DNA of 64,000 nt from Hallerella succinigenes (GTDB lineage Bacteria; Fibrobacterota; Fibrobacteria; Fibrobacterales; Fibrobacteraceae): positions 124,001-188,000 of the forward strand of contig NZ_PGEX01000001.1 of assembly GCF_002797675.1 (NCBI RefSeq). The letters are read 5' to 3'. Positions 1-64,000 of this stretch are shown piece after piece. Each line of letters opens with the position of its first letter. The first letter of the stretch is position 1. The position numbers and the translations under genes were made by a program. Below the pieces are notes generated by a model. It was not told where the DNA came from, made no database searches, and saw only the letters and a program-made list of their open reading frames with translations.

Positions 1-1812
1 CTGCCAGACAATACTTTCGCGGTACTGAAGATCGTGCATCAACGTATACACGCGATACGGAGTCGTGTAATTCGAAACGATAATATTCACCACGCTCGGA
101 TCCGTGCTGCTACGGGTGATGATTTCTTCGCGCCAGTCGCCAAAGATATCCGCAGAAAGGCAAGGATTCGCCTTGGTGTAATTATTCAAAGTACTATTGT
201 TGATGCCGTAAAGGTTCAAGAAACGATCCACACTTTTAGTCGTGAGATTCCACTTTTCGATCTTACCGCCACTTCCGCCACTTCCCGTAGCGTCCAAAAG
301 TTCATCCTGCAAGTCTCCGCTAAAATACACGCGGAAGTTCACTGACGGCTTGTTTGTCGAAAGGAGTTCTCCCTTCACCGTGCGAACGCCACCACTCGTT
401 CCAGACCACATTTCAAAACCACGGTTCGTAGAATCGATGTCTGCGGCAAGACCACGACCATTATCAACACCCTTGCCGTCGCCATAAGTCGCCTGCAACG
501 TTCCCCAAATGACTTTTCCATCCTTATCGCGGAGTTCTTCCGTATAAATTGCAGCAAGGAATTCTTCGTGAACGTCATAAGTTTCAAGCCCTTCACGATC
601 CGGATCCATATCCGAAACGTGCATAGCGTCACCATGACCGAACCCCGTTCGATAAAGGAGCGTTCCGTCATGCTTCAGGGCGGCAGAACCGTAAATAATT
701 TCGTCAAAGCCATCGCCATTGATATCAGCAACGGTCAAGTTGTGGTTCCCCTGGCCATAAAGGCCCTGCCCCGCTGTCGGATTTTCACTGTACCAGCGAC
801 GGGTCAGATTCTTGCCGTCGAAATCGAATGCGGCAATAAAGGCTTCCGTGTAATAGCCACGGCAAAAGATCATGCTCGGATGAACGCCGTCGAGATAGGC
901 GACCGCAGCGAGCATACGGTTGTCACGGTTCCCATAGGTATCGCCCGAAATCAGACCTCGTCCCGGCAGATAATCGATTGTCGTTATCGCCGCTCCCGTC
1001 TTGCCGTTAAATACAGTCAAGAATTCATTCCCGCTCATGATGGTACCGCTTGTGGTACGGTAATCCACATTCGCGTCCCCGATTACTTTTCCAATGCCAT
1101 CAACCGTCGCGTCACTCGTCTTCATCGCTATTTCGGCAATGCCGTCACCGTCAAAATCATAGACGAGGAACTGCGTATAATGCGCACCGGCACGGATATT
1201 TCTTCCCAGGTCGATTCTCCAAATTTTTGTTCCATCCAATTTATATGCGTCGATATACACATTGCCCGTATATCCGGACTGCGCGTTATCCTTCGAATTG
1301 GACGGATCCCATTTCACAATCAGCTCGTATTCGCCGTCGCCGTCCAAATCGCCCACGCTCATATCGTTCGGCGTATAGGAATAGCTTTCATTCGCCGGAG
1401 TCACCCCATCCGCAGGCGGGTCGAGCTTTACCTGAGTCCATGTGGCGTGCCCATAATTGTCTTTGTAATATTCAGGGAGGGTGATAAAGGTCGAAGAGAC
1501 ATTTCCCTTTTCATCTTTTAACGTATAGACGTCTGTAATGGAGCCGGATGCGTCCACATAGGACGTTGGATCGCTGCCCGAAATTTTGGCGATTTCATTT
1601 CCATTGCGCAAAAGCGTAAACGTCGCCGTCGGTTCATCGGTTCCTAGCAAGCGCCAGGAAACAAAAGTTCCCGTTCCGTTATTCGCAACGGACAGACCGC
1701 GACCGAGTTTTTCCATCTGCGCTGTTGCCGCAAAAGAATCCACAGCTAAACCACCCAGCAGTACGCTTCCGCATACACCAAGGGTTACTTTTTTCATCCA
1801 ATCCATCCGCAT
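1..1812 (-). CDS. Rhamnogalacturonan lyase, PL11 family (C-terminus cut by window edge)
   Basis: This is a secreted enzyme expected to cleave the rhamnogalacturonan-I backbone of pectin by beta-elimination. The frame is open from the start at 1812 to the window edge (604 codons seen). The product begins with a signal peptide (MRMDWMKKVTLG..., hydrophobic to about residue 28, SFA cleavage-like). Repeated D-x-D-G-D/N-G calcium-type blades follow (VGDLDGDGEYE, VYDFDGDGIAE, VADINGDGFDE), with PL11-like segments such as YGQGNHNLTVADINGDG and SADIFGDWREEII, typical of the eight-bladed propeller fold. The start is supported by AGGAG seven bases upstream of the ATG. Family assignment is from recognised sequence pattern. 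Any C-terminal CBM or sorting domain lies outside the window. Confidence 0.88.
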   Translation of the reverse strand, partial: MRMDWMKKVTLGVCGSVLLGGLAVDSFAATAQMEKLGRGLSVANNGTGTFVSWRLLGTDEPTATFTLLRNGNEIAKISGSDPTSYVDASGSITDVYTLKDEKGNVSSTFITLPEYYKDNYGHATWTQVKLDPPADGVTPANESYSYTPNDMSVGDLDGDGEYELIVKWDPSNSKDNAQSGYTGNVYIDAYKLDGTKIWRIDLGRNIRAGAHYTQFLVYDFDGDGIAEIAMKTSDATVDGIGKVIGDANVDYRTTSGTIMSGNEFLTVFNGKTGAAITTIDYLPGRGLISGDTYGNRDNRMLAAVAYLDGVHPSMIFCRGYYTEAFIAAFDFDGKNLTRRWYSENPTAGQGLYGQGNHNLTVADINGDGFDEIIYGSAALKHDGTLLYRTGFGHGDAMHVSDMDPDREGLETYDVHEEFLAAIYTEELRDKDGKVIWGTLQATYGDGKGVDNGRGLAADIDSTNRGFEMWSGTSGGVRTVKGELLSTNKPSVNFRVYFSGDLQDELLDATGSGGSGGKIEKWNLTTKSVDRFLNLYGINNSTLNNYTKANPCLSADIFGDWREEIITRSSTDPSVVNIIVSNYTTPYRVYTLMHDLQYRESIVWQ

Positions 1813-1944
1813 AAAAAATCTCCTATATATGTAAAACTATTCCTCTTTTTAATTTATGCAAAAAATGGAAAAATTAACCGAAGTCTATGGACAACGGTTA
1901 GGGACAATCTTCAATGGTGTTGACAAAAGTTTACAACAAGCTTT

Positions 1945-3645
1945 TTAGCGAATCGCTTGGGGAATCGGCCAACGCACCGCCGGGTTTTGGTTTGCATAAG
2001 AAGCCTTGATCCATGCTTCCGAACGTGAAACACGGCTCACATGCAATTCATCGATGACGCCGTTAAAGAAATGCGTCACGCTATTCGTTTCCGAATCTCG
2101 CGGATAAATCAACTTTCCAATGATGAATAAGCTATCCGTTTCACGCACATCCGAACTCGTCCCTATGGCAGGAGTCGAAGAAACTAGAGAATCGTTCACG
2201 TACATCTTCGCACCCGAAGAATCCTGGACAACGGTCAAGAACGTCCAAACATCTGACAACGCCGAAGAATCCCTATACCAGTACCGTGCGGATTGCGTCG
2301 TAGAATCCGTACCGAAGATTTCATCCGTATAAGCTTCGTAGAGCCAACTTTTTTGGTCCGAACCGGCAAGATACATCAGATGATACTGTGTTGCTCCCTT
2401 GCCAAAAATCACACGGGAAAGTTCATTCCCTTCCATCTTAACCCAGACAGAGAACGTCATCGAATCCTTCACAGAAACGTCAAATTCGCCACTAGCAGTC
2501 CCCGGAATAGTGACCGAACCGAAAGTTCCGCCGTAATGCAAAGCGCTGCCCGCTATCGCTTCTTCCGCGACCGTCAAAGATTCCGGAATGCCGTTGTACA
2601 AATTTCCCGACGCATCGTTCACCGTTTCTGCGCCTTCATCAAAATGCCAGACTGCAATAAATTCATTTTTAAAAACAGCCTTTGCCGAATCCGCAAAAGA
2701 ACTTTCCGCGCCTTCCGCAAACGAAAGGTACAAAGTATCTTTGGAATTCACCCGGAGCTTGGGAATGCGAGCCCAAAACGTAAACTTCCCCGCCGCAGGG
2801 TCTGCAAACGAAACGTCAAGCGGAATCGTATCACCGCAAAGCATAGCGGACCAAGTTCCCTCTAAACGATCCATCCCATTAAAATCATAATCCGCAGAAT
2901 CCAGGTAGAATGTGAGCGGAAAGTGCAAAAGATCTTCCGAAAGGCCGATTTGCGCCGTATTCAGCGGCACCTTGAAGCCAAACGAAACCTTTTTCGCATC
3001 CACTTGGACAGTCGAATCGGAAACCACTTCAACGCCTTTTTCCAAGGAAAGCGCATAGCCATCATCCGAAATAAACACAAATGGGTAAAGGGAATCCGCC
3101 GGGAGAGAATCCACAAAGATATTCCCCATTTTGACCGTCACCGGGCGTAAAATCGTCGTTCCCGGAACATAGACGTAACCCGTCGTTCCATCTTCAAAGC
3201 CATGCGCACCTAGGCGAACACCGCCAAGATCTTCCAAGACAGCGTCCACATCGAGAGTCGTCGTATCCGGAGTCGCAAAAAGGCCGAGCTTCAAGAACTG
3301 GCGACCCGTAGATTCATCCATCGCTTCTAAAGAAAATCCCCCCTCCGGAACTGAATCAAAGGAATAATGGCCCAGGGAATCGGAAACGCCGACAAAAACG
3401 GAATCGAGTTCATCGCCTCCCACAGCCGAAAAAGAGGCCGGGACCACTGCCACACGCGCATAGGCCGCAAGCGAGCCGTCTTCAAACCGAATCGTACCGG
3501 CGATTTCCGGATTTCCTGATTCTGCGCTATTTCCAAGGGATGTTCTGCCGTCTGAACACGCCAAAACGAATAAAGAAGCGAGAGCAATCCACGCGATCAC
3601 TCCATATTTTGTTAAATTTTTGGCGTTTTTACACATATATCCCAT
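1945..3645 (-). CDS. LamG-domain surface lipoprotein
   Basis: This is a predicted lipoprotein of 566 aa. An N-terminal hydrophobic stretch ends in a lipobox-like LFVLAC at Cys30 (Cys27 if the second in-frame ATG is used). Next comes a carboxypeptidase-regulatory-like beta domain (about 45-130, GTIRFEDGSLAAYARV), then a region resembling DUF2341 (about 245-335, WARIPKLRVNSKDTLYLSF). A laminin-G/concanavalin-like domain closes the protein (about 335-560, with AVWHFDEG, DSMTFSVWVKM and FNGVIDELHVSR). Such proteins in Fibrobacter are thought to act at the cell surface, often in polysaccharide binding; no catalytic residues were identified. It lies 132 bp upstream of the PL11 lyase on the same strand, so the two may be co-expressed. 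Specific function is unknown. Confidence 0.82.
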   Translation of the reverse strand: MGYMCKNAKNLTKYGVIAWIALASLFVLACSDGRTSLGNSAESGNPEIAGTIRFEDGSLAAYARVAVVPASFSAVGGDELDSVFVGVSDSLGHYSFDSVPEGGFSLEAMDESTGRQFLKLGLFATPDTTTLDVDAVLEDLGGVRLGAHGFEDGTTGYVYVPGTTILRPVTVKMGNIFVDSLPADSLYPFVFISDDGYALSLEKGVEVVSDSTVQVDAKKVSFGFKVPLNTAQIGLSEDLLHFPLTFYLDSADYDFNGMDRLEGTWSAMLCGDTIPLDVSFADPAAGKFTFWARIPKLRVNSKDTLYLSFAEGAESSFADSAKAVFKNEFIAVWHFDEGAETVNDASGNLYNGIPESLTVAEEAIAGSALHYGGTFGSVTIPGTASGEFDVSVKDSMTFSVWVKMEGNELSRVIFGKGATQYHLMYLAGSDQKSWLYEAYTDEIFGTDSTTQSARYWYRDSSALSDVWTFLTVVQDSSGAKMYVNDSLVSSTPAIGTSSDVRETDSLFIIGKLIYPRDSETNSVTHFFNGVIDELHVSRVSRSEAWIKASYANQNPAVRWPIPQAIR

Positions 3646-3746
3646 ACAACCTTGTAGACAATATATATTCTACCGGCAAAAGTACGGACAAAAAAGAATT
3701 TGCAGTGTTGTCCACAGACAATCCCACCCCCGCTTTTTTCAAAAAA

Positions 3747-5609
3747 TTAATGATTTTCAACCCAATGGGTGAGCACCATAATGTCTGAAGGGCGAATTCC
3801 CGGAATGCGGGAGGCGCTGCCCACGGTCAAGGGGCGAGCTTCAGCCAAACGCTCCCGACTTTCGATTGAAAGTGCCGAAATTTGGCTAAAATCGGTATCC
3901 GGGGCAAGCTTGATGCGGTCCATCTTCTTTTCGTGTTCGATTTCCTTCGCTTGGCGGGCAAAGAATCCGGCATAAGCCTCTTCGGCAAAAAGATTCCACA
4001 TGTCACGACGGATAAGCTTTGAATTCGGGACGAACTTTTGGAAAAACGCTTCGGGGTCGATGCCCGGGCGGCGGAGAACCGTATTCAAACGGATCGATTC
4101 ACGGGTCGGAGCTTGTCCTGCCGCTTCGAGGAACGGGTTGATTTCTGCGGCGGTTACCGGAGTTTCGGCGAGGTACTTCTGTACGCGAGCCATTTCTGCC
4201 TTGCGAGTTTCCCAAGCCGCATACTGGGCGTCGTCGATCATGCCGATTTTGCGGGCGCGGTCCTTTAAGCGGGAATCCGCATTGTCCGAGCGCAAAAAGA
4301 GACGGTACTCGGCGCGGCTCGTGAACATGCGGTATGGTTCGTCGAGCAAAAAGTGCGAAAGATCGTCTGCCATGACGCCGATGTAACTTTCGGAGCGTCC
4401 GAGCATAAAAGGCTCCGCATTCTGGGTCTTGAGAGCCGCGTTGATTCCCGCGATCATTCCCTGACCCGCGGCTTCTTCGTAACCGCTCGTGCCGCAGACC
4501 TGGCCTGCAAAGTAAAGTCCCGGGATCGTCTTGCATTCAAAAGTCGGGTAAAGCTGCGTCGCATCGATGCTGTCGTATTCGACCGCGTAACCGATTTGCA
4601 TCACGCGCACCTTTTCAAGCCCCTGAATCGTGTGCAAAGCGTCGAGTTGGATTTCTGCCGGAAGGCTCGAACTGAAGCCGTTCAAGTAAACGCGTTCCAC
4701 ATCCTTCGTTTCCGGTTCCAAAAAAAGCTGATGACCGTCCTTGTCGCCAAAGCGGTTAATTTTGTCTTCAATGCTCGGGCAGTAGCGCGGGCCTTTGCCC
4801 TTAATGCGGCCAGAGAACATCGGGCTGTCTTTAAAGCCCGAACGCAGAATGTCATGCGTTTTAATGTTCGTGCGGGTAATCCAGCAGCAGTTGCCGTTGT
4901 CGATAGGTCCTGCGGAGCGGTCGCTCATCGGCCAAGGATTTTCGTCGCCCGGCTGTTCCTGTAAAATGTTAAAGTTAATCGTCGATGGATCGAGACGGCT
5001 CGGCGTACCGGTCTTTAAGCGGCGAAGGCGCAGCCCGTTCGAAAGAATGGACTTCGAGAGCGCGTCTGCACTCGGTTCGCCGACGCGCCCGCCGATGCTC
5101 GTTTCAAGACCGGTGAACATTTTGGAAGCGAGGAAGGTACCGCTCGTGATGACAAGCGTTTTGGTTTCAAAACGTTTGCCGGAAAGCAGCGTGAGTTCCA
5201 TTTTGCCGTTCGGCATGCGGTCAAAAGCGGCGAGTTCACCCTGGATCAGGTGCAAGCCTTTGCAATTTTCAAGCGTTTCACGGGCGACTCGGCTGTAAGC
5301 TTTCAAATCGCACTGCGCACGCGGTCCCCAAACGGCGGGTCCCTTGCTCAAATTCAGCATGCGGAACTGAATTCCCGCCTTGTCCGTCAAAAGTCCCATA
5401 AGGCCGCCCAACGCATCGATATCGCGAACGATCTGGCCCTTGCTCACCCCGCCCACCGCCGGATTGCACGACATTCTGCCGATTGCATCCAATTCCATCG
5501 TAATCATCGCCGTTTTCACGCCGATTTTCCACGCCGCATGGGCCGCTTCAATACCCGCATGACCGCCGCCGATCACCACTACGTCAAAAGAATTTTGGAT
5601 TGCACTCAT
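3747..5609 (-). CDS. mnmG: tRNA uridine-5-carboxymethylaminomethyl modification enzyme MnmG (GidA)
   Basis: This FAD-dependent protein works with MnmE to install the carboxymethylaminomethyl group on wobble U34 of several tRNAs. The 620-aa product is close to the usual length (about 630). The N-terminal FAD motif VVVIGGGHAGIEAAHAA is clear, followed by the family signature RMSCNPAVGGVSKGQIVRDIDA and the central SRAEYRLFLRSDNAD motif. The frame is open further upstream to 5708, but the ATG at 5609 (MSAIQNSFDVVVIGGG) is preferred because GAAGG sits six bases before it and the family begins just ahead of the FAD motif. It is transcribed divergently from the trp leader; no mnmE is seen. Confidence 0.96.
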   Translation of the reverse strand: MSAIQNSFDVVVIGGGHAGIEAAHAAWKIGVKTAMITMELDAIGRMSCNPAVGGVSKGQIVRDIDALGGLMGLLTDKAGIQFRMLNLSKGPAVWGPRAQCDLKAYSRVARETLENCKGLHLIQGELAAFDRMPNGKMELTLLSGKRFETKTLVITSGTFLASKMFTGLETSIGGRVGEPSADALSKSILSNGLRLRRLKTGTPSRLDPSTINFNILQEQPGDENPWPMSDRSAGPIDNGNCCWITRTNIKTHDILRSGFKDSPMFSGRIKGKGPRYCPSIEDKINRFGDKDGHQLFLEPETKDVERVYLNGFSSSLPAEIQLDALHTIQGLEKVRVMQIGYAVEYDSIDATQLYPTFECKTIPGLYFAGQVCGTSGYEEAAGQGMIAGINAALKTQNAEPFMLGRSESYIGVMADDLSHFLLDEPYRMFTSRAEYRLFLRSDNADSRLKDRARKIGMIDDAQYAAWETRKAEMARVQKYLAETPVTAAEINPFLEAAGQAPTRESIRLNTVLRRPGIDPEAFFQKFVPNSKLIRRDMWNLFAEEAYAGFFARQAKEIEHEKKMDRIKLAPDTDFSQISALSIESRERLAEARPLTVGSASRIPGIRPSDIMVLTHWVENH

Positions 5610-5649
5610 AGACAGCCTTCTTTTTTGCAACGCAAATTTAGAAAATCCC

Positions 5650-5678
5650 TTGCCAATGAAAAGAGCATTGTCTATTTT
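5650..5678 (+). promoter_or_regulatory. Candidate promoter of the trpBA operon
   Basis: A TTGCCA hexamer (5650-5655) and TATTTT (5673-5678) are separated by 17 bp, as for a sigma-70-type promoter. The predicted transcription start is near 5685, immediately before the ATG of the Trp-rich leader peptide, so the leader peptide may be translated from a leaderless or nearly leaderless mRNA. This is inferred from spacing and similarity only. Confidence 0.5.
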
Positions 5679-5685
5679 TACGGCG

Positions 5686-5730
5686 ATGAAAAACGTAAAG
5701 AACAACAATCGCTGGTGGCGTCGGGCTTAA
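5686..5730 (+). CDS. trpL: trp operon leader peptide with tandem Trp codons
   Basis: This short ORF, MKNVKNNNRWWRRA, has two adjacent tryptophan codons (TGGTGG, 5713-5718) four codons before its stop. It lies directly upstream of a three-way competing hairpin and trpB. That is the layout of a ribosome-mediated trp attenuator: when charged tRNA-Trp is scarce the ribosome stalls at TGGTGG and covers the first hairpin arm. An in-frame ATG at 5656 would give a 24-aa version, but it overlaps the candidate promoter spacer, so the 14-aa version is preferred. No clear Shine-Dalgarno precedes either start. Confidence 0.82.
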   Translation: MKNVKNNNRWWRRA

Positions 5731-5808
5731 CATAAAGTCCGGGTTTTTGCGTTATTATTAGGAGTTTTAGATAACCTTCCGGACAATTCCGGAAGGTTTT
5801 TTGTTTTT
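5722..5808 (+). promoter_or_regulatory. trp attenuator (mutually exclusive hairpins)
   Basis: Four segments can be traced. Arm 1, CGGGCTT (5722-5728), pairs with arm 2, AAGTCCG (5735-5741), around a 6-nt loop with one G-U pair. Arm 2 can instead use GTCCGG (5737-5742) to pair with CCGGAC (5779-5784), the antiterminator. Arm 3 (5773-5783) pairs perfectly over 11 bp with arm 4 (5788-5798) around a CAAT loop, and a T-rich run follows (to 5808): the terminator. Arm 1 overlaps the end of the leader peptide just after the two Trp codons. This matches the classical attenuation logic; in vivo behaviour is inferred. Confidence 0.85.
5773..5808 (+). terminator. Attenuator terminator upstream of trpB
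   Basis: An 11-bp perfect stem (5773-5783 with 5788-5798) with a 4-nt loop is followed by TTTTTTGTTTTT. It sits between the Trp leader peptide and trpB, so its formation would stop transcription when tryptophan is plentiful. Confidence 0.88.
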
Positions 5809-5826
5809 AATCAGAAGGAAAACACC

Positions 5827-7098
5827 ATGTACAGTGACAACGGTTTCTTTGACAACTTCGGCGGCAAATATGTTGCAGAAGTTCTCCGTCGCCCGCTCGA
5901 TGAACTCGAAACGGCTTTTCACCATTATATGAAGGATCCGCAGTTCCTCGCGGAACTCGCCGAAATCCAGCGCGATTACATCGGTCGCGAAACCCCTCTG
6001 CTTTACGCCCCGCGTGCAACGGAACTTCTCGGCGGTGCCAAGATCTACATTAAGCTCGAAGGCCTTGCCAATACAGGCGCCCACAAGATAAACAATGCGA
6101 TTGGCCAGGTACTGCTCGCGAAGCACATGGGCAAAAAGCGTATTATCGCCGAAACAGGTGCGGGCCAGCACGGCGTCGCCACGGCGGCCGCCTGTGCAAA
6201 GCTCGGCTTGGATTGCACGGTTTACATGGGAGAAGTCGATGTGCGCCGTCAGCAGCCGAACGTCGCCTCCATGGAACTTTACGGAGCAAAAGTTGTCGCC
6301 GTCACAAGCGGCGCCCGCACCTTGAAAGACGCCGTGAACGAAGCGATGCGCGACTGGGCCGCCCACCCGGATACGACGCACTATGTGCTCGGTTCCGCTT
6401 TAGGTCCTGCCCCGTTCCCGGACATTGTACACCGTTTCCAATCCGTCATCGGTGACGAAGTCAAGCGCCAATGCGCAGAACGCGGCATCGATATCGGTGC
6501 GATGGTCGCCTGTGTCGGCGGAGGTTCGAATTCGATCGGTTTCTTTAGTCCGTTCATCGATGAAGATTCTCCGCGCTTGATTGGAGCCGAAGCGGGTGGC
6601 GTTGGCCCGAACATCGGCGAAAACGCAAGCCGCATGACCGGCAACGCAAGCCGCGAAGGCATTGTGCAGGGTTACAAGAGCCGTTTTCTTTTGGATGACG
6701 ACGGGCAGTCCCTGCCGACGCGTTCGATTTCTGCAGGTCTCGACTACATGGGAATCGGTCCGCAGCTCGCCGCCCTCGGCATGAAGGGACGCATTGAATT
6801 CACGAGCATCCTTGACAAGGAAGTTCTCGAAGCTCTGAACTTCTTTGCAAAGAACGAAGGCGTTCTCTTTGCCCTCGAAAGCGCTCACGCCGGTGCAGCC
6901 GCCATGAAGATTGCGAAGGAAATCCCGAAGGACAAGGCGATCATCATCAATATGAGCGGCCGTGGCGACAAGGACGTCTTTATTTCGAGCCCGGTATTCC
7001 GCCCGAACGAATGGAAAAAATTCCTCGAATGCGAACTTGAACGCTTGAACGAAAACAAGGATATTCACAACGCGAAGATTATGGGAGAAAGCAAGTAA
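5827..7098 (+). CDS. trpB: Tryptophan synthase beta chain
   Basis: TrpB condenses indole with L-serine to make L-tryptophan, using PLP, in an alpha2beta2 complex with TrpA. The 423-aa product shows the PLP-lysine motif GAHKINNAIGQVLLAKHMGK, the catalytic glutamate motif AETGAGQHGVATA, and the phosphate-binding GGGSNSIG. The C-terminal NMSGRGDKD is also as expected. An AAGGA lies eight bases before the ATG. It follows the attenuator and overlaps trpA by one base (TAATG), indicating translational coupling. No other trp genes are in the window, so trpBA is a separate transcription unit here. Confidence 0.98.
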   Translation: MYSDNGFFDNFGGKYVAEVLRRPLDELETAFHHYMKDPQFLAELAEIQRDYIGRETPLLYAPRATELLGGAKIYIKLEGLANTGAHKINNAIGQVLLAKHMGKKRIIAETGAGQHGVATAAACAKLGLDCTVYMGEVDVRRQQPNVASMELYGAKVVAVTSGARTLKDAVNEAMRDWAAHPDTTHYVLGSALGPAPFPDIVHRFQSVIGDEVKRQCAERGIDIGAMVACVGGGSNSIGFFSPFIDEDSPRLIGAEAGGVGPNIGENASRMTGNASREGIVQGYKSRFLLDDDGQSLPTRSISAGLDYMGIGPQLAALGMKGRIEFTSILDKEVLEALNFFAKNEGVLFALESAHAGAAAMKIAKEIPKDKAIIINMSGRGDKDVFISSPVFRPNEWKKFLECELERLNENKDIHNAKIMGESK

Positions 7099-7850
7099 TG
7101 TCTAAGATCAAATTGATGAGCCATCTCGTCGCAGGCTACCCGACAGAAGAGCTTTCCTTTGCGGCAGCCTCTGCCATGGTCCGCGGCGGTGCAAGCATTC
7201 TCGAAATCCAGCTCGCCTTTAGCGATCCTTCTGCAGACGGCCCCGCCATTCAGGGCGCTTGCACCGAAGTGCTATCCCACAATTACAAGGTCAAGGACGG
7301 ACTCGCCTTTATCGAACGCGTTCACAAGGCTTTCCCGGAAGTTTCGATCTACATCATGAGTTACGGCTCCCTGATTTACACTCCGGGCGTCGATAACTTC
7401 TGCAAGCGCGCAAGCGAAGCGGGCGTTACCGGCATGATCATTCCGGATCTACCTTTTGACCATGACGAGGGCCTGACCGCCGCTTGTAAAAAGTACGGCA
7501 TGGACAACATCCCGGTCGCAAGCCCGAGCATGAGCGAGGAACGCCTTTCGAAACTCGCCCACGCCGGCTTCAGGTACATCTACGCGGCCCTCCGCGTGGG
7601 CATTACCGGTACGCAGACCGTAATTGACCAGGCGACTCTCGATTTTCTTTCGAAGGTCGGCGCTGGAGGCTCCAAGGTGTACGGTGGTTTCGGCATTTCG
7701 AACGGCGAACAGTCCAAGGCGATTTCAAGCTCCGTAGATGCGGTCATCGCAGGTTCTGTCTTTGTGCGCATTATCAAGGAAAACGCAAGCGACAAGGAAG
7801 CCCTTTCGAAAGCTGTCGAAGCAAAGGCCCGTGAACTCTGCGGACTGTAG
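7098..7850 (+). CDS. trpA: Tryptophan synthase alpha chain
   Basis: TrpA cleaves indole-3-glycerol phosphate and channels indole to TrpB. The 250-aa product is slightly shorter than E. coli TrpA (268) because the N-terminal helix is short. Catalytic residues are recognisable: the Glu of ILEIQ and the Asp of FSDPSADGP. The phosphate-binding segments GGFGISNGEQ and AGSVFVRII are present. The usual G-x-P before FSDP is Q-L-A here, a local variation. It starts on the last base of the trpB stop and is followed by a long perfect inverted repeat. Confidence 0.95.
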   Translation: MSKIKLMSHLVAGYPTEELSFAAASAMVRGGASILEIQLAFSDPSADGPAIQGACTEVLSHNYKVKDGLAFIERVHKAFPEVSIYIMSYGSLIYTPGVDNFCKRASEAGVTGMIIPDLPFDHDEGLTAACKKYGMDNIPVASPSMSEERLSKLAHAGFRYIYAALRVGITGTQTVIDQATLDFLSKVGAGGSKVYGGFGISNGEQSKAISSSVDAVIAGSVFVRIIKENASDKEALSKAVEAKARELCGL

Positions 7851-7896
7851 GCTTTTACATCTGACTTGAAAACATTGAAAAATGCTCGGGTAAAAT

Positions 7897-7940
7897 GATG
7901 TGAACCCCGAAAGTTGTGTCCAACTTTCGGGGTTCACATC
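7897..7940. terminator. 20-bp perfect inverted repeat between trpA and the Fic gene
   Basis: Positions 7897-7916 and 7921-7940 are perfectly complementary around a TGTC loop. The repeat lies between the convergent ends of trpA (+) and the HTH-Fic gene (-). Neither side carries a strong T-tract (only TCATTTTA on the minus strand), so it is probably a bidirectional transcription-stopping or mRNA-stabilising structure rather than a textbook intrinsic terminator. Confidence 0.65.
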
Positions 7941-7962
7941 ACTACGCCGGTGAGTTTCTTTT

Positions 7963-8838
7963 TTATATCTTAAAATATTCAATCAAAGCTTTGTAGTTGT
8001 CTTGTGCTGTTAAGCATGTGTCTCTTAAAAATTCGTTGACATGTCCCCAGTTCTGTAATCCCCTGTAATAGAAAAATCTCAGTTCTTCGCTGATGATAAA
8101 AGGAGTGATTCCCTTTTGTAGGCATTGCCAAAATAGCAGTAATCGACCGACACGGCCATTCCCGTCTTGAAATGGATGAATCCTTTCGAATTGTACATGA
8201 AAATCCAAAATATCGTCGAAGGATACTTTTTTGATGGAATTGAAAGATGAAAGAAGTTTTGCTATTAGTTTGTGGACATCTTTTGGGCTTGCAGTTTTTT
8301 CGTCACCAATTTCATTAGGCAATTTTTTGTAATCGCCTACAGCAAACCAACCTTTCTGACTGTCCGAGGTATTGGTCTTTAAAATTTGGTGAAGTTGCTT
8401 GATGTGCGGTTCCGTGATTTTATCTGTGGCGTAATCAATGACATAATCTATGCAACGGAAATGATTGACTGTCTCCATGATGTCATCTATGCGAGTGTTT
8501 TCAGATGTGATTCCAAGTGTATTTGTTTCGAAAATGAATCGGGTCTGCTCTTTGGTGAGACGGCTGCCTTCAATATGGTTGGAATGATAGGTTAGGTCGA
8601 TTTGCGTGCGATGGTAGATGCCGCCTTTAAGCTTACTTTCTTTTTCTTCTCTTAAGCGTAAAAGAAGTGGCGAAAGCTTTGCTTTGCCTTTGGTTGGCTT
8701 TTTGGCGTCTACAGGAATGTTCCATGTCTTTCCTGTTAAAAAAACACCTTCGATTTTGCCTGTTTTACAGTAATTTCGGACTGTGCGTTCGCTAATCCCA
8801 TGTTTTTCTGCAAATTGAGTGACTGAAATAAAATCCAT
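7963..8838 (-). CDS. HTH-Fic domain protein (putative AMPylase and transcriptional regulator)
   Basis: Fic enzymes transfer AMP or another nucleotide moiety to target proteins. The 291-aa product begins with a MerR/excisionase-like helix-turn-helix (SVTQFAEKHGISERTVRNY, about residues 5-25). A Fic domain follows with the complete active-site motif HPFQDGNGRVGR. An inhibitory-helix motif of the (S/T)xxxE(G/N) type is visible as SNHIEG before the core, suggesting class II auto-inhibition. The frame stays open upstream to 8967, but the ATG at 8838 starts right at the HTH and downstream of operator-like repeats. The HTH plus the repeated sites suggest autoregulation. Targets are unknown. Confidence 0.86.
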   Translation of the reverse strand: MDFISVTQFAEKHGISERTVRNYCKTGKIEGVFLTGKTWNIPVDAKKPTKGKAKLSPLLLRLREEKESKLKGGIYHRTQIDLTYHSNHIEGSRLTKEQTRFIFETNTLGITSENTRIDDIMETVNHFRCIDYVIDYATDKITEPHIKQLHQILKTNTSDSQKGWFAVGDYKKLPNEIGDEKTASPKDVHKLIAKLLSSFNSIKKVSFDDILDFHVQFERIHPFQDGNGRVGRLLLFWQCLQKGITPFIISEELRFFYYRGLQNWGHVNEFLRDTCLTAQDNYKALIEYFKI

Positions 8839-8840
8839 AG

Positions 8841-8906
8841 TTGTCGGCAAGTTTAACGGTTTATCCGTTGGATAAAATATCATTTTTTGCCGATATCGGC
8901 AAGTTT
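8841..8906 (-). promoter_or_regulatory. Candidate autoregulatory promoter/operator of the HTH-Fic gene
   Basis: A perfect 16-bp palindrome TTGCCGATATCGGCAA occupies 8887-8902. Its half site recurs as the 11-mer TCGGCAAGTTT at 8896-8906 and 8844-8854, 52 bp apart (about five helical turns). On the minus strand the palindrome supplies a -35-like TTGCCG with TATTTT 17 bp further, so a bound repressor would block the promoter. A small repeat AACGG-ATAAA-CCGTT lies between the sites. The second site is immediately before the start codon. Binding by the adjacent HTH protein is inferred. Confidence 0.55.
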
Positions 8907-8915
8907 TGAAAATGT

Positions 8916-9272
8916 CTGAATCTTCAACCATCTGAATCCGAAGACACAAACAAAATAAGCTCCACATTCAAGATTTCTATTGTTTGCATCGTTGTTCTAA
9001 TTTTCCAGACGATTTTAAATTCTTTTATCGTTACCGCTTTTGATGATAATCAGAATGACACCGGGGAACATGCCATCGGTATGGCATTTGTAGCCTTGCT
9101 TCTTATCGTCGGAAAATTCATTCTTTCTTTTCCAACGATACTTCTGTCTACAATCGGAATCGTAAAAGGATCCCAAAAAAAGAACAAGGGAAAGAGGCTC
9201 AATCAAAACGGTTTCATTATAAACATCGCCTGCCTCGTCATTAGCGAATTGCAAGTGTTTTTCTGGTGGTGA
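8916..9272 (+). CDS. Small membrane protein, start unresolved
   Basis: The frame encodes two hydrophobic segments, KISIVCIVVLIFQTILNSF and VALLLIVGKFILSF, joined by an acidic loop, then a basic stretch (KGSQKKNKGKRL) and a third hydrophobic segment. The only in-frame ATG (9081) lies after the first segment, which would remove it; the frame is open upstream to 8910 without an ATG. An ATG at 8912 in the neighbouring frame runs MSESSTI and stops, so a one-base frameshift near the start is possible. No family was recognised. The coordinate given uses a CTG and is only indicative. Confidence 0.4.
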   Translation: MNLQPSESEDTNKISSTFKISIVCIVVLIFQTILNSFIVTAFDDNQNDTGEHAIGMAFVALLLIVGKFILSFPTILLSTIGIVKGSQKKNKGKRLNQNGFIINIACLVISELQVFFWW

Positions 9273-9279
9273 AACGCCT

Positions 9280-10044
9280 CTACTCCTTCAGCGCTTCAAG
9301 AATCGCCTTTTCCAAAGCCTTTTCGCTCGGGACTCCGGGCCAAACTTTTTGAATGTAGCCGTTTTCGTCCAACAGCATAAGCGTCGGAATTGCAGAGATT
9401 CCATAGCGGCGGTTCATCTCCTGGGTCGCATCGCGGTAAAGCGGATACGGCGAAGGATGCTCCTTGTAAAACTGTTCGAGTACGGAAAGCTGTTCCGTTG
9501 AAACGCCTATCACTTCAAAGCCTCGACTGGAAAGCTTTTCGTACAAACGTCCCACGATTGGAAGCGTTTGTCGGCAAGGTCCGCACCAGGTTGCCCAAAA
9601 GTCTAAAAGGGTCACCTTCGGCTTGGATTTTCTCTTTTCGCCGTTGCGGTAAAAGTTCTGTTGGAACGCAAGAGCCTTGCTTCCAATCGATGAACCTGTC
9701 AGGCTCGAAATGTCGTCGGGGCGTTCGGTGAGCTTTACATTCACCTTTTTCACTTTGCCGCTTCGCACGATTTCAAGTTCGACTTTCTGACCGGTCTTTG
9801 CCGCCGCAAGTTCAGACTTTACCACATTCAAGCCCGTGATTTTCTTTCCGTTGATTCCCACGATCAAATCGCCGTTCTGGATATTCGCCTGCACCGCACC
9901 GGAACTCGGATGAACACCCGCAACCTTCAACGCAATCTGCTTTTTGTAAGGCTCTTGCTTAAACACAAGACCGAGCCAAGGAGAAGCAAACGAATAACCG
10001 CCAAGGCTCACGAGTAAAAGACAAAAGAAGAAAAAACGCATCAT
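9280..10044 (-). CDS. Secreted PDZ-thioredoxin (TlpA-like) fusion protein
   Basis: This is a 254-aa exported protein. A signal peptide (about residues 1-20) is followed by a PDZ domain (about 35-108, with the GVHPSSGAVQANIQNGDLIV ligand-groove region). A TlpA/ResA-type thioredoxin domain follows (about 120-254) with the redox motif WATWCGPC and the cis-proline region ISAIPTLMLLD. Family members reduce or isomerise disulfides in the periplasm; the PDZ part probably selects a partner or C-terminal peptide. AGGA precedes the ATG. It lies seven bases after a putative beta-barrel gene, which may be its substrate or partner (inference). Confidence 0.83.
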   Translation of the reverse strand: MMRFFFFCLLLVSLGGYSFASPWLGLVFKQEPYKKQIALKVAGVHPSSGAVQANIQNGDLIVGINGKKITGLNVVKSELAAAKTGQKVELEIVRSGKVKKVNVKLTERPDDISSLTGSSIGSKALAFQQNFYRNGEKRKSKPKVTLLDFWATWCGPCRQTLPIVGRLYEKLSSRGFEVIGVSTEQLSVLEQFYKEHPSPYPLYRDATQEMNRRYGISAIPTLMLLDENGYIQKVWPGVPSEKALEKAILEALKE

Positions 10045-10050
10045 GGATTC

Positions 10051-10590
10051 CTAAAAGAAGACCAAGGCGACCTGCCCCGAAATTGTGGTATAAACGGTCT
10101 TTGTCGTGTAAACCGCTTCGCGGCCTAAAGTTTCGCCGACCAAATACGAAAGGCGAATCTTTGCCTGCAACGCAAAATGGGCATGAGGCCAAGGCTTCAT
10201 GTTTCGCCCGTAATCTACAAAAATCCGAGGGGCTTTTTTCCACTCGGAATTTTTCTTGAAATAGACCCCGCTCAAGCCGAGATCAAAAAAATCACTTTCC
10301 GAAAAATAATAGCGACCTGCCAATGCTGCCTCATGTACCGCTTCCGAAATACCAAGCGAAAGATCCAAGGAAATTCCCAAGTCGTTTTCAAAGCGGTATG
10401 CGGCAAGCCCTTCAAGCCCTAAATCAAAAGCGCCCAAGTAGTACGTTGCCGAGAGGCCCGGTCCAAAAGAAAATCCGCGGTTGATGTCCAACGCCTTTTG
10501 TTCTTCTATTGCCGCGTCCTTTTCCAAAAAGAAGCCCGCATGTGCCGAAGCCACCAAAAAGATCCACAACAGAAGAAGCAGGCGTTTCAT
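10051..10590 (-). CDS. Predicted outer-membrane beta-barrel protein
   Basis: The 179-aa protein has a signal peptide (MKRLLLLLWIFLVASAHA). Alternating hydrophobic strands rich in Gly, Tyr and Phe follow (LSATYYLGAFDLGLEGLAAY, ISLDLSLGIS, DLGLSGVYFKK), and the C-terminus ends in Phe (GQVALVFF). These are typical of small outer-membrane barrels. No named family was recognised. It sits between the dihydroorotate dehydrogenase-like gene (12 bp upstream) and the PDZ-thioredoxin gene (6 bp downstream), so the three are probably one operon. Confidence 0.6.
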   Translation of the reverse strand: MKRLLLLLWIFLVASAHAGFFLEKDAAIEEQKALDINRGFSFGPGLSATYYLGAFDLGLEGLAAYRFENDLGISLDLSLGISEAVHEAALAGRYYFSESDFFDLGLSGVYFKKNSEWKKAPRIFVDYGRNMKPWPHAHFALQAKIRLSYLVGETLGREAVYTTKTVYTTISGQVALVFF

Positions 10591-10602
10591 CGTCCACCTT
10601 CT

Positions 10603-11766
10603 TTACTTTGTACGCAATTCCGAAATATCTTTCAGATTTGCAGCACGCAAGCCATCCAAAATTTCACGGCGCATCGCATGTGCAGGCATCCAACGGAAGG
10701 CGCATACGCTGTAGCACTGAACCGCATCCGCGCCGGCGCGTATCAAGTCCAAGACCTTCATGCCGTGGTCAATACCGCCGCAAGCAATCACGCTCAACTG
10801 CGGGAACCGAGACTTTACTAGCTGCGTCATCCAGAATGTGTTCAAGTACAGTGGACGTCCACTGATGCCGCCCTTGTCGCCGTCGGCACGCAAAACCTTC
10901 AAGTTTTCGTACTTCGCAAACATCGGCAGTTCCCCGATTTTTTTCGTCGGGAATGTATTGCCCACAATGACACCGTTCACGCCGTAGCGCACAAGCACAT
11001 CGAGAGTCGAAATCAGCTGATGTTCCGAGAGGTCCGGGCTGAGCTTTGCGTACACAGCCTTGCGAATCGCTTGGGACTTGCGGTAATTCATGATTTCCGC
11101 GAAGAGCATTTCCACAAAACGCGTATCGAGGTCCAAACGATTTTCGCCAGTGTTCGGGCAGCTTACGTTAATTTCTATGTAATCCGCGGCCTTGTAGGCG
11201 ATGGCGAAACTTTCGAGAACGTCCTTGAGCTTTTCCGCTTCGGTCATAAGCCCCGGAGTTTCCGCAACCGATATGCCGACGCTCATGCCGCTCCGGTGAA
11301 TGCGCCCAAGCTGTTCATCGACGCGCTTCGATATCACTTCAACGCCGTCGTTGTTTAAGCCCATGCTGTTATAAATCGAACGGTCTTCTTCCAAAAAACC
11401 CACACGTGGACGGTGCGGATTGCCTTCGCGATAATTGCGAGTGGCCGTTCCCACCGAGACACCGCCAAAACCGAGGTTCGCATAGTCCGCGACACGTTTT
11501 GCCGTTTTATTTGCACCGGCGGCGAGAATGATCGGAGCGCTCAGGGTAATCGGATTGCTGCGGTCCGGAAATTCGATGACCGTCTTCAGCCCCGGAGTAT
11601 AATCCGGCTTGCCACCGATAAACGGAATCCAGGGCGCAAAGCGGGCAACATGCTTTAAAGAATCATGTCGGAACTCTGGAGAATTCTTAAAAATTCGACG
11701 GATCAAGGCAAGAAGTTTATCGCCTTTTAACAAATAATAATCGTGATTTTCGCACTCAACTGTCAT
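10603..11766 (-). CDS. pyrD: Dihydroorotate dehydrogenase family protein
   Basis: The product is expected to oxidise dihydroorotate to orotate in pyrimidine synthesis, with FMN. The 387-aa protein has an N-terminal extension of about 70 residues, then the TIM-barrel core: LSAPIILAAGANKTAKR, YNSMGLNNDG, the active-site loop INVSCPNTGENR, KLSPDLSE, and the FMN phosphate-binding GGIDHGMKVLDLIRAGADAVQ. The loop has Cys after NVS, as in class 1 enzymes, whereas class 2 (quinone-linked) enzymes usually have Ser; the extended N-terminus is more like class 2. The subclass is therefore open. No clear Shine-Dalgarno precedes the start. Confidence 0.85.
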   Translation of the reverse strand: MTVECENHDYYLLKGDKLLALIRRIFKNSPEFRHDSLKHVARFAPWIPFIGGKPDYTPGLKTVIEFPDRSNPITLSAPIILAAGANKTAKRVADYANLGFGGVSVGTATRNYREGNPHRPRVGFLEEDRSIYNSMGLNNDGVEVISKRVDEQLGRIHRSGMSVGISVAETPGLMTEAEKLKDVLESFAIAYKAADYIEINVSCPNTGENRLDLDTRFVEMLFAEIMNYRKSQAIRKAVYAKLSPDLSEHQLISTLDVLVRYGVNGVIVGNTFPTKKIGELPMFAKYENLKVLRADGDKGGISGRPLYLNTFWMTQLVKSRFPQLSVIACGGIDHGMKVLDLIRAGADAVQCYSVCAFRWMPAHAMRREILDGLRAANLKDISELRTK

Positions 11767-11814
11767 ATTTGACTAAATTAACAAAAAAACATAAAAGAAT
11801 ACCAGGTTACCGAA

Positions 11815-13191
11815 ATGAATGAAACTCTACCGACTCGTATTCACGAGATGTTCCCGCGCTACGTCAAGACCTTGGAAGATTTGATCCGAATTCCGTCCAT
11901 CAGTTTTGACAATTTTGACCAGAACGAAGTTTTGCGTTCCGCGAACGCGGTCAAGGAACTGTTTGAAAACCACGGTTTTGAAAACGCCCAGTTCTTGACG
12001 CCGCCGAGCGGACGTCCATCGGTCTTTGCCGAACTCAAGACGAATCCGAAGAATCCGACGATTCTCCTGTATGCGCATCACGATGTGCAGCCGACCATGC
12101 GCGAAGCTCTGTGGATCAGTTCCCCGTTCGTTCCGGAAATCCGCGACAACCGTCTTTACGGTCGTGGTGCAGCCGACGACAAGTCGGGTATCGTTCTGCA
12201 TTTGGCGGCCGTCACGCAGGCTCTTGCTGTTTGCGGAAACCGCATGCCGAACATCAAGTTCTTGATTGAAGGCGAAGAAGAATGTGGAAGTTCGGGCTTC
12301 GAATCGATCCTGACGAAGAACAAGGAGCTTCTCAAGTGCGATGCTGTAATTATTGCGGACCTTTCGAACTTTGATGAAGGCGTGCCTTCGCTCACCACGA
12401 GTCTGCGCGGCATGTCTGCAGTCTCGGTCGTTCTCAAGTCGATCAAAACACCGCTCCATTCCGGATCTTGGTCCGGCCCGATTCCGGACCCGGTACAGGC
12501 TCTCTGCAAAATAATCGCTTCGCTCACCGATAGCGAAGGCAACATCCTGGTGGAACATTTTAACGACGGCATTACCCCGCCGACCCAGGAAGAGCTCGAC
12601 AGCTACAATGCTTTGAACTATACCGAAGAAAAGCTTCGCAAGGAAGCGGGCATTCTTCCGAACACCGAACTGCTCTGCGACAAAGATGAAATTCTCACGA
12701 CCCTTTGGAGAAAGCCATCGATCGTCGTCACCGCCTTTGAAGCCGGTTCCCGCACCCATGCGGGCAACGTGCTGCAAGATTCCGCCTACGCCCGCATCGG
12801 CATTCGCCTTGCACCAGGCATGCAGGCAGACCGCTGCACGCTCCGTTTGATCGATCATTTGAAAAAGAACTGCCCGAACGGTCTTGAAATTTCCATTTTC
12901 CCGGAAGACGGCGCAAATCCGTTCACCACGGATGTTTCGCATCCCTATTATTCGCTCATGCGAGATTCCATGACCAAGGCTTACGGAACCGAAGCCAAGT
13001 ACATCGGCTGCGGCGCATCGATTCCGGGTGCACAGCTCTTCCGCAACACGTTCGGTGACATCCCCATTCTCATGACCGGACTCGAAGATCCAAAATGCAA
13101 TGCCCACGGTGAAAACGAAAGCCTGGGACTCAAGGATTTTGAAAGCGGCATTATCGCCGAAGCACTCTTCTTTGAAGGACTTTCCAAATGA
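11815..13191 (+). CDS. M20 family metallopeptidase (dipeptidase-like)
   Basis: This is a cytoplasmic di-zinc peptidase of 458 aa. The metal ligands and catalytic residues stand out: LLYAHHDVQP (His and Asp), GRGAADDKSG (bridging Asp), EGEEECGSSG (catalytic Glu pair) and the C-terminal NAHGENE (His). The dimerisation (lid) domain is inserted at about residues 195-350. Family members cleave short peptides or N-acyl amino acids; the exact substrate cannot be read from sequence. The gene overlaps the downstream sirtuin gene by four bases (ATGA), so the two are translationally coupled. Confidence 0.9.
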   Translation: MNETLPTRIHEMFPRYVKTLEDLIRIPSISFDNFDQNEVLRSANAVKELFENHGFENAQFLTPPSGRPSVFAELKTNPKNPTILLYAHHDVQPTMREALWISSPFVPEIRDNRLYGRGAADDKSGIVLHLAAVTQALAVCGNRMPNIKFLIEGEEECGSSGFESILTKNKELLKCDAVIIADLSNFDEGVPSLTTSLRGMSAVSVVLKSIKTPLHSGSWSGPIPDPVQALCKIIASLTDSEGNILVEHFNDGITPPTQEELDSYNALNYTEEKLRKEAGILPNTELLCDKDEILTTLWRKPSIVVTAFEAGSRTHAGNVLQDSAYARIGIRLAPGMQADRCTLRLIDHLKKNCPNGLEISIFPEDGANPFTTDVSHPYYSLMRDSMTKAYGTEAKYIGCGASIPGAQLFRNTFGDIPILMTGLEDPKCNAHGENESLGLKDFESGIIAEALFFEGLSK

Positions 13192-13886
13192 AACTCGTCG
13201 TTTTGACCGGTGCAGGCATTAGCGCAGAATCCGGGCTGCGCACGTTCCGCGGCAATGATGGCCTTTGGGAAAACGAACCCATCGAAGCCGTGGCGACTCC
13301 CGAAGGATATTTTCACGACAAAAAGCGCGTGAAAAATTTTTACAACGGACTCCGCGTCGGGCTCTCCAAGTTCAAACCGAATGCCGCCCACATCGCCCTA
13401 GCGAAGCTCGAAGAAAAACTCGGCGATGACTTTTTGCTCATCACCCAAAACGTCGACGATCTGCACGAACGCGCCGGTTCTAAACGCGTGCTGCACATGC
13501 ACGGCTACTTGAAGAAGCTCCGCTGCGAAAAGAACGAAGGCCACGTTTTTGACTTTACCGGTGAAGAAACGATGGAAACCCAATGCCCGATCTGCGGCGC
13601 CATGAGCCGTCCGCACATCGTCTGGTTCGGCGAAATTCCCCTGTACATGGAAAGAATCGAACGCGCTTTGCAGAATACCGATGAATTTGTCTACATCGGC
13701 ACGAGCAGTGTTGTTTACCCGGCGGCAGGATTCAAGCAAATCGCCAAACATTTCGGCGCACACGTCACCTGCCTGAATTTGGAAATCGACACGAGCGATC
13801 CGAATACCGACACGAACATCCAGGGCAAAGCGACCGAAGTCGTTCCCCGTTGGTGCGAAGAATTTTTGCAAAAGATCAAGAAGTAA
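13188..13886 (+). CDS. cobB: NAD-dependent protein deacylase (sirtuin, CobB-like)
   Basis: Sir2-family enzyme removing acyl groups from protein lysines using NAD. The 232-aa product has the NAD motifs GAGISAESGLRTFRG and TQNVDDLHERAG, the catalytic His of LHMHG, and GTSSVVYPAAG, very close to E. coli CobB. The zinc site shows RC and CPIC, three cysteines rather than two CxxC pairs. In class III sirtuins a Tyr-x-x-Arg motif reads acidic acyl groups; here the segment is FYNGLRVGL, so the Tyr is present but the Arg position holds Leu, with Arg one residue later. This may alter acyl preference. It sits in an operon with the M20 peptidase and ybaK. Confidence 0.92.
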   Translation: MKLVVLTGAGISAESGLRTFRGNDGLWENEPIEAVATPEGYFHDKKRVKNFYNGLRVGLSKFKPNAAHIALAKLEEKLGDDFLLITQNVDDLHERAGSKRVLHMHGYLKKLRCEKNEGHVFDFTGEETMETQCPICGAMSRPHIVWFGEIPLYMERIERALQNTDEFVYIGTSSVVYPAAGFKQIAKHFGAHVTCLNLEIDTSDPNTDTNIQGKATEVVPRWCEEFLQKIKK

Positions 13887-13889
13887 AAA

Positions 13890-14384
13890 ATGGAAAAGAT
13901 TAAAAAGACGAACGCAGCACGCAGCCTCGACCAAAAGCACATTGCGTACGAATTAATTCCGTATCCTGTTGACGAAAACGATCTCGGCGCAGAACATGTC
14001 GCCGCAACGTTAAACGAACCTGTCGAACGCGTGTTCAAAACGATTCTCGTCCGCGGCGACAAAACAGGTCCAATCATCGGTGTTGTACCGGGCCACTTGG
14101 AAATCTTTTTGAAGGGCCTCGCCAAGGTTTCCCAAAACAAGAGTGTCGAAACCGTTCCGCTCAAGGAGCTTTTACCGCTCACCGGTTATATCCGTGGCGG
14201 CTGCTCCCCCATTGGACTTAAAAAACCGTTCCCGGTGTTTATCCATGAAACGGCTTTGAACTTTGACTATATCTATGTGAGCGCCGGGCAGCGCGGTTTA
14301 CAGCTCAAGCTCGACCCCAAGGATCTGGTGAAAGCGGTAAACGCAACCGTTGCCGCAATCGCAGAACCTAAACCGCGTTTGTAA
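13890..14384 (+). CDS. ybaK: Cys-tRNA(Pro)/Cys-tRNA(Cys) deacylase YbaK
   Basis: This is a 164-aa member of the YbaK/EbsC family, which hydrolyses Cys mischarged onto tRNA-Pro. Family features include the N-terminal TNAARSLDQKHIAYELIPY, the central FKTILVRGD with the conserved Lys, and GYIRGGCSPIGLKKPFPVFI, the most conserved stretch. It begins three bases after the cobB stop and is the last gene of the M20-cobB-ybaK unit. Its 3' end overlaps that of bioB by 17 bp on the opposite strand, with no room for a separate intergenic terminator. Confidence 0.93.
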   Translation: MEKIKKTNAARSLDQKHIAYELIPYPVDENDLGAEHVAATLNEPVERVFKTILVRGDKTGPIIGVVPGHLEIFLKGLAKVSQNKSVETVPLKELLPLTGYIRGGCSPIGLKKPFPVFIHETALNFDYIYVSAGQRGLQLKLDPKDLVKAVNATVAAIAEPKPRL

Positions 14385-15339
14385 GCCCGAGCTTTTGCAC
14401 CATTTCGATATCGCCACGGATCGTGGTGCCGCTCGTGGTGAGCATATCGCCGGTGATGCAAGCGCTTACGCCCGAAACAAAAGCTCTTTCGCCAAAGTCG
14501 CTCAAAATCTTTCGGCCCGCAGCCATGCGAATGTTTGCTGTCGGATTGATGTAGCGGAAGAACGCCAAAGTCCGCAGAAGATCTTCTGCGGAAATTTGTT
14601 TTAAATGTTCGAGCGGAGAACCCGGAATCGGCATTAACGCATTGATCGGAATCGAATCGATTTCGAGTTCCGCCAAACTCATCGCCATATCCAAGCGGTC
14701 TTCCCAGGTTTCACCCATGCCGATGATACCGCCCGAGCAAACAGCAAGGCCGACTTCCTTGACCATGCGAATTTCTCGCATTTTGTCTTCGTAAGTATGC
14801 GTTGTGCAAATGTTCGGGAAGTTGCGACGGCTGGTTTCGATGTTGTGATGGTAGCGGGTTACACCCGCCGCCTTCAAACGTTCGATCTGTTCCCGCGAAA
14901 GGAATCCCATGCTCGCGCAAAGTCCAAGCTTTAACGTGCGATGCATTTCTTCGTAGGCTTCGATCGCCATATCGAATTCTTTGCCCGTCAAAGCGCGGCC
15001 CGCGGTTACAAGCGCGTAACGGTTCACGCCTAGGCTTGCATTGCGCGCTCCTTCAGCCACAATCTTTTCCGGAGGAAGAAACGGATACTCTTCGCATTGC
15101 GTGTGGTGATGGGCGGACTGAGCACAGTACTTGCAGTTTTCCGGACAACGGCCGCTTCGTGCGTTAATGATCGTGCAAAGATCGACACGGTTACCGCAGA
15201 AGTGCTTCTGAATCCAGCCAGCACCCTTTAAAAGTTCATCGAGGTCACAAGTGAGGAAAAAGGACAGATCGTCACCGCGCACAATGCGATGTCCGTCGAT
15301 AATCCTCTGGGCCAACTCCAAGAGATCCACTTTTGCCAT
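14368..15339 (-). CDS. bioB: Biotin synthase
   Basis: BioB is the radical SAM enzyme that inserts sulfur into dethiobiotin. The radical SAM cluster motif is CPENCKYC, followed by AQSAHHHT. Further family landmarks are NASLGVNRYALVTAGRA, YHHNIETS and GGIIGMGETWEDR, and the [2Fe-2S] site Arg and Cys residues are recognisable. The 323-aa length is normal. A TTG start at 15351 is possible but its AAGG would abut the codon, so the ATG at 15339 is used. It follows clpC by 14 bp as the last gene of lysS-lolC-lolD-clpC-bioB. No other biotin gene is nearby. Confidence 0.96.
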   Translation of the reverse strand: MAKVDLLELAQRIIDGHRIVRGDDLSFFLTCDLDELLKGAGWIQKHFCGNRVDLCTIINARSGRCPENCKYCAQSAHHHTQCEEYPFLPPEKIVAEGARNASLGVNRYALVTAGRALTGKEFDMAIEAYEEMHRTLKLGLCASMGFLSREQIERLKAAGVTRYHHNIETSRRNFPNICTTHTYEDKMREIRMVKEVGLAVCSGGIIGMGETWEDRLDMAMSLAELEIDSIPINALMPIPGSPLEHLKQISAEDLLRTLAFFRYINPTANIRMAAGRKILSDFGERAFVSGVSACITGDMLTTSGTTIRGDIEMVQKLGLTNAV

Positions 15340-15353
15340 TGACTGATCCAACC

Positions 15354-17843
15354 TTAGGAATGATTGCCGGGCAAATCTTCCTTCGTAAATGTCAATTTTT
15401 TACCGTCGGCATCCGCGTCGATTTTTACCGTCGAGAAGTCTGTGAAGGTTCCCATCAACAGACCTTCCGAAAGTTCGTCTTCCACGAGCTGCTGAATGCT
15501 TCTGCGGAGCGGTCTTGCGCCAAGAGCCGGATCGTAACCATGATCCACGATCGCTTCCTTCGCCTTCTCCGAAAATTCGAGCAGCACGCCGCGTTCCGAA
15601 AGGTTATTCTGCACGTTGCCGAGCAGAATGTCCACAATCTGAATCAAGTCCTTCTTGTTCAGGCTGCGGAAAACAATCTGGTCATCGATACGGTTCAAGA
15701 ATTCTGGCGAGAATACGTTCTTCGCTTCTTCATGAATCGTCGCTTCCATGCGTTCGTAATCATCCGATTCCGAAAGCTTTGTAAAGCCCATACCGGTGCT
15801 GTGCTTTACTTCACGGGCGCCGACGTTCGAAGTCATGATGATGATCGTATTCTTAAAGTTAATTTTGCGACCGAAGCTATCGGTGAGCTGACCATCGTCC
15901 AAAATCTGCAGCAGCAAATTGTAGACGTCCGGGTGCGCCTTTTCGATTTCATCGAGAAGCACGACCGAGTACGGGTGCTTGCGCACCTTTTCCGTGAGCT
16001 GTCCACCGCCTTCTTCGTAACCGACGTATCCCGGAGGCGCACCGATCAAACGGGAAATGCTGTGCTTTTCCATGTATTCGCTCATATCGATCCGGATCAT
16101 GGAATCTTCAGCGCCAAAGAGCGAAAGCGAAAGAACCTTCGCAAGTTCCGTTTTACCGACACCGGTCGGGCCGAGGAACAGGAAGCTTCCCATCGGACGG
16201 CGCGCATCGCGAATGCCCGCACGGGAACGGCGGATCGAACGGACGACCGATTCCACGGCGCGGTCCTGTCCAATGATGCGCAGCTTGATTTCCTTGTCCA
16301 GATTGATCAGCTTCTTCGTTTCTTCATCGGCCAAGCGGGAAATGGGAATCCCCGTCATCTTGCTGATGACATCGCGGATCATATCTTCGTCTACGATCAA
16401 GCATTCCGTTTTGCGCTTTTCGAGCCACTGTTCCTTGACTTCCGCGATCTTCTTCTGAAGTTCATCGGATTCGTCACGGTACTTGGCAGCGTCTTCAAAC
16501 TTTTCCGTGCGCAAGGCCTCTTCCTTGTTCGAAGTCGCTTCGGCAAGGCGTGTTTCCATGTCGCGGAGTTCCGGCGGAACCGCCATGCTTGCAAGGCGCA
16601 TGCGAGCGCCCGCTTCGTCAATCACGTCAATCGCCTTATCCGGCAAGAAGCGTTCCGAAAGATAGCGATCGCCCAAAGCAACAGCCGCTCGGATCGCTTC
16701 CGACGTGTACTTCACCTTGTGATGGCGTTCGTAACGGTCCACAAGACCGTTCAAAATTCTGATCGATTCTTCGACAGTCGGCGGATTCACCAAGATTTTC
16801 TGAAAACGACGTTCGAGAGCCGCATCCTTTTCGATGTACTTGCGGTATTCATCCACCGTCGTTGCGCCGATACACTGAAGTTCCCCACGGGCAAGAGCCG
16901 GCTTAAAGATATTCGAAGCGTCCAGGCTTCCTTCCGAGCCACCTGCGCCGACGATCGTGTGCAATTCATCGATAAAGAGAATCACCGCGTTTTCGTTCTT
17001 CTGAAGCTCCATGATCAGAGCCTTCAAGCGTTCTTCGAACTGGCCGCGATACTTGGTACCGGCGACCATCGCGGCGACGTCCAACGTAATCACACGCTTG
17101 TTTTCGAGCAGTTCCGGAATCTTCTTATTGACAATCTTCTGAGCGAGACCTTCGACGATAGCCGTTTTACCGACGCCCGGTTCGCCGATGAGAACCGGAT
17201 TGTTCTTTTTGCGGCGGCAAAGCACCTGAATCAAGCGTTCAATTTCTTCAGCACGTCCAATGATCGGATCGAGCTTTCCCTGGCGAGCGAGAGCAGTCAA
17301 GTCACGACCGAAATGATCAAGAATCGGAGTCTTGGACTTTTGTTCCTTATCGCGGCGCGGTGCAAAATTACGGGCAAGATCAGGATCCATTCTCTGCGGA
17401 CGAGATTCGTCCTTCACTCTTTCAATCGCCTGACGCAGAGCGTTATATTCGACACCGGCAGCTGTCAAAGCGGCGGCAGCATGCGATTCGGAAACCTTTA
17501 AAAGCGAAATCAGAACGTGTTCTGTCCCAATGTAATTGTCATCGAGCATCCGAGCTTCCACAGCGGCAGCCTGCAAAACGTCCTTCGCATGTTCGGTGAA
17601 CGGCAACTGGGAACCTATCGTCATCATGCCGCCGGCTTCCGAAATCGAGCGTTCCACATCCTGAGCGAGATTTTCAAGATTCACTCCGAGCGTCTTGAGC
17701 GCGGCAGCGGCAAAGCCAGCACCTTCGCGCGCAATGCCCAAAAGCAAGTGTTCCGTTCCGACATGTTCAGAATTCAAACGTCTCGCTTCATCTCTTGCGT
17801 ACTGCAAGACTTTTCTCACACGATCTGTAAAGCGACCTGACAT
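15354..17843 (-). CDS. clpC: ATP-dependent Clp protease ATP-binding subunit ClpC
   Basis: This AAA+ unfoldase of 829 aa delivers proteins to ClpP. The two Clp N-repeats are at about 5-145. AAA domain 1 carries the Walker A GEPGVGKT and the Walker [11 protein letters not shown]. The middle domain contains a UVR-like coiled region ([20 protein letters not shown]), which marks ClpC rather than ClpA or ClpB. AAA domain 2 has [12 protein letters not shown], followed by the C-terminal D2-small domain ([15 protein letters not shown]). AGGAG precedes the ATG. It starts three bases after the lolD stop. No clpP or mcsB is seen. Confidence 0.96.
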
Positions 17844-17846
17844 TGT

Positions 17847-18557
17847 TTAAATCTCCTTCGCATTAAAATCTTGATATGGAACCAAGATGCCTCCCTGCAT
17901 GTGAACACGTTTCGTGGCAAATTCCGCCATCCGTTCGTCGTGCGTTACCACGAGCAGGGTTTGCTTGTAATCTTCGTTAATTTGTTTAAAAAGCTCATTC
18001 AGCATCCGGGCATTCTTTTCGTCCAAGTTGCCGCTCGGTTCGTCGGCCAGGAGAACATCCGGATTGTTCATCAAGGCGCGGGCCACGGCAACACGCTGAC
18101 GTTCACCGCCCGAAAGTTCGCGCGGCAAATGCTTTAAGCGGTCCTTCAGGCCCACCTTCTGCAAAAGTTCCTCCGCATGTTCCTGAACCGTTTTCAAGTT
18201 CGCATGCGGATTCAAAATGCGAGCCGGAACGCAGACGTTTTCAAGCGCCGTAAATTCCGCAAGCAGATGGTGGAACTGGAAAACGAATCCGACCTTCTTC
18301 GAATGGTATTCATCCTTTTCCGCGGAATTCATCTTTCCAAGGCTCTTGCCGTTGAAGATAATTTCGCCCGAAGTCGGCGTATCCAAGGCGCCCACTAGAT
18401 TCAAAAAGGTGGACTTGCCCGAGCCCGAAGCTCCAGTTAGCACGCAAAATTCGTTTTTAGAAAGTTCAAAATCGACGCCCTTCAAAATTTCAAGGCGTTC
18501 CCCCGTTTCGCAAAAGACTCGGGTCAAGGCTTTGGTTTCAAGCAAGATATCACTCAT
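17847..18557 (-). CDS. lolD: Lipoprotein-releasing ABC transporter ATP-binding protein LolD
   Basis: This is the ATPase of the LolCDE-type complex, which extracts lipoproteins from the inner membrane for transfer to LolA. The 236-aa protein has the Walker A GASGSGKST, Q-loop VFQFHHLLAEFTALENV (typical of the LolD/MacB family), signature LSGGERQRVAVARAL, Walker B VLLADEPSGNLD and switch His in VVTHDERMA. The ATG at 18557 is chosen because it overlaps the lolC stop by eight bases. Lipoprotein export fits the lipoproteins seen in the window. Confidence 0.93.
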   Translation of the reverse strand: MSDILLETKALTRVFCETGERLEILKGVDFELSKNEFCVLTGASGSGKSTFLNLVGALDTPTSGEIIFNGKSLGKMNSAEKDEYHSKKVGFVFQFHHLLAEFTALENVCVPARILNPHANLKTVQEHAEELLQKVGLKDRLKHLPRELSGGERQRVAVARALMNNPDVLLADEPSGNLDEKNARMLNELFKQINEDYKQTLLVVTHDERMAEFATKRVHMQGGILVPYQDFNAKEI

Positions 18558-19800
18558 GGCGTATTGCCCCCACCGGATCGAGCTTTGAAGCCTTCCAAGC
18601 CGGAAGGAGCGTCGAAAGCGTGCAAAGAAGAATACCGACCACGAACACGACAATTACATCGAGCGGATTGATCAGGACCGGGAAATACGGCAACACGTAA
18701 ACATCGCCCGGCAGCGTAATGAAATGGTAGGACTGCTGTAAACCGCAGAGCGCAAGTCCCACCGTACCACCGAGAATCGTACCGCCGACACCGATGAAAG
18801 AACCCATCAGCATGAACACGCGCATCACACCGGCCTTCGAAAGTCCCATGCTGCGCAGAATGCCGATTTCCTTCGTCTTGTCCGTCACCACCATGATGAG
18901 CGAACTGATAATGTTGAACGCCGCCACAAGAATGATCAAACAGATAATCGCCGCCACGATGAACTTTTCGTAATTCATCCACTTGAGCAACGTAATGTTC
19001 TTGGTTTTCCAGTCGATAAAGTAATACGGATATCCGATGACTTCGCCCGCACGGTCTGCGCTTTCGCTCGCCTTCCACTGGTCCTTCACACGGAACTGCA
19101 GGCCGGAAACCTGGTTTGAATCCATGCCCAAAAGCTTCTGTGCTTCCGGGATTCCAATGTAGGCGATATTTCCATCGTATTCGTACATGCCCGTTTCAAA
19201 AATTCCAGAGACGACACAAGAAAGAATCTTGGGACCGCCCGAAGACATCGTCGCCTCGGTACTCTGAAAGGTCTGCAAAATGATCTTGTCGCCGACGAGC
19301 ACCTTCAGACGGTTCGCAAGCGAAATGCCAAGGATCACCGCCGGACGACGGTCAAAATTCGAATCGGGAAGACTGTCGAGCGAATAGTTTCCGCTCACGA
19401 TCTTTTCCGAAAGGTCCACCACTTTTTTCGAACGTTCTGGATCGATGCCGTACAGCACAATGCCGTCGTTCACCTTTTTGGAACTGATGCCGACTTTGTA
19501 AATGACAAAAGGCGCCGACGCTACGACATCGGAGTCGTTCGCCATCACCTTATCCGCAATCGTATTGAAGTCTTCTACAGGATCGCTGCGGTACGCGTAC
19601 ATTTCAAAATGCGCGTCCTTGCCAATCATCTGTGCGGTGACTTCTTCTTCAAAGCCGTTCACAGCCGAAAGCGCAACGATCAAAGCGAACACGCCGATAC
19701 TCACCCCCAGCATACTGAAGATGCCTATCAGCGAAACAAAAAGGCTTTTACGTTGCGCACCGAGGTAACGCCATGCAATCAGAAGTTCGAGTTTATTCAT
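18550..19800 (-). CDS. lolC: Lipoprotein-releasing ABC transporter permease LolC/LolE
   Basis: This is a 416-aa inner-membrane permease of the FtsX/LolE type. An N-terminal transmembrane helix lies at about 20-50 (SLIGIFSMLGVSIGVFALIV), then a large periplasmic domain (about 55-265). Three C-terminal helices follow (AAIICLIILVAAFNIISSLI, FMLMGSFIGVGGTILGG, VVFVVGILLCTLSTLLPAW). The conserved DKTKEIGILRSMG segment contacts the ATPase. A single permease gene sits next to lolD, so the complex may be a homodimer as in many non-enteric bacteria. It follows lysS by 28 bp. Confidence 0.92.
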   Translation of the reverse strand: MNKLELLIAWRYLGAQRKSLFVSLIGIFSMLGVSIGVFALIVALSAVNGFEEEVTAQMIGKDAHFEMYAYRSDPVEDFNTIADKVMANDSDVVASAPFVIYKVGISSKKVNDGIVLYGIDPERSKKVVDLSEKIVSGNYSLDSLPDSNFDRRPAVILGISLANRLKVLVGDKIILQTFQSTEATMSSGGPKILSCVVSGIFETGMYEYDGNIAYIGIPEAQKLLGMDSNQVSGLQFRVKDQWKASESADRAGEVIGYPYYFIDWKTKNITLLKWMNYEKFIVAAIICLIILVAAFNIISSLIMVVTDKTKEIGILRSMGLSKAGVMRVFMLMGSFIGVGGTILGGTVGLALCGLQQSYHFITLPGDVYVLPYFPVLINPLDVIVVFVVGILLCTLSTLLPAWKASKLDPVGAIRHE

Positions 19801-19828
19801 GGATCTCGCGAACCACCTCCAGCTAAGC

Positions 19829-21328
19829 TTAGGTTTCCGGCTTCATCAACGGGAAGAGGATCACATCACGGATCGTCTGCTGGTTGGTGAGGAGCATGAT
19901 CATACGGTCAATGCCAAAGCCAACACCACCGGTCGGCGGAAGTCCGGATTCCACAGCGTCGAGGAAGTTTTCATCCATCGGGTGCGTTTCACCTTCACCA
20001 CCGCGACCACGGCGAACCTGATCTTCCAAAAGTTCGCGCTGACGGATGGGATCGTTCAATTCGGTATAAGCGTTACCGAGTTCCCAGCCGTTTGCATACG
20101 GTTCAAACTGTTCGATCAAATCCGGGTTCACACGGTGGCTCTTGCAGAGCGGCGTGCTTTCCTTCGGCATGTCGATGATAAACGTCGGCTGAATGAGCTG
20201 TTTTTCCACGGTGAGTTCAAAGAGTTCAATAATCGCACGGCCACGAATCCATTCGCCGTCCATCGAGCCGCCGAGCTTCTGGATTACAGCCTTCAGGTCA
20301 TCGTCCGACATCGTGGTGACATCATAGCCGCCGAACTTCTGGATGGCATCGTACATCGTATAACGCGGCCACGGAGCCTTGAAGTCGATTTCCGTGCCCT
20401 GATAATTCACCTTCGTCGAACCCGTTGCAGCAATCGCTGCACGTTCGTAAATGTTTTCGAAGTGAATCATCATGTCGTTGTAGTCTGCATAAGCCTGGTA
20501 GAATTCTAGACCGGTGAATTCCGGGCTATGCGTACGGTCCATGCCTTCGTTGCGGAAGTTCTTCGAGAATTCGAAAACGCGTTCCATACCGCCGACAATG
20601 CAGCGCTTCAAATAAAGTTCCGGTGCGACGCGCAAGTAGAGCGTCATGTCCGCCGCGTTGTGGTGCGTGGTAAACGGACGCGCATTGGCACCGCCGTAAA
20701 TCGGCTGGAGCGTCGGGGTTTCTACTTCGATAAACTTGTTTTCAAGGAGATATTCACGAATGGACTGAAGCACACGGCTGCGCTTGATAAAAACATCACG
20801 CACGTCATCGTTCAAAGCCATGTCGATGTAACGTTCGCGATAGCGGGTGTCCACATCCTTGAATTCGTTGAAAATCTTCTTATTGCCGTTTTCGTCGATG
20901 ATTTCCTTAGGAACCGGGAGCGGACGCACGGCCTTCGAAAGCATCGTAATCTTTTCCGCCTTGACGGAATATTCCCCTGTCTTGGTTTCCATCATGGTGC
21001 CATCGACACCGACGAAGTCGCCGAAGTCGATCATCTTGACGATTTCATAATCCGCTTCGCCAACGATGTCCTTGGCGCAAACGATCTGAAGACGACCGTA
21101 GCGGTCTTTCAAATGCATAAAGCAGAGTTTGCCCTTGCGATTGAAACGAATGACGCGACCGGCGAAAGCGATTTTCTGTTCCGATTTCAGAAGTTCATCT
21201 TTCTGGTTGCGAAGATCTTCCGAAGTGTGAGTACGGTTGAACTTGTGCGGATACGGGTTGACGCCCATTTCCTTGAACTTTGTGAGCTTGTCGAGACGAG
21301 CCTTAACTTGGTCATTCATTTCTTGCAT
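19829..21328 (-). CDS. lysS: Lysyl-tRNA synthetase (class II)
   Basis: LysS charges tRNA-Lys. The 499-aa protein has an N-terminal OB-fold anticodon-binding domain (about 55-165, KIAFAGRVIRFNRKGKLCF) and the class II catalytic core. Motif 2 is FRNEGMDRTHSPEFTGLEFY, and motif 3 is TGGVGFGIDRMIMLLT near the C-terminus. The frame continues upstream, but the ATG at 21328 has AGGA nine bases before it and gives the expected N-terminus. It is the first gene of the lysS-lolC-lolD-clpC-bioB unit. Confidence 0.97.
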   Translation of the reverse strand: MQEMNDQVKARLDKLTKFKEMGVNPYPHKFNRTHTSEDLRNQKDELLKSEQKIAFAGRVIRFNRKGKLCFMHLKDRYGRLQIVCAKDIVGEADYEIVKMIDFGDFVGVDGTMMETKTGEYSVKAEKITMLSKAVRPLPVPKEIIDENGNKKIFNEFKDVDTRYRERYIDMALNDDVRDVFIKRSRVLQSIREYLLENKFIEVETPTLQPIYGGANARPFTTHHNAADMTLYLRVAPELYLKRCIVGGMERVFEFSKNFRNEGMDRTHSPEFTGLEFYQAYADYNDMMIHFENIYERAAIAATGSTKVNYQGTEIDFKAPWPRYTMYDAIQKFGGYDVTTMSDDDLKAVIQKLGGSMDGEWIRGRAIIELFELTVEKQLIQPTFIIDMPKESTPLCKSHRVNPDLIEQFEPYANGWELGNAYTELNDPIRQRELLEDQVRRGRGGEGETHPMDENFLDAVESGLPPTGGVGFGIDRMIMLLTNQQTIRDVILFPLMKPET

Positions 21329-21402
21329 GGTATGAATCCTATAAAAAGATTTTTGCGCTACCAAAGATAGAAATTCTAGGCTTTTCCGAACTGCAAGAAC
21401 GC

Positions 21403-21434
21403 AAAAAAGGCTGCCCGATAGGGCAACCTTTTCT
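21403..21434 (-). terminator. Intrinsic terminator after the Ala-rich secreted protein gene
   Basis: On the minus strand, AAAAGGTTGCCC pairs with GGGCAGCCTTTT around TATC, with one mismatch, and the 3' arm runs into six T residues. It lies between the stop of the gene ending at 21453 and the lysS start, and should insulate the lysS operon from upstream transcription. Confidence 0.75.
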
Positions 21435-21452
21435 AAGCTTTTCAAGAATGTC

Positions 21453-22370
21453 TTACTTGTTCATGCGGCAGCGCTTTTTTTGAAGCGGAGACATGCCCGG
21501 CTGATCGCAAGGATCCGAAGAAGTTGCCCTCTCTGCAGAGGCGGCCGGCTTTGCCGTTGCAGTAGAAGTCGTTGCCTTCTGCCGCTTTGCAGCCTGTTCC
21601 GCCTGCATCTGCTGAAGCTTGCGCTGACGCGGAGAAAGGTTCTCGTTGGAAGCGGCTGCTGCAGCACGGGCCTTTTGGGCCTGGACTTTCTGAGCCTGTT
21701 CCGCCTTCTGCTTTCTTGCGGCCTCTTCCGCTGCGGCTTCTTCGCGAGCCGCCTGTTCAGCAGCTGCAATCGAATCGCGGCGAGCCTTTATCGCATTCTT
21801 CTGGCGTTCAGCAGCGGCCTTACGAGAAGCCTGTGCCTGAGCCTTGGAAAGCGGATGGGCAGAAGCCTTGAAAATCGCGTTCGCGTTTTCCGGATTTCTG
21901 AACACATCGCCCGGATTGCCGCGCTTGCCCTGGGCATCTTCAAGGGCTCCCTTAGCCCAAGCATCGCTTGCAATCGGCGGAAGAAGCGACAACTTCAAGT
22001 TCTTGATTTTTGTAGGGAATTCATCGACACCATCCGAATAGTACATCATCACGTCATAAATACCTGCCTGGTATTCAAGACCGTCAGATGCGCCAATCGG
22101 AGCTTCCGAATAGGCGACGACAATATAAAGTTGGTCATCGTCCATGCTGTAAAAAAGCATGTCCGGATCCCCCTGAGGCGCTTTGACTTCACCTTCGGCA
22201 ACAAAAGCCCAAGGTGCGTAGTCAACGCGAATCGAGAAATGGTGATAACCCTTAGAAGCTTCCGAAAGCGAAAGATAGTCCGCGTCAAAAGCCTGGAACG
22301 AAGGTTTCACCTGCGCAAAGGAGAGAATTGCGCAGCCAAGAACCAAGAACATAGCCAATTTCTTAAGCAT
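21453..22370 (-). CDS. Secreted protein with Ala/Lys/Glu-rich coiled C-terminal half
   Basis: This 305-aa protein has a signal peptide (MLKKLAMFLVLGCAILSFAQ). A globular N-terminal part of about 160 residues follows, rich in Tyr and Asp (YHHFSIRVDYAPWAFVAEGE, DDDQLYIVVAYSEAPIG). A long Ala/Gln/Lys/Arg/Glu stretch (about 170-290) is likely helical or coiled coil, with repeats such as EEAAAEEAARKQK. It ends SDPCDQPGMSPLQKKRCRMNK. No family was recognised. It is a separate unit, downstream of the phosphohexomutase gene by 22 bp and ending in its own terminator. Confidence 0.65.
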   Translation of the reverse strand: MLKKLAMFLVLGCAILSFAQVKPSFQAFDADYLSLSEASKGYHHFSIRVDYAPWAFVAEGEVKAPQGDPDMLFYSMDDDQLYIVVAYSEAPIGASDGLEYQAGIYDVMMYYSDGVDEFPTKIKNLKLSLLPPIASDAWAKGALEDAQGKRGNPGDVFRNPENANAIFKASAHPLSKAQAQASRKAAAERQKNAIKARRDSIAAAEQAAREEAAAEEAARKQKAEQAQKVQAQKARAAAAASNENLSPRQRKLQQMQAEQAAKRQKATTSTATAKPAASAERATSSDPCDQPGMSPLQKKRCRMNK

Positions 22371-22392
22371 TTTATTCTCCTAAACAAAAGCC

Positions 22393-24009
22393 TTACTTGT
22401 TGAAGAAGAGCGCCTTGGCCGCTTCAAACATAGCGTCCTTTTCTGCTTCTTCACGGCATTCCGTATAAATGCGCACCTTCGGTTCCGTACCAGACGGACG
22501 GATGAGCATCCAGGAATCGTCTTCGAAAATAATCTTCACGCCGTCCAAAGTCAAGACTTCGCGAACCTTCTTTTCCTTATCGCCGACCTTGACCACAGTG
22601 CCGACTTTAGCCTTGCAAGCCACAGCGTTCACCTGAGCGACGAGCGGATCGCCAACGAGGGACTTGTCCACTTCGAAGCCTGCGCGGTTCGGGTAGAATT
22701 CGCCGAATTCCTTATAAAGTTCTTCGAGGTATTCGCCGAGGTTCTTGCCGGTCGTTGCCATGATTTCGAGAGCGAGAAGAAGGCCGAACTGAGCGTCCTT
22801 TTCGAGCGTGTTGTTCAAGCCCGAAATACCGTCGGATTCTTCGAAAGCGATGAGAGCCTTCGGATTCGCCTTGCGGGCAAGCCACGGGCGGAAATTCTTG
22901 AAGCCGACCGGAGTTTCCATCACCGGAGCGCCGAGCTTGTTCGCAATGACGTTCACAAAATTGGAAGTAGCGACGGACTTTGCGACAACGCCCTGTTCCT
23001 TGCGCCAGGTCACCATATAGTGGTAAGCGATTGCGCCGAAACGGTTCATGTCGATTTCACGGGTGCCGTCGTAAAAACGAACGCGGTCACCATCCGGGTC
23101 GAAAATGCAGCCGAGACGGAACCAGCTCTTGCTCTGGTCGAGAATCTTCTTCACGCCTTCGAGGTTTTTGGAACTCGGTTCCGGAGCGATTCCGCCGAAC
23201 AGCGGATCGTCTTCGGTACGCAGGCACATGAGGCACTGTGGATTGCCGAGAATCACGTTCGGACGCTTGCGGGTTGCGCCGTGGACGTGGTCGCAGACGA
23301 GGGTCAAGCGGCCTTCGTCGAGAAGCTTCTGGATGCGGGCGAACTGGATCGTGCCCTGCTTGTGGAGGAATTCGTTGTAAACTTCAATGGAATCAAAAGC
23401 CTTCATTTCGACTTCTTCGAGGTCTTCACGCTTGAAGTCCTTCATGAGTTCGTTCGAAATGCGGGTAATGTGGCAAGTGATTTCCGGACCCGCAGGACCG
23501 CCATCAGCCGGGTTGAACTTGATACCGGCATAGTTGGACGGGTTGTGGCTCGGGGTCATGTTGATCGAGCAAGCGGCCTTGAGAAGTTCAACGGCGGCGG
23601 AGAATTCCGGCGTAGCCATTTCGCCACCGTAGTAGATTTTCTTCACGCCAGCCTTGGCAAAGACCTGAGCGACTGCCTTGCAGAATTCATCACCGAGAAG
23701 ACGGTTGTCGTGACCGAGTACGATACCGCGTTCCTGAAGTTCTTCGAAGTTGGCAACGCCAAGAGCTTCAAGGAGTTCCGCATCCGCTTCTTTGTACATG
23801 CGAATGATAGCAGTAGCGATCACTTCGACTGTGCGGAGGGTGAATTCCGTACCGATTTCACCGCGGAAGCCGGACGTACCAAAGCTTACCTTGCACGGTT
23901 CGACACTTGCGAGGGCGATCTTCTTGACGTCTTCGACAAGATGCATGTCGGTGGCGGGGTTGAATTCAGAGGACTGGATCTTTTTCCAAAGTTGAGCAGC
24001 TGTTTCCAT
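22393..24009 (-). CDS. Phosphoglucomutase/phosphomannomutase family protein
   Basis: This alpha-D-phosphohexomutase interconverts sugar-1- and sugar-6-phosphates. The 538-aa protein has all four superfamily landmarks: the phosphoserine loop MTPSHNPSNY, metal-binding DPDGDR, sugar-specificity loop EESDGISG, and phosphate-binding RPSGTEPKVRIY. The substrate (glucose or mannose) cannot be fixed from this. The upstream frame is open to 24120, but the ATG at 24009 has AGGA six bases before it. It is divergent from pepA with a 60-bp shared promoter region. Confidence 0.9.
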   Translation of the reverse strand: METAAQLWKKIQSSEFNPATDMHLVEDVKKIALASVEPCKVSFGTSGFRGEIGTEFTLRTVEVIATAIIRMYKEADAELLEALGVANFEELQERGIVLGHDNRLLGDEFCKAVAQVFAKAGVKKIYYGGEMATPEFSAAVELLKAACSINMTPSHNPSNYAGIKFNPADGGPAGPEITCHITRISNELMKDFKREDLEEVEMKAFDSIEVYNEFLHKQGTIQFARIQKLLDEGRLTLVCDHVHGATRKRPNVILGNPQCLMCLRTEDDPLFGGIAPEPSSKNLEGVKKILDQSKSWFRLGCIFDPDGDRVRFYDGTREIDMNRFGAIAYHYMVTWRKEQGVVAKSVATSNFVNVIANKLGAPVMETPVGFKNFRPWLARKANPKALIAFEESDGISGLNNTLEKDAQFGLLLALEIMATTGKNLGEYLEELYKEFGEFYPNRAGFEVDKSLVGDPLVAQVNAVACKAKVGTVVKVGDKEKKVREVLTLDGVKIIFEDDSWMLIRPSGTEPKVRIYTECREEAEKDAMFEAAKALFFNK

Positions 24010-24069
24010 CAGTATTCCTATTAGGTGAATTTGACGTTCATAATCTAATAAATTTCTATTTTTGGGAGC

Positions 24070-25530
24070 ATGATTAAACTGAAAATTGCAAAGCATGTCG
24101 CAGACAACACTGAAGCTCATGCATTATTCTATGTAAAAAAAGCCGTTCAATTTTCCTCGGTTCTGTCCGAAAATGGAGAAATTCGAGTTGCGAACGTCCT
24201 CTCCGAAATGGAAAAAGGCATCTGCCAAGATCTTGAAATCGTCGAAATCGACGGTCACAAGACCATTTTTGTAAACGCCGCCATGGAACGCGGACTGTCC
24301 TCCCTGGATCATCTTCGTATGGCGGGCTACCGTCTGGGCAAGCGCGCCCGCCAAAAACAGTTCAAGACTGTCAAACTTCTGCTCGCAGACGCCGCAGACG
24401 AACAGGCGAAGGCGATTTTCCACGGTCTGTATTACAGCGCCTACAAGTTCGACAAGTACAAGTCGAAAACGACCAAGGACTTCACCGTCACGTTCGACAT
24501 CGAAGCGGGCGAACGCACCAAGGACTTTGAACGCATTGCGGCAGAAGTCGCCGTAGAACAGCACTATACAAACCTCGCCAAGGACTTGATCAACACGGTC
24601 GGTTCCGAGCTTTACCCAGAGGCTTTTGCCCACATCGCCATCCGCGAAGCCCACAAGGTTCCGGGTGTCGCCATCTCGATCCTGAACTCGAAGCTCCTCG
24701 CCAACGAAGGCTTCAACGGACTCTTGACCGTCGGTGGCGGAAGCCGTTTTGAACCGTGCATGGTCAAGCTCACCTACAGCCCAAAGAACGCTCCCAAGGA
24801 CAAGCACCTTGCAATTGTCGGCAAGGGCATTACCTTTGACACCGGCGGAATTTCCTTGAAGCCAGCCAAGAACATGAAGGAAATGCAAAGCGACATGTCG
24901 GGTGCGGCAGCAACCCTTGCCGCCATCTGCGCCGCAGCAGAGCTCAAAATTCCGCTCAAAATTTCCGCCTACCTTTGCCTTGCCGAAAACCGAATCGGTT
25001 CCGGAGCCGTGCTCCCGGGCGATATCTTCAAGGCGAAGAACGGCAAGACCGTGATGGTCGATAACACTGACGCCGAAGGACGCCTGGTGCTTTCGGACGG
25101 CATCTGTGCCGCTGCCGAAAACGGTGCGACGCACATCGTGGACCTTGCCACGCTGACCGGCGCCATGGTCCGTGCACTAGGCCCGGCAATCACCGGTTAC
25201 TTCACAAACGACGAAGAACTTTCCCAAAAGATCAAGGCTGCGGGCGACGCAACCTGCGAAAAGTTCTGGCAAATGCCGCTCGAAGACGAATACGCAAACG
25301 AGCTCGACGATCACTATGCCGATCTTTCAAACATCGGCAAAAGCGCCGGTGCAATCCTTGCGGCACTTTTCCTCCGCGAATTCGTTCCGGAAGGAATCAA
25401 GTGGTCTCACTGGGATATCGCCGGTACCGCCTATGTGGAACGTCCTTGGAAGTATACGACTTACGGAGCCACGGGCATCGGTGTCCAATCCCTTATTGAA
25501 CTCTCACGTGAACTTGGAGACAAAGCGTGA
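24070..25530 (+). CDS. pepA: Leucyl aminopeptidase (M17 family)
   Basis: This di-metal cytosolic aminopeptidase removes N-terminal residues from peptides. The 486-aa protein has the M17 metal-site segments GKGITFDTGGISLKPAKNM, SDMSGAAATLAA and the signature VDNTDAEGRLVLSD, with the bicarbonate-site Arg in it. The N-terminal domain (about 1-165) is divergent. A GGGAG is almost adjacent to the ATG. The stop overlaps the GTG of guaA (GTGA), so guaA is translationally coupled to pepA. Confidence 0.94.
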   Translation: MIKLKIAKHVADNTEAHALFYVKKAVQFSSVLSENGEIRVANVLSEMEKGICQDLEIVEIDGHKTIFVNAAMERGLSSLDHLRMAGYRLGKRARQKQFKTVKLLLADAADEQAKAIFHGLYYSAYKFDKYKSKTTKDFTVTFDIEAGERTKDFERIAAEVAVEQHYTNLAKDLINTVGSELYPEAFAHIAIREAHKVPGVAISILNSKLLANEGFNGLLTVGGGSRFEPCMVKLTYSPKNAPKDKHLAIVGKGITFDTGGISLKPAKNMKEMQSDMSGAAATLAAICAAAELKIPLKISAYLCLAENRIGSGAVLPGDIFKAKNGKTVMVDNTDAEGRLVLSDGICAAAENGATHIVDLATLTGAMVRALGPAITGYFTNDEELSQKIKAAGDATCEKFWQMPLEDEYANELDDHYADLSNIGKSAGAILAALFLREFVPEGIKWSHWDIAGTAYVERPWKYTTYGATGIGVQSLIELSRELGDKA

Positions 25531-27362
25531 AAAACGTAGATACGATCGCCGTTCTTGACTTCGGCGGACAATATGCGCATCTGATTGCAAATCGCGTGCG
25601 TCGGCTTGGTGTCTTTACCGAAATACACTCCCCTAGCGCTCCGGTGAGCGAACTCGAAGGAGTGAAGGGTATCATTTACAGTGGCGGACCTTCGAGCGTG
25701 TATGCCGCAGATGCTCCCGAATACAATCCGGAAATCCTTTCGCTCCCGGTGCCAAAGCTCGGCATCTGCTACGGTCACCAGCTGATCGCGCAGCAGCTCG
25801 GCGGACACGTGGAACCGGGCAAGATCAAGGAATACGGCATTGCAGACCTGATCGTCGGCGATGAGAATTGCCCGCTGCTGAAGGGACTTCCGAAAGAAAG
25901 CCCGATGTGGATGAGCCACGGCGACCAGGTGACAAAGCTCCCGGAAGGCTACAAGATCGTGGCAAGCACGAAGGACTGTGCCGTTGCCGCCGTCGCTTTC
26001 GACAGCGAAAGTCCCGACCGCCAGATTTACGGTATCCAGTTCCACCCGGAAGTCACGCACAGCAAGTTCGGCATGAAGCTTCTCGAAAACTTCGTCGACA
26101 TCACCGGCGCACAAAAGACCTGGAACATGAAGAGCTACCTGCCGCTCATCACGGAGCGCATCCAGGAACAGGTCAAGGACCGCAAGGTGTTCTTGCTCGT
26201 TTCGGGCGGCGTCGACTCCACCGTTGCCTTTGTACTTTTGAACCGCGTTCTCGGACCGGAAAAGGTTCTCGGTCTGCACGTGGATAACGGCATGATGCGC
26301 CTTGGCGAATCCCAGAAGATCATGGACTTCCTCACGAAGGAAGGCATGAACAATTTGAAGGTGTGCGATGCAAGCGAACACTTCCTCGAAAAGCTCAAGG
26401 GCGTGACCGCTCCGGAAACGAAACGCGGCATCATCGGCAAAGAATTCCTCACCGTGAAGGACGAGGAAATGGCAAAGCTCAACCTGGATCCGAACCAGTG
26501 GATGATGGCACAAGGCACCATCTACCCCGACACGATCGAAAGTGGCGGAACGAAGAACGCCGACAAAATCAAGACGCACCACAACCGTGTGCAAGAAGTC
26601 CTGGATCTCATGGAAAAGGGTCTTGTTCTTGAACCGCTTGCGGATCTGTACAAGGACGAAGTCCGTGCCCTCGGCGAAGAACTCGGCATTCCGCACAACC
26701 TCGTGTGGCGTCACCCGTTCCCGGGCCCGGGCCTTGGCGTGCGTCTGCTCTGCAGCGATGGCGTTCTCACGAATGATATGGTGCAGTTCGATAACGTAAA
26801 GGATAACGACGGAAAGTCCCTCGCCGAATACCTCCAGGAAAACCACATCGACGGCTATCTGCTCCCGATCAAGAGCGTGGGCGTCCAGGGCGACGGCAGA
26901 ACCTATGCGCAGCCGTTCCTCATCACGACTCCGGGCTTAAGCTGGAAGCTGTGCGAAAAGTTCTCCACGGAACTTGCGAACCGATTCAAGTCCATCAACC
27001 GCGTGATTTACCAAATCGGCAGCGTCGCAAAAGAAGCTCCGGTACTCGTTCCGCAGTACGCCACCCGCGAAAACTTCGATACGCTTCGCAAGTTCGACAA
27101 CATTTGTACGGAATTCTTGCAGGAAAACGACCTGTACGAAAAAATCTGGCAGATGCCGGTGGTTTCCGTCCCGCTCCACGTTCAGGGCAAGCCCTGCATT
27201 GTGATGCGCCCGGTGAACAGTACCGAAGCCATGACCGCAAACTTTGCCGAAATCGACCAGGGCCTTCTCGCAGGGCTCTGGCGCAAGTTCGAAGCGGACG
27301 ACGCGGGCAGCCTCTGGTACGATGTGACCCACAAGCCACCTGGCACTATCGAATGGGAATAA
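25527..27362 (+). CDS. guaA: GMP synthase (glutamine-hydrolysing)
   Basis: GuaA aminates XMP to GMP. The N-terminal class I glutamine amidotransferase domain has the nucleophile motif LGICYGHQ and the His/Glu pair IQFHPEVTHS. The ATP pyrophosphatase domain has the P-loop VSGGVDSTVAF, and the C-terminal dimerisation domain ends in the conserved KPPGTIEWE. At 611 aa it is about 85 residues longer than E. coli GuaA (525), the extra length lying in the C-terminal half (between about 400 and 540), reminiscent of long eukaryote-like forms. It starts with GTG overlapping the pepA stop. Confidence 0.96.
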   Translation: MKNVDTIAVLDFGGQYAHLIANRVRRLGVFTEIHSPSAPVSELEGVKGIIYSGGPSSVYAADAPEYNPEILSLPVPKLGICYGHQLIAQQLGGHVEPGKIKEYGIADLIVGDENCPLLKGLPKESPMWMSHGDQVTKLPEGYKIVASTKDCAVAAVAFDSESPDRQIYGIQFHPEVTHSKFGMKLLENFVDITGAQKTWNMKSYLPLITERIQEQVKDRKVFLLVSGGVDSTVAFVLLNRVLGPEKVLGLHVDNGMMRLGESQKIMDFLTKEGMNNLKVCDASEHFLEKLKGVTAPETKRGIIGKEFLTVKDEEMAKLNLDPNQWMMAQGTIYPDTIESGGTKNADKIKTHHNRVQEVLDLMEKGLVLEPLADLYKDEVRALGEELGIPHNLVWRHPFPGPGLGVRLLCSDGVLTNDMVQFDNVKDNDGKSLAEYLQENHIDGYLLPIKSVGVQGDGRTYAQPFLITTPGLSWKLCEKFSTELANRFKSINRVIYQIGSVAKEAPVLVPQYATRENFDTLRKFDNICTEFLQENDLYEKIWQMPVVSVPLHVQGKPCIVMRPVNSTEAMTANFAEIDQGLLAGLWRKFEADDAGSLWYDVTHKPPGTIEWE

Positions 27363-27396
27363 TTGCAGCTGTAAGGTTCCAAACCCTTTAGCAAAG

Positions 27397-27425
27397 GCCT
27401 CTGAGAGTTAACTCAGAGGCTTTTT
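27397..27425 (+). terminator. Intrinsic terminator of pepA-guaA
   Basis: GCCTCTGAG (27397-27405) pairs perfectly with CTCAGAGGC (27412-27420) around AGTTAA, followed by TTTTT (27421-27425). It lies 35 bp after the guaA stop. Confidence 0.9.
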
Positions 27426-27550
27426 CGTATGTGCAACAAGGTTTGGAACTGGGTTCTTGCCTTTGCGTCAACCCACTAATACTTATCTGAACAGCATTTT
27501 CAATAGTAGCAATTTGGCTTAATCTTTTCTTTTGAAATGGCGTCGTAGCT

Positions 27551-28303
27551 TTATTTCTTCCACACGTGTTCGCGGTGGTATTGCAGATACGGCAAGTGAT
27601 GGGCGTCTATCCAGCGGAGGTGCATATCGGGATAGATGCCTACCCTTTTCAGATTAGATTCATTCAGCTGAGACGATAGCATTATATTACCGGCATCGTC
27701 GAAGGAAACTAAACCTTTGTCAAAGAGTGCATCCAGGTTGGCGCTTAGAAGGAATCCATTGTACACGTCGAGGCGTTCTTCGGCGGAGCTACAATCCTTC
27801 CACGGCTTCGCGTGACTGGCACGAAGAATTTCTGGAATTGTGCAGTTGGTAACTGCACAAGCGCCTTTCCAGTAGTTCATTAAGGCTTCACGGTACACAT
27901 CTTGGCCAACACGCTGCTTGACGGTTTCCTCGGTTTCTGTTGCCGGTAGGCCTCCGGCGACAATCTGACGCCAACGAGTATTATATATATCAATCGGTGT
28001 CGGCGGCAAGGCAATGAACAGTTCTTGCATACGGCGCAGTACACGACGAAGCGATTCGTATTCGCGTTCTTGAACAATAAATTCTTGATCGTTGACATAG
28101 AAGGCGCCATTGATGCGGAGTTCGGCTTCATTGAATGAGGCAGTAAAGGTCACGTCCATTTCGTGGGCACAACACTTGACTGAAGCACGTTCGTTATGCG
28201 AAGCGCTACCCAGAGTGACGGTATCCGGGCCATCGGATTCCACGATGCTCCAGCCGCTATCGGCTCCGGCCTTTTTTATCAGTTCCCGTTCAGTAAAGGT
28301 CAT
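27551..28303 (-). CDS. HNH endonuclease family protein
   Basis: This 250-aa protein has a C-terminal HNH_2-type nuclease domain (about 145-215). The signature reads CAVTNCTIPEILRASHAKPW, followed by NGFLLSANLDALFDKGLVSF, as in many standalone restriction-like HNH proteins. The N-terminal half (SASHNERASVKCCAHEMDVT) has no recognised domain and might bind DNA or sense a target. It lies 34 bp downstream of the split putative toxin gene on the same strand, so it may be the last gene of that cassette. It could act as a nuclease effector or restriction enzyme; this is inferred from context. Confidence 0.82.
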   Translation of the reverse strand: MTFTERELIKKAGADSGWSIVESDGPDTVTLGSASHNERASVKCCAHEMDVTFTASFNEAELRINGAFYVNDQEFIVQEREYESLRRVLRRMQELFIALPPTPIDIYNTRWRQIVAGGLPATETEETVKQRVGQDVYREALMNYWKGACAVTNCTIPEILRASHAKPWKDCSSAEERLDVYNGFLLSANLDALFDKGLVSFDDAGNIMLSSQLNESNLKRVGIYPDMHLRWIDAHHLPYLQYHREHVWKK

Positions 28304-28337
28304 ACTAAGCAGCCCTTTCTAAAGAGTTGCACGCTAT

Positions 28338-28565
28338 TCAGACATATTGAATGTCTTCTGAAATACAATTTTCTGGAAATATTTTTCTTATTCTGTCGAA
28401 ACACCCGTTTCGTTGCCAGAAGCAAACCTGAATTTGGCGTTTTATATGATAAACGGCAGCATTTGCTTTATCAAAATGCAGTATTGGGTCTCCTCCTAAA
28501 TCCATTCCGCCTTCAGCTAATGTGCGAATAGAATCAAATTTTTTCGATGACGGATTACTTTTCAT
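28338..28565 (-). pseudogene. C-terminal part of split putative toxin
   Basis: This 75-aa reading frame (FDSIRTLAEGGMDLGGDPIL, then HIKRQIQVCFWQRNGCFDRI) overlaps the end of the upstream frame by 11 bp. Removing one base from the 8-nt A/T run at 28575-28582 would join the two into one protein of about 204 aa. Its pattern (a D-x-[VI]-R-x-[FL]-x-EG element and a terminal HIxIxVxN-like strand) is what I remember from the C-terminal half of a family of single-chain toxin-like proteins. It may be a frameshifted gene piece, a phase-variable gene, or a product of frameshifting. Confidence 0.55.
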
Positions 28566-28953
28566 CGAAGCTCGAAAAAAAATAAATTACCTCGCTTAAC
28601 AATTCTGGCTTACGGCTTTTACTCTTAACAAAAACTCCAATTATACGCTCAATCAACTCAATATGGTCAGGATTATCAACCAAATTAAGGCAACCTGCAT
28701 TATCACCATAGATATATTCAAGTGTGTAAATTGCGTAGGCTCCCCCGCAATGAGTTTTACCCCAATGGTGAGCATGACTTTTAAAACCTTCCCAAAAATA
28801 ATAACCATCCCCTAACCATGGTCGATAACCGATATGCCTTTTTTCATAATCAGTTATGGCGTTGGCTTGAGTAATCTGCTTGCTAAAAATAGGAACGCAC
28901 GATGTTACGTTCTGTGGAGGAGGCTCAGAGACGGTTTGATACAAGAGTGCCAT
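28555..28953 (-). CDS. N-terminal part of putative toxin (ADP-ribosyltransferase-like fold suspected)
   Basis: This is a 132-aa product containing GYRPWLGDGYYFWE and AYAIYTLEYIYGDNAGCLNL. A WLGxGxYFWE motif is typical of a family of small toxin-like proteins with a possible ADP-ribosyltransferase-like fold. The family link is from memory of sequence patterns and is uncertain. The ATG at 28953 overlaps the stop of the SecB-like gene (TGATG). The frame ends soon after an 8-T run (minus strand, 28575-28582), and the missing C-terminal half lies in the next frame. If it is a toxin, the cassette order is antitoxin, chaperone, toxin. Confidence 0.5.
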   Translation of the reverse strand: MALLYQTVSEPPPQNVTSCVPIFSKQITQANAITDYEKRHIGYRPWLGDGYYFWEGFKSHAHHWGKTHCGGAYAIYTLEYIYGDNAGCLNLVDNPDHIELIERIIGVFVKSKSRKPELLSEVIYFFSSFDEK

Positions 28954-29378
28954 CAATCAATCTCTGTTGTATTCTTCTTTACAAAATCCTTGATGCCAGA
29001 AAGGTTGGACAAAGGCAAAATAATGGCGCAACCAAAATTAGCCTGTTGAGAAACAAGACTTACGTAAGCGCGTAAATAAGGGTAAATGATGGCGATTCCA
29101 TTTGCATAAAAGAAGTCTGGAATGTCAGAAACTGTTTTTACAGATTCACCAAAAACATATTCACCACAACATTTGACTCTAAAAAATGGTTTTTCGACAC
29201 TTCCCGTAGATGCAGTAAATGTCACTTCCAATATTGCAGAATGCGAACTCTTGCTAAAAATACACTTCGGCCCAAAGTCCACCCTTATATTTTCGTTCGG
29301 AACAAATCCCTTTGATGTAAGGACAATATCATCGAACCAATAGCGTTTTAATGAAAAGGCAGGAGCTTGAGCTTCCAT
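28953..29378 (-). CDS. SecB-like chaperone
   Basis: This 141-aa protein has a SecB fold pattern: AILEVTFTASTGSVEKPFFR and a VKCCGEYVF strand in the middle, then FFYANGIAIIYPYLRAYVSL, corresponding to the FPYAREcI helix region of SecB, and ILPLSNLSG matching the LAPVNFDAL end. Standalone SecB-like proteins occur as the chaperone of toxin-antitoxin-chaperone (TAC) modules, where they fold and protect an unstable antitoxin. Here the gene is flanked by overlapping small genes on both sides (TAATG and TGATG), strong evidence for coupling. An export function unrelated to a TAC is the alternative. Confidence 0.8.
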   Translation of the reverse strand: MEAQAPAFSLKRYWFDDIVLTSKGFVPNENIRVDFGPKCIFSKSSHSAILEVTFTASTGSVEKPFFRVKCCGEYVFGESVKTVSDIPDFFYANGIAIIYPYLRAYVSLVSQQANFGCAIILPLSNLSGIKDFVKKNTTEID

Positions 29379-29629
29379 TAGGCAACCATCACATAGCAAG
29401 GAGCGTTGTAATCAGATTCAACAGATAAAGATACATTGGAATAAGCATTTGCCGCTAAAGACGACAAAAAACAACCATGCATTGTATCAAGAGATAAATC
29501 AAAACCAAACGATTCGCCATTATCTCTTTCTTTTGCCATAGAATCAACAATCGAGTCAAACTCGGTTTGGCTCATCGAATCGAGATATCTTTCAAAATTA
29601 TTCAAGAGTTCTTCGTATTCGGGCTTCAT
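29378..29629 (-). CDS. Small acidic protein, candidate TAC antitoxin
   Basis: The 83-aa product (MKPEYEELLNNFERYLDSMS...) is acidic and probably helical at the N-terminus. It ends in a hydrophobic tail, SVESDYNAPCYVMVA, that could serve as a chaperone-addiction segment. No family was recognised. The ATG at 29629 has GGAG six bases upstream, which decides it over two upstream in-frame ATGs. It is the first gene after a strong promoter and overlaps the SecB-like gene by one base. Assignment as antitoxin rests on position only. Confidence 0.45.
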   Translation of the reverse strand: MKPEYEELLNNFERYLDSMSQTEFDSIVDSMAKERDNGESFGFDLSLDTMHGCFLSSLAANAYSNVSLSVESDYNAPCYVMVA

Positions 29630-29702
29630 TTTAGCTCCAGTTGTTCCTTTTTTCATGACAAAAATACAAAACATTCGAAAATGCAGACGATTGTTCTTAA
29701 TC

Positions 29703-29731
29703 ATTATCGCCTAAAAAACTGCTTTTGTCAA
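29703..29731 (-). promoter_or_regulatory. Sigma-70-type promoter of the SecB-like cassette
   Basis: On the minus strand TTGACA (29726-29731) and GATAAT (29703-29708) are separated by exactly 17 bp. Transcription would start near 29696, giving a 5' leader of about 67 nt before the small acidic gene. This lets the cassette be expressed independently of the methyltransferase operon just upstream. Confidence 0.75.
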
Positions 29732-29761
29732 CACTTTTTTTGTTTTTTCACCTCTTTCTAC

Positions 29762-32700
29762 TTAATTCATCTTGTCCCAGGCTTCGAGGACGAGGCGTTG
29801 GGTGCGGTATTCGCCGTAGGTGGAGAGTTCGGCGTCGCGGAGGACGCGGAAGGTTTCGCTGGGATAATCGTCGCCCATGACGGTTTTGGGGTCGAGGATG
29901 TATTCGAGGTCACGGCGGGATAGGCCGTAGAGTCGGGCGAAGTAGGCATCGAGTTCGGCGCGAAGCTTGGCGCGGTGAGCATCTTCGAAGACGATGGGCG
30001 GAATGGAGGCCGGATCGAAGTTATTTGCGGCAAGGGTTTCGATGTCGGTGCCGGTTGGCAGATCCTTGTGCTGGGCAAGGATGTGCTTGCGGAGGTCCAC
30101 GCTAGCGTCGTTCCAGAGTGCACGTGCCCATTCGACGATGTCGGTAGCGGTATAGGTCAAGGCGAATACACGTGGAACGATAAAGTTTACGGCCATTTCC
30201 GTATAGGTAGACGGAGGCAACACAGGCGTTTGTTTCATATAAAAGTAACTGAAATTTGCGCCACCCAATTTATAACGAACAACAAAGTCGCACGGCAATG
30301 TAGACATATTTGCTAACAAACATGCTTGAAGACACGCTTCAAAGTTACATGCGCTAAAGAGCAATAACGAATCTCCAGTTCCACATAAAGGTAAAACGGT
30401 AGCAATCATCGTTCGGCTATCAACAGCACGAGCTATCTTCCTATATCCCATCAGATACTTGGGGCAGTATTCTTCGGCGGCAGCGAGCAAGTTCTGCACG
30501 ATATCGCCACTCTTGGCGGCATCGAGATAGACCTTCTGCAACTTGGCATCCGATTCCGTCATAGCAAGGCGCTGGCAGAGTTCACGCAGTTTCGGTCCAT
30601 CCTCTTTACGCAAAGCTGCAACTACAGAGGAATCAAGACTGGTAGCGCGGAGCACGGTTTCGGTATAGGGCACCCAGTATTCAGGCTGGGCCGCAAAATT
30701 AACGTCGGCCTTCTGTTCAGCGGAAACATCTTCAGGGTCCTTTTCGGCAAGGAACGTCGCCCAGCGGTGATCCATCTGGTGCATCATCTTGGCTTCGTAC
30801 AGCGGAAGCATAGGCTTGCCATCGGGACCATTGCCGGGAGCCTTCGCAAAGAAATTACTTGCAGATGTCATATTATACATCTGTTGGAAGGTGATATTCC
30901 ACGGATTACCGTTCTTTTCATCGGATTCACGGATAAATACGCCCGCCTTGCGGTATATCTTCTTTGCAAGTTCGGCATCTTCCTGGCTTCGGAACACGGG
31001 GCATGTGTGCGTATTCGGGTTAATCAAGTCAAAGTCTTCCGCCGTCATCGAGAAATGGCGTCGTTTGTCTTCGAGTTCGGGCACGTTCTTGAGGAAGAAC
31101 GCAAAGTCGCCCGGCGTGTTTCCGGCAGCAATCGTCAGCAAGCAGAACTTGAACATTCGATGCACATTGGGGAATATGCCTTCCTTGTTTTCGAAGTCAT
31201 AGAGACTACGCAACATTCCCTTGGAGGCGATTTCACCAAAGAATTCCTTGGTCGAGTCGTCAGTCGCAATTCCCGAGGGGCACACAAACCCAGCGGTTCC
31301 CCATCCATTGCGAAGACGCAAGTTAAGTTCAGCGAATTTTGAATATAGGTTTACCTTGCCATAAGAAGTCAAGGGGAAACGTCCACTATTCCCATAGTAA
31401 GTGTTTTCCGCTTCCATGGCATGTTTCCTAATCTCGTACAACGCATAGATTTGCGGACGTTCCTTCTTTAACTCATCTATGGCAATCTTGCGATCATTGC
31501 CGTTCAAAGCGGCAATTTCTGGCAACAAGTTCGCAAAGAACTCGATTTCCTTCAATTCTGACACATCCCACGGCGGATTACCCACCACGCAGTCAAAGCC
31601 ACCCTTAGCAAACACTTCTGGGAACTCCACCGGCCAATGGAAAAACGAGTATTCCTCGCTCAGCTTGGCTGCAAGTTCACGGATACCTTGCTTACTTTCA
31701 TCAAGGTCGTTCATCACGTCGTAAACATCTTCGCTAGTCGGAATTGACAACGGATCCGTCTTTCGAGCGAAAAATGCCGCCGTATAGAGATCGCAAGCGA
31801 GCTTATTCTTCACATATACACTGTCTTGCTGTAACTTCTCGTAAAGTTCGCGTTTCCGTTCTTCAGCCTTGATATCGTCATTTGGCAATGCTTCAATCTG
31901 CCTGGTCAGCGCCACCAGACGGTCGTTCGTAATGGGGTTCTTCTTTTCGAAGGCGCTAATCTGCCCCTTGCCACCGCGTTCCTTTTCGTTCGACTTCTTG
32001 AGCAAGGTGCATACGGCCTTGTCGTCGCCGGTAAGCGCCGTATATGCCGCCGATGGCATACCATTGTTCAAAACCTTGAGATCGAACACACCTACAAGCG
32101 AGTTCCCATGCTTGATATGGTGATTCAGGAACGAGAGCGGCTTGCCCGGTTCATAACCTTCGAGCCAAAGCGCGGTGCGAGCCAGTTCCACAGCCATTTC
32201 GTTCAAGTCTACACCGTAAATGCAGTTGGTAATCACATCGCGGAGCGCCTTACGGTAAGTTTCGGCGGTTGCACTCTCCCCCGTCTTTTCAAGGCGCTTT
32301 TCGCTAAGGACTTCAGCCAAGCGGCGGCTACCGGCAAGCAAAAAGTGCCCAGAACCGCTGCCAGCGTCAATCATACGGAAATCAAGGATGGCGCGTTCGT
32401 AATCCGGCGCACGGTTTTCCTTACGGGCAAGGTCTTCTTCGGCCTTGAGCTTCGCTTCGATGGCGGGTTCAAGAGCCGTCTTGATAAGGCTCTGAACAAG
32501 GCTAGCATCGGTATAATAACTACCGCTGAGCTTACGGGCGTTACCCTTGGTCGAACCGTCTTCGATAATGCCATCTTCGTCGCCCACGCCCACGAAACTG
32601 AAGGTCTTGGCCTGTAAATCCACATGCGGCACAAGTTCCAACAGACTCTCGTAAACGGAGCCGAACTCTTCGGTGCCCATATTACGATAATCGGTAAAGG

Positions 32701-33940
32701 TCTTCACCCCGTCGATATCGTTCCAGCGGAGCTGACGGATGGCCTTCATCAGGTGTTCATTGTCAAGTTCGCACGCATCCAGTAGCGGACACTGGTCAGC
32801 CTTGAACAGACCGCCAAGCGGCATCAAGTCCAGATTATCGTTGCCTTCCTGGAATGCCTTATAGACCACCTTCACGCCATGCCAGAGGTCGATATAGCGG
32901 TCGGTACGGATAGCCTTTTTGACGCGTTCAGCCAAGCGGTGGACGCTGTAGCCAGTCCAGTAAAGTCGATGGGCGTTACGGAATCTGGGTTCAAGTTCCG
33001 CGTCGGTGCCGGATTCGCTCGGATGGGCAAAAATCAGGCCGCGTTCTTCGATAGTGCTAAGGAAGAGGAATCGGTAAACTTCGCGGAGTAGCGCCTTGTA
33101 GAACACCTGAACGGTATAGGGAGCACCGTCCGGGCGCTTGCCTTCGGCAAGGGAGTTCAGAAGCACATTGTTGCCGGGGCCTTCGGTCTTCAGGAATCCG
33201 GCGCCAAGGTATAGGAGAGCGTTCGTCACGCCGGTACGCAGACCTTCACGCACACGCGTACCCTGCAATATGCCTTCGGTACGCCACTGTTCCCATACGT
33301 TCACGCGACTAGCCTGCATAAAGCACCAGAACGCCACAAAATCAGGATAACGGTCTTCCTTGAGGATGGATTCGATATTGAACGAGAGGTAGCTGGGACG
33401 GACAAGGCTTTCGCTGTCGCGGAGCAGGCGGAGTTCACGCCCATTGGTGACAATCGCCCAAGTGCAAGGTTCACTTGCGTTCAGGAACATCTGGGCTAGC
33501 GCATAGCCGCTCTTTTTGCGGCTAGTCACGCCTTCGATGGTGAAACGGGCATCGGCCTCGTCGAGCGAGAGGTCTGCTGGCACAATCACGAGCGGGACAC
33601 TCGGCGTCACGTAGGTCGTCACCGGGTATTTCACGCCGCCGATTACGGCTGGCTGTTCCTCGGTAATACCGGTATAGTCGAGAGCGGTACCGAAAAGCTG
33701 AAAGACGAAATTCTTGAGACTGTCAAACGAGGCATTCTTGGAGGCGTATTCGGCATAGAGCGCCTTCGCAATACTGAAGGCGCGGCTGGTCTGGTCGCTG
33801 AACTTGATTCCCGGAGGCAAGTTGTAGTCTTTTTCGGACTGGGCCGAGCACTTGCGCTGGGCAATCTGGGCGATACTGTCGCTTACAAAGAGGGAACCGA
33901 CCAAGTCAATTGTCGAAAATTCAATTTGGTTCTTTTTCAT
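29762..33940 (-). CDS. Large class I adenine-specific DNA methyltransferase (DrmMI/PglX-like)
   Basis: This 1392-aa protein has the SAM-binding motif I MIDAGSGSGHFLLAG (about 523-537) and the catalytic motif IV VVGNPPW (about 785-791) of N6-adenine methyltransferases of the Eco57I/PglX kind, with GVDLNEMAVELA between them. The long N-terminal part (1-480) and the C-terminal target-recognition-like half show no nuclease motif I can identify. Proteins of this size and architecture are the modification subunits of class 1 DISARM (DrmMI) and of BREX (PglX). The start overlaps the stop of the upstream ATPase gene (ATGA). Here it would mark host DNA for a helicase-based defence system; this role is inferred. 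Confidence 0.88.
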   Translation of the reverse strand: MKKNQIEFSTIDLVGSLFVSDSIAQIAQRKCSAQSEKDYNLPPGIKFSDQTSRAFSIAKALYAEYASKNASFDSLKNFVFQLFGTALDYTGITEEQPAVIGGVKYPVTTYVTPSVPLVIVPADLSLDEADARFTIEGVTSRKKSGYALAQMFLNASEPCTWAIVTNGRELRLLRDSESLVRPSYLSFNIESILKEDRYPDFVAFWCFMQASRVNVWEQWRTEGILQGTRVREGLRTGVTNALLYLGAGFLKTEGPGNNVLLNSLAEGKRPDGAPYTVQVFYKALLREVYRFLFLSTIEERGLIFAHPSESGTDAELEPRFRNAHRLYWTGYSVHRLAERVKKAIRTDRYIDLWHGVKVVYKAFQEGNDNLDLMPLGGLFKADQCPLLDACELDNEHLMKAIRQLRWNDIDGVKTFTDYRNMGTEEFGSVYESLLELVPHVDLQAKTFSFVGVGDEDGIIEDGSTKGNARKLSGSYYTDASLVQSLIKTALEPAIEAKLKAEEDLARKENRAPDYERAILDFRMIDAGSGSGHFLLAGSRRLAEVLSEKRLEKTGESATAETYRKALRDVITNCIYGVDLNEMAVELARTALWLEGYEPGKPLSFLNHHIKHGNSLVGVFDLKVLNNGMPSAAYTALTGDDKAVCTLLKKSNEKERGGKGQISAFEKKNPITNDRLVALTRQIEALPNDDIKAEERKRELYEKLQQDSVYVKNKLACDLYTAAFFARKTDPLSIPTSEDVYDVMNDLDESKQGIRELAAKLSEEYSFFHWPVEFPEVFAKGGFDCVVGNPPWDVSELKEIEFFANLLPEIAALNGNDRKIAIDELKKERPQIYALYEIRKHAMEAENTYYGNSGRFPLTSYGKVNLYSKFAELNLRLRNGWGTAGFVCPSGIATDDSTKEFFGEIASKGMLRSLYDFENKEGIFPNVHRMFKFCLLTIAAGNTPGDFAFFLKNVPELEDKRRHFSMTAEDFDLINPNTHTCPVFRSQEDAELAKKIYRKAGVFIRESDEKNGNPWNITFQQMYNMTSASNFFAKAPGNGPDGKPMLPLYEAKMMHQMDHRWATFLAEKDPEDVSAEQKADVNFAAQPEYWVPYTETVLRATSLDSSVVAALRKEDGPKLRELCQRLAMTESDAKLQKVYLDAAKSGDIVQNLLAAAEEYCPKYLMGYRKIARAVDSRTMIATVLPLCGTGDSLLLFSACNFEACLQACLLANMSTLPCDFVVRYKLGGANFSYFYMKQTPVLPPSTYTEMAVNFIVPRVFALTYTATDIVEWARALWNDASVDLRKHILAQHKDLPTGTDIETLAANNFDPASIPPIVFEDAHRAKLRAELDAYFARLYGLSRRDLEYILDPKTVMGDDYPSETFRVLRDAELSTYGEYRTQRLVLEAWDKMN

Positions 33941-35208
33941 CTGAGTATTTCCGAGTTCAGCAAAAATTCAATCAGGTTCACGTGAAGGATTCCGTCCGTA
34001 TCGCGGAATGTCTCGGGGATGTCGTTCTGGACGATGATTTTCGAGAAGAAATCCTTGGCGAGTTTTAGCGAATCGAGTTCCGCCTTGATTTTTTCGTCGG
34101 TGTTCATCTGCCAAGCCGACTGGATGTAGATACGCTTGTCGCCGTGGTTTACTACAAAATCGATTTCCTTTTGGACCCTTCCACCTTTATTCCTATCAAC
34201 AACGACACCCACATCTACCGAGTAGCCTCGCGAAACGAGTTCGTTATAGACAATGTTTTCCATCAAGTGACCGGAATCAATCTGACGGAAATTCAGTCGG
34301 GCATTGCGCAGCCCCACATCGGTAAAGTAATACTTGTTCGGGTAATCGAAGTAATGCTTGCCTTTGACATCGTAGCGTTTGGCCTCGCTTACGATAAAGG
34401 CATCTTCACAGTAATCGATATAGTCGCTTACTGTATTCACGCTCAATTTTTCGTTTTTGACGCTCTTGAGTGCATTCGTGATGTTGGTCGGGTTCGTAAG
34501 GGAACTTATCTGGGAACTGAGATTATCCAGTATGTTTCCAAGAATGTCGGAACGCGCCACATTATTGCGTTCCACGATATCCTTGATATAGACTTCATCG
34601 AAAAGCGATGCGAGATACTGCTTTTGCTGCTCCGAGTTTTTCAGTTTCAGCAAATAAGGCATTCCACCGTAAAGCATATAGGCGTCGAAATCGTCGCGGA
34701 CATGCCCGGCCCTGTACCCGTGAAATTCGGCAAAGCTCAGCGGATAAACGTGTATTTGCGATGCGCGGCCACGAAATTCTGTCGCGATGTCCTTGGAAAG
34801 CATCTTCGAGTTGCTGCCCGTGACATAGACATCCAGATTCTCATAGTCCTTGAGTTCGTTCAACAAATCGTAAACGGTGATTTCGTGCCCAGCATTGTCG
34901 GGATCCGGAACAGAATAGCAGAACTGGATTTCGTCGATAAACAGATAATACTTTTTACGGCGGTCCTTTATTTGCGATTCCACGTATTCGGCAAGGACTA
35001 CCGGGTTCCTGAACTTCGCGAACTTGCGTTTGTCCAGTTCAAGCATAATGATGTTCTCTGCCCTGGAGCCATTTTTCAACAGGTAGTCGTAAAAAAGATG
35101 GAACAGGAGCGTCGATTTTCCACAACGCCTGATACCTGTAATGACCTTGATCTGGCCATCCCACATGTAATCGACAATCTTTTTTAGATACCGTTCGCGA
35201 TCAATCAT
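33937..35208 (-). CDS. AAA-family ATPase with DUF4143-type C-terminus
   Basis: The 423-aa protein has a Walker A GIRRCGKST (about 25-33), Walker B YLFIDEIQ, and sensor VTGSNSKML. The C-terminal region is typical of AAA_14/DUF4143 proteins (YYFTDVGLRNARLNFRQ, LMENIVYNELVSRGYSVDVG, and the nuclease-like EIDFVV). The start at 35208 is fixed by GGAGG five bases upstream. It is embedded between the SNF2 and methyltransferase genes and overlaps the latter by four bases, so it appears to be part of that operon rather than a chance neighbour. Standalone members of this family are common and poorly understood. Confidence 0.85.
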   Translation of the reverse strand: MIDRERYLKKIVDYMWDGQIKVITGIRRCGKSTLLFHLFYDYLLKNGSRAENIIMLELDKRKFAKFRNPVVLAEYVESQIKDRRKKYYLFIDEIQFCYSVPDPDNAGHEITVYDLLNELKDYENLDVYVTGSNSKMLSKDIATEFRGRASQIHVYPLSFAEFHGYRAGHVRDDFDAYMLYGGMPYLLKLKNSEQQKQYLASLFDEVYIKDIVERNNVARSDILGNILDNLSSQISSLTNPTNITNALKSVKNEKLSVNTVSDYIDYCEDAFIVSEAKRYDVKGKHYFDYPNKYYFTDVGLRNARLNFRQIDSGHLMENIVYNELVSRGYSVDVGVVVDRNKGGRVQKEIDFVVNHGDKRIYIQSAWQMNTDEKIKAELDSLKLAKDFFSKIIVQNDIPETFRDTDGILHVNLIEFLLNSEILR

Positions 35209-35306
35209 TAACGCCTCCATCCAAGCGAAGTCTTGACTGAAAAGTTACGCCAAAAATGGCAAAAGAATTCAGGCATAATATAATAAAAAAGACTCGCCAC
35301 AGGTCA

Positions 35307-38186
35307 TTATAGGTCGCCTCCGGGCACAAGCACATAACATCCAATCAAGTCCGCCGGTAGGCACGGTTCCACGGTCACGGTTCCGTAACGCTGGGCACTG
35401 GCAGAACGGACACGCAGATGGTCTTCGGAAAGCACGGTCCCGCGTCTTTGGGCAAGGTTCGCAAAAAGCCGGGTGTTATTCCGGTAAAAGTCAAGCGCAC
35501 GCGCCACATTGTCACGAATAACGGGTTCGCCAAGGTTTCCGGTTGGACTTTCTTCGAGCAATGCGTTTACGTCGCCGTTTTCAAGGATTCGAGGTTCACC
35601 AACCAAGTTGACAGCCACAGCCACGGCCTCCTCGGCCATCATCAGCTTGGGCGTATTCTTGCCAGTATTGCGCAACTGGTAACGAACTCGGAGCAAGTAA
35701 ATGGCGGTCAATTCCTGGACCGATTCGGATTCGTAGGCGCCCGAACGAGCCGCAATGTCGTTCTTGCTAGAAAGTGCGCCTTCCAACAGGTAGCTGGATA
35801 GACTTTCCACGATGGGGTTCGTGCGGTGTATAAAGGCATAGCCTTGCGGAGGCGGATACGCAAACGATATCTTCAGCGGCTTTTTCAGGTCCTTCTTGGG
35901 GAAAGAGGCCTGTAACTGGCTACGGATTTCGGGCGGCAAACTCTTGACATCGAGGGTAAAGGCATGCTCCGAAGCGCGTTCCTTCGCCGCGTTCAGGCGC
36001 GTCGTCGCCACATCGAAGAACTTCTGCACATCTTCGGAGTCGCCAAGGGCATCCTTCGTCTTGTCCCATTCCGGCATGATTTCTTCGGGTTTCAAAGACT
36101 GCTGGCTAAAGATGGTGCGGTTACGGCGTTCCTTGTCGATGGCGCGTTGCCAGTTCTTTTCCACATTGTTCACATCAGTAGCGAACTCTTCGCCAAAATC
36201 GAGTTCCAGTTGGCCGTTCTTGTCGGTAGCCACGTATTTCTTGAGCAGAGCCGCTTTCACGAGCGCCACGCGAATGTTGCCGTTGTCTTCGGGCACCGGG
36301 ACAGAAATACCAAGGTCTTCCTTGATTTTTTCGGCCTTGCGAAGGATGACATTGAAGATCAGGCCGTCCACCGGATTGTCGGCACCGTAAAGCATGGTGC
36401 ACCAGACATTCTTGCACTGCTGACCGAAACGGTCCACACGGCCTTCGCGCTGTTCATGGCGAGTCGGGTTCCAAGCCAAGTCGTAATGAACGACGGCATT
36501 GAAGTAGTCCTGAAGGTTGATACCTTCGGACAGGCAGTCCGTCGCCACGAGAATCGGGGAATCGGATTCCGCCAACTCGCGAACCTGTTCTTCGCGTTCC
36601 TCATTGGTAAGTTCACCGGTTACGCACGCTACGCTACATTTGGGGAACTCCGCTTTGAGCTGGTCTGCCACATAATGAGCCGTCGCGATATACTTGCAGA
36701 AGATAACCGGACGGTAAGTATCGCCCGTCTTCTTTACCATCTTGAGCATATCGTCAAGATGCTTGGCAAGGCACTTGAATTTAGGATCTTCCAGCTTGCC
36801 ACTCAGGGATTCGGCCTTCGCTATCAGGCGCTTTACAGCCTCGGAGTCTTCAAGCACCGGGCTTACAAACTGGTCATTCGCTTCGGTATCGTCTTCGCCG
36901 TCGTAGGTTTCGGTGATGTAGCCTTCCAAGAGAGCCGCATTTTCGGCAGTATCTTCGGCCAGCTTAGCGTTCTCCTCGATACTGTTCAAACGCGTTGTCA
37001 GGGCACTCTTGGCGGCAAGCGGACTGGACGAAATACAACGCAACAGAGCAAGCGTCGCGTACCACATCATCCGACCCTTGAATCCGTCGGTTATTTCGGC
37101 CCTGTTCGCAATATCCACACAGTATTCGCGGACCTCGTTAAAGAAGTCGCCCCATTCACCCGTCAGCTTGTAGGTGATTTCCTTGGTCTTGCGGTCAGGG
37201 AAAGCGGCCTTGCCGGGATAGTTCATCACGTCAATTCGGCGACGCTGCACCAGATGGCGTCCCAAGTCTTCGCGGAGCTTCATCTTTTCGCTGGAGGAGT
37301 GGTCCACGGACAGGTCGTCAAGTCCGGCATAGTCCTTTTTCAATAGCGAAAGAAGGTTGTTGAAGGCGTGTTCGTCGCCGGAATGCGGCGTTGCCGTCAA
37401 AAGGATGATATGGCGTTCCTCGTTCGCAGCCAAGTCCTGCAACAGGGAGAATCGCAACTGACGGCCACCGCCCACGCAACAGGTATGAGCTTCATCGACC
37501 ACCAACATGGCATCGTCGATATGGGTCTTGAACCAGTCGCGGTGAGTGTCGCTCTTGATATAGTCCAGCGAAATGACCGCCGCCGGGTAGTGTTCAAAGA
37601 ACTGTTCCGTCTTGCTGACCTCCTTTTCGAGGTTAGCAATAGAACGCGCCGTAATACCGACAGCGTCGATATTGAAGTGTTCCTTGAGTTCCGTCACCCA
37701 CTGGGTTACCAGATGAGGCGGGCAAAGAACGACAAACTTGGAGATTTCACCGCGTTCGTAGAGTTCTTTCACGATAAGTCCAGCTTCAATCGTCTTACCG
37801 ATACCTACGTCATCGGCAATCAGCAAACGGACTACCGGCATTTTTAGCGCCATCAGGAGCGGAACCAGCTGGTAGCTTCGCGGTTCAAAGGCCAAATGGC
37901 CAAAACTGCGGAACGGCCCGGCAGCATTCGTGAGCTTTAGCTTCAGGGCATCACGGAGCAGCTTGGCGGATTCAAAACGCCCGATATCGGTCGTGTTCGG
38001 AGCCGGGAATACGGCACTTTCAAGTTTCGTATACTCAATGGATGGCATAATAACCTGAGTTTCATCGTCGGTCCCCCCAAGCGGACGGAGCTTGATGCAA
38101 TCCTTCAAGTCGCAGGGTTCAACGACCCATTCGCGTCCACGCACTTTGACAAGAGAGCCTAAAGGGTAAGTCACAGTATCAGCCAT
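35307..38186 (-). CDS. SNF2-family helicase (DrmD-like)
   Basis: This 959-aa superfamily 2 ATPase has the helicase motifs IADDVGIGKTIEAGL (Walker A, about 123-137), VVDEAHTC (DEAH), LLTATPHSG (III) and REGRVDRFGQ (VI), with the RapA/DrmD-like order and an N-terminal DNA-binding-like strand domain (SLVKVRGREWVVEPC). The long C-terminal region (about 640-959) is unassigned. DrmD is the SNF2 helicase of class 1 DISARM. The ATG at 38186 has AAGGA seven bases before it; a TTG at 38204 is less likely. The gap to the upstream helicase stop is 25 bp. Confidence 0.87.
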   Translation of the reverse strand: MADTVTYPLGSLVKVRGREWVVEPCDLKDCIKLRPLGGTDDETQVIMPSIEYTKLESAVFPAPNTTDIGRFESAKLLRDALKLKLTNAAGPFRSFGHLAFEPRSYQLVPLLMALKMPVVRLLIADDVGIGKTIEAGLIVKELYERGEISKFVVLCPPHLVTQWVTELKEHFNIDAVGITARSIANLEKEVSKTEQFFEHYPAAVISLDYIKSDTHRDWFKTHIDDAMLVVDEAHTCCVGGGRQLRFSLLQDLAANEERHIILLTATPHSGDEHAFNNLLSLLKKDYAGLDDLSVDHSSSEKMKLREDLGRHLVQRRRIDVMNYPGKAAFPDRKTKEITYKLTGEWGDFFNEVREYCVDIANRAEITDGFKGRMMWYATLALLRCISSSPLAAKSALTTRLNSIEENAKLAEDTAENAALLEGYITETYDGEDDTEANDQFVSPVLEDSEAVKRLIAKAESLSGKLEDPKFKCLAKHLDDMLKMVKKTGDTYRPVIFCKYIATAHYVADQLKAEFPKCSVACVTGELTNEEREEQVRELAESDSPILVATDCLSEGINLQDYFNAVVHYDLAWNPTRHEQREGRVDRFGQQCKNVWCTMLYGADNPVDGLIFNVILRKAEKIKEDLGISVPVPEDNGNIRVALVKAALLKKYVATDKNGQLELDFGEEFATDVNNVEKNWQRAIDKERRNRTIFSQQSLKPEEIMPEWDKTKDALGDSEDVQKFFDVATTRLNAAKERASEHAFTLDVKSLPPEIRSQLQASFPKKDLKKPLKISFAYPPPQGYAFIHRTNPIVESLSSYLLEGALSSKNDIAARSGAYESESVQELTAIYLLRVRYQLRNTGKNTPKLMMAEEAVAVAVNLVGEPRILENGDVNALLEESPTGNLGEPVIRDNVARALDFYRNNTRLFANLAQRRGTVLSEDHLRVRSASAQRYGTVTVEPCLPADLIGCYVLVPGGDL

Positions 38187-38211
38187 CTTAAATCCTTCAA
38201 TCAATCAAAAG

Positions 38212-41200
38212 TTAGAGTTCGTCAGTATCGCAACCAGGGAACTTGTTCCTATTCTGCATTATAGCACGTTCCCATTCTTCTGGGGTATCGCCGATAACGA
38301 TAAAGCGATATCCCTTAGCATCAAGATACTTTCGCAAGGAATCCTCCGGTTCTTCTGCCAAGAGCACCAAACGCGAAGCCTTCCACATAGCCAAAACCGT
38401 ATAGGCGCCGTTATGGATAGCCTTGTTGTAGGCATCCGGTTTTACGCAGAAAACCGAGTCCAGAATGTCATCGAGCGACTTGGCGTGTTCATCTTCGCGG
38501 ACGGTTGCTTCTGCCTGAGTTTCGACCTTTTCAGCCGTAGCGTTAGCAAGTTCGACCAGAATCTTGAGCGAGTCTTCGTCATGACGGTCAATGACGCTAT
38601 GCTGGGGCTGGTTATAGTAGCTCAATAGGCATCTGTAGCACCCTGCCACGCAGCGAACTTCAAGCGGTTTTGTCTGTTCGAGATCGTTCAGTTCATCAAC
38701 AGACTTTGGCGAAGGTCCACGACTGGGGTCTTCAGCCGTACTATTCCACGAGAAGTGCATAATCGAAAGTGCACGACGAGCAATTCGGCCAATCGCCTCG
38801 CCATTGCGCAACAGTTCTGTCAGAACACCGGCTCCGCCTTCGGAAGCCTCGTAGAAAAGCAGACTTGTACATTCCCTTTCGTTCGGCATCTGCTTTACGG
38901 AAAGTTCGGATTGTTCTATCTGGAACTCTTCTTCGATGGCACGCTGTAATGCGGAGGCAACCGTCGCCATCGTCTTCTGGGAATAAGGTTCCGTATCCAA
39001 GAGGCCACGCTTGGGTTCATAGACCAGGATATTCTTCGTGTCTTCGACATAAGGCACAATACGTTGCGGCTGGACCTTGGAATTTTCCTTGTCGTCCTGA
39101 TCCGGTGCATCCGTATCGCCGGGATCGGATTCCCAGCATCCCGTCATCGGATTGATTTCAAATCCCTTCACGGACATGTTCTTGCGCTTACGCCAACCGA
39201 GATTCAACATCCACAACTTGGCATTCGGACCATAAGTCAGTTCACCGACACAATCGCCGTCCAGCATCATCTTTGACTGGTTATAGCAAAGAATACCCTT
39301 GTCGCTGGCAAAGCGATAAACCGTCTGGAGGTCATACCCCTTGCGAAGGCGTTCTTCCTCGTTTGCCGAAATACGCGTACTCGGCTTCGTTTCGACAGTT
39401 TCAATCTTGTAGAGCGAATCTATTGTCGTTCCGGCGGTCAACGGCTGGCCGCACTTTTCACACCGTTCGGCGTTCACGCTCACGTGTCCGTAACCGCAAC
39501 GGTCGCAAATCACCATTGTCTGGGTAGCGAGTTTGTCCGTTGCCGTCGCCTGGCCGTTACCGGAGTTCAGCTTTGCCTTAAACACCTTGTAGCGGCGACC
39601 TTCGTGGTAAATGATGCTCTGGGGACCAAATTCGGAAATGGCAAGGAATCGCGGACGGCTCACCATAGAACCGGCGTCATCCTTCTTGCCGGCGAGATTG
39701 CCCCTGACCGACGGAATCCACGCCATCAGCGGAAGGCGCGGGAAATCATACCCCGGAAGGAATCCTTGGCTTGCCAAGTAACGGTATGGGTAGAAATCGT
39801 TGTTCTTGTTGGCAGATTTACCAATCAAAACATTCAGCTGCTGGCTGGCATCGAAGTAGCGCCTCTTGGCGCGTTCTCGCTCAATGGCCGTTATGCTGAG
39901 ACTCTGGACGATCTTATCGGAATCGGCCATCTGCTTCTTGATAGACCGCAATAGCGTGCGCCAACTATCAAAAGCAGCGTTAAAATCCTTGGCGACATCG
40001 TCAATGACCCTATCGACGTAGTCATCCTGGATCCACGGCTGTTTCTGTTCGTCTTCGGACAGAGCCTTGCGAACATCGGCCAAGACGTTCTTGGCCTCCT
40101 TTTTCGCAGCCTGTTTTACGCCGTCGTCGTTAATTCGTTCTAACAGGTCTTTTCGAATTTCAAGGCGTAAGCCGGATTCCGGGTCCATCACGTTATCATA
40201 GATGCTCTGGCCCAGACCGTAATCGAGTTCCTGAAGCCAAACAGCGTGAATATGGCTCGTTATCAAGTCCTTATTCGTAATGTCAAGCGTCGGAGCATTC
40301 ACGATACCAGACACCATATCGGTTCGCTTCTCAAAGAACCACTGGTCGTGGGGGCTCATAGAGGAGCTATAGGTAATCACCAGAGCCGGTTGACCGGATC
40401 GACCCGCACGTCCACTACGCTGGGCATAGTTGCTCGCCGTGGGCGGCACGTTGCGCATATACACCGTATTCAGGCTCGATATATCGACGCCAAGCTCCAT
40501 CGTAGGAGAACAGTAGAGAACCGGCAGGCGCTTCAGCTCAATCCCCGGATTTTCCTCTTTCCATTCCTCGATATCTTTTTTGGTAAATCTAAACTGATGT
40601 TCCAGTTTCTTGCGGTCTTGCGCATCCACCTGGGCCGTATGTTCGTGTGCGCTGTAATCAAAGACATAGCAGCTCTGATTGTCGATTGCAGACTGTACAA
40701 GAGCATCCTTGACGTTCCTATAGACTGCTCCGAAATATTCATTGTCTCGGATACCGGTGTTAGAAACATCCGGGTTTCGACCAGAATGCCATTCCATAGC
40801 ATTGGCGTGCAACTGCCAGCCATCGGGTGTACGATGAACAATATCGGCGGAGTTCGCTATTTCAAATGCGGTTACGACAACTCCGCGAATCAGGTCTGCA
40901 CTCCCCTTCGCCTTGATTTTAGCTTCAGCCGGAGTTCCGGACCATATACTAGAATTCTTGATTGCCCTAGAAATCTGGGAGTTCTGAGCCAAGGAAACCG
41001 TCGTATAGTCGCGCCTACCTACGCCACGCGTCTGCTTACGGCCAGAATCGTCAACGTAATTGAACCCATCGGGCTTCTCGTTATAAGCAAATCCCCACTT
41101 TTCAAGCAAGTCAAGATAGGACGATTCCAGAACCTTCTGCTGTTCGCTCCTGTTCAAATAGAACGAATCTACGCAGAGCTGAGCTTTCATTATCTGGAAC

Positions 41201-43545
41201 AAAATATGATAAAATTCGAGTCTCTTGGCCGGAGTCAAGCAAGCCAATTCATCACAGTTTGCAAATCGGTTGTCGTCGCCACAAAGTTCACGCAATCCCT
41301 TGTACTCAATGTGGAGCATTCCCAACATTTCGAGCGGCGGATTGTTGTTGTACCAGCCAGAGGCCAAATCCTTCATCAGACGGTAACCGAGAATAAACTT
41401 AGCCTCGTTCTTGACATTTTCGAGTGCATTAGGCTGGTCTATCTTCGGATTGACCATGTACTCCTTGAGCACATCCTTATTGCGCGAATCAAAGCCCAGA
41501 GTTGCGAATACGGCACCGGAAAGCTGTTCGTACGGCAATACGCCGCCATGCTGCTCCATCGCACCAAGCAATGCGGCACGGAGCGTCACAGTGTAGACGA
41601 AATCGTTAAAATGCCCGGCCTGTAACGCTGCATCCTGACGGTTGTCGGTAAAACCGAGCATCTTGCGGACATCGTTATCACCAATATCCTTGCCATAGGG
41701 ATTGTCACGGAACAGCTGGTTAAGTACGGCTAGCGTAAGTACAGTGGTTGCCGATGAACGGCCTTCACCGCTCAAGCCGATAAGCTTGTTTCGGTCAGAA
41801 CTGAACTGTCTGTATTCGTGACCGCAACAAGGGCAGAAACGGACCTTGCCAGGAATATACCAAAACTCGGTATTATTCGACTTCTTTTCTATATCGCGAG
41901 TACCGTTTGCCTGAACATACATCGGAACCGGCTGGAACGGAGCGTAGTTTTTGCGGACTCTCGGATAGCCGTCCTTGTCCAGCTCCCACCAGCTTTCCGG
42001 CAGATCATCGGTTGTCTGATACTTGAAGCTAGACTTTTTCGGAACAAGGAAGCCATTGAAACCGCTATTATCGTCCATTGGGACCTCGCCGATATCGCGA
42101 GGTTCGAACACCTTGCGTTCATCATTGAAACGGACCGGAAAGAACTCTTCGCCACATTCACGACAGAAATGGGCATTGAAAAGTCTTACTCCATCACAGC
42201 CAGGTGCATAGACCTGAGCATCCAAGGTTACACGGCGCTTTCCCTCAGATTCGAGGGTACACAGTACGCTTCCGGGGCCACTGATGAACTGGTGCAGTTT
42301 GAAGGCAAACGGTTTACGGCCATTGGGGCTTGTCAGGGCATGGGCCGCCATCAGGTAATCCTGCAAGGCACCCAAGGCGCTATCCAAAGACACATCCGCA
42401 TCCTTGGCAAGTTTTTCAGCCGCCATACGAAGCGTAATAGGCTTCGCTCTTTTGGCCTTGCCTACAGCCGGTTTGTCAATACCGAGCGTCAGTTCCACCC
42501 AGACCGACAACGGATCATTTCGAAACTCATCTAAGGACGTAAACGGAGCTACTCCCTTTGCGACACGCGCACTCAGAAGCGGCCTTACCTTATCCAAGTT
42601 AAGATGTTCATCGGTCGCTTGAGCCAGCGTTTCGGTAATGACGTTCGACGGCGGGATTTCGGCACCGAACAGTTTAGACGCCACCGATGCCACGGCTCGG
42701 TTCTGGTCATCCTCGGTTCCGGTGTTATCCATAGTCGCCGATGTTCCGATGCTGATTAGATTATCAGCCTTTGTCTCACGACGTAGGCGGCGTACAAGCA
42801 AGGCTACATCGGCACCTTGTCGTCCACGGTAAGTATGCAATTCATCCAGTACAAGGAACTGCAAGCCGTCGCAATGCTCCATCACGGCCTTATCGACCTC
42901 GGAACCACGAGTCAGAATCAGTTCCATCATCATGTAGTTCGTGAGCAATATGTCGGGTGGATTGCTCGCTATGCGCTTTCGTTCGGCATCCAAATCTTGA
43001 CCAGTATAACGATCCACCGTGAATGCGCCGGTATTGCCAAGAAACTTGTTGATTTCCTCCATCTGGCTATTGGCCAAGGCGTTCATCGGATAGATGATAA
43101 TGGCGCGTGTACGCGGGGTCTTGTCCAGTTCCTTCGCGCGCAAAATGGCATCTACGATAGGGATGAAAAAGGATAGGCTCTTACCGGAACCTGTACCCGT
43201 CGTGACAACAAAGCTTTTATGTTCCTTGGCAAGCGATATGGCGTGAGTCTGGTGCTGGTATAGGGACATCGGCCTGCCACCCATACCTTCGTTATCCTTG
43301 CCCACCTTGAATATATCACGGCATTTTGGAGACAATACGCCTTCGTCACAAAGTTGGTCAATCGTGGCGCTAGTCTGATAGTTCGGATTGATTTGAATCA
43401 GAGGATCTGGCCAGTAGCGGCCTCCGGCGTACTCAGCATCGACGACACGTTTGATGTCGTCCGCCGAAATCTTCGTGAAACTGCGAGAAAAGCGGCTATA
43501 CTCGTCGATAACCGCATCACGATAACTGAATACGTTCTGTGCCAT
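38212..43545 (-). CDS. Giant DEAD/DEAH helicase with DUF1998 domain (DruE-like or fused DrmA-DrmB-like)
   Basis: This is a 1777-aa protein. Helicase core: Walker A TGTGSGKS (about 116-123), DELH box LVLDELHTYRGRQGADVALL (about 232-251), TSATMD, and motif VI QRSGRAGRSG. Zinc-type cysteine pairs occur at FCRECGEEF, FCPCCGHEYR and ICDRCGYG...RCEKCGQPL. A DUF1998 (MZB-like) region near the C-terminus has LLFYEASEGGAGVLTELL and CVAGCYRCLLSYYNQPQH (about 1632-1649). The combination matches DruE of Druantia and, in sum, DrmA plus DrmB of DISARM. It is the first gene of the operon. Upstream AAGGA is 14 bases away, so initiation may be weak. Confidence 0.88.
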   Translation of the reverse strand: MAQNVFSYRDAVIDEYSRFSRSFTKISADDIKRVVDAEYAGGRYWPDPLIQINPNYQTSATIDQLCDEGVLSPKCRDIFKVGKDNEGMGGRPMSLYQHQTHAISLAKEHKSFVVTTGTGSGKSLSFFIPIVDAILRAKELDKTPRTRAIIIYPMNALANSQMEEINKFLGNTGAFTVDRYTGQDLDAERKRIASNPPDILLTNYMMMELILTRGSEVDKAVMEHCDGLQFLVLDELHTYRGRQGADVALLVRRLRRETKADNLISIGTSATMDNTGTEDDQNRAVASVASKLFGAEIPPSNVITETLAQATDEHLNLDKVRPLLSARVAKGVAPFTSLDEFRNDPLSVWVELTLGIDKPAVGKAKRAKPITLRMAAEKLAKDADVSLDSALGALQDYLMAAHALTSPNGRKPFAFKLHQFISGPGSVLCTLESEGKRRVTLDAQVYAPGCDGVRLFNAHFCRECGEEFFPVRFNDERKVFEPRDIGEVPMDDNSGFNGFLVPKKSSFKYQTTDDLPESWWELDKDGYPRVRKNYAPFQPVPMYVQANGTRDIEKKSNNTEFWYIPGKVRFCPCCGHEYRQFSSDRNKLIGLSGEGRSSATTVLTLAVLNQLFRDNPYGKDIGDNDVRKMLGFTDNRQDAALQAGHFNDFVYTVTLRAALLGAMEQHGGVLPYEQLSGAVFATLGFDSRNKDVLKEYMVNPKIDQPNALENVKNEAKFILGYRLMKDLASGWYNNNPPLEMLGMLHIEYKGLRELCGDDNRFANCDELACLTPAKRLEFYHILFQIMKAQLCVDSFYLNRSEQQKVLESSYLDLLEKWGFAYNEKPDGFNYVDDSGRKQTRGVGRRDYTTVSLAQNSQISRAIKNSSIWSGTPAEAKIKAKGSADLIRGVVVTAFEIANSADIVHRTPDGWQLHANAMEWHSGRNPDVSNTGIRDNEYFGAVYRNVKDALVQSAIDNQSCYVFDYSAHEHTAQVDAQDRKKLEHQFRFTKKDIEEWKEENPGIELKRLPVLYCSPTMELGVDISSLNTVYMRNVPPTASNYAQRSGRAGRSGQPALVITYSSSMSPHDQWFFEKRTDMVSGIVNAPTLDITNKDLITSHIHAVWLQELDYGLGQSIYDNVMDPESGLRLEIRKDLLERINDDGVKQAAKKEAKNVLADVRKALSEDEQKQPWIQDDYVDRVIDDVAKDFNAAFDSWRTLLRSIKKQMADSDKIVQSLSITAIERERAKRRYFDASQQLNVLIGKSANKNNDFYPYRYLASQGFLPGYDFPRLPLMAWIPSVRGNLAGKKDDAGSMVSRPRFLAISEFGPQSIIYHEGRRYKVFKAKLNSGNGQATATDKLATQTMVICDRCGYGHVSVNAERCEKCGQPLTAGTTIDSLYKIETVETKPSTRISANEEERLRKGYDLQTVYRFASDKGILCYNQSKMMLDGDCVGELTYGPNAKLWMLNLGWRKRKNMSVKGFEINPMTGCWESDPGDTDAPDQDDKENSKVQPQRIVPYVEDTKNILVYEPKRGLLDTEPYSQKTMATVASALQRAIEEEFQIEQSELSVKQMPNERECTSLLFYEASEGGAGVLTELLRNGEAIGRIARRALSIMHFSWNSTAEDPSRGPSPKSVDELNDLEQTKPLEVRCVAGCYRCLLSYYNQPQHSVIDRHDEDSLKILVELANATAEKVETQAEATVREDEHAKSLDDILDSVFCVKPDAYNKAIHNGAYTVLAMWKASRLVLLAEEPEDSLRKYLDAKGYRFIVIGDTPEEWERAIMQNRNKFPGCDTDEL

Positions 43546-43719
43546 ATAAGAGCTCGTTCCTTACATGTATAATATAAGAAAAGCGTTCGGAATAGTCGCT
43601 CAAAGTTCTATGCGAACAGTAAACAAGCCTACAGTTACCAAAAAGGAATGTGTAATTTTTTTCTGTAAATTAATGCATTGTATTTTTGGGGCATCTAAAA
43701 TACAATTAAAACGCCCAAC

Positions 43720-43911
43720 AATGGCGGCTTCTTCAGCCAGTTGGGCTAGTACGCGATGTTCTGGAGTGCCTCAGAAGCCACAGAATATATTATTGACGAC
43801 GATGTTGGAGACATCGCCTACATCATGGAATTGTACTACAGCAGCGATCGCGTAAGCCTGTACATCTAGCTCAAGAGCGGAGCACATTCTGTTCGTTGTC
43901 TCCGGGACTGA
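43720..43911 (+). pseudogene. FISUMP-domain gene remnant (C-terminal end, two in-frame stops)
   Basis: Read in one frame this stretch gives NGGFFSQLG, stop, YAMFWSASEATEYIIDD, ...DIAYIMELYYSSDRVSLYI, stop, LKSGAHSVRCLRD, stop. It matches the end of the FISUMP domain of the intact lipoprotein at 46426-48093 (FWSA..., then SVRCLKD). The two internal stops are TAG at 43747-43749 and 43867-43869. No intact start is visible. It is followed by the same 76-bp sequence that follows the intact FISUMP gene. Confidence 0.8.
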
Positions 43912-43920
43912 CCTAGCCCC

Positions 43921-43996
43921 CAAACACAGGGCTGGCTTTTATTTTTACCCAAAGTAGCAAAAATATTGGAAATTACAGACAAATTGTCATATAGGG
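43921..43996. repeat. 76-bp direct repeat, copy 1
   Basis: This copy matches 48161-48236 at 73 of 76 positions. It contains a terminator-like GGGCTGGCTTTTATTTTT and then, on the minus strand, the last codons of the DUF4143 ATPase gene (PYMTICL, stop). It lies just after the FISUMP pseudogene. Confidence 0.92.
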
Positions 43997-45331
43997 CGGA
44001 ATGCAGATAGTTCCGTTTTCTTTTATGAAGTAGTTCTTAGGATGAATGATATACGATTTTCCGATACGCTTCTTGTAGATTTTTTTGAAATCGGTTAAAG
44101 ACGATGTGGTATAATTCTTTGACGATTTTACCTCGATGGGGATGACTTTTCCGCTTGCGGAATCGCTCAGCAAAAAGTCAATTTCCATATCGTTTCGGTG
44201 CAGTTCTTTGTTGTATCGGGTGTAAAAGTAAAGCCGGTGCCCGTTTGCGGTAAGCATTTGCGCAATGGCGTTTTCATAGAGCATACCCTTGTTTATTGAA
44301 AGCTTGTCGTTCATGATTTGCTTGTACAGCGAATCTCTTGCAATCGCATTTTCACTGAAGGCATGCGAGAACAGAATCCCCGTGTCGCCCATGTAGCATT
44401 TGATGGCGGAATCGTCGCCGTTCAGCCCCAAGCCCACATTGGGGTCGGAACATTTGAGGCAATTGTTGGTAATCATGGAGTTCGAAAGCCACATGAAGGT
44501 ATTCTCGTAGGTGTTTTCTGTGTTGATGCCGGATTCAATTCTGGAGAGACTTACGCGTTTCTCGTGCTTGGAGAGGAATGCGGGAATTTGCAGGAATGTG
44601 GAAAGGACCTTTGACTTGTATGCACCCTTGATTTTTTGGATATCCTTCTTGTAGAGGGCGATAATGCTGCGTTTGCGCTTGTCGCTGTATTCAAAGCTGA
44701 ACGTGTGTTCCAGAAATTCGACGATGGACTGGGGCATCCCACCGATAAGCATGTATTGCTTGAATAGTTGCATGGCGTCGTTGTGCAGACTGCGCTCAAG
44801 GGCTTCTCCTTTGCCGAAACATTCCCGGATGTAGTCGCAGATGGAGGGCTTTCCGAGTGCCTCACAGAACTCCTCGAAGTCCATCGGATACATTTGGATA
44901 GATGTTTCTTCCGATGGAATGGTGATGTCCTTGACGTTTTCGTTGATGGAAATGAGTGAACCTGTCTCGATGTAGTCGAAGCGCCCGTCCTTGACAAGTT
45001 TCTTGATGCTTTGTCGGGCCTTTGGGAATTTTTGAACCTCGTCGAAAATGATTACGGAGTCACGGGGATGGAGCGTGATACTGTATGTGTAAGAGAGCGT
45101 GGTAAAGAAACTGTTGAGGTCGCTCATCTTGTCGAACGCTTTCTTGACGGAAGCCTCGCAGTCGTTGAAGTCGATAAGGATATACGACTTGTATTCGTGC
45201 TGGGCGAATGTTTCTACGATGGTGCTCTTGCCAATTCGTCGGGCCCCTTCGATGAGGAGGGCTTCGCTGCCCTGGGATTCGGCTTTCCATTGCAACAGCT
45301 TCTGGTAGATTTTGCGTTTAAATTTAATCAT
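43973..45331 (-). CDS. AAA-family ATPase with DUF4143-type C-terminus (second copy type)
   Basis: The 452-aa protein has the Walker A GARRIGKST (about 29-37), Walker B SVIIFDEVQKFPKARQ, and sensor ETGSLISINENVKD. The C-terminus is typical of the family: YMGDTGILFSHAF, KGMLYENAIAQMLTANG, and the PD-(D/E)xK-like EIDFLL...IPIEVKSSK. GGAGG lies seven bases before the ATG. It is only distantly similar to the ATPase in the defence operon. It is convergent with the FISUMP pseudogene, and its 3' end lies within the 76-bp repeat. Function unknown; such genes spread widely in Bacteroidetes- and Fibrobacter-like genomes. Confidence 0.85.
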   Translation of the reverse strand: MIKFKRKIYQKLLQWKAESQGSEALLIEGARRIGKSTIVETFAQHEYKSYILIDFNDCEASVKKAFDKMSDLNSFFTTLSYTYSITLHPRDSVIIFDEVQKFPKARQSIKKLVKDGRFDYIETGSLISINENVKDITIPSEETSIQMYPMDFEEFCEALGKPSICDYIRECFGKGEALERSLHNDAMQLFKQYMLIGGMPQSIVEFLEHTFSFEYSDKRKRSIIALYKKDIQKIKGAYKSKVLSTFLQIPAFLSKHEKRVSLSRIESGINTENTYENTFMWLSNSMITNNCLKCSDPNVGLGLNGDDSAIKCYMGDTGILFSHAFSENAIARDSLYKQIMNDKLSINKGMLYENAIAQMLTANGHRLYFYTRYNKELHRNDMEIDFLLSDSASGKVIPIEVKSSKNYTTSSLTDFKKIYKKRIGKSYIIHPKNYFIKENGTICIPPYMTICL

Positions 45332-45607
45332 TTGTATGCCTCCGCGGATGAGAATATAAATAAATATTGTTAAAAACGCAAGGTGTTGTGTGTCAAAATA
45401 TTGCTAAAAGCGCAATCTAATAAATGTGAAAATATTTCAAAAAGCGCAATGTTCTCCATTTTGGCCATTACTGGATAATAATGGTTTCTTTTTTGCTGAT
45501 TTTACGAATCGAATTGTAAAATTTTCTTTAAAAATGGCCGAAATTTCACAAAACACTTGACATTGTTTTTTTTTGTTTACATTTGGAGGGCTTAAATACT
45601 TAAATAA

Positions 45608-46426
45608 ATGGATTGCACAATGTCGAAAAACGAAAACGAATCCGTTAGCTCAAGGGAATTGGCTGAAAAGTATAATTCCGATTATGTAAAGATTCTGGGC
45701 GATTTTAAACTTGATTGTTTTAAACGTTCAACATCCTTAACCGTGTATCGTTATATGCGCTACAAGTGGGCCAAAAATCTGATTGAATCCAAGAAAATTT
45801 CTTTTGCGGATCCAGCCACCTGGGAGGACCCCTTTGAAAAAAGATTTGTTTGCGGGGATTACGAACAGTCTGGATTCAAGAAAAAACAGATAGCCGCATT
45901 TTGCGTGACAACAGAACATGGAGAAAACGAATCCGCTTTTTGGCGCCAGTTTGACATGGAAAACCGCCACGACCTTGTTCAGTTGACTTTTGACTTCGAC
46001 GTGTTGATTAAGTCGTTGAGCGATTTCGCCAAAAAAAACAATGCGAAGGTCTATGTAAGCCCTTGTAAATACGATTACACGAGTGAAGAAATAAAAAACA
46101 ATAGTAAAATTCAGAAGGTTTACAAAACAATTGATGAAGAAAGTTTCATTGAACTTGCATGCCTCAAAAGGCGTGCCTTCAAATACGAAAACGAACTCCG
46201 CATCTTTATGTATGGCGAAAAATTGCCCATTGAAGGCGGTCGTCTGAATATTCCTTTAAAAGGCAAATTGCTGAAAACCCTGAAGGTTTGCCCAAATCCC
46301 AGTGTGGAAGCCTTTGTTTCAAATGATTTTGTGAGGGAGATGCTTCAGGAAAGGCTTGGTATAAGAGTTGAAAAGTCCCATCTTTACGATGAGGTGTCGA
46401 AATTCAAGTTTTCAAGGGGTAAATAA
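45608..46426 (+). CDS. DUF2971-like protein
   Basis: This 272-aa protein follows the pattern of DUF2971: SLTVYRYMRYKWAKNLIESK, KISFADPATWEDPFE, AAFCVTTEHGENESAFWRQF and ACLKRRAFKYENELRIF. DUF2971 proteins are of unknown function and often lie in accessory or defence regions. A second ATG four codons in (45620) is also plausible; GGAGG at about 45586 is rather far from either. It overlaps the following FISUMP lipoprotein start by one base (TAATG), so the two are co-transcribed. The 276 bp upstream, shared with the divergent ATPase, is AT-rich. Confidence 0.7.
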   Translation: MDCTMSKNENESVSSRELAEKYNSDYVKILGDFKLDCFKRSTSLTVYRYMRYKWAKNLIESKKISFADPATWEDPFEKRFVCGDYEQSGFKKKQIAAFCVTTEHGENESAFWRQFDMENRHDLVQLTFDFDVLIKSLSDFAKKNNAKVYVSPCKYDYTSEEIKNNSKIQKVYKTIDEESFIELACLKRRAFKYENELRIFMYGEKLPIEGGRLNIPLKGKLLKTLKVCPNPSVEAFVSNDFVREMLQERLGIRVEKSHLYDEVSKFKFSRGK

Positions 46427-48093
46427 TGAAGAAATTTGACGTGGTTTTGGCGGGTACACTGGCTGTACTAGGTCTTGTTGGCTGCGGTGGCGATTCCAGC
46501 GGAACAGGCGTAGATGCAGCAGATATGAGGGTCGAGACCATGGAGAATCTGCCCAACTGCACGGAAAATAGGGAAGGCACCACCGCCCTTGTGACCGAGG
46601 ACAGTTCTACGTACAAGTGCGAAGAGGGAAGATGGATTTTTATGTCGGCACCCCTGCCTACCGTAAGCACCTTGGACGACCTTTCCAACTGCACTGCAAA
46701 AATCGACGGCGATACCGTGAAGGTGGAAAAGGAAAGTGCGGTTTATAGGTGCGATGATGGGGAGTGGATAAAATATTACACCCTGACAGACACTTTGGCT
46801 ACATCTGACGCTCTGCTGGCTTGCGTGGAAAAACGTGAAGGGAATACCGCTTATATTACAGAGGAACACGCTCTTTATAAATGTGATGATGGTGTTTGGG
46901 GAAAAATTGTTTCGTATATGGATACGGTTTCCACCAAGGATGCTCTGGACAATTGTACTGCCAAAAGGGAAGGGGATTCCACATACGTGAGCAAAGAAAA
47001 TTCGGTATATTTGTGCATCGAAAGTGCCTGGCGGTATTTGGGCACGGTGGCGGCAAACTCCGATGAACTGCCAAACTGCACCGAAAAGCGTAATAATGAA
47101 CAGGCATTTGTGGTGGAAGAACACATGACGTTAATTTGTAGTGAAAGTAAATGGTACCGTTTTGACATTTACACCATCATCGAAAAGGAAGAGGTGAAAT
47201 CCAGCAGTTCCCCAAAACAGGAAAACGACTGGGAAGATTATAACCCTGTGTCGTCATCTAGCAAGGTCACATCTTCTTCCAGCGTTATTCTCAGCTCTGA
47301 TTCAAAATCTAGCAGCAGTAACACATCCAGCACTTCGGTACAGTCATCTTCTAGCAGTAAGAATGAAGCAATCTCCAGTAGCAGTGTTTCTATATCTTCT
47401 TCCAGCGTCATCCTGAGCGGAGGCGAAGGAACTCTAAAAGATTCCCGTGATAATCAAGTTTACAAAACCGTCACCATCGGCACCCAGACCTGGATGGCAG
47501 AGAATCTGAATTATGCTTATAAGGGAAAAACAAGTACTTTCGATTCTTCTAGTTTCTGCTACGACGATGACCCCACCAACTGTTCAAAATACGGTCGTCT
47601 TTACTTGTGGTCTGCGGCTATGGACAGTGCTGGAACTTGGAGTACCAACGGGAAAGGCTGTGGTAACGGAAAATTCTGCTTACCTACATACCCTGTTCGT
47701 GGTGTTTGTCCCGAAGGCTGGCACTTGCCAACTGAAGAGGATTTTAGGATTTTGTCAAGGGGTACCGGTGCAACCTGGGATGAGAGAAACTTCTATTACA
47801 TCGACGCCGGAAAGTATCTTAAATCCACTAGTGGCTGGAACGATAATGGCAACGGTACCGATGCCTACGGCTTTTCCGCTCTCCCAGCGGGCATCGGCCT
47901 CCAAGGCGGCCCCTTCCAACAGTTGGGCTACGTGGCGACCTTCTGGAGTGCCACAAGAGTCATAGAATCTAATGTCGACGATTTTTATAGCGACGATGCC
48001 TTCGTCATGACGTTGTACCAAAACAGCGATCACGCTTTCCTGCCGCCCCAAGACATGTACTGTGCAGCGTCTGTCCGTTGCCTCAAGGACTAG
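46426..48093 (+). CDS. FISUMP-domain lipoprotein with Cys-pair repeats and poly-Ser linker
   Basis: This is a 555-aa lipoprotein with lipobox LGLVGC (Cys20). Residues about 40-245 hold five repeats of about 45 aa, each with a Cys in L-x-N/A-C-x-x-K/N-R/I and a second Cys in a Y-K-C-x-x-G-x-W motif (NCTENREG..., YKCEEGRW). A Ser-rich linker spans about 255-340. A FISUMP domain ends the protein (about 350-555: VTIGTQTWMAENLNYAYKG, VCPEGWHLPTEEDF, ATFWSAT, ASVRCLKD). This domain and linker style is a hallmark of Fibrobacter. Function is unknown, probably surface display or binding. AAGGGG precedes the ATG. Confidence 0.92.
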   Translation: MKKFDVVLAGTLAVLGLVGCGGDSSGTGVDAADMRVETMENLPNCTENREGTTALVTEDSSTYKCEEGRWIFMSAPLPTVSTLDDLSNCTAKIDGDTVKVEKESAVYRCDDGEWIKYYTLTDTLATSDALLACVEKREGNTAYITEEHALYKCDDGVWGKIVSYMDTVSTKDALDNCTAKREGDSTYVSKENSVYLCIESAWRYLGTVAANSDELPNCTEKRNNEQAFVVEEHMTLICSESKWYRFDIYTIIEKEEVKSSSSPKQENDWEDYNPVSSSSKVTSSSSVILSSDSKSSSSNTSSTSVQSSSSSKNEAISSSSVSISSSSVILSGGEGTLKDSRDNQVYKTVTIGTQTWMAENLNYAYKGKTSTFDSSSFCYDDDPTNCSKYGRLYLWSAAMDSAGTWSTNGKGCGNGKFCLPTYPVRGVCPEGWHLPTEEDFRILSRGTGATWDERNFYYIDAGKYLKSTSGWNDNGNGTDAYGFSALPAGIGLQGGPFQQLGYVATFWSATRVIESNVDDFYSDDAFVMTLYQNSDHAFLPPQDMYCAASVRCLKD

Positions 48094-48101
48094 CAGTGAG
48101 A

Positions 48102-48141
48102 CTCTGTAGCGCAGAAATGCTCGCATTTCTGCATTGCAGAG
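48102..48141. repeat. Nested inverted repeat after the FISUMP gene
   Basis: GCAGAAATGC (48111-48120) and GCATTTCTGC (48123-48132) are perfectly complementary around TC, with an outer CTCTG/CAGAG pair (48102-48106, 48137-48141). It lies just after the FISUMP stop and has no counterpart after the FISUMP pseudogene, so it was inserted here or lost there. It could stabilise the 3' end of the mRNA; no T-tract follows directly. Confidence 0.6.
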
Positions 48142-48160
48142 CCGAACCGGGCCTAGTACG

Positions 48161-48236
48161 CAAACACCGGGCTGGCTTTTATTTTTACCCAAAGTAGCAA
48201 AAATATTGGAAATTACAGACAAATGGTCATGTAGGG
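48161..48236. repeat. 76-bp direct repeat, copy 2
   Basis: This copy matches 43921-43996 with three mismatches. It carries the GGGCTGGCTTTTATTTTT terminator-like element downstream of the FISUMP gene and a minus-strand fragment of an ATPase gene end. Confidence 0.92.
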
Positions 48237-48243
48237 GTCTGCC
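48213..48243 (-). pseudogene. DUF4143 ATPase gene remnant (last eight codons)
   Basis: On the minus strand this reads DPYMTICL and a stop, the same C-terminus as the intact ATPase at 43973-45331. Two of the three differences in the surrounding repeat are synonymous (TAT/TAC, ACA/ACC). Similarity stops beyond 48236, where IS200-like sequence begins, so the rest of the gene is gone. Confidence 0.65.
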
Positions 48244-48267
48244 ACCTGCGATGGTCCTTACCCGGCT

Positions 48268-48847
48268 ACCCGTAAACGGGTTATTTCTTTCCGAATAGGC
48301 CTAACTGTTCTCCGTACTCGTCTTCTTTCAATTGATTTTCAATGTACGCCTTGATTTTCTGCGTATTTTTCCCTGTCGTGTCAACGTAATACCCTCGGCA
48401 CCAAAATTCCCTATTCCTGTATTTGAACTGAAGCGACGGATACCGTTCGTAGATCATCAAGCTACTCTTCCCCTTCAGGAATCCCATGAATCCCGAAACC
48501 GAATATTTCGGCGGTATCTCGAGAAGCATGTGTACATGATCTGGACAAACTTCCGCCTCGACGATATTCACCTGTTTCCAGTTGCAAAGCGTACGTAGGA
48601 TTTCACCTATCTCGCGGCGCTTTTCTCCATAGAACACCTTCCTGCGAAATTTGGGGGCAAACACGATATGATACTTGCAATTCCACGTCGTGTGGGCCAA
48701 GGTATGATTATTGCTATTTTTCATTTGAATCCTTTGGTTCTTTTGTTCGCAGCTGACAGACCGCATTTCAAAAGCTACCAAAGGATTTCTTGTTTGTCGA
48801 GGAAGGAACGCCAAAAGGCTAAACGGGACCGCCGGCCTAGCCGGCGG
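48268..48847 (-). mobile_element. IS200/IS605-type insertion sequence
   Basis: A single tnpA gene lies between two hairpins: CCGCCGGC-CTA-GCCGGCGG (48829-48847) upstream of tnpA, and ACCCG-TAAA-CGGGT (48268-48281) at its 3' end. IS200-type elements have subterminal hairpins at both ends and no terminal inverted repeats. Exact ends cannot be fixed from one copy. No tnpB is present. The upstream hairpin is followed by TTTT on the plus strand and could also terminate transcription. Confidence 0.75.
48281..48724 (-). CDS. tnpA: IS200/IS605-family transposase TnpA (Y1 transposase)
   Basis: This single-strand transposase of the HUH/Y1 family has 147 aa, the normal size. It shows TWNCKYHIVFAPKFRR at the N-terminus, the HUH-type pair in CPDHVHMLLEIPPKYSVS, and the catalytic Tyr in KIKAYIENQ. 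The ATG at 48724 gives the usual N-terminus; the frame is open further upstream into the element end. It appears intact. Its insertion lies beside the ATPase gene remnant. Confidence 0.93.
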   Translation of the reverse strand: MKNSNNHTLAHTTWNCKYHIVFAPKFRRKVFYGEKRREIGEILRTLCNWKQVNIVEAEVCPDHVHMLLEIPPKYSVSGFMGFLKGKSSLMIYERYPSLQFKYRNREFWCRGYYVDTTGKNTQKIKAYIENQLKEDEYGEQLGLFGKK

Positions 48848-48850
48848 TTT

Positions 48851-49236
48851 TGAATGCATACAAAAAAAAAAAAAATGATAATGTTTTTTATTTACATTTA
48901 GAGATGTGAAATATATAATGGATGAAGATTCCGACTAGATGTTGCCTATTATAAAATTCTTGTGAATGTGTATTGTAAGGGTTTTGGGCATTTTCCATTA
49001 GTGCTCCTTTCCAGTATGGGGCTTTTTTGCGATTGCGTGGATTTTGGTAGCGAAGGGGTTCCGTCATTGGCAAGAAAACTGGGACGTTCTGTCAAAAGGT
49101 TGCACAGGAAAACCCCCTCCGTAAACCCGTTCGTGTTGTTCCTGGTCATTTTTATGCTTTCTGTATTGGGAATAGTGACTTTTGGTAACCTCTAAAAATT
49201 AACCTCAAAAAAAAGCACTTTACATACAAATTCTGT
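48851..49236. other. Intergenic stretch, no gene supported
   Basis: This AT-rich stretch begins with a run of A residues. Short open frames exist on both strands (for example 48962-49195 on the plus strand, whose end is hydrophobic), but none has a recognisable family, a good ribosome-binding site or a coding-like pattern. It lies between the IS element and decayed restriction-modification genes and probably contains further eroded sequence. Confidence 0.5.
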
Positions 49237-49394
49237 CTATTCCTTGGATAATTCCTGAATGAGCCTTTTGCCGAATTGATGGAAGCATAGGCTTTTTGAC
49301 GTCCTAAATAAATTATCTGCTTCACTTCGGAAACAAATGAGGAACTTATATTCGGCTCATTCAATTTTACCTTGTTGTCACTTTTTTTTCGCAT
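49237..49394 (-). pseudogene. Decayed DUF1016 (YhcG-type PD-(D/E)xK nuclease family) gene fragment
   Basis: Starting at the ATG at 49394 (with GAGG seven bases upstream) the frame reads SSFVSEVKQIIYLGRQKAYA and SINSA, matching the start of DUF1016 proteins. The next conserved block of that family, FGKRLIQELSKE, is found in the adjacent frame directly after it and ends at a stop at 49237. The part that normally lies between (about 25 residues with a Tyr-Trp motif) is missing. So a deletion and a frameshift have destroyed the gene. DUF1016 genes often sit inside type I restriction-modification operons, which fits the neighbouring hsdM. Confidence 0.65.
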
Positions 49395-49437
49395 ATCCAC
49401 CCCTCACCTTACCCAAACAGCTTTGCAATACGCTTGT

Positions 49438-50754
49438 TTACAGACTTGTCCAGGTCCACAAATTCCTTGGCAAGTTGCTTGCCTTGGGTTCCATGCACTT
49501 TTTCTTGTTCTTGGACAGGACCCAAATGTAAGTGGCAATGCCCGTGTTATAGAAGAGGTCTGTTGGCAATGCGATGATGGCCTCAATCAAGTCCTTTTCA
49601 AGCAACCAACGCCTAATCTGGGATTCTCCACTGGATGTTCCTCCCGTAAACAGCGGGGAACCGTTTTCGATAATCGCTGCTCGGCCACAGGCGTCATCCA
49701 TCTTGTTCACGGCGGACTGGATAAACAGCAACTGCATATCCCCTGTACCAGGCAGATAGCCAGAACCCCAACGACTGCCCACCTTGTTCTTTTCCTTGTT
49801 GACGGCCTCTTCCACACCTTCTGCGGCATCCTTACCGCCCCATGGCTGACCAAAGGGAGGATTCTCGACCATGAAGCGCATCTTGGTATCTGGGAAACAG
49901 TCGGCCTTCATGGTGTCCTGCAAGCGAATGTTCTCTGCATTCTGCCCCTTGATGAGCATTTCTGCAAGACAAATTGCGTAAGATTCGGGGTTCACTTCCT
50001 GGCCGAAGAGACGAACGTTTGCAGACGGATTGAAGCGCTTGATAAAGTTTTCGGTGGTAGAAAGCATGCCGCCAGTTCCACAAGCCTGGTCGCAAGCGGT
50101 AATGACTTTACCTTCTTCGAAAATGTCGTCGCATCCTTCGGCCAAGAGGATGTTCACCATGGTCTTGATGATATCACGACCCGTGTAGTGGTCACCCGCT
50201 TCTGCATTTTCCGAGAATCTACGAATCAGGTCTTCGAAAATATATCCCATCTTGACATTGTCGATGGTCTTGGGGTTCAAATCCAGCTCGGAAAATTTCT
50301 TGACGATTCCAAAGAGACGGTTATGCTTGTCCATCTTGTCTATCTGCTTCTCGAAATCAAGACCAGCAGAATTGCTCATGATGATTTCCTGCACATTCGG
50401 GGAAAATGCGTTCAGGTAACTCTTGAAGTTGGAAGCGATATTCTCGGAATCGTTCAACAGCTCTGCCAGGTCAAATTCGCTGGTGTTATAGAACTGGAAC
50501 CCAGAAATCTTGCACATGGCCTTGTAGGGGTAATTCTTGTTCTGCTTGAACTGCTTGATAACCTTATCCTTGGTTGCAGCCAACGCGCACTCAAATCTGC
50601 GGATAATCACCATCGGGATAATCACGTCTTTGTACTTGTCGCTCTGGTATGGCCCACGGAGGGTATTTGCGATACTCCAGATGAAGTTCACTTCGGTAGA
50701 AACATCTATCGGGGAATCGTCATAAGCAGCGTCAATAATCTTATTCTTGGCCAT
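49438..50754 (-). CDS. hsdM: Type I restriction-modification methyltransferase HsdM, C-terminally altered
   Basis: N6-adenine methyltransferase subunit of a type I system. The 438-aa product has the HsdM N-terminal helical domain (FIWSIANTLRGPYQSDKYKD), motif I ITACDQACGTGGMLS and catalytic motif IV ENPPFG, and ends soon after the conserved TGIATYIWVLSKNK. The last 20 residues (CMEPKASNLPRNLW...) look like out-of-frame sequence: adding one base in the AAAAA run before them restores a frame reading QLAKEFVDLDKSVNKRI and ending at 49409. Even so the C-terminus is short for HsdM, and no hsdS or hsdR is present. Probably inactive. AAGGA precedes the ATG. Confidence 0.85.
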   Translation of the reverse strand: MAKNKIIDAAYDDSPIDVSTEVNFIWSIANTLRGPYQSDKYKDVIIPMVIIRRFECALAATKDKVIKQFKQNKNYPYKAMCKISGFQFYNTSEFDLAELLNDSENIASNFKSYLNAFSPNVQEIIMSNSAGLDFEKQIDKMDKHNRLFGIVKKFSELDLNPKTIDNVKMGYIFEDLIRRFSENAEAGDHYTGRDIIKTMVNILLAEGCDDIFEEGKVITACDQACGTGGMLSTTENFIKRFNPSANVRLFGQEVNPESYAICLAEMLIKGQNAENIRLQDTMKADCFPDTKMRFMVENPPFGQPWGGKDAAEGVEEAVNKEKNKVGSRWGSGYLPGTGDMQLLFIQSAVNKMDDACGRAAIIENGSPLFTGGTSSGESQIRRWLLEKDLIEAIIALPTDLFYNTGIATYIWVLSKNKKKCMEPKASNLPRNLWTWTSL

Positions 50755-50841
50755 GGGAAAATCCTTGTATAACGAATCAAAATATAATAACCCAAAATCA
50801 CATACCCATCCAATCGGGCTCAATTTCTATCTTTGACATCG

Positions 50842-52227
50842 ATGACAGATCTTCGTTCTTCCAAGCTGCAAGCTTTTGGTTCAGCAAGCATCCCCAAGCT
50901 TGTCCTGATGTTCTCCGTTCCCGCGATTATCAGCATGTGCGTGAACGCCTTTTACAATATCGTTGACCGTTACTTTGTCGGTCAGGGAGTCGGGGCGCTC
51001 GGCATTGCGGGAATTACACTCTGCTTCCCCATCATGCTCTTTATTATGGCGATGTCCATGATCATTGGGGTGGGCGGCAATACGCTCTTTGCGATTCGCC
51101 TCGGCGAAAAAAAGTACCAGCAGGCAAGCATCATTCTGAACAACTCGTTCGTGCTGCTGATTATTATGGCGGTCAGCGCCTTTGCCCTCGGCGAAATCTT
51201 TATGGATCCGCTGCTCCGCGTTTTCGGGGCGAGCGACCAAACGCTACCCGTCGCCTCTTCGTACATGTGGATTATTCTTCTCGGAGCCGTATTCCAAACG
51301 ATCGCGCCGGGCATGAACCACTTTATCCGTTCCATGGGGCATCCCAAAACGGCCATGCTCCGCGATATCGTGGGCGCACTTACGAACGTATTTTTGGACT
51401 GGCTTTTTATTATCCAGTTCCACTGGGGAATCGAAGGCGCTGCCTGGGCGACGATTTCGTCCCAGCTCGTGAGCAGCTTGCTCATTATGCATTTCTTCAT
51501 CAAAAAATCGACGCCGATCAAAATCAACCGTAGGCATTTGCATTTGCACTTTCCCTACGTGCGAAAGATCTTTATTCTCGGATTCCCGCCCGCGATCATG
51601 CAGATCTGCAACAGCCTCATGAACGCGATACTCGCCTGGAGCCTTTCGACCTACGGCAACAAGAGCCTGCAACCGACCGTTTCGATGACAGGCGGCGACA
51701 TTGCGATTTCTGCATTCGGGATCATCAACAGTGTAGTTTCGATCGCTGTTTTACCGCTGATGGGGTTTGTGCAGGGAACGCAACCGATTCTCGGCTACAA
51801 TTACGGAGCAAAGCTTTTTGACCGCGTGCGTGGAACGCTCAAGTTCGCCTATATCTACAGCGTCGCCTTTATGATTATTGCCTGGGCGGCAATCCAGTGG
51901 AAGGCCGAAGTTTTTGTGGCGCCTTTTGCACCTGGCGATCTGAACATGCAGACCGTGACCGCGTGGGGCATGCGCGTGTTTACCAAGGCGCTCCCCTTTG
52001 TGCCTCTTGGCATGGTTGCGGGAAACTTCTTCCAGGGTACGGGAAAAGCGGGGCTTTCCATGTTCCAGAACGCGTGCCGTCAGGTAATCATGCTGATTCC
52101 GTTTTTGATCGTGATGCCGCTTTTTTTTGATTTGCAAGGCGTGTTCATGGCACAGCCGATGGCCGATGTCGGCGCTGCGATTACGGGCCTTTTACTGCTT
52201 CGTTGGCACCTGAAAAAGATGGAATAA
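50842..52227 (+). CDS. MATE-family multidrug/sodium antiporter
   Basis: This 461-aa inner-membrane exporter has twelve predicted helices. MATE features include the N-terminal LVLMFSVPAIISMCVNAFYNIVD, the GALGIAGITLCFPIM segment, and the internal pseudo-repeat of helices 7-12 (IFILGFPPAIMQICNSLMNA, AISAFGIINSVVSIAVLPLMGF, QGTQPILGYNYGA). Members export drugs or metabolites using sodium or proton gradients; the substrate is unknown. The ATG at 50842 is used rather than a TTG at 50833; neither has a clear Shine-Dalgarno. Confidence 0.92.
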   Translation: MTDLRSSKLQAFGSASIPKLVLMFSVPAIISMCVNAFYNIVDRYFVGQGVGALGIAGITLCFPIMLFIMAMSMIIGVGGNTLFAIRLGEKKYQQASIILNNSFVLLIIMAVSAFALGEIFMDPLLRVFGASDQTLPVASSYMWIILLGAVFQTIAPGMNHFIRSMGHPKTAMLRDIVGALTNVFLDWLFIIQFHWGIEGAAWATISSQLVSSLLIMHFFIKKSTPIKINRRHLHLHFPYVRKIFILGFPPAIMQICNSLMNAILAWSLSTYGNKSLQPTVSMTGGDIAISAFGIINSVVSIAVLPLMGFVQGTQPILGYNYGAKLFDRVRGTLKFAYIYSVAFMIIAWAAIQWKAEVFVAPFAPGDLNMQTVTAWGMRVFTKALPFVPLGMVAGNFFQGTGKAGLSMFQNACRQVIMLIPFLIVMPLFFDLQGVFMAQPMADVGAAITGLLLLRWHLKKME

Positions 52228-52609
52228 CGTTCTTCGCCTGAAGCAGCGCAATCATTTCGTCTACGGCAAAGGCTTCGAGAAATAAGTCATCCATCCAGAT
52301 TTGCCATTTTAAGCAACTCAGCATACTCGTAAAGTATGCAAAATTTCGCAAAACAGAACGGCAAATGCGAAAGATTGTCCACTTTTCAATCCAACGACCC
52401 GTTTTTTAAAATCCGTCATGAACAACGATCGCATTTTCTTGAAGCCCCTTTTTTAATATTGCAAGAATCTTTTGCGGCATGAATTCTCCAAACGGATTCG
52501 ACACCCCTGCTTTTGTCGATTTTGCAATGGAGTTATGGCACGGGGGAACACGTCTTTGGGATTGCTTCGCCTCAAAGCTAACTCCAGTAAAAAATGTATC
52601 TTTCCGCGC
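52228..52609. other. Intergenic stretch before topB
   Basis: No convincing gene is seen. A small inverted repeat GCATACT-CGTAA-AGTATGC lies at 52321-52339 without a T-tract. The topB reading frame is open back to 52472, but the family starts at 52610. Confidence 0.5.
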
Positions 52610-55585
52610 ATGATTCTCCTTGTAGCCGAAAAACCTTCTGTCGCAAACCAGCATTACCGCCCAATGCTCGAACGGTTGGAGGGCGAAAAATTCACACAGG
52701 GAGACGGTTGCCTGATCGGTCAAAACCATTGCATTACCTGGTGCGTGGGCCATTTGATTACGCTTGCCCCGTTAGACGCTTACCCCGGTTACGAAGGAGC
52801 GTGGCGCCTTTCTAATTTGCCGCTTTTACCCGAAAAGTTCCGCTTAATGGAAATTGAAAGCACCAAAAAACAGTTGAACGTGGTGCGTTCCATGATGGAA
52901 AAGGCAGACGTTCTGGTGAACGGCGCCGATGCAGGCCGTGAAGGGAACCTGATTTTTGATTTGGTGCTCGATTTTACGCCGGCGTTCAAACAAAAGAAGA
53001 TTATGCGCCTTTGGGTGAACAGCTACGTCGCCAAGGATCTCGACAACGCTTGGAAGCACTTGGAAGATGCGACCGAAAGGTTAAACCTGAGTTACGCAGC
53101 AAGACTTCGCCAGCGCGCTGACTGGATGGTCGGTTTAAACGCGACGCGCGCTTACACGCTTACCGCAGGCCGCGGCAAAATGATCTCTGTCGGACGCGTT
53201 CAAACGCCGACATTAAACCTTGTCGTGGAACGTGACACGATCGTGGAACAATTCAAGGAACTTTTTTACTACGGCGTACTCGGAACGTGGAAAGGCTTTG
53301 GAGCGCAACTTCTGCGCGATGACAAAGTCGCCGTTTTCGAAAAGGAAGAGCAGGCGCAAGCCGTGGTCGATAAATGTTCACCACCCGAAAACGCGACGAT
53401 TTCTAGGCTTGATATTCAGCAAAAAAAGCAGTTCCCGCAAAAGCCTTTTGATTTGACCGAACTTCAAAAGGAAGGCAACAAGCGCTTTAAATGCAGCGCA
53501 AAACAAGTTCTCGACTGTGCCCAGAACCTGTACGAAAAAAAACTTCTCACCTACCCGCGTACCGATTCCGCATACTTGCCGGATACGATGAAGGGAGAAG
53601 CTTACGCCTTGGCGCAAAGGCTCGCCTCGCCGGAACAGCAAAAGCTGATGCGAGACGCAAGTGAAAACTTTGTCTTCATCAATTCGAGCAAGGTCACAGA
53701 CCACTTCGCAATCATTCCCACGGGAGAAGATCCGCAGGGCCTTCCCGAAATGGAACAGAAGATTTACGAGCTCGCCAAGGAACGCTTTATTCAGGCATGG
53801 TTCAAACCGTACATCTGGAGCGAAATGGAAGTTCTGCTCCAATGCCCCGAAGAAGAAAGCGAAACTTTCCGTTTAAAACTCAAGCGCAACGAAGACCTGG
53901 GCTTTCGCGCAATCGTCAAGGACGAAAAGGAAAAAAAGAAGAAGTCCTCAAAAAAAGGCGATAATTCCGATTCTGCAGACGATGACGACTCTAACGACGT
54001 CACGAATCTCGTCGAAGAATTCCCGCTGTGGAACCTGGGCGACAAGGCTCCCTTCGACAGCGTGGAACTTCAAAAAAAGAAGAAGAGCAAACCAAAGTAT
54101 TATACGGAAGCGACTTTGCTCGCCGCTATGAAAACCGCAGGCAAGCAGGTCGAAAACGAAGAACTCGCCGAAGCGATGAAGGACCGCGGTCTCGGCACTC
54201 CGGCAACGCAAGCGGGCATTATCGAAACGCTCAAAAAGCGCGGATTCATTGAAGCACAAAAGAATTACCTCGTCAGCACCCAGCGCGGGCGCGAAGTCAT
54301 TTCGCTGATGGACGAAAAGGTCAAATCCCCGGAAATGACCGGCGAATGGGAATATCAGCTTTCCCAAGTCGAAAAGGGGAAGCTTTCCCCGGTGGAATTC
54401 CGCGACGGCATCATCGAATACGTCAAATCGCTTTTTACGGAACTGCACGCCAAGTATCAGTGCCAATTTGACAGAGAAACGGTGACAGAAGCGCTTCCCT
54501 GTCCCAAGTGCGGAAGCCCGCTCGAAACCTTGCCGTGGGGCTATGTTTGCCAGCAGGAAAATTGCGGTTTTAAAGTCGGTCACACAATCGCGGGCCGCAT
54601 GCTCAGCCATGAAGAAATGAAAGGTCTTCTTTCTTCGGGCAAGTCCGAGCTGATTTCGGGATTCAAAAGCAAAAAAGGTTCCTCATTTAGCGCAACCCTT
54701 GTGATGCACGAAGATGGGAACATCGCATTCGATTTTAGCGATAATCCCGACAACCGCGTACCGACAGAATTCAAATGCCCTAAATGCGGTAAAATGCTTT
54801 CGGACGCAGGAAACCGCCTTATCTGCAGCGACGATTGCGACTTTACCTTTTACAAAACGATTGCCAGCCGTATAATGCAGGAATCGGAACTGCAAGAACT
54901 TTTCACAAACGGCACGACCCACGTCCTTTCAGGTTTCCACACCAAAAAAGGTTCAAGCTTTAACGCCAAAATCACCTGGGACAAGGACTTTCACGCCACC
55001 TTCGCCTTTGAAAACGACGGACATTTCCACGGGACCGAAACCAAGTACAAATGCCCGATTTGCAAGCACACGCTCGAAGAAAACAAGAACGCTATCTTCT
55101 GCTCTGCGGAAAACTGCAAATTCACTCTGTTCAAAACCGTCGCCGGTAAAAAGCTCCGCGTGGGTGATATCAAGGCTCTTCTCACCGATGGAAAAACAGA
55201 AGTTTTGCAAGGATTCAAAAGCAAAAAAGGTTCTTCGTTCAATGCGATTTTAAAGCTCGGCGAAGACGGTCGCACGTCTTTTGAATTTCCCCGTCGAAAC
55301 TTCCCCTGCCCGGTCTGCAACGAACAACTCCGATTCCGAAACGACATTTACGCCTGTCCAAATTCGCACTGCGGTTTCGGCATTCCCAAGGTCTTTTACG
55401 GACGAGAACTTTCCGACGAAGAAGTGGAAAAACTTTTGACCGATAAAATTTCGCCGGTCCTCGAACCTTTCCAAAAGAACGAAACCAAGTTCCGTGCCGC
55501 GATTGAAATCCGAAACGGCGGAAAACTTGGCTTCTATAAAGAATCCGTTTGTCAACTTTCATCCATGACGGCAAAGCCAAAGTAG
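52610..55585 (+). CDS. topB: DNA topoisomerase III (type IA) with four C-terminal zinc repeats
   Basis: This type IA topoisomerase of 991 aa decatenates single-stranded DNA crossings. It has the N-terminal TOPRIM (ILLVAEKPSVA, VNGADAGREGNLIF), the ISVGRVQTPTLNLV motif, and the active-site Tyr in LLTYPRTDSAYLPD. A charged insert (about 440-495, KEKKKKSSKKGDNSDSADDD) interrupts the core. The C-terminus (about 625-980) holds four tandem units of about 90 aa, each with two Cys pairs (CPKCG...C....C), then GFKSKKGSSF-like residues. Such long zinc tails are unusual for TopB and likely bind DNA or partners. No Shine-Dalgarno is seen at the ATG. Confidence 0.94.
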   Translation: MILLVAEKPSVANQHYRPMLERLEGEKFTQGDGCLIGQNHCITWCVGHLITLAPLDAYPGYEGAWRLSNLPLLPEKFRLMEIESTKKQLNVVRSMMEKADVLVNGADAGREGNLIFDLVLDFTPAFKQKKIMRLWVNSYVAKDLDNAWKHLEDATERLNLSYAARLRQRADWMVGLNATRAYTLTAGRGKMISVGRVQTPTLNLVVERDTIVEQFKELFYYGVLGTWKGFGAQLLRDDKVAVFEKEEQAQAVVDKCSPPENATISRLDIQQKKQFPQKPFDLTELQKEGNKRFKCSAKQVLDCAQNLYEKKLLTYPRTDSAYLPDTMKGEAYALAQRLASPEQQKLMRDASENFVFINSSKVTDHFAIIPTGEDPQGLPEMEQKIYELAKERFIQAWFKPYIWSEMEVLLQCPEEESETFRLKLKRNEDLGFRAIVKDEKEKKKKSSKKGDNSDSADDDDSNDVTNLVEEFPLWNLGDKAPFDSVELQKKKKSKPKYYTEATLLAAMKTAGKQVENEELAEAMKDRGLGTPATQAGIIETLKKRGFIEAQKNYLVSTQRGREVISLMDEKVKSPEMTGEWEYQLSQVEKGKLSPVEFRDGIIEYVKSLFTELHAKYQCQFDRETVTEALPCPKCGSPLETLPWGYVCQQENCGFKVGHTIAGRMLSHEEMKGLLSSGKSELISGFKSKKGSSFSATLVMHEDGNIAFDFSDNPDNRVPTEFKCPKCGKMLSDAGNRLICSDDCDFTFYKTIASRIMQESELQELFTNGTTHVLSGFHTKKGSSFNAKITWDKDFHATFAFENDGHFHGTETKYKCPICKHTLEENKNAIFCSAENCKFTLFKTVAGKKLRVGDIKALLTDGKTEVLQGFKSKKGSSFNAILKLGEDGRTSFEFPRRNFPCPVCNEQLRFRNDIYACPNSHCGFGIPKVFYGRELSDEEVEKLLTDKISPVLEPFQKNETKFRAAIEIRNGGKLGFYKESVCQLSSMTAKPK

Positions 55586-55650
55586 CCGCCATGCCAATGC
55601 CCTGCATTAGCTAGCCACCAAAAGAAAAGATTCATTTTATCAACGAAGGT

Positions 55651-57714
55651 TCATTTCACCTTCACGCGCAAAGCCTTGCTCTGACCGATAGCGCGCACAA
55701 TGTAAACACCATCTGCAAAGCCCGCATTCTTAAGAGTCGCGAAGAGGTTCGCATCAGCATTTTCAACACGGCCCAAGAATTTACCCGTCACGCCGAAGAC
55801 ATTGTACGAGACATTAGCCTGAGAAGTCAAGCGAACTTCGCGAATAATGGTTGTCGCATTCGGATCGGTGAACTGCAGCCAGTCCACGTTCAGGTAAGGG
55901 CCGGTAATCAAGAGCTTGAGCACATGTTCGCCCTTTTTGAGTTCCACGGAGCCCACATCGACAACCTTGTAAGTGGTGAAAACGGAATCCACTTTTTCGA
56001 ACGAAATCGCATCCGTAATCGCCGTGTCGTCAACAAACAGCTGCATACCGGCAGTTTCGAACGCAGTCGCGATATTCGCAGTGATATCGTACTTGGCGTC
56101 CGCCGTGACATTGATGGTGTATTCGACCCATTCGTTTTCTTGCGTATAACCGATAGCGTAACCCGAACATGCAGCGTCGCCGCACTTGGAATCGCTAATG
56201 TCTACCAAATCTACTTCATCTTCGCGATAAACCTTGCCCTGGTTTTCGCGGTCGTTGTCGTAGAACGATTTATTGTGACCGCCCTCATCGTAGTTTTCAG
56301 CCTCAATCTTGCCCGGAATCATCGCGGCAGTGCCCTTGTAAGCAGTTTGCGGAACGGCAGTCTTTTCACTTTCCATATACCAGTAGTCAAAATCGAAACC
56401 GCCCTGCTTTACAACAAAGTAAAGGTCGTCGACGCCGGCGGCATCGGTCACGTCGAAGGTATGTTCTTCCCAAGCAGTACTTGCAGGGATATTCATGGAC
56501 GCAAGGAGAGCTCCGTTTTCGGAACCGGTATGGAGTTCAAGCATACCGCCGCTGCCTCTGGTGCAAACGGTAATGCGGTCGGCACCATCGCCCATGTCAA
56601 CAGAACGCACCTTGGTGTAGAATCCGCTGTTCATATTGGTAAGGAAAACATTGCCATATTCGGAACCGACATGTTCGATGATGGTGTAGCCATCCGACGT
56701 ATTGACGGTCATACCGCCAACCCAAGACTTGGTTTCGGCTTCCACGCGCACGAACGGGTCAAGGTTCTTGATAGGCTTCACAACGCCACTGTCGGTCGCG
56801 CGGATCGTGGGAATCGTTCCATCGGCATTCCAAGTGAATTCCTCGATGGCGGTAGAACGGCTGAAGCCGCCGCCTTTCACGTTCTTCTGGTTGTGGTAGA
56901 AGAAGAAGCTGCGGCCCTTAAAGTCGACAATGCCGGAGTGGACTGTGAACGCGGCACCCGGTTCGCTACTCGGCATAATGACGCCCTTGTAAGTCCAGGG
57001 GCCCGTTGGGGAATCACTCCAAGAATAGTCAATGGATTCGGGAATGCCTCCGGCGGCATAAATCATGTAATACTTCTTGCCACGCTTGTGAATCCACGGG
57101 CCTTCGGTATACTTGCCGTTAAAGGTGCTCATATCGGAGACCTGGATGTCGCTTGCGCATTCAATCATGTTCTCCTTGAGGGGGCAATAATAAAGCTTCG
57201 GATTGCCCCAGTAGAGCCAAGCCACGCCATCGTCGTCAATAAATACGGTAGGGTCGATGTAGTCCCAGTTAGGGCCCGCCAGATGCTTGCCGTTCAGGGC
57301 ATCCTTGAAAGGGCCTTCCTTCTTATCGGACACGGCGACGTTGATGGCGCGGCCACCTTGGGCGGATTCTACGGTCACGTAATAATAGTACTTGTCATTG
57401 CGGCGAATGCATTGAGCAGCCCAGTCGCCGTTCTTCTTGGCAGAACCGTTAAAATCACCCGCTTCCAAAATGAGGGTGTTCATATCGGTCCAGTTCACCA
57501 TATCCGTGGTGCACGATACGCGCCAACCGTGCATCGTGAAGAAGCTGCCGCCCTCATCGTTGCCGGAATACGTGCAAAGCGTATCGCCGAATACGACTGG
57601 TGCCGGGTCCGGAGAATAATAGGTCTGGATAAGCGGGTTTTCGGCCATAGCCGAGGTGCAGAATCCAAAACCAACCAAGGCGACAGTCGCCTTAATGCTC
57701 TTCGCAAACATCAT
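55651..57714 (-). CDS. Secreted GH43 glycoside hydrolase with CBM6-type domains
   Basis: This is a secreted 687-aa enzyme. After a signal peptide (to about residue 24, SAMA) comes a five-bladed GH43 domain (about 28-325). Its three catalytic carboxylates are visible: Asp in SPDPAPVVFGD, Asp in YIDPTVFIDDDG and Glu in YTEGPWIHKRG. Two carbohydrate-binding domains of CBM6-like pattern follow (about 330-455 and 470-615, IPGKIEAENYDEGG, NEWVEYTINV, LNVDWLQF). The tail SYNVFGVTGKFLGRV...GVYIVRA resembles the sorting or basic terminal domains of secreted Fibrobacter enzymes. GH43 members act on xylan or arabinan side chains; the exact substrate is unknown. AAGGA precedes the ATG. Confidence 0.92.
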   Translation of the reverse strand: MMFAKSIKATVALVGFGFCTSAMAENPLIQTYYSPDPAPVVFGDTLCTYSGNDEGGSFFTMHGWRVSCTTDMVNWTDMNTLILEAGDFNGSAKKNGDWAAQCIRRNDKYYYYVTVESAQGGRAINVAVSDKKEGPFKDALNGKHLAGPNWDYIDPTVFIDDDGVAWLYWGNPKLYYCPLKENMIECASDIQVSDMSTFNGKYTEGPWIHKRGKKYYMIYAAGGIPESIDYSWSDSPTGPWTYKGVIMPSSEPGAAFTVHSGIVDFKGRSFFFYHNQKNVKGGGFSRSTAIEEFTWNADGTIPTIRATDSGVVKPIKNLDPFVRVEAETKSWVGGMTVNTSDGYTIIEHVGSEYGNVFLTNMNSGFYTKVRSVDMGDGADRITVCTRGSGGMLELHTGSENGALLASMNIPASTAWEEHTFDVTDAAGVDDLYFVVKQGGFDFDYWYMESEKTAVPQTAYKGTAAMIPGKIEAENYDEGGHNKSFYDNDRENQGKVYREDEVDLVDISDSKCGDAACSGYAIGYTQENEWVEYTINVTADAKYDITANIATAFETAGMQLFVDDTAITDAISFEKVDSVFTTYKVVDVGSVELKKGEHVLKLLITGPYLNVDWLQFTDPNATTIIREVRLTSQANVSYNVFGVTGKFLGRVENADANLFATLKNAGFADGVYIVRAIGQSKALRVKVK

Positions 57715-57943
57715 AATGCATTCCTTTACGCCCTACGGAGCGATTTTCAGGACTCACCATAAAATTTCAACCAACCACTATAAATTAGCTCCCCGAAACG
57801 GGCTATAAACCGCCCCAAAAAACACTTCTTATTGATTTTTTATCAACACTTTATCGGGAATATGATCGTTCTAGAACCCTCTATTAAGTCAAATCCAAAA
57901 ACGTTGCATAATTCCTAATTGATAATTGGATATTCCGAGTGCT

Positions 57944-57960
57944 TTGGCACGATTCTTGCA
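57944..57960 (+). promoter_or_regulatory. Sigma-54-type promoter motif upstream of htpG
   Basis: TTGGCACG-ATTC-TTGCA fits the sigma-54 consensus fully, with GG (57946-57947) and GC (57958-57959) separated by exactly 10 bp. Transcription would start near 57971, leaving a 5' leader of about 128 nt before htpG. The site lies in the 384-bp gap between the divergent GH43 and htpG genes. Nothing else gene-like was seen in that gap. Actual use depends on an activator not seen here. Confidence 0.65.
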
Positions 57961-57986
57961 TTTATAAGCGTGGAATTTGAGCAGTC

Positions 57987-58075
57987 CTGGGTGAAATTTG
58001 CAAAAAGGTCCGTAAAAAGACATTCGCAATTTCCCAGTTTCTCTTTTTGAAACACGGACTGTTTCATTTTGAAAC
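57987..58075 (+). promoter_or_regulatory. Structured 5' leader and repeat upstream of htpG
   Basis: CTGGGTGAAATTTGC (57987-58001) can pair with GCAATTTCCCAG (58026-58037) with small bulges. A second perfect inverted repeat, TGAAACA-CGGAC-TGTTTCA (58048-58066), lies 33 bases before the htpG ATG, and the half site TGAAAC recurs at 58070-58075. This could be an operator or an mRNA structure that changes with temperature. It is not a CIRCE element. Function is inferred only from position. Confidence 0.45.
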
Positions 58076-58098
58076 GTTTTGATTTAATGGAGATAACC

Positions 58099-59982
58099 AT
58101 GGCAACTGAAAAGAAAGAATTCCAAACTGAAGTTCAGGATCTTCTTCATTTGATGATCCATTCCCTGTACAGCAACAAGGAAATTTTTCTCCGCGAATTG
58201 ATTTCGAATGCGGCTGACGCCCTCGACAAGCGTCGTTTCCTTTCCCTTTCCGACGCAAAGCTTTTGCCGGAAAATACACAGCTCAAGATCGACCTTTCTG
58301 TGAATTCGACAAACAAGACCCTTGTCGTCGAAGACAATGGTATCGGCATGAACAAGGAAGATCTCGTGAGTTGCCTCGGTACGATCGCCCGCAGCGGAAC
58401 GAAGCACTTTGTGCAGAGCCTCAAGGATTCCGACAAGTCGAGCGTGGATCTGATCGGCCAGTTCGGTGTGGGCTTCTATTCCGCCTTCATGGTCGCGAAC
58501 AAGGTCGAAGTGCTTTCCCGCAAGGCGGGTGAAGAAACCGGCTACCTCTGGAGTTCCGACGGTACAGGTTCCTATGAAATTTCCGATATGCCGAAGCAGG
58601 ATGTCGGTACCAAAATCACGCTTTACCTCAAGGACGGCGAAGACTTCCAGGAATTCACCACCGAATGGGGCGTCGAATCCATCGTCCGTAAGTACAGCGA
58701 ATTCGTTTCTTACGGTATCTACCTGCACCACGAACCGACGAAGAACGATAAGGGCGAAATGGAAACCAAGGAACCGACCCGCTTGAACGACAAGCAGGCT
58801 CTTTGGCGCCAGAGCGCAAACGAAATCAAGGAAGAACAGTACAAGGAATTCTATTCCACCGTCGCACACGAAGGCGGCGAACCTCTCGCCTGGAAGCATT
58901 CCCATGCCGAAGGTTCCCAGGAATTCTGGACCTTGACCTACATTCCGTCCAAGGCTCCGTTCAACATTTGGCAGAACGACCGCATCAACGGTCTGAAGCT
59001 CTACGTGAAGAAAGTCTTCATCATGGATGACTGCAAGGATCTGCTTCCGCCGTGGCTCCGTTTTGTGCGCGGCGTCGTTGACAGCGAAGACCTGCCGCTG
59101 AACGTTTCCCGTGAAATTCTCCAGTCGAACAAGATTATCACCACGATCCGCAAGCGCGTCATCAAGGACGTTCTCGACAAGCTCGCCGAAATCAAGAGCA
59201 AGGACCGTGAAAAGTACGAAGCCTGGTGGAAGGAACTCGGCATGGTTCTCAAGGAAGGCTTCTACATGAACTGGGAACATCTCGATGAACTGAAAAAGCT
59301 TACGCTCTTCAAGTCCACGAAGTCCGCCGACAAGTTCACGAGCCTCGAAGAATATGTAAAGAACATGCCTGCCGATCAGAAGGAAATCTACTACCTCATC
59401 GGCGAAAACAAGGATTCGATTGCCGCAAGCCCGATCCTCGAAGCTTACAAGAACAAGAACTACGAAGTTCTTCTCCTTTCCGACCCGATCGACGAATTCA
59501 TGATGAACTCTCTCCAGGAATTCGACGGCAAGAAGTTCCACGACGTCAGCCGCGGCGATGTGGACTTTGAAAAGACCGAAGAAGAAAAGAAGGCGGAAGA
59601 AGCTTCCAAGACCGAATACAAGGATCTTTGCACCGACCTCCAAAAAACTCTCGACGCCACCATCAAGGAAGTGCGCGTTTCAAGCCGTTTGAAGGACAGC
59701 CCGTGCTGCCTCGTCACCGACGAAGCTGCGATGAGCCGCCACATGGAACGCATGATGTCCGCCATGGGCCAGAGCGTCACCAAGTCCAAGCGCATTTTGG
59801 AAATCAACCCGAACCATCCGATTTGCAAGATGCTCAAGGAAAAAATTGCAAAGAAGGAATCCCTCGAAGATTGGCCGAAGGCTCTCTACGGTCAGGCCGT
59901 TCTCGCCGAAGGTTCCCAGCTCGAAAATCCGGGTGAATACGTGCAGGCGATCAACAAGCTGCTCACTGCACAGCTTCACTAA
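58099..59982 (+). CDS. htpG: Hsp90-family chaperone HtpG
   Basis: This is the bacterial Hsp90, 627 aa. The GHKL ATP-binding motifs are clear: FLRELISNAADALDKRR, VVEDNGIGMNKEDL, GQFGVGFYSAFMVA. The middle domain carries VFIMDDCKDLLPPWLRFVRG and the following VDSEDLPLNVSREILQ. The C-terminal dimerisation domain ends at YVQAINKLLTAQLH. The ATG at 58099 has GGAG six bases upstream; an in-frame ATG at 58069 adds ten residues without a good ribosome-binding site. It is the only gene in its transcription unit. Confidence 0.97.
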   Translation: MATEKKEFQTEVQDLLHLMIHSLYSNKEIFLRELISNAADALDKRRFLSLSDAKLLPENTQLKIDLSVNSTNKTLVVEDNGIGMNKEDLVSCLGTIARSGTKHFVQSLKDSDKSSVDLIGQFGVGFYSAFMVANKVEVLSRKAGEETGYLWSSDGTGSYEISDMPKQDVGTKITLYLKDGEDFQEFTTEWGVESIVRKYSEFVSYGIYLHHEPTKNDKGEMETKEPTRLNDKQALWRQSANEIKEEQYKEFYSTVAHEGGEPLAWKHSHAEGSQEFWTLTYIPSKAPFNIWQNDRINGLKLYVKKVFIMDDCKDLLPPWLRFVRGVVDSEDLPLNVSREILQSNKIITTIRKRVIKDVLDKLAEIKSKDREKYEAWWKELGMVLKEGFYMNWEHLDELKKLTLFKSTKSADKFTSLEEYVKNMPADQKEIYYLIGENKDSIAASPILEAYKNKNYEVLLLSDPIDEFMMNSLQEFDGKKFHDVSRGDVDFEKTEEEKKAEEASKTEYKDLCTDLQKTLDATIKEVRVSSRLKDSPCCLVTDEAAMSRHMERMMSAMGQSVTKSKRILEINPNHPICKMLKEKIAKKESLEDWPKALYGQAVLAEGSQLENPGEYVQAINKLLTAQLH

Positions 59983-60002
59983 TTAGACATTTCTTGTCAA
60001 TG

Positions 60003-60032
60003 AGCCGTCTTATATTTAAGACGGCTTTTTTT
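60003..60032 (+). terminator. Intrinsic terminator after htpG
   Basis: AGCCGTCTTA (60003-60012) and TAAGACGGCT (60017-60026) pair perfectly around TATT and are followed by a run of T residues to 60032. It separates htpG from recQ, so recQ needs its own promoter within about 27 bp downstream or readthrough. Confidence 0.92.
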
Positions 60033-60058
60033 GTACACTTTTCTATTTTTGAGCGCCC

Positions 60059-61867
60059 ATGGAATCCGTAGAACGCCTTTTCGAATTCGCAACCCAGTTG
60101 CTGAAAGACACTTTCGGTTTTAAAACCTTTCGCCCGGCGCAAGAGGCTGTATTAAAGAATCTTTTTGCAGGCAAGGATACGCTCGCGCTTCTCCCGACAG
60201 GCGGTGGGAAGTCTATCTGTTACCAGATTCCTGCCCTGGTGCTTCCGGGAACGTGTGTAGTTGTTTCCCCGCTGCTTGCGCTGATGAAGGACCAGGTGGA
60301 TAACCTTTGCGAAAACGGCGTGGCGGCGGCCGCCCTCAACAGTCAGGTATCGAAAGAAGAGGCTTTTGAAATTCGACAGAAGGCGATGCGCGGTGAACTG
60401 AAGCTCTTGTACCTTTCCCCGGAACGCATCCAATACGAACTGGATCATCTTCTTTTGCGAATGGAAATTTCCCTGTTCGCAATCGATGAAGCGCATTGCA
60501 TTTCGCAGTGGGGCCACGACTTTCGCCCCGAATATTCCCAGCTTCATGCGCTGCGGGAACGTTTCCCCAAGACACCGCTGATCGCGCTCACGGCCACCGC
60601 GGACTCGGTCACCCGCAAAGACATTCAGACTCAGCTCTCAATTCCCCCAGAAAACGTGGTCCTTTCAAGCTTCGACCGCCCGAACCTGAGTCTTACCGTC
60701 AAACTGAATTACCGCAAACGTGAAAAACTCAACGAAATCGAAAAGTTCATCGGCAAGCACAAACGTCAAAGCGGCATCGTTTACTGCCTTTCGCGCCGCA
60801 GCACAGAAACGGTCGCCACGGAACTGCGCAACCGCGGAATTCCGGCAAAGGCTTACCACGCGGGGCTTGAAAGTGCGGAACGCATCGAAATCCAGGAAGA
60901 TTTTTTGAATGACCGCACCCAGGTCATCTGCGCGACGACCGCTTTCGGCATGGGCATCGACAAGCCCGACATCCGCTTCGTCATCCATTACAACACGCCC
61001 AAGAACATGGAAGGCTACTACCAGGAAATCGGGCGTGCAGGTCGTGACGGACTTCCCTCCGACACGCTTCTCTTTTATTCCGATAGCGACATGGTGCAGC
61101 TTGCCAAGTTTGCCGAAGAAAGCGGCGAAAAGGATTTGCAAATCGAAAAGCTTCACCGCATTGAACATTATGCGACAAGCCCCATTTGCAGGCGCCGTAT
61201 TCTTTTAAGCTACTTCGGAGAAGCCTTCGATCATGACTGCGGCAACTGCGATATCTGCAAGAATCCCCCACAGCGCTTTGACGGTACAATCCTTGCACAA
61301 AAGGCGCTTTCCGCAATCGTGCGCACACGTCAAATCGAAAACAGCCACATGATTGTGGACATTTTGCGCGGAAAACGCTCCACCGAACTTTTGGAAAAGC
61401 ATTACGACAAGATCAAAACGTACGGTGTCGGCAAAACGACACCGCCCGCCAAATGGAACGCCTACTTAATGCAGCTCGTTCATCTGGGAGTCATCGAAAA
61501 GAGTTACGCCCAGGACCAGCACCTTTCCATGACGCCTTACGGCTGGGAAATCCTGCGCGGCGAAAAAAAGCTCGAACTCGCGCTCGTCCGCGAAACGGAA
61601 AGTACCCCTTCCAAATCCCTGCGCACGCCAAAGCTCGCCACAAATGATGACGACAAACTGTTCCAGGCTCTGCGCCTCTTGCGCTTGGAACTTGCCCAAA
61701 AGGAAAATGTCCCCGCCTACGTTATCTTCAACGACAAGGTTCTCACGGAAATTGTCGCACAAAAGCCTACAAGCCTTGAAGACTTCGCAGAAATTCCGGG
61801 CATCGGCACATTTAAATGCAAAAAATATGGGCAGATTTTCGTAAAGGAAATCTGCCGCATGCTCTAA
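60059..61867 (+). CDS. recQ: ATP-dependent DNA helicase RecQ
   Basis: RecQ is a 3'-5' helicase in recombination and repair. The 602-aa protein has Walker A LLPTGGGKSICYQ, DEAH box IDEAHCISQWGHDFRPEY, TATAD (motif III), and the motif VI QEIGRAGRDGLPS. The RecQ zinc-binding domain (RRRILLSYFGE...CGNCDIC) and winged-helix region follow. An HRDC domain closes the protein (about 520-600, PTSLEDFAEIPGIGTFKCKK), so it has the full E. coli-like architecture. No clear Shine-Dalgarno is seen. Its 3' end is convergent with the cadherin-like gene, 15 bp apart. Confidence 0.96.
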   Translation: MESVERLFEFATQLLKDTFGFKTFRPAQEAVLKNLFAGKDTLALLPTGGGKSICYQIPALVLPGTCVVVSPLLALMKDQVDNLCENGVAAAALNSQVSKEEAFEIRQKAMRGELKLLYLSPERIQYELDHLLLRMEISLFAIDEAHCISQWGHDFRPEYSQLHALRERFPKTPLIALTATADSVTRKDIQTQLSIPPENVVLSSFDRPNLSLTVKLNYRKREKLNEIEKFIGKHKRQSGIVYCLSRRSTETVATELRNRGIPAKAYHAGLESAERIEIQEDFLNDRTQVICATTAFGMGIDKPDIRFVIHYNTPKNMEGYYQEIGRAGRDGLPSDTLLFYSDSDMVQLAKFAEESGEKDLQIEKLHRIEHYATSPICRRRILLSYFGEAFDHDCGNCDICKNPPQRFDGTILAQKALSAIVRTRQIENSHMIVDILRGKRSTELLEKHYDKIKTYGVGKTTPPAKWNAYLMQLVHLGVIEKSYAQDQHLSMTPYGWEILRGEKKLELALVRETESTPSKSLRTPKLATNDDDKLFQALRLLRLELAQKENVPAYVIFNDKVLTEIVAQKPTSLEDFAEIPGIGTFKCKKYGQIFVKEICRML

Positions 61868-61882
61868 GCTTTTACAGAGAAA

Positions 61883-64000
61883 TTAATCCTTCGGACGACG
61901 GTAGCCCCACTTCGAGAGGATTCTGTCATCATCCTTGCGAATGTAACCCTGCTTGCGATCCGGAAGTTCGCACTGGAGTTCCGAGCGAATTTTCACATCC
62001 GAGGTGAAGATGTAAGCGCCCGTGCCGAGCTTACGCCCTTCCGCATTCTTCAGGTAACCCTGCGCATCCGGCTTCATTTCAAAGTAGAGCTGAATTGCGC
62101 CACTCTTATCGACGTAATCCGGAGTGATATTCTGAGAGAAGCTGTAATCAGCTACATAATCACCGATCGTGGAGAAGAGCCAAATTCTCAAGCTGATCGT
62201 CGTCGTGTAAAGGCTTGCCGCCGTTCCAATGGAATCATACGCCTTCTGGAATGCCGTCGAGCAGTAATTTTCCACGTAGTCTTCGACGGTCGTCGTGGTA
62301 CGGTCCCAACCGCCACCGCTATCGAGTGCGACATAGCCATTTTCCACGATGCTTTCCAAGGTCGAAAGCGTTCCCGTTTCATCGATTGCCGGAGCCTGGG
62401 CTGTAATGCTGAGCGTTGCACCGAGATGTTTTCCCGTGAGGCCCGTGTACGGTTCTTCGCCCGTTCCTTCCGAAACGCCGCTAGAAGATCCCGCCTGTGT
62501 TTCTTCTTCCTTACCCGTCTTCGCGTTCACTACGCTCAACGCATAAGTGGTTCCTTTTTCGCTGTTCGAAACGGAGGTGAACTTTTCCACGTCCTTCGGA
62601 TCCGAAGAGACGAGCGGTTCTTCCATATTGATCGTAATCAGCTTACCCGCCTTGAGAATCACCACGACCGTATCCGAAGCTTCGTTACCCGCCTTGTCGC
62701 GGTAGGTACGAATGATCAAGTTCTTGCCATCGTTCAAGCCCTGATAATTCAAAGTATCCTGTTCAATACCATCCACGGTCCACTTGACTTCGATCGAGAC
62801 GTTGCTCACGACTGTAGAATCTTCCGGAGTCATGATTTTCACCTTCGGAAGAATCGTGTCGACAATGACCTTTGCCGTTGCCGTCGCCGAATTTCCATAG
62901 ACATCGGTGTAAGTGTAGCTGACTTCATAAATCAGATTTCCGTCTTCATCCTTCGTCTTCGTTCCCTTCGAGTTGATCGTGTAAGAAACATTCACGTCGT
63001 AAGCTTTCTTGCCGTCCGAGCTCTTTGCTTCATACGTATAGCCGACCGCATAGATCGTATTGCCATCGGAATCGGTTTTCACCGTTCCTGTTGCATCGAT
63101 CGTATAGGTGAGCGTTACAACCTTACCGTCCGCATCCTTGAACGTCATCGAAACTTCATAGTATTCTTCGCCGTTCGAATCGGTCAAACGTTTGCCGTTC
63201 GAATCGGTATAGTAAGAGACCTTGACTACGGTTCCCGCGGAAGTCGTATCGTCATAGCTGACCTGGATTAAGTTTTCACCGATCACGGAATGCGTTACCT
63301 GCACTTTCGAAGAAAGATCGGCTTCATCCTTCAGGTTCACCTTGCCGATTGTCTGTTCTGCCGTCTTGATGTTCGACGCAGAAACTCTTGCCGTATCGAG
63401 GATTACCTTAAAGCTCGTCTTCGCGGTCTGCGTCTTTTCTCCCGAGGAATCCACCACGCTCACCGTCACAATCGTCGCATTGGAACGGACATAGCTTGCA
63501 GGATCATCTGCATCCTTCTGTTCCACGATTGTTACACCGCTCGGACGTCCCGATGTATCGTTTGAAGCAGAGATAGTCACTACCGGAATCTTCGTGCTGA
63601 GATAGATTACGATTTGGTCCGAGCCATCCTGGTATTTTACCGTGATGATATTCTTATCTTCCTTGACCACGACTGTGCTATCCTTTTCACCGTCAGGCGT
63701 CGTCCATTTGATATAAACTTTCGGATTGTTCGTGTAAATCGTATCCGGCTCAGTCCAAGAAGAATCTCCCGATTCCGCATGAATAATTTTCACATCTTCC
63801 ACGGCGTTAATCACTTTAATCGTTACCGTCGTCGTATCCGAAAGGCCATCCGGATCGGTCACCGAGACCGTCACCGTGTACACGGAATCTTTTTCGTAAT
63901 CCAGACGTTCGGCGTCGCGGAGCGAAATAATGCCCGTCGTCGAATCGATCATAAAGACGTTGCTTGTATCCGAAATGATCTTGTACGTGAGCGGATCATT
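61883..64000 (-). CDS. Large surface/secreted protein with cadherin-like repeats (N-terminus cut by window edge)
   Basis: The frame is open from 61883 to the right window edge (705 residues seen, N-terminus missing). The visible N-terminal part is a cadherin-like repeat: FMIDSTTGIISLRDAERLDY and TVTVSVTDPDGLSDTTTVT. Further Ig-like/beta repeats follow, several ending in a KVI.. or TVS.. strand; three units of about 45 residues share the pattern K-TDSDGN-IYAVGYTYEAK / KTKDEDGN-LIYEVSYTYTD. A C-terminal domain of about 190 residues (AQAPAIDETGTLSTLESIVE) has no recognised family. It is probably an adhesin or cell-surface protein. Lack of the N-terminus prevents assigning an export signal. Confidence 0.7.
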   Translation of the reverse strand, partial: NDPLTYKIISDTSNVFMIDSTTGIISLRDAERLDYEKDSVYTVTVSVTDPDGLSDTTTVTIKVINAVEDVKIIHAESGDSSWTEPDTIYTNNPKVYIKWTTPDGEKDSTVVVKEDKNIITVKYQDGSDQIVIYLSTKIPVVTISASNDTSGRPSGVTIVEQKDADDPASYVRSNATIVTVSVVDSSGEKTQTAKTSFKVILDTARVSASNIKTAEQTIGKVNLKDEADLSSKVQVTHSVIGENLIQVSYDDTTSAGTVVKVSYYTDSNGKRLTDSNGEEYYEVSMTFKDADGKVVTLTYTIDATGTVKTDSDGNTIYAVGYTYEAKSSDGKKAYDVNVSYTINSKGTKTKDEDGNLIYEVSYTYTDVYGNSATATAKVIVDTILPKVKIMTPEDSTVVSNVSIEVKWTVDGIEQDTLNYQGLNDGKNLIIRTYRDKAGNEASDTVVVILKAGKLITINMEEPLVSSDPKDVEKFTSVSNSEKGTTYALSVVNAKTGKEEETQAGSSSGVSEGTGEEPYTGLTGKHLGATLSITAQAPAIDETGTLSTLESIVENGYVALDSGGGWDRTTTTVEDYVENYCSTAFQKAYDSIGTAASLYTTTISLRIWLFSTIGDYVADYSFSQNITPDYVDKSGAIQLYFEMKPDAQGYLKNAEGRKLGTGAYIFTSDVKIRSELQCELPDRKQGYIRKDDDRILSKWGYRRPKD

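Follow-up and report, generated by a model that had tools for sequence, protein, structure and literature searches.

Gene content and class of the operon

Four closely spaced ORFs occupy positions 29762-43545 of the window (the whole 64,000-nucleotide stretch of Hallerella succinigenes DNA analysed here), all on the minus strand (1777, 965/959, 427 and 1392 aa) and in agreement with an earlier note on this DNA. The operon opens with a YprA-like SF2 helicase of 1777 aa (38212..43545, minus strand), which matches the Pfam models DEAD, Helicase_C and MZB (the latter at 32 bits vs. a Pfam cut-off of 24.2, with the Cys motifs of the DUF1998/MZB zinc domain present), has DruE (DruE1, 317 bits) as its top PADLOC match, and retains Walker A, DEXH and motif VI in its translation. 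It is followed by a BrxHII/RapA-like (DrmD-like) SNF2 helicase (35307..38204, minus strand; 965 aa from a TTG start, or 959 aa from the ATG at 38186) with Pfam SNF2-rel_dom and Helicase_C matches and intact Walker A and DEAH motifs; by an ATPase with Pfam AAA_14 and DUF4143 domains (33937..35220, minus strand; 427 aa; PADLOC PDC-S01); and by a PglX/DrmMI-like adenine methyltransferase (29762..33940, minus strand; 1392 aa; Pfam Eco57I, PADLOC DrmMI at 205 bits) with intact GSGSGH and NPPW motifs. The tight spacing was confirmed as 25 bp between the first two genes (taking the ATG start of the SNF2 helicase), 86 bp between the SNF2 helicase and the DUF4143 ATPase genes (98 bp if counted from the second Met of the latter), and a 4-bp overlap between the ATPase and methyltransferase genes. 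The family names given earlier (DruE-, DrmD- and DrmMI-like, AAA_14 with DUF4143) were upheld by PADLOC, NCBIfam and Pfam profile searches, as were the absence of DrmC (no PLD nuclease among the scanned genes beside the operon) and of BREX pglZ (none among the scanned neighbours, with 0 PF08665 matches in the whole genome). The SNF2 helicase also matched, over its full length and at 602 bits, a PADLOC model labelled DpdE (PDLC02853); an actual DpdE identity was rejected on the basis of the NCBIfam DpdE equivalog (191 vs. a cut-off of 500). Given this full-length fit to the BrxHII-like helicase of ARMADA, loci of this system annotated with PADLOC may be mistaken for parts of Dpd.

As set out in the main text of a preprint by Bell et al. 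2025 (bioRxiv, September 2025; PMC12458937), ARMADA is a defence family (a 'missing link') connecting DISARM and Druantia, in which Type I is characterized by the order YprA-like helicase, BrxHII-like SNF2 helicase, PglX-like methyltransferase and by a predicted active C-terminal Vsr nuclease in the helicase; phage defence was demonstrated there for Type II (in E. coli) only, with all of its enzymes being needed. By gene content and order against this published definition, the operon is of the ARMADA Type I kind: a single-chain YprA homolog stands first, followed by the BrxHII-like helicase and the PglX-like methyltransferase, with one extra gene inserted, and the zinc motifs as well as a C-terminal Vsr-like domain are shared. 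It differs from Type I as published by the deletion of the Vsr catalytic loop from an otherwise retained domain (an active Vsr nuclease being a typical but not a strictly defining trait), by a conserved downstream HNH gene, and by the DUF4143 insert before the methyltransferase. The three protein families are also common to Type II, which is distinguished by the order BrxHII-PglX-YprA and a GajB-like ArmD with a RelE domain; neither feature is found in the operon, and no GajB-RelE (ArmD) gene was detected among the scanned neighbours.

The earlier view of the locus as intermediate between DISARM and Druantia holds insofar as this is a defence-type operon with kinship to DISARM class 1 and to Druantia and membership in neither, while its proposed status as a distinct architecture, i.e., a new class, is superseded by the prior description of the cassette in the preprint main text (PMC12458937). 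Assignment to DISARM or Druantia would draw on the PADLOC matches to DruE, DrmD and DrmMI, and indeed DISARM class 1 shares a DrmD-like helicase and a DrmMI-like methyltransferase, and Druantia shares DruE, the best PADLOC match of the large helicase. However, DISARM class 1 has separate DrmA, DrmB and DrmC, whereas the equivalents of DrmA and DrmB are contained here in one 1777-aa chain, no separate DrmA or DrmB genes and no DrmC were found among the scanned genes, and both the DrmD (343 bits vs. 610) and the DrmA matches fall under their NCBIfam cut-offs. In place of the Druantia partners stand the BrxHII-like helicase and methyltransferase genes, and the DruE-like helicase is accompanied by neither DruH nor any other Druantia partner among the scanned genes. 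Placement in DISARM, in Druantia or in a wholly new class is, thus, close to untenable.

Distribution and variable parts of the cassette

A set of ~85 loci, combining the best 80 relatives of the window helicase from 84,980 species with Fibrobacterota genomes, was used for comparative analysis. Relatives of the helicase at ~40-97% identity stand first in the same operon in other genomes, and the three-gene core order is kept in most of these loci, across many phyla, wherever the contig allows. The expectation that the four-gene order would recur in other genomes was, therefore, borne out for the three-gene core, far beyond chance, and failed for the position of the DUF4143 gene. Helicase copies of 95-97% identity occur in three genomes of another Fibrobacteraceae genus amid different neighbours; hence, the operon is horizontally mobile. 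A gap of 188 bp separates the end of the HNH gene from the 3' end of guaA (GMP synthase; region 25527-28303), a kind of gene known to serve islands for integration. At 48281-48859 there is an IS200-type transposase, and no integrase was seen. A deep branch (L016, L017 and L112) carries the same three-gene cassette with a YprA protein that lacks the DUF1998 cysteines and has an intact Vsr-like motif.

The position between the SNF2 helicase and the methyltransferase is an accessory slot of varying gene content: elsewhere it is empty or filled by Schlafen-AlbA, DUF1016/YhcG nuclease or DUF6169 genes (Schlafen-AlbA and DUF1016 nuclease genes together in L016), and among the ~85 loci a DUF4143 ATPase occupies it in only four near-identical Fibrobacteraceae copies from two genera. 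The reading of this ATPase as an obligate subunit of a four-gene system, which the earlier note had taken as the defining fourth gene, draws on its 4-bp overlap with the methyltransferase gene, its recurrence at this position in four genomes from two genera, and a dN/dS of ~0.04-0.06, indicative of purifying selection. This reading appears very unlikely, as the gene is missing from the other loci, including the operon of a Fibrobacter MAG (L037) with a 70%-identical helicase, where a DUF6169 gene occupies the slot, and as the genome contains 22 DUF4143 genes. Moreover, dS among the Fibrobacteraceae copies is 0.09-0.10 for the DUF4143 ATPase vs. 0.33-0.42 for YprA, 0.19-0.49 for BrxH and 0.48-0.79 for the methyltransferase, so that the ATPase gene must have arrived or spread after the operon copies diverged. 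It is a recent, lineage-specific accessory insert and no component of the system. A second, different DUF4143 ATPase gene (43973-45331, minus strand) lies just upstream of the operon and is not found there in the other Fibrobacteraceae copies.

All operon genes are under purifying selection. Between the Fibrobacter copies, residues 1-600 of the methyltransferase are 97-100% identical, and parts of its C-terminal half are down to 38%. With its variable target-recognition part, the enzyme resembles restriction-modification enzymes that swap target recognition, and this analogy suggests that methylation by the operon serves to mark self.

Degenerate Vsr domain and distal HNH gene

The C-terminal domain of the YprA-like helicase (38215..38490, minus strand; delineated by alignment and AlphaFold model), overlooked in the earlier reading of this protein, is a Vsr-like nuclease domain without its catalytic loop. 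Where intact relatives read VFIDGPHH...D, the aligned window sequence reads RLVLLAEEPEDSL. The motif (A/P)DF.Y...DGPHH, by which Vsr status was called, occurs in roughly one third of the 86 collected helicases; the remaining two thirds or so, including that of the window, have lost the first Asp together with the DG..H loop and the residues after it (these loci having been picked by likeness to the window helicase, the shares of the clades do not represent ARMADA Type I in general). On a helicase tree built by FastTree leaving out this domain, most of the degeneration maps to a single clade of 52, with L042 and L104 in addition. The AlphaFold model still matches Vsr-type endonucleases by VIA-align (3r3p and 3hrl at Z 7.5 each, 1cw0 at Z 5.4), and a Foldseek search alone yielded nothing significant for the domain; these Z scores being modest, the argument for a dead Vsr rests on the sequence alignment. 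Thus, the Vsr nuclease of the window helicase and of one large clade has lost its catalytic loop and is predicted to be dead, and its fold appears, with moderate confidence, to be retained despite the deletion.

An additional gene missed by the earlier note lies beyond the methyltransferase and encodes a full-length HNH nuclease of 250 aa (27551..28303, minus strand; ~255 aa in relatives), which matches an HMM of the downstream HNH genes at E 1.7e-70. This gene is conserved with the cassette in loci of the same clade, so that the limits 29762-43545, correct for the four ORFs, are too narrow for the operon. Its product is modelled by AlphaFold with a pLDDT of 92, and residues H164, N182, D191 and D195 are near-invariant. 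By structure comparison, the HNH domain is closest to those of VcaM4I (an EVE-HNH endonuclease, PDB 6yex; Z 17.7, 36% identity) and TagI (Z 10.5). Unlike the N-terminal EVE domain of VcaM4I, the N-terminal domain of the window protein resembles the MotA DNA-binding domain or secretion chaperones, at Z 8.7-7.8 that are suggestive only.

With truncated loci extended and no ORF overlap filter applied (this filter hid HNH genes in G+C-rich loci), the HNH gene was found downstream in 54 of the 63 loci with enough flank, including 46/48 Vsr-degenerate and 8/15 Vsr-intact ones (L028 and L092 being counted as carriers); the two Vsr-degenerate loci without a full HNH gene are L021 and L024. An initial count had put HNH with degenerate Vsr only, which proved to be an artefact of truncated flanks. 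As the extended loci show HNH beside intact-Vsr helicases too, a plain one-for-one replacement of the dead Vsr by HNH was rejected. Every HNH carrier falls within one well-supported clade of 63, and all 7 intact-Vsr loci without HNH fall outside it, a distribution which on this tree points to a single gain of HNH with the loss of Vsr coming afterwards.

The association was also assessed in an unbiased sample of 300 genomes from the order of the Achromobacter locus, where the helicase was found in 13, the HNH gene in 13 (12 full-length and one interrupted), and both in 11; hence, HNH is present in 11/13 helicase-positive vs. 2/287 helicase-negative genomes (Fisher p 1.6e-16). In all nine sampled genomes with both genes on one contig, HNH is downstream on the same strand. 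Among 168 Fibrobacterota genomes, full-length HNH matches were found in five, four of them with the operon and the fifth on a short contig with the methyltransferase end just upstream of HNH. The distance correlation with YprA (Spearman) was 0.94 for BrxH, 0.83 for HNH, 0.73 for the methyltransferase and 0.42 for an SMC gene, with shared ancestry handled by permutation only.

A distance of up to ~15 kb, occupied by cargo, may separate the HNH gene from the methyltransferase gene before it, so that co-transcription is not assured. This cargo often includes the aforementioned SMC gene, an SMC/Lamassu LmuB-like ATPase of ~660 aa (in 27 loci, e.g., 23182-25161 in L029), which was considered as a core part and, given its poor co-evolution with YprA, treated as cargo. 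In the window, this second accessory slot holds a PD-T4-9 toxin-antitoxin-chaperone cargo (28555..29704, minus strand; PADLOC PD-T4-9_A and PD-T4-9_C), related to a previously described system of this name (PMC9519451) and in our reading CmdTAC-like (PMC11618068). Its toxin-like ORF ends early (133 aa vs. 205 aa in L110), and the window copy is, thus, probably inactive.

Proposed mechanism and its alternatives

Overall, we consider this locus to be an ARMADA Type I anti-phage operon from a branch where a separate protein has probably taken over DNA cutting from the helicase. The methyltransferase would mark the DNA of the host, with its variable C-terminal half determining the target sequence, and the SNF2 translocase and YprA helicase would load on and engage unmarked or replicating phage DNA. 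DruE, a relative of YprA, is a 3'-tail-preferring helicase (PMC13192584). The HNH protein, as the candidate nuclease effector, may then provide the cut made by Vsr in other branches, with the dead Vsr domain potentially retained for docking or DNA binding. In its extended form, for which we see roughly even chances, this model describes the large ARMADA Type I branch as a four-protein system with a trans-encoded HNH effector, in which, after the HNH gain, the active site of Vsr disappeared on at least two occasions and the domain took on a role in docking or DNA binding.

The two sampled genomes that have HNH without the helicase count against the effector model, as do the Vsr-degenerate loci L021 and L024 and the cargo-filled distance between HNH and the methyltransferase. 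BREX is thought to work without cutting DNA, and by a similar mode the helicases and methyltransferase of the operon could stall phage replication, HNH being merely a defence-island companion. The dead Vsr and the variable cargo separating HNH from the core genes are in line with this scheme, as is the fact that modification-dependent HNH enzymes such as VcaM4I act alone (PMC7897488). Nevertheless, a non-cutting mode seems rather unlikely given that HNH in the unbiased sample is nearly exclusive to the cassette (downstream and on the same strand if on one contig) and agrees with the phylogeny of the helicase more closely than the methyltransferase does, the SMC cargo gene trailing far behind. 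The similarity of the HNH domain to VcaM4I and TagI, both modification-dependent, raises another option, namely an independent type IV-like enzyme directed against modified-DNA phages that escape ARMADA, the two being complementary neighbours rather than one machine, with the separate N-terminal domain as a possible sensor. This domain, however, best resembles MotA or chaperones and is no EVE domain, and the tight co-evolution of HNH with YprA makes such independence distinctly unlikely.

The HNH-effector model would correct, for this branch, how ARMADA Type I has been portrayed in print, with a predicted active cis Vsr nuclease, adding the HNH gene as a missing candidate effector and providing a concrete case of a helicase-nuclease defence system gaining a second nuclease before the loss of the first. 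Relative to the main text of the preprint (PMC12458937), the loss of the Vsr loop in one large clade and the conserved distal HNH gene are new; that text names HNH only in the title of a reference, and the HNH gene as a part of ARMADA Type I is, as far as that text goes, apparently unreported. In practical terms, if the three-gene cassette from this branch were cloned alone, the nuclease would probably be left behind. Two distinct ARMADA Type I loci may also coexist in one genome, as in G185 (L134 and L155, on contigs C117 and C133), with an HNH gene in each.
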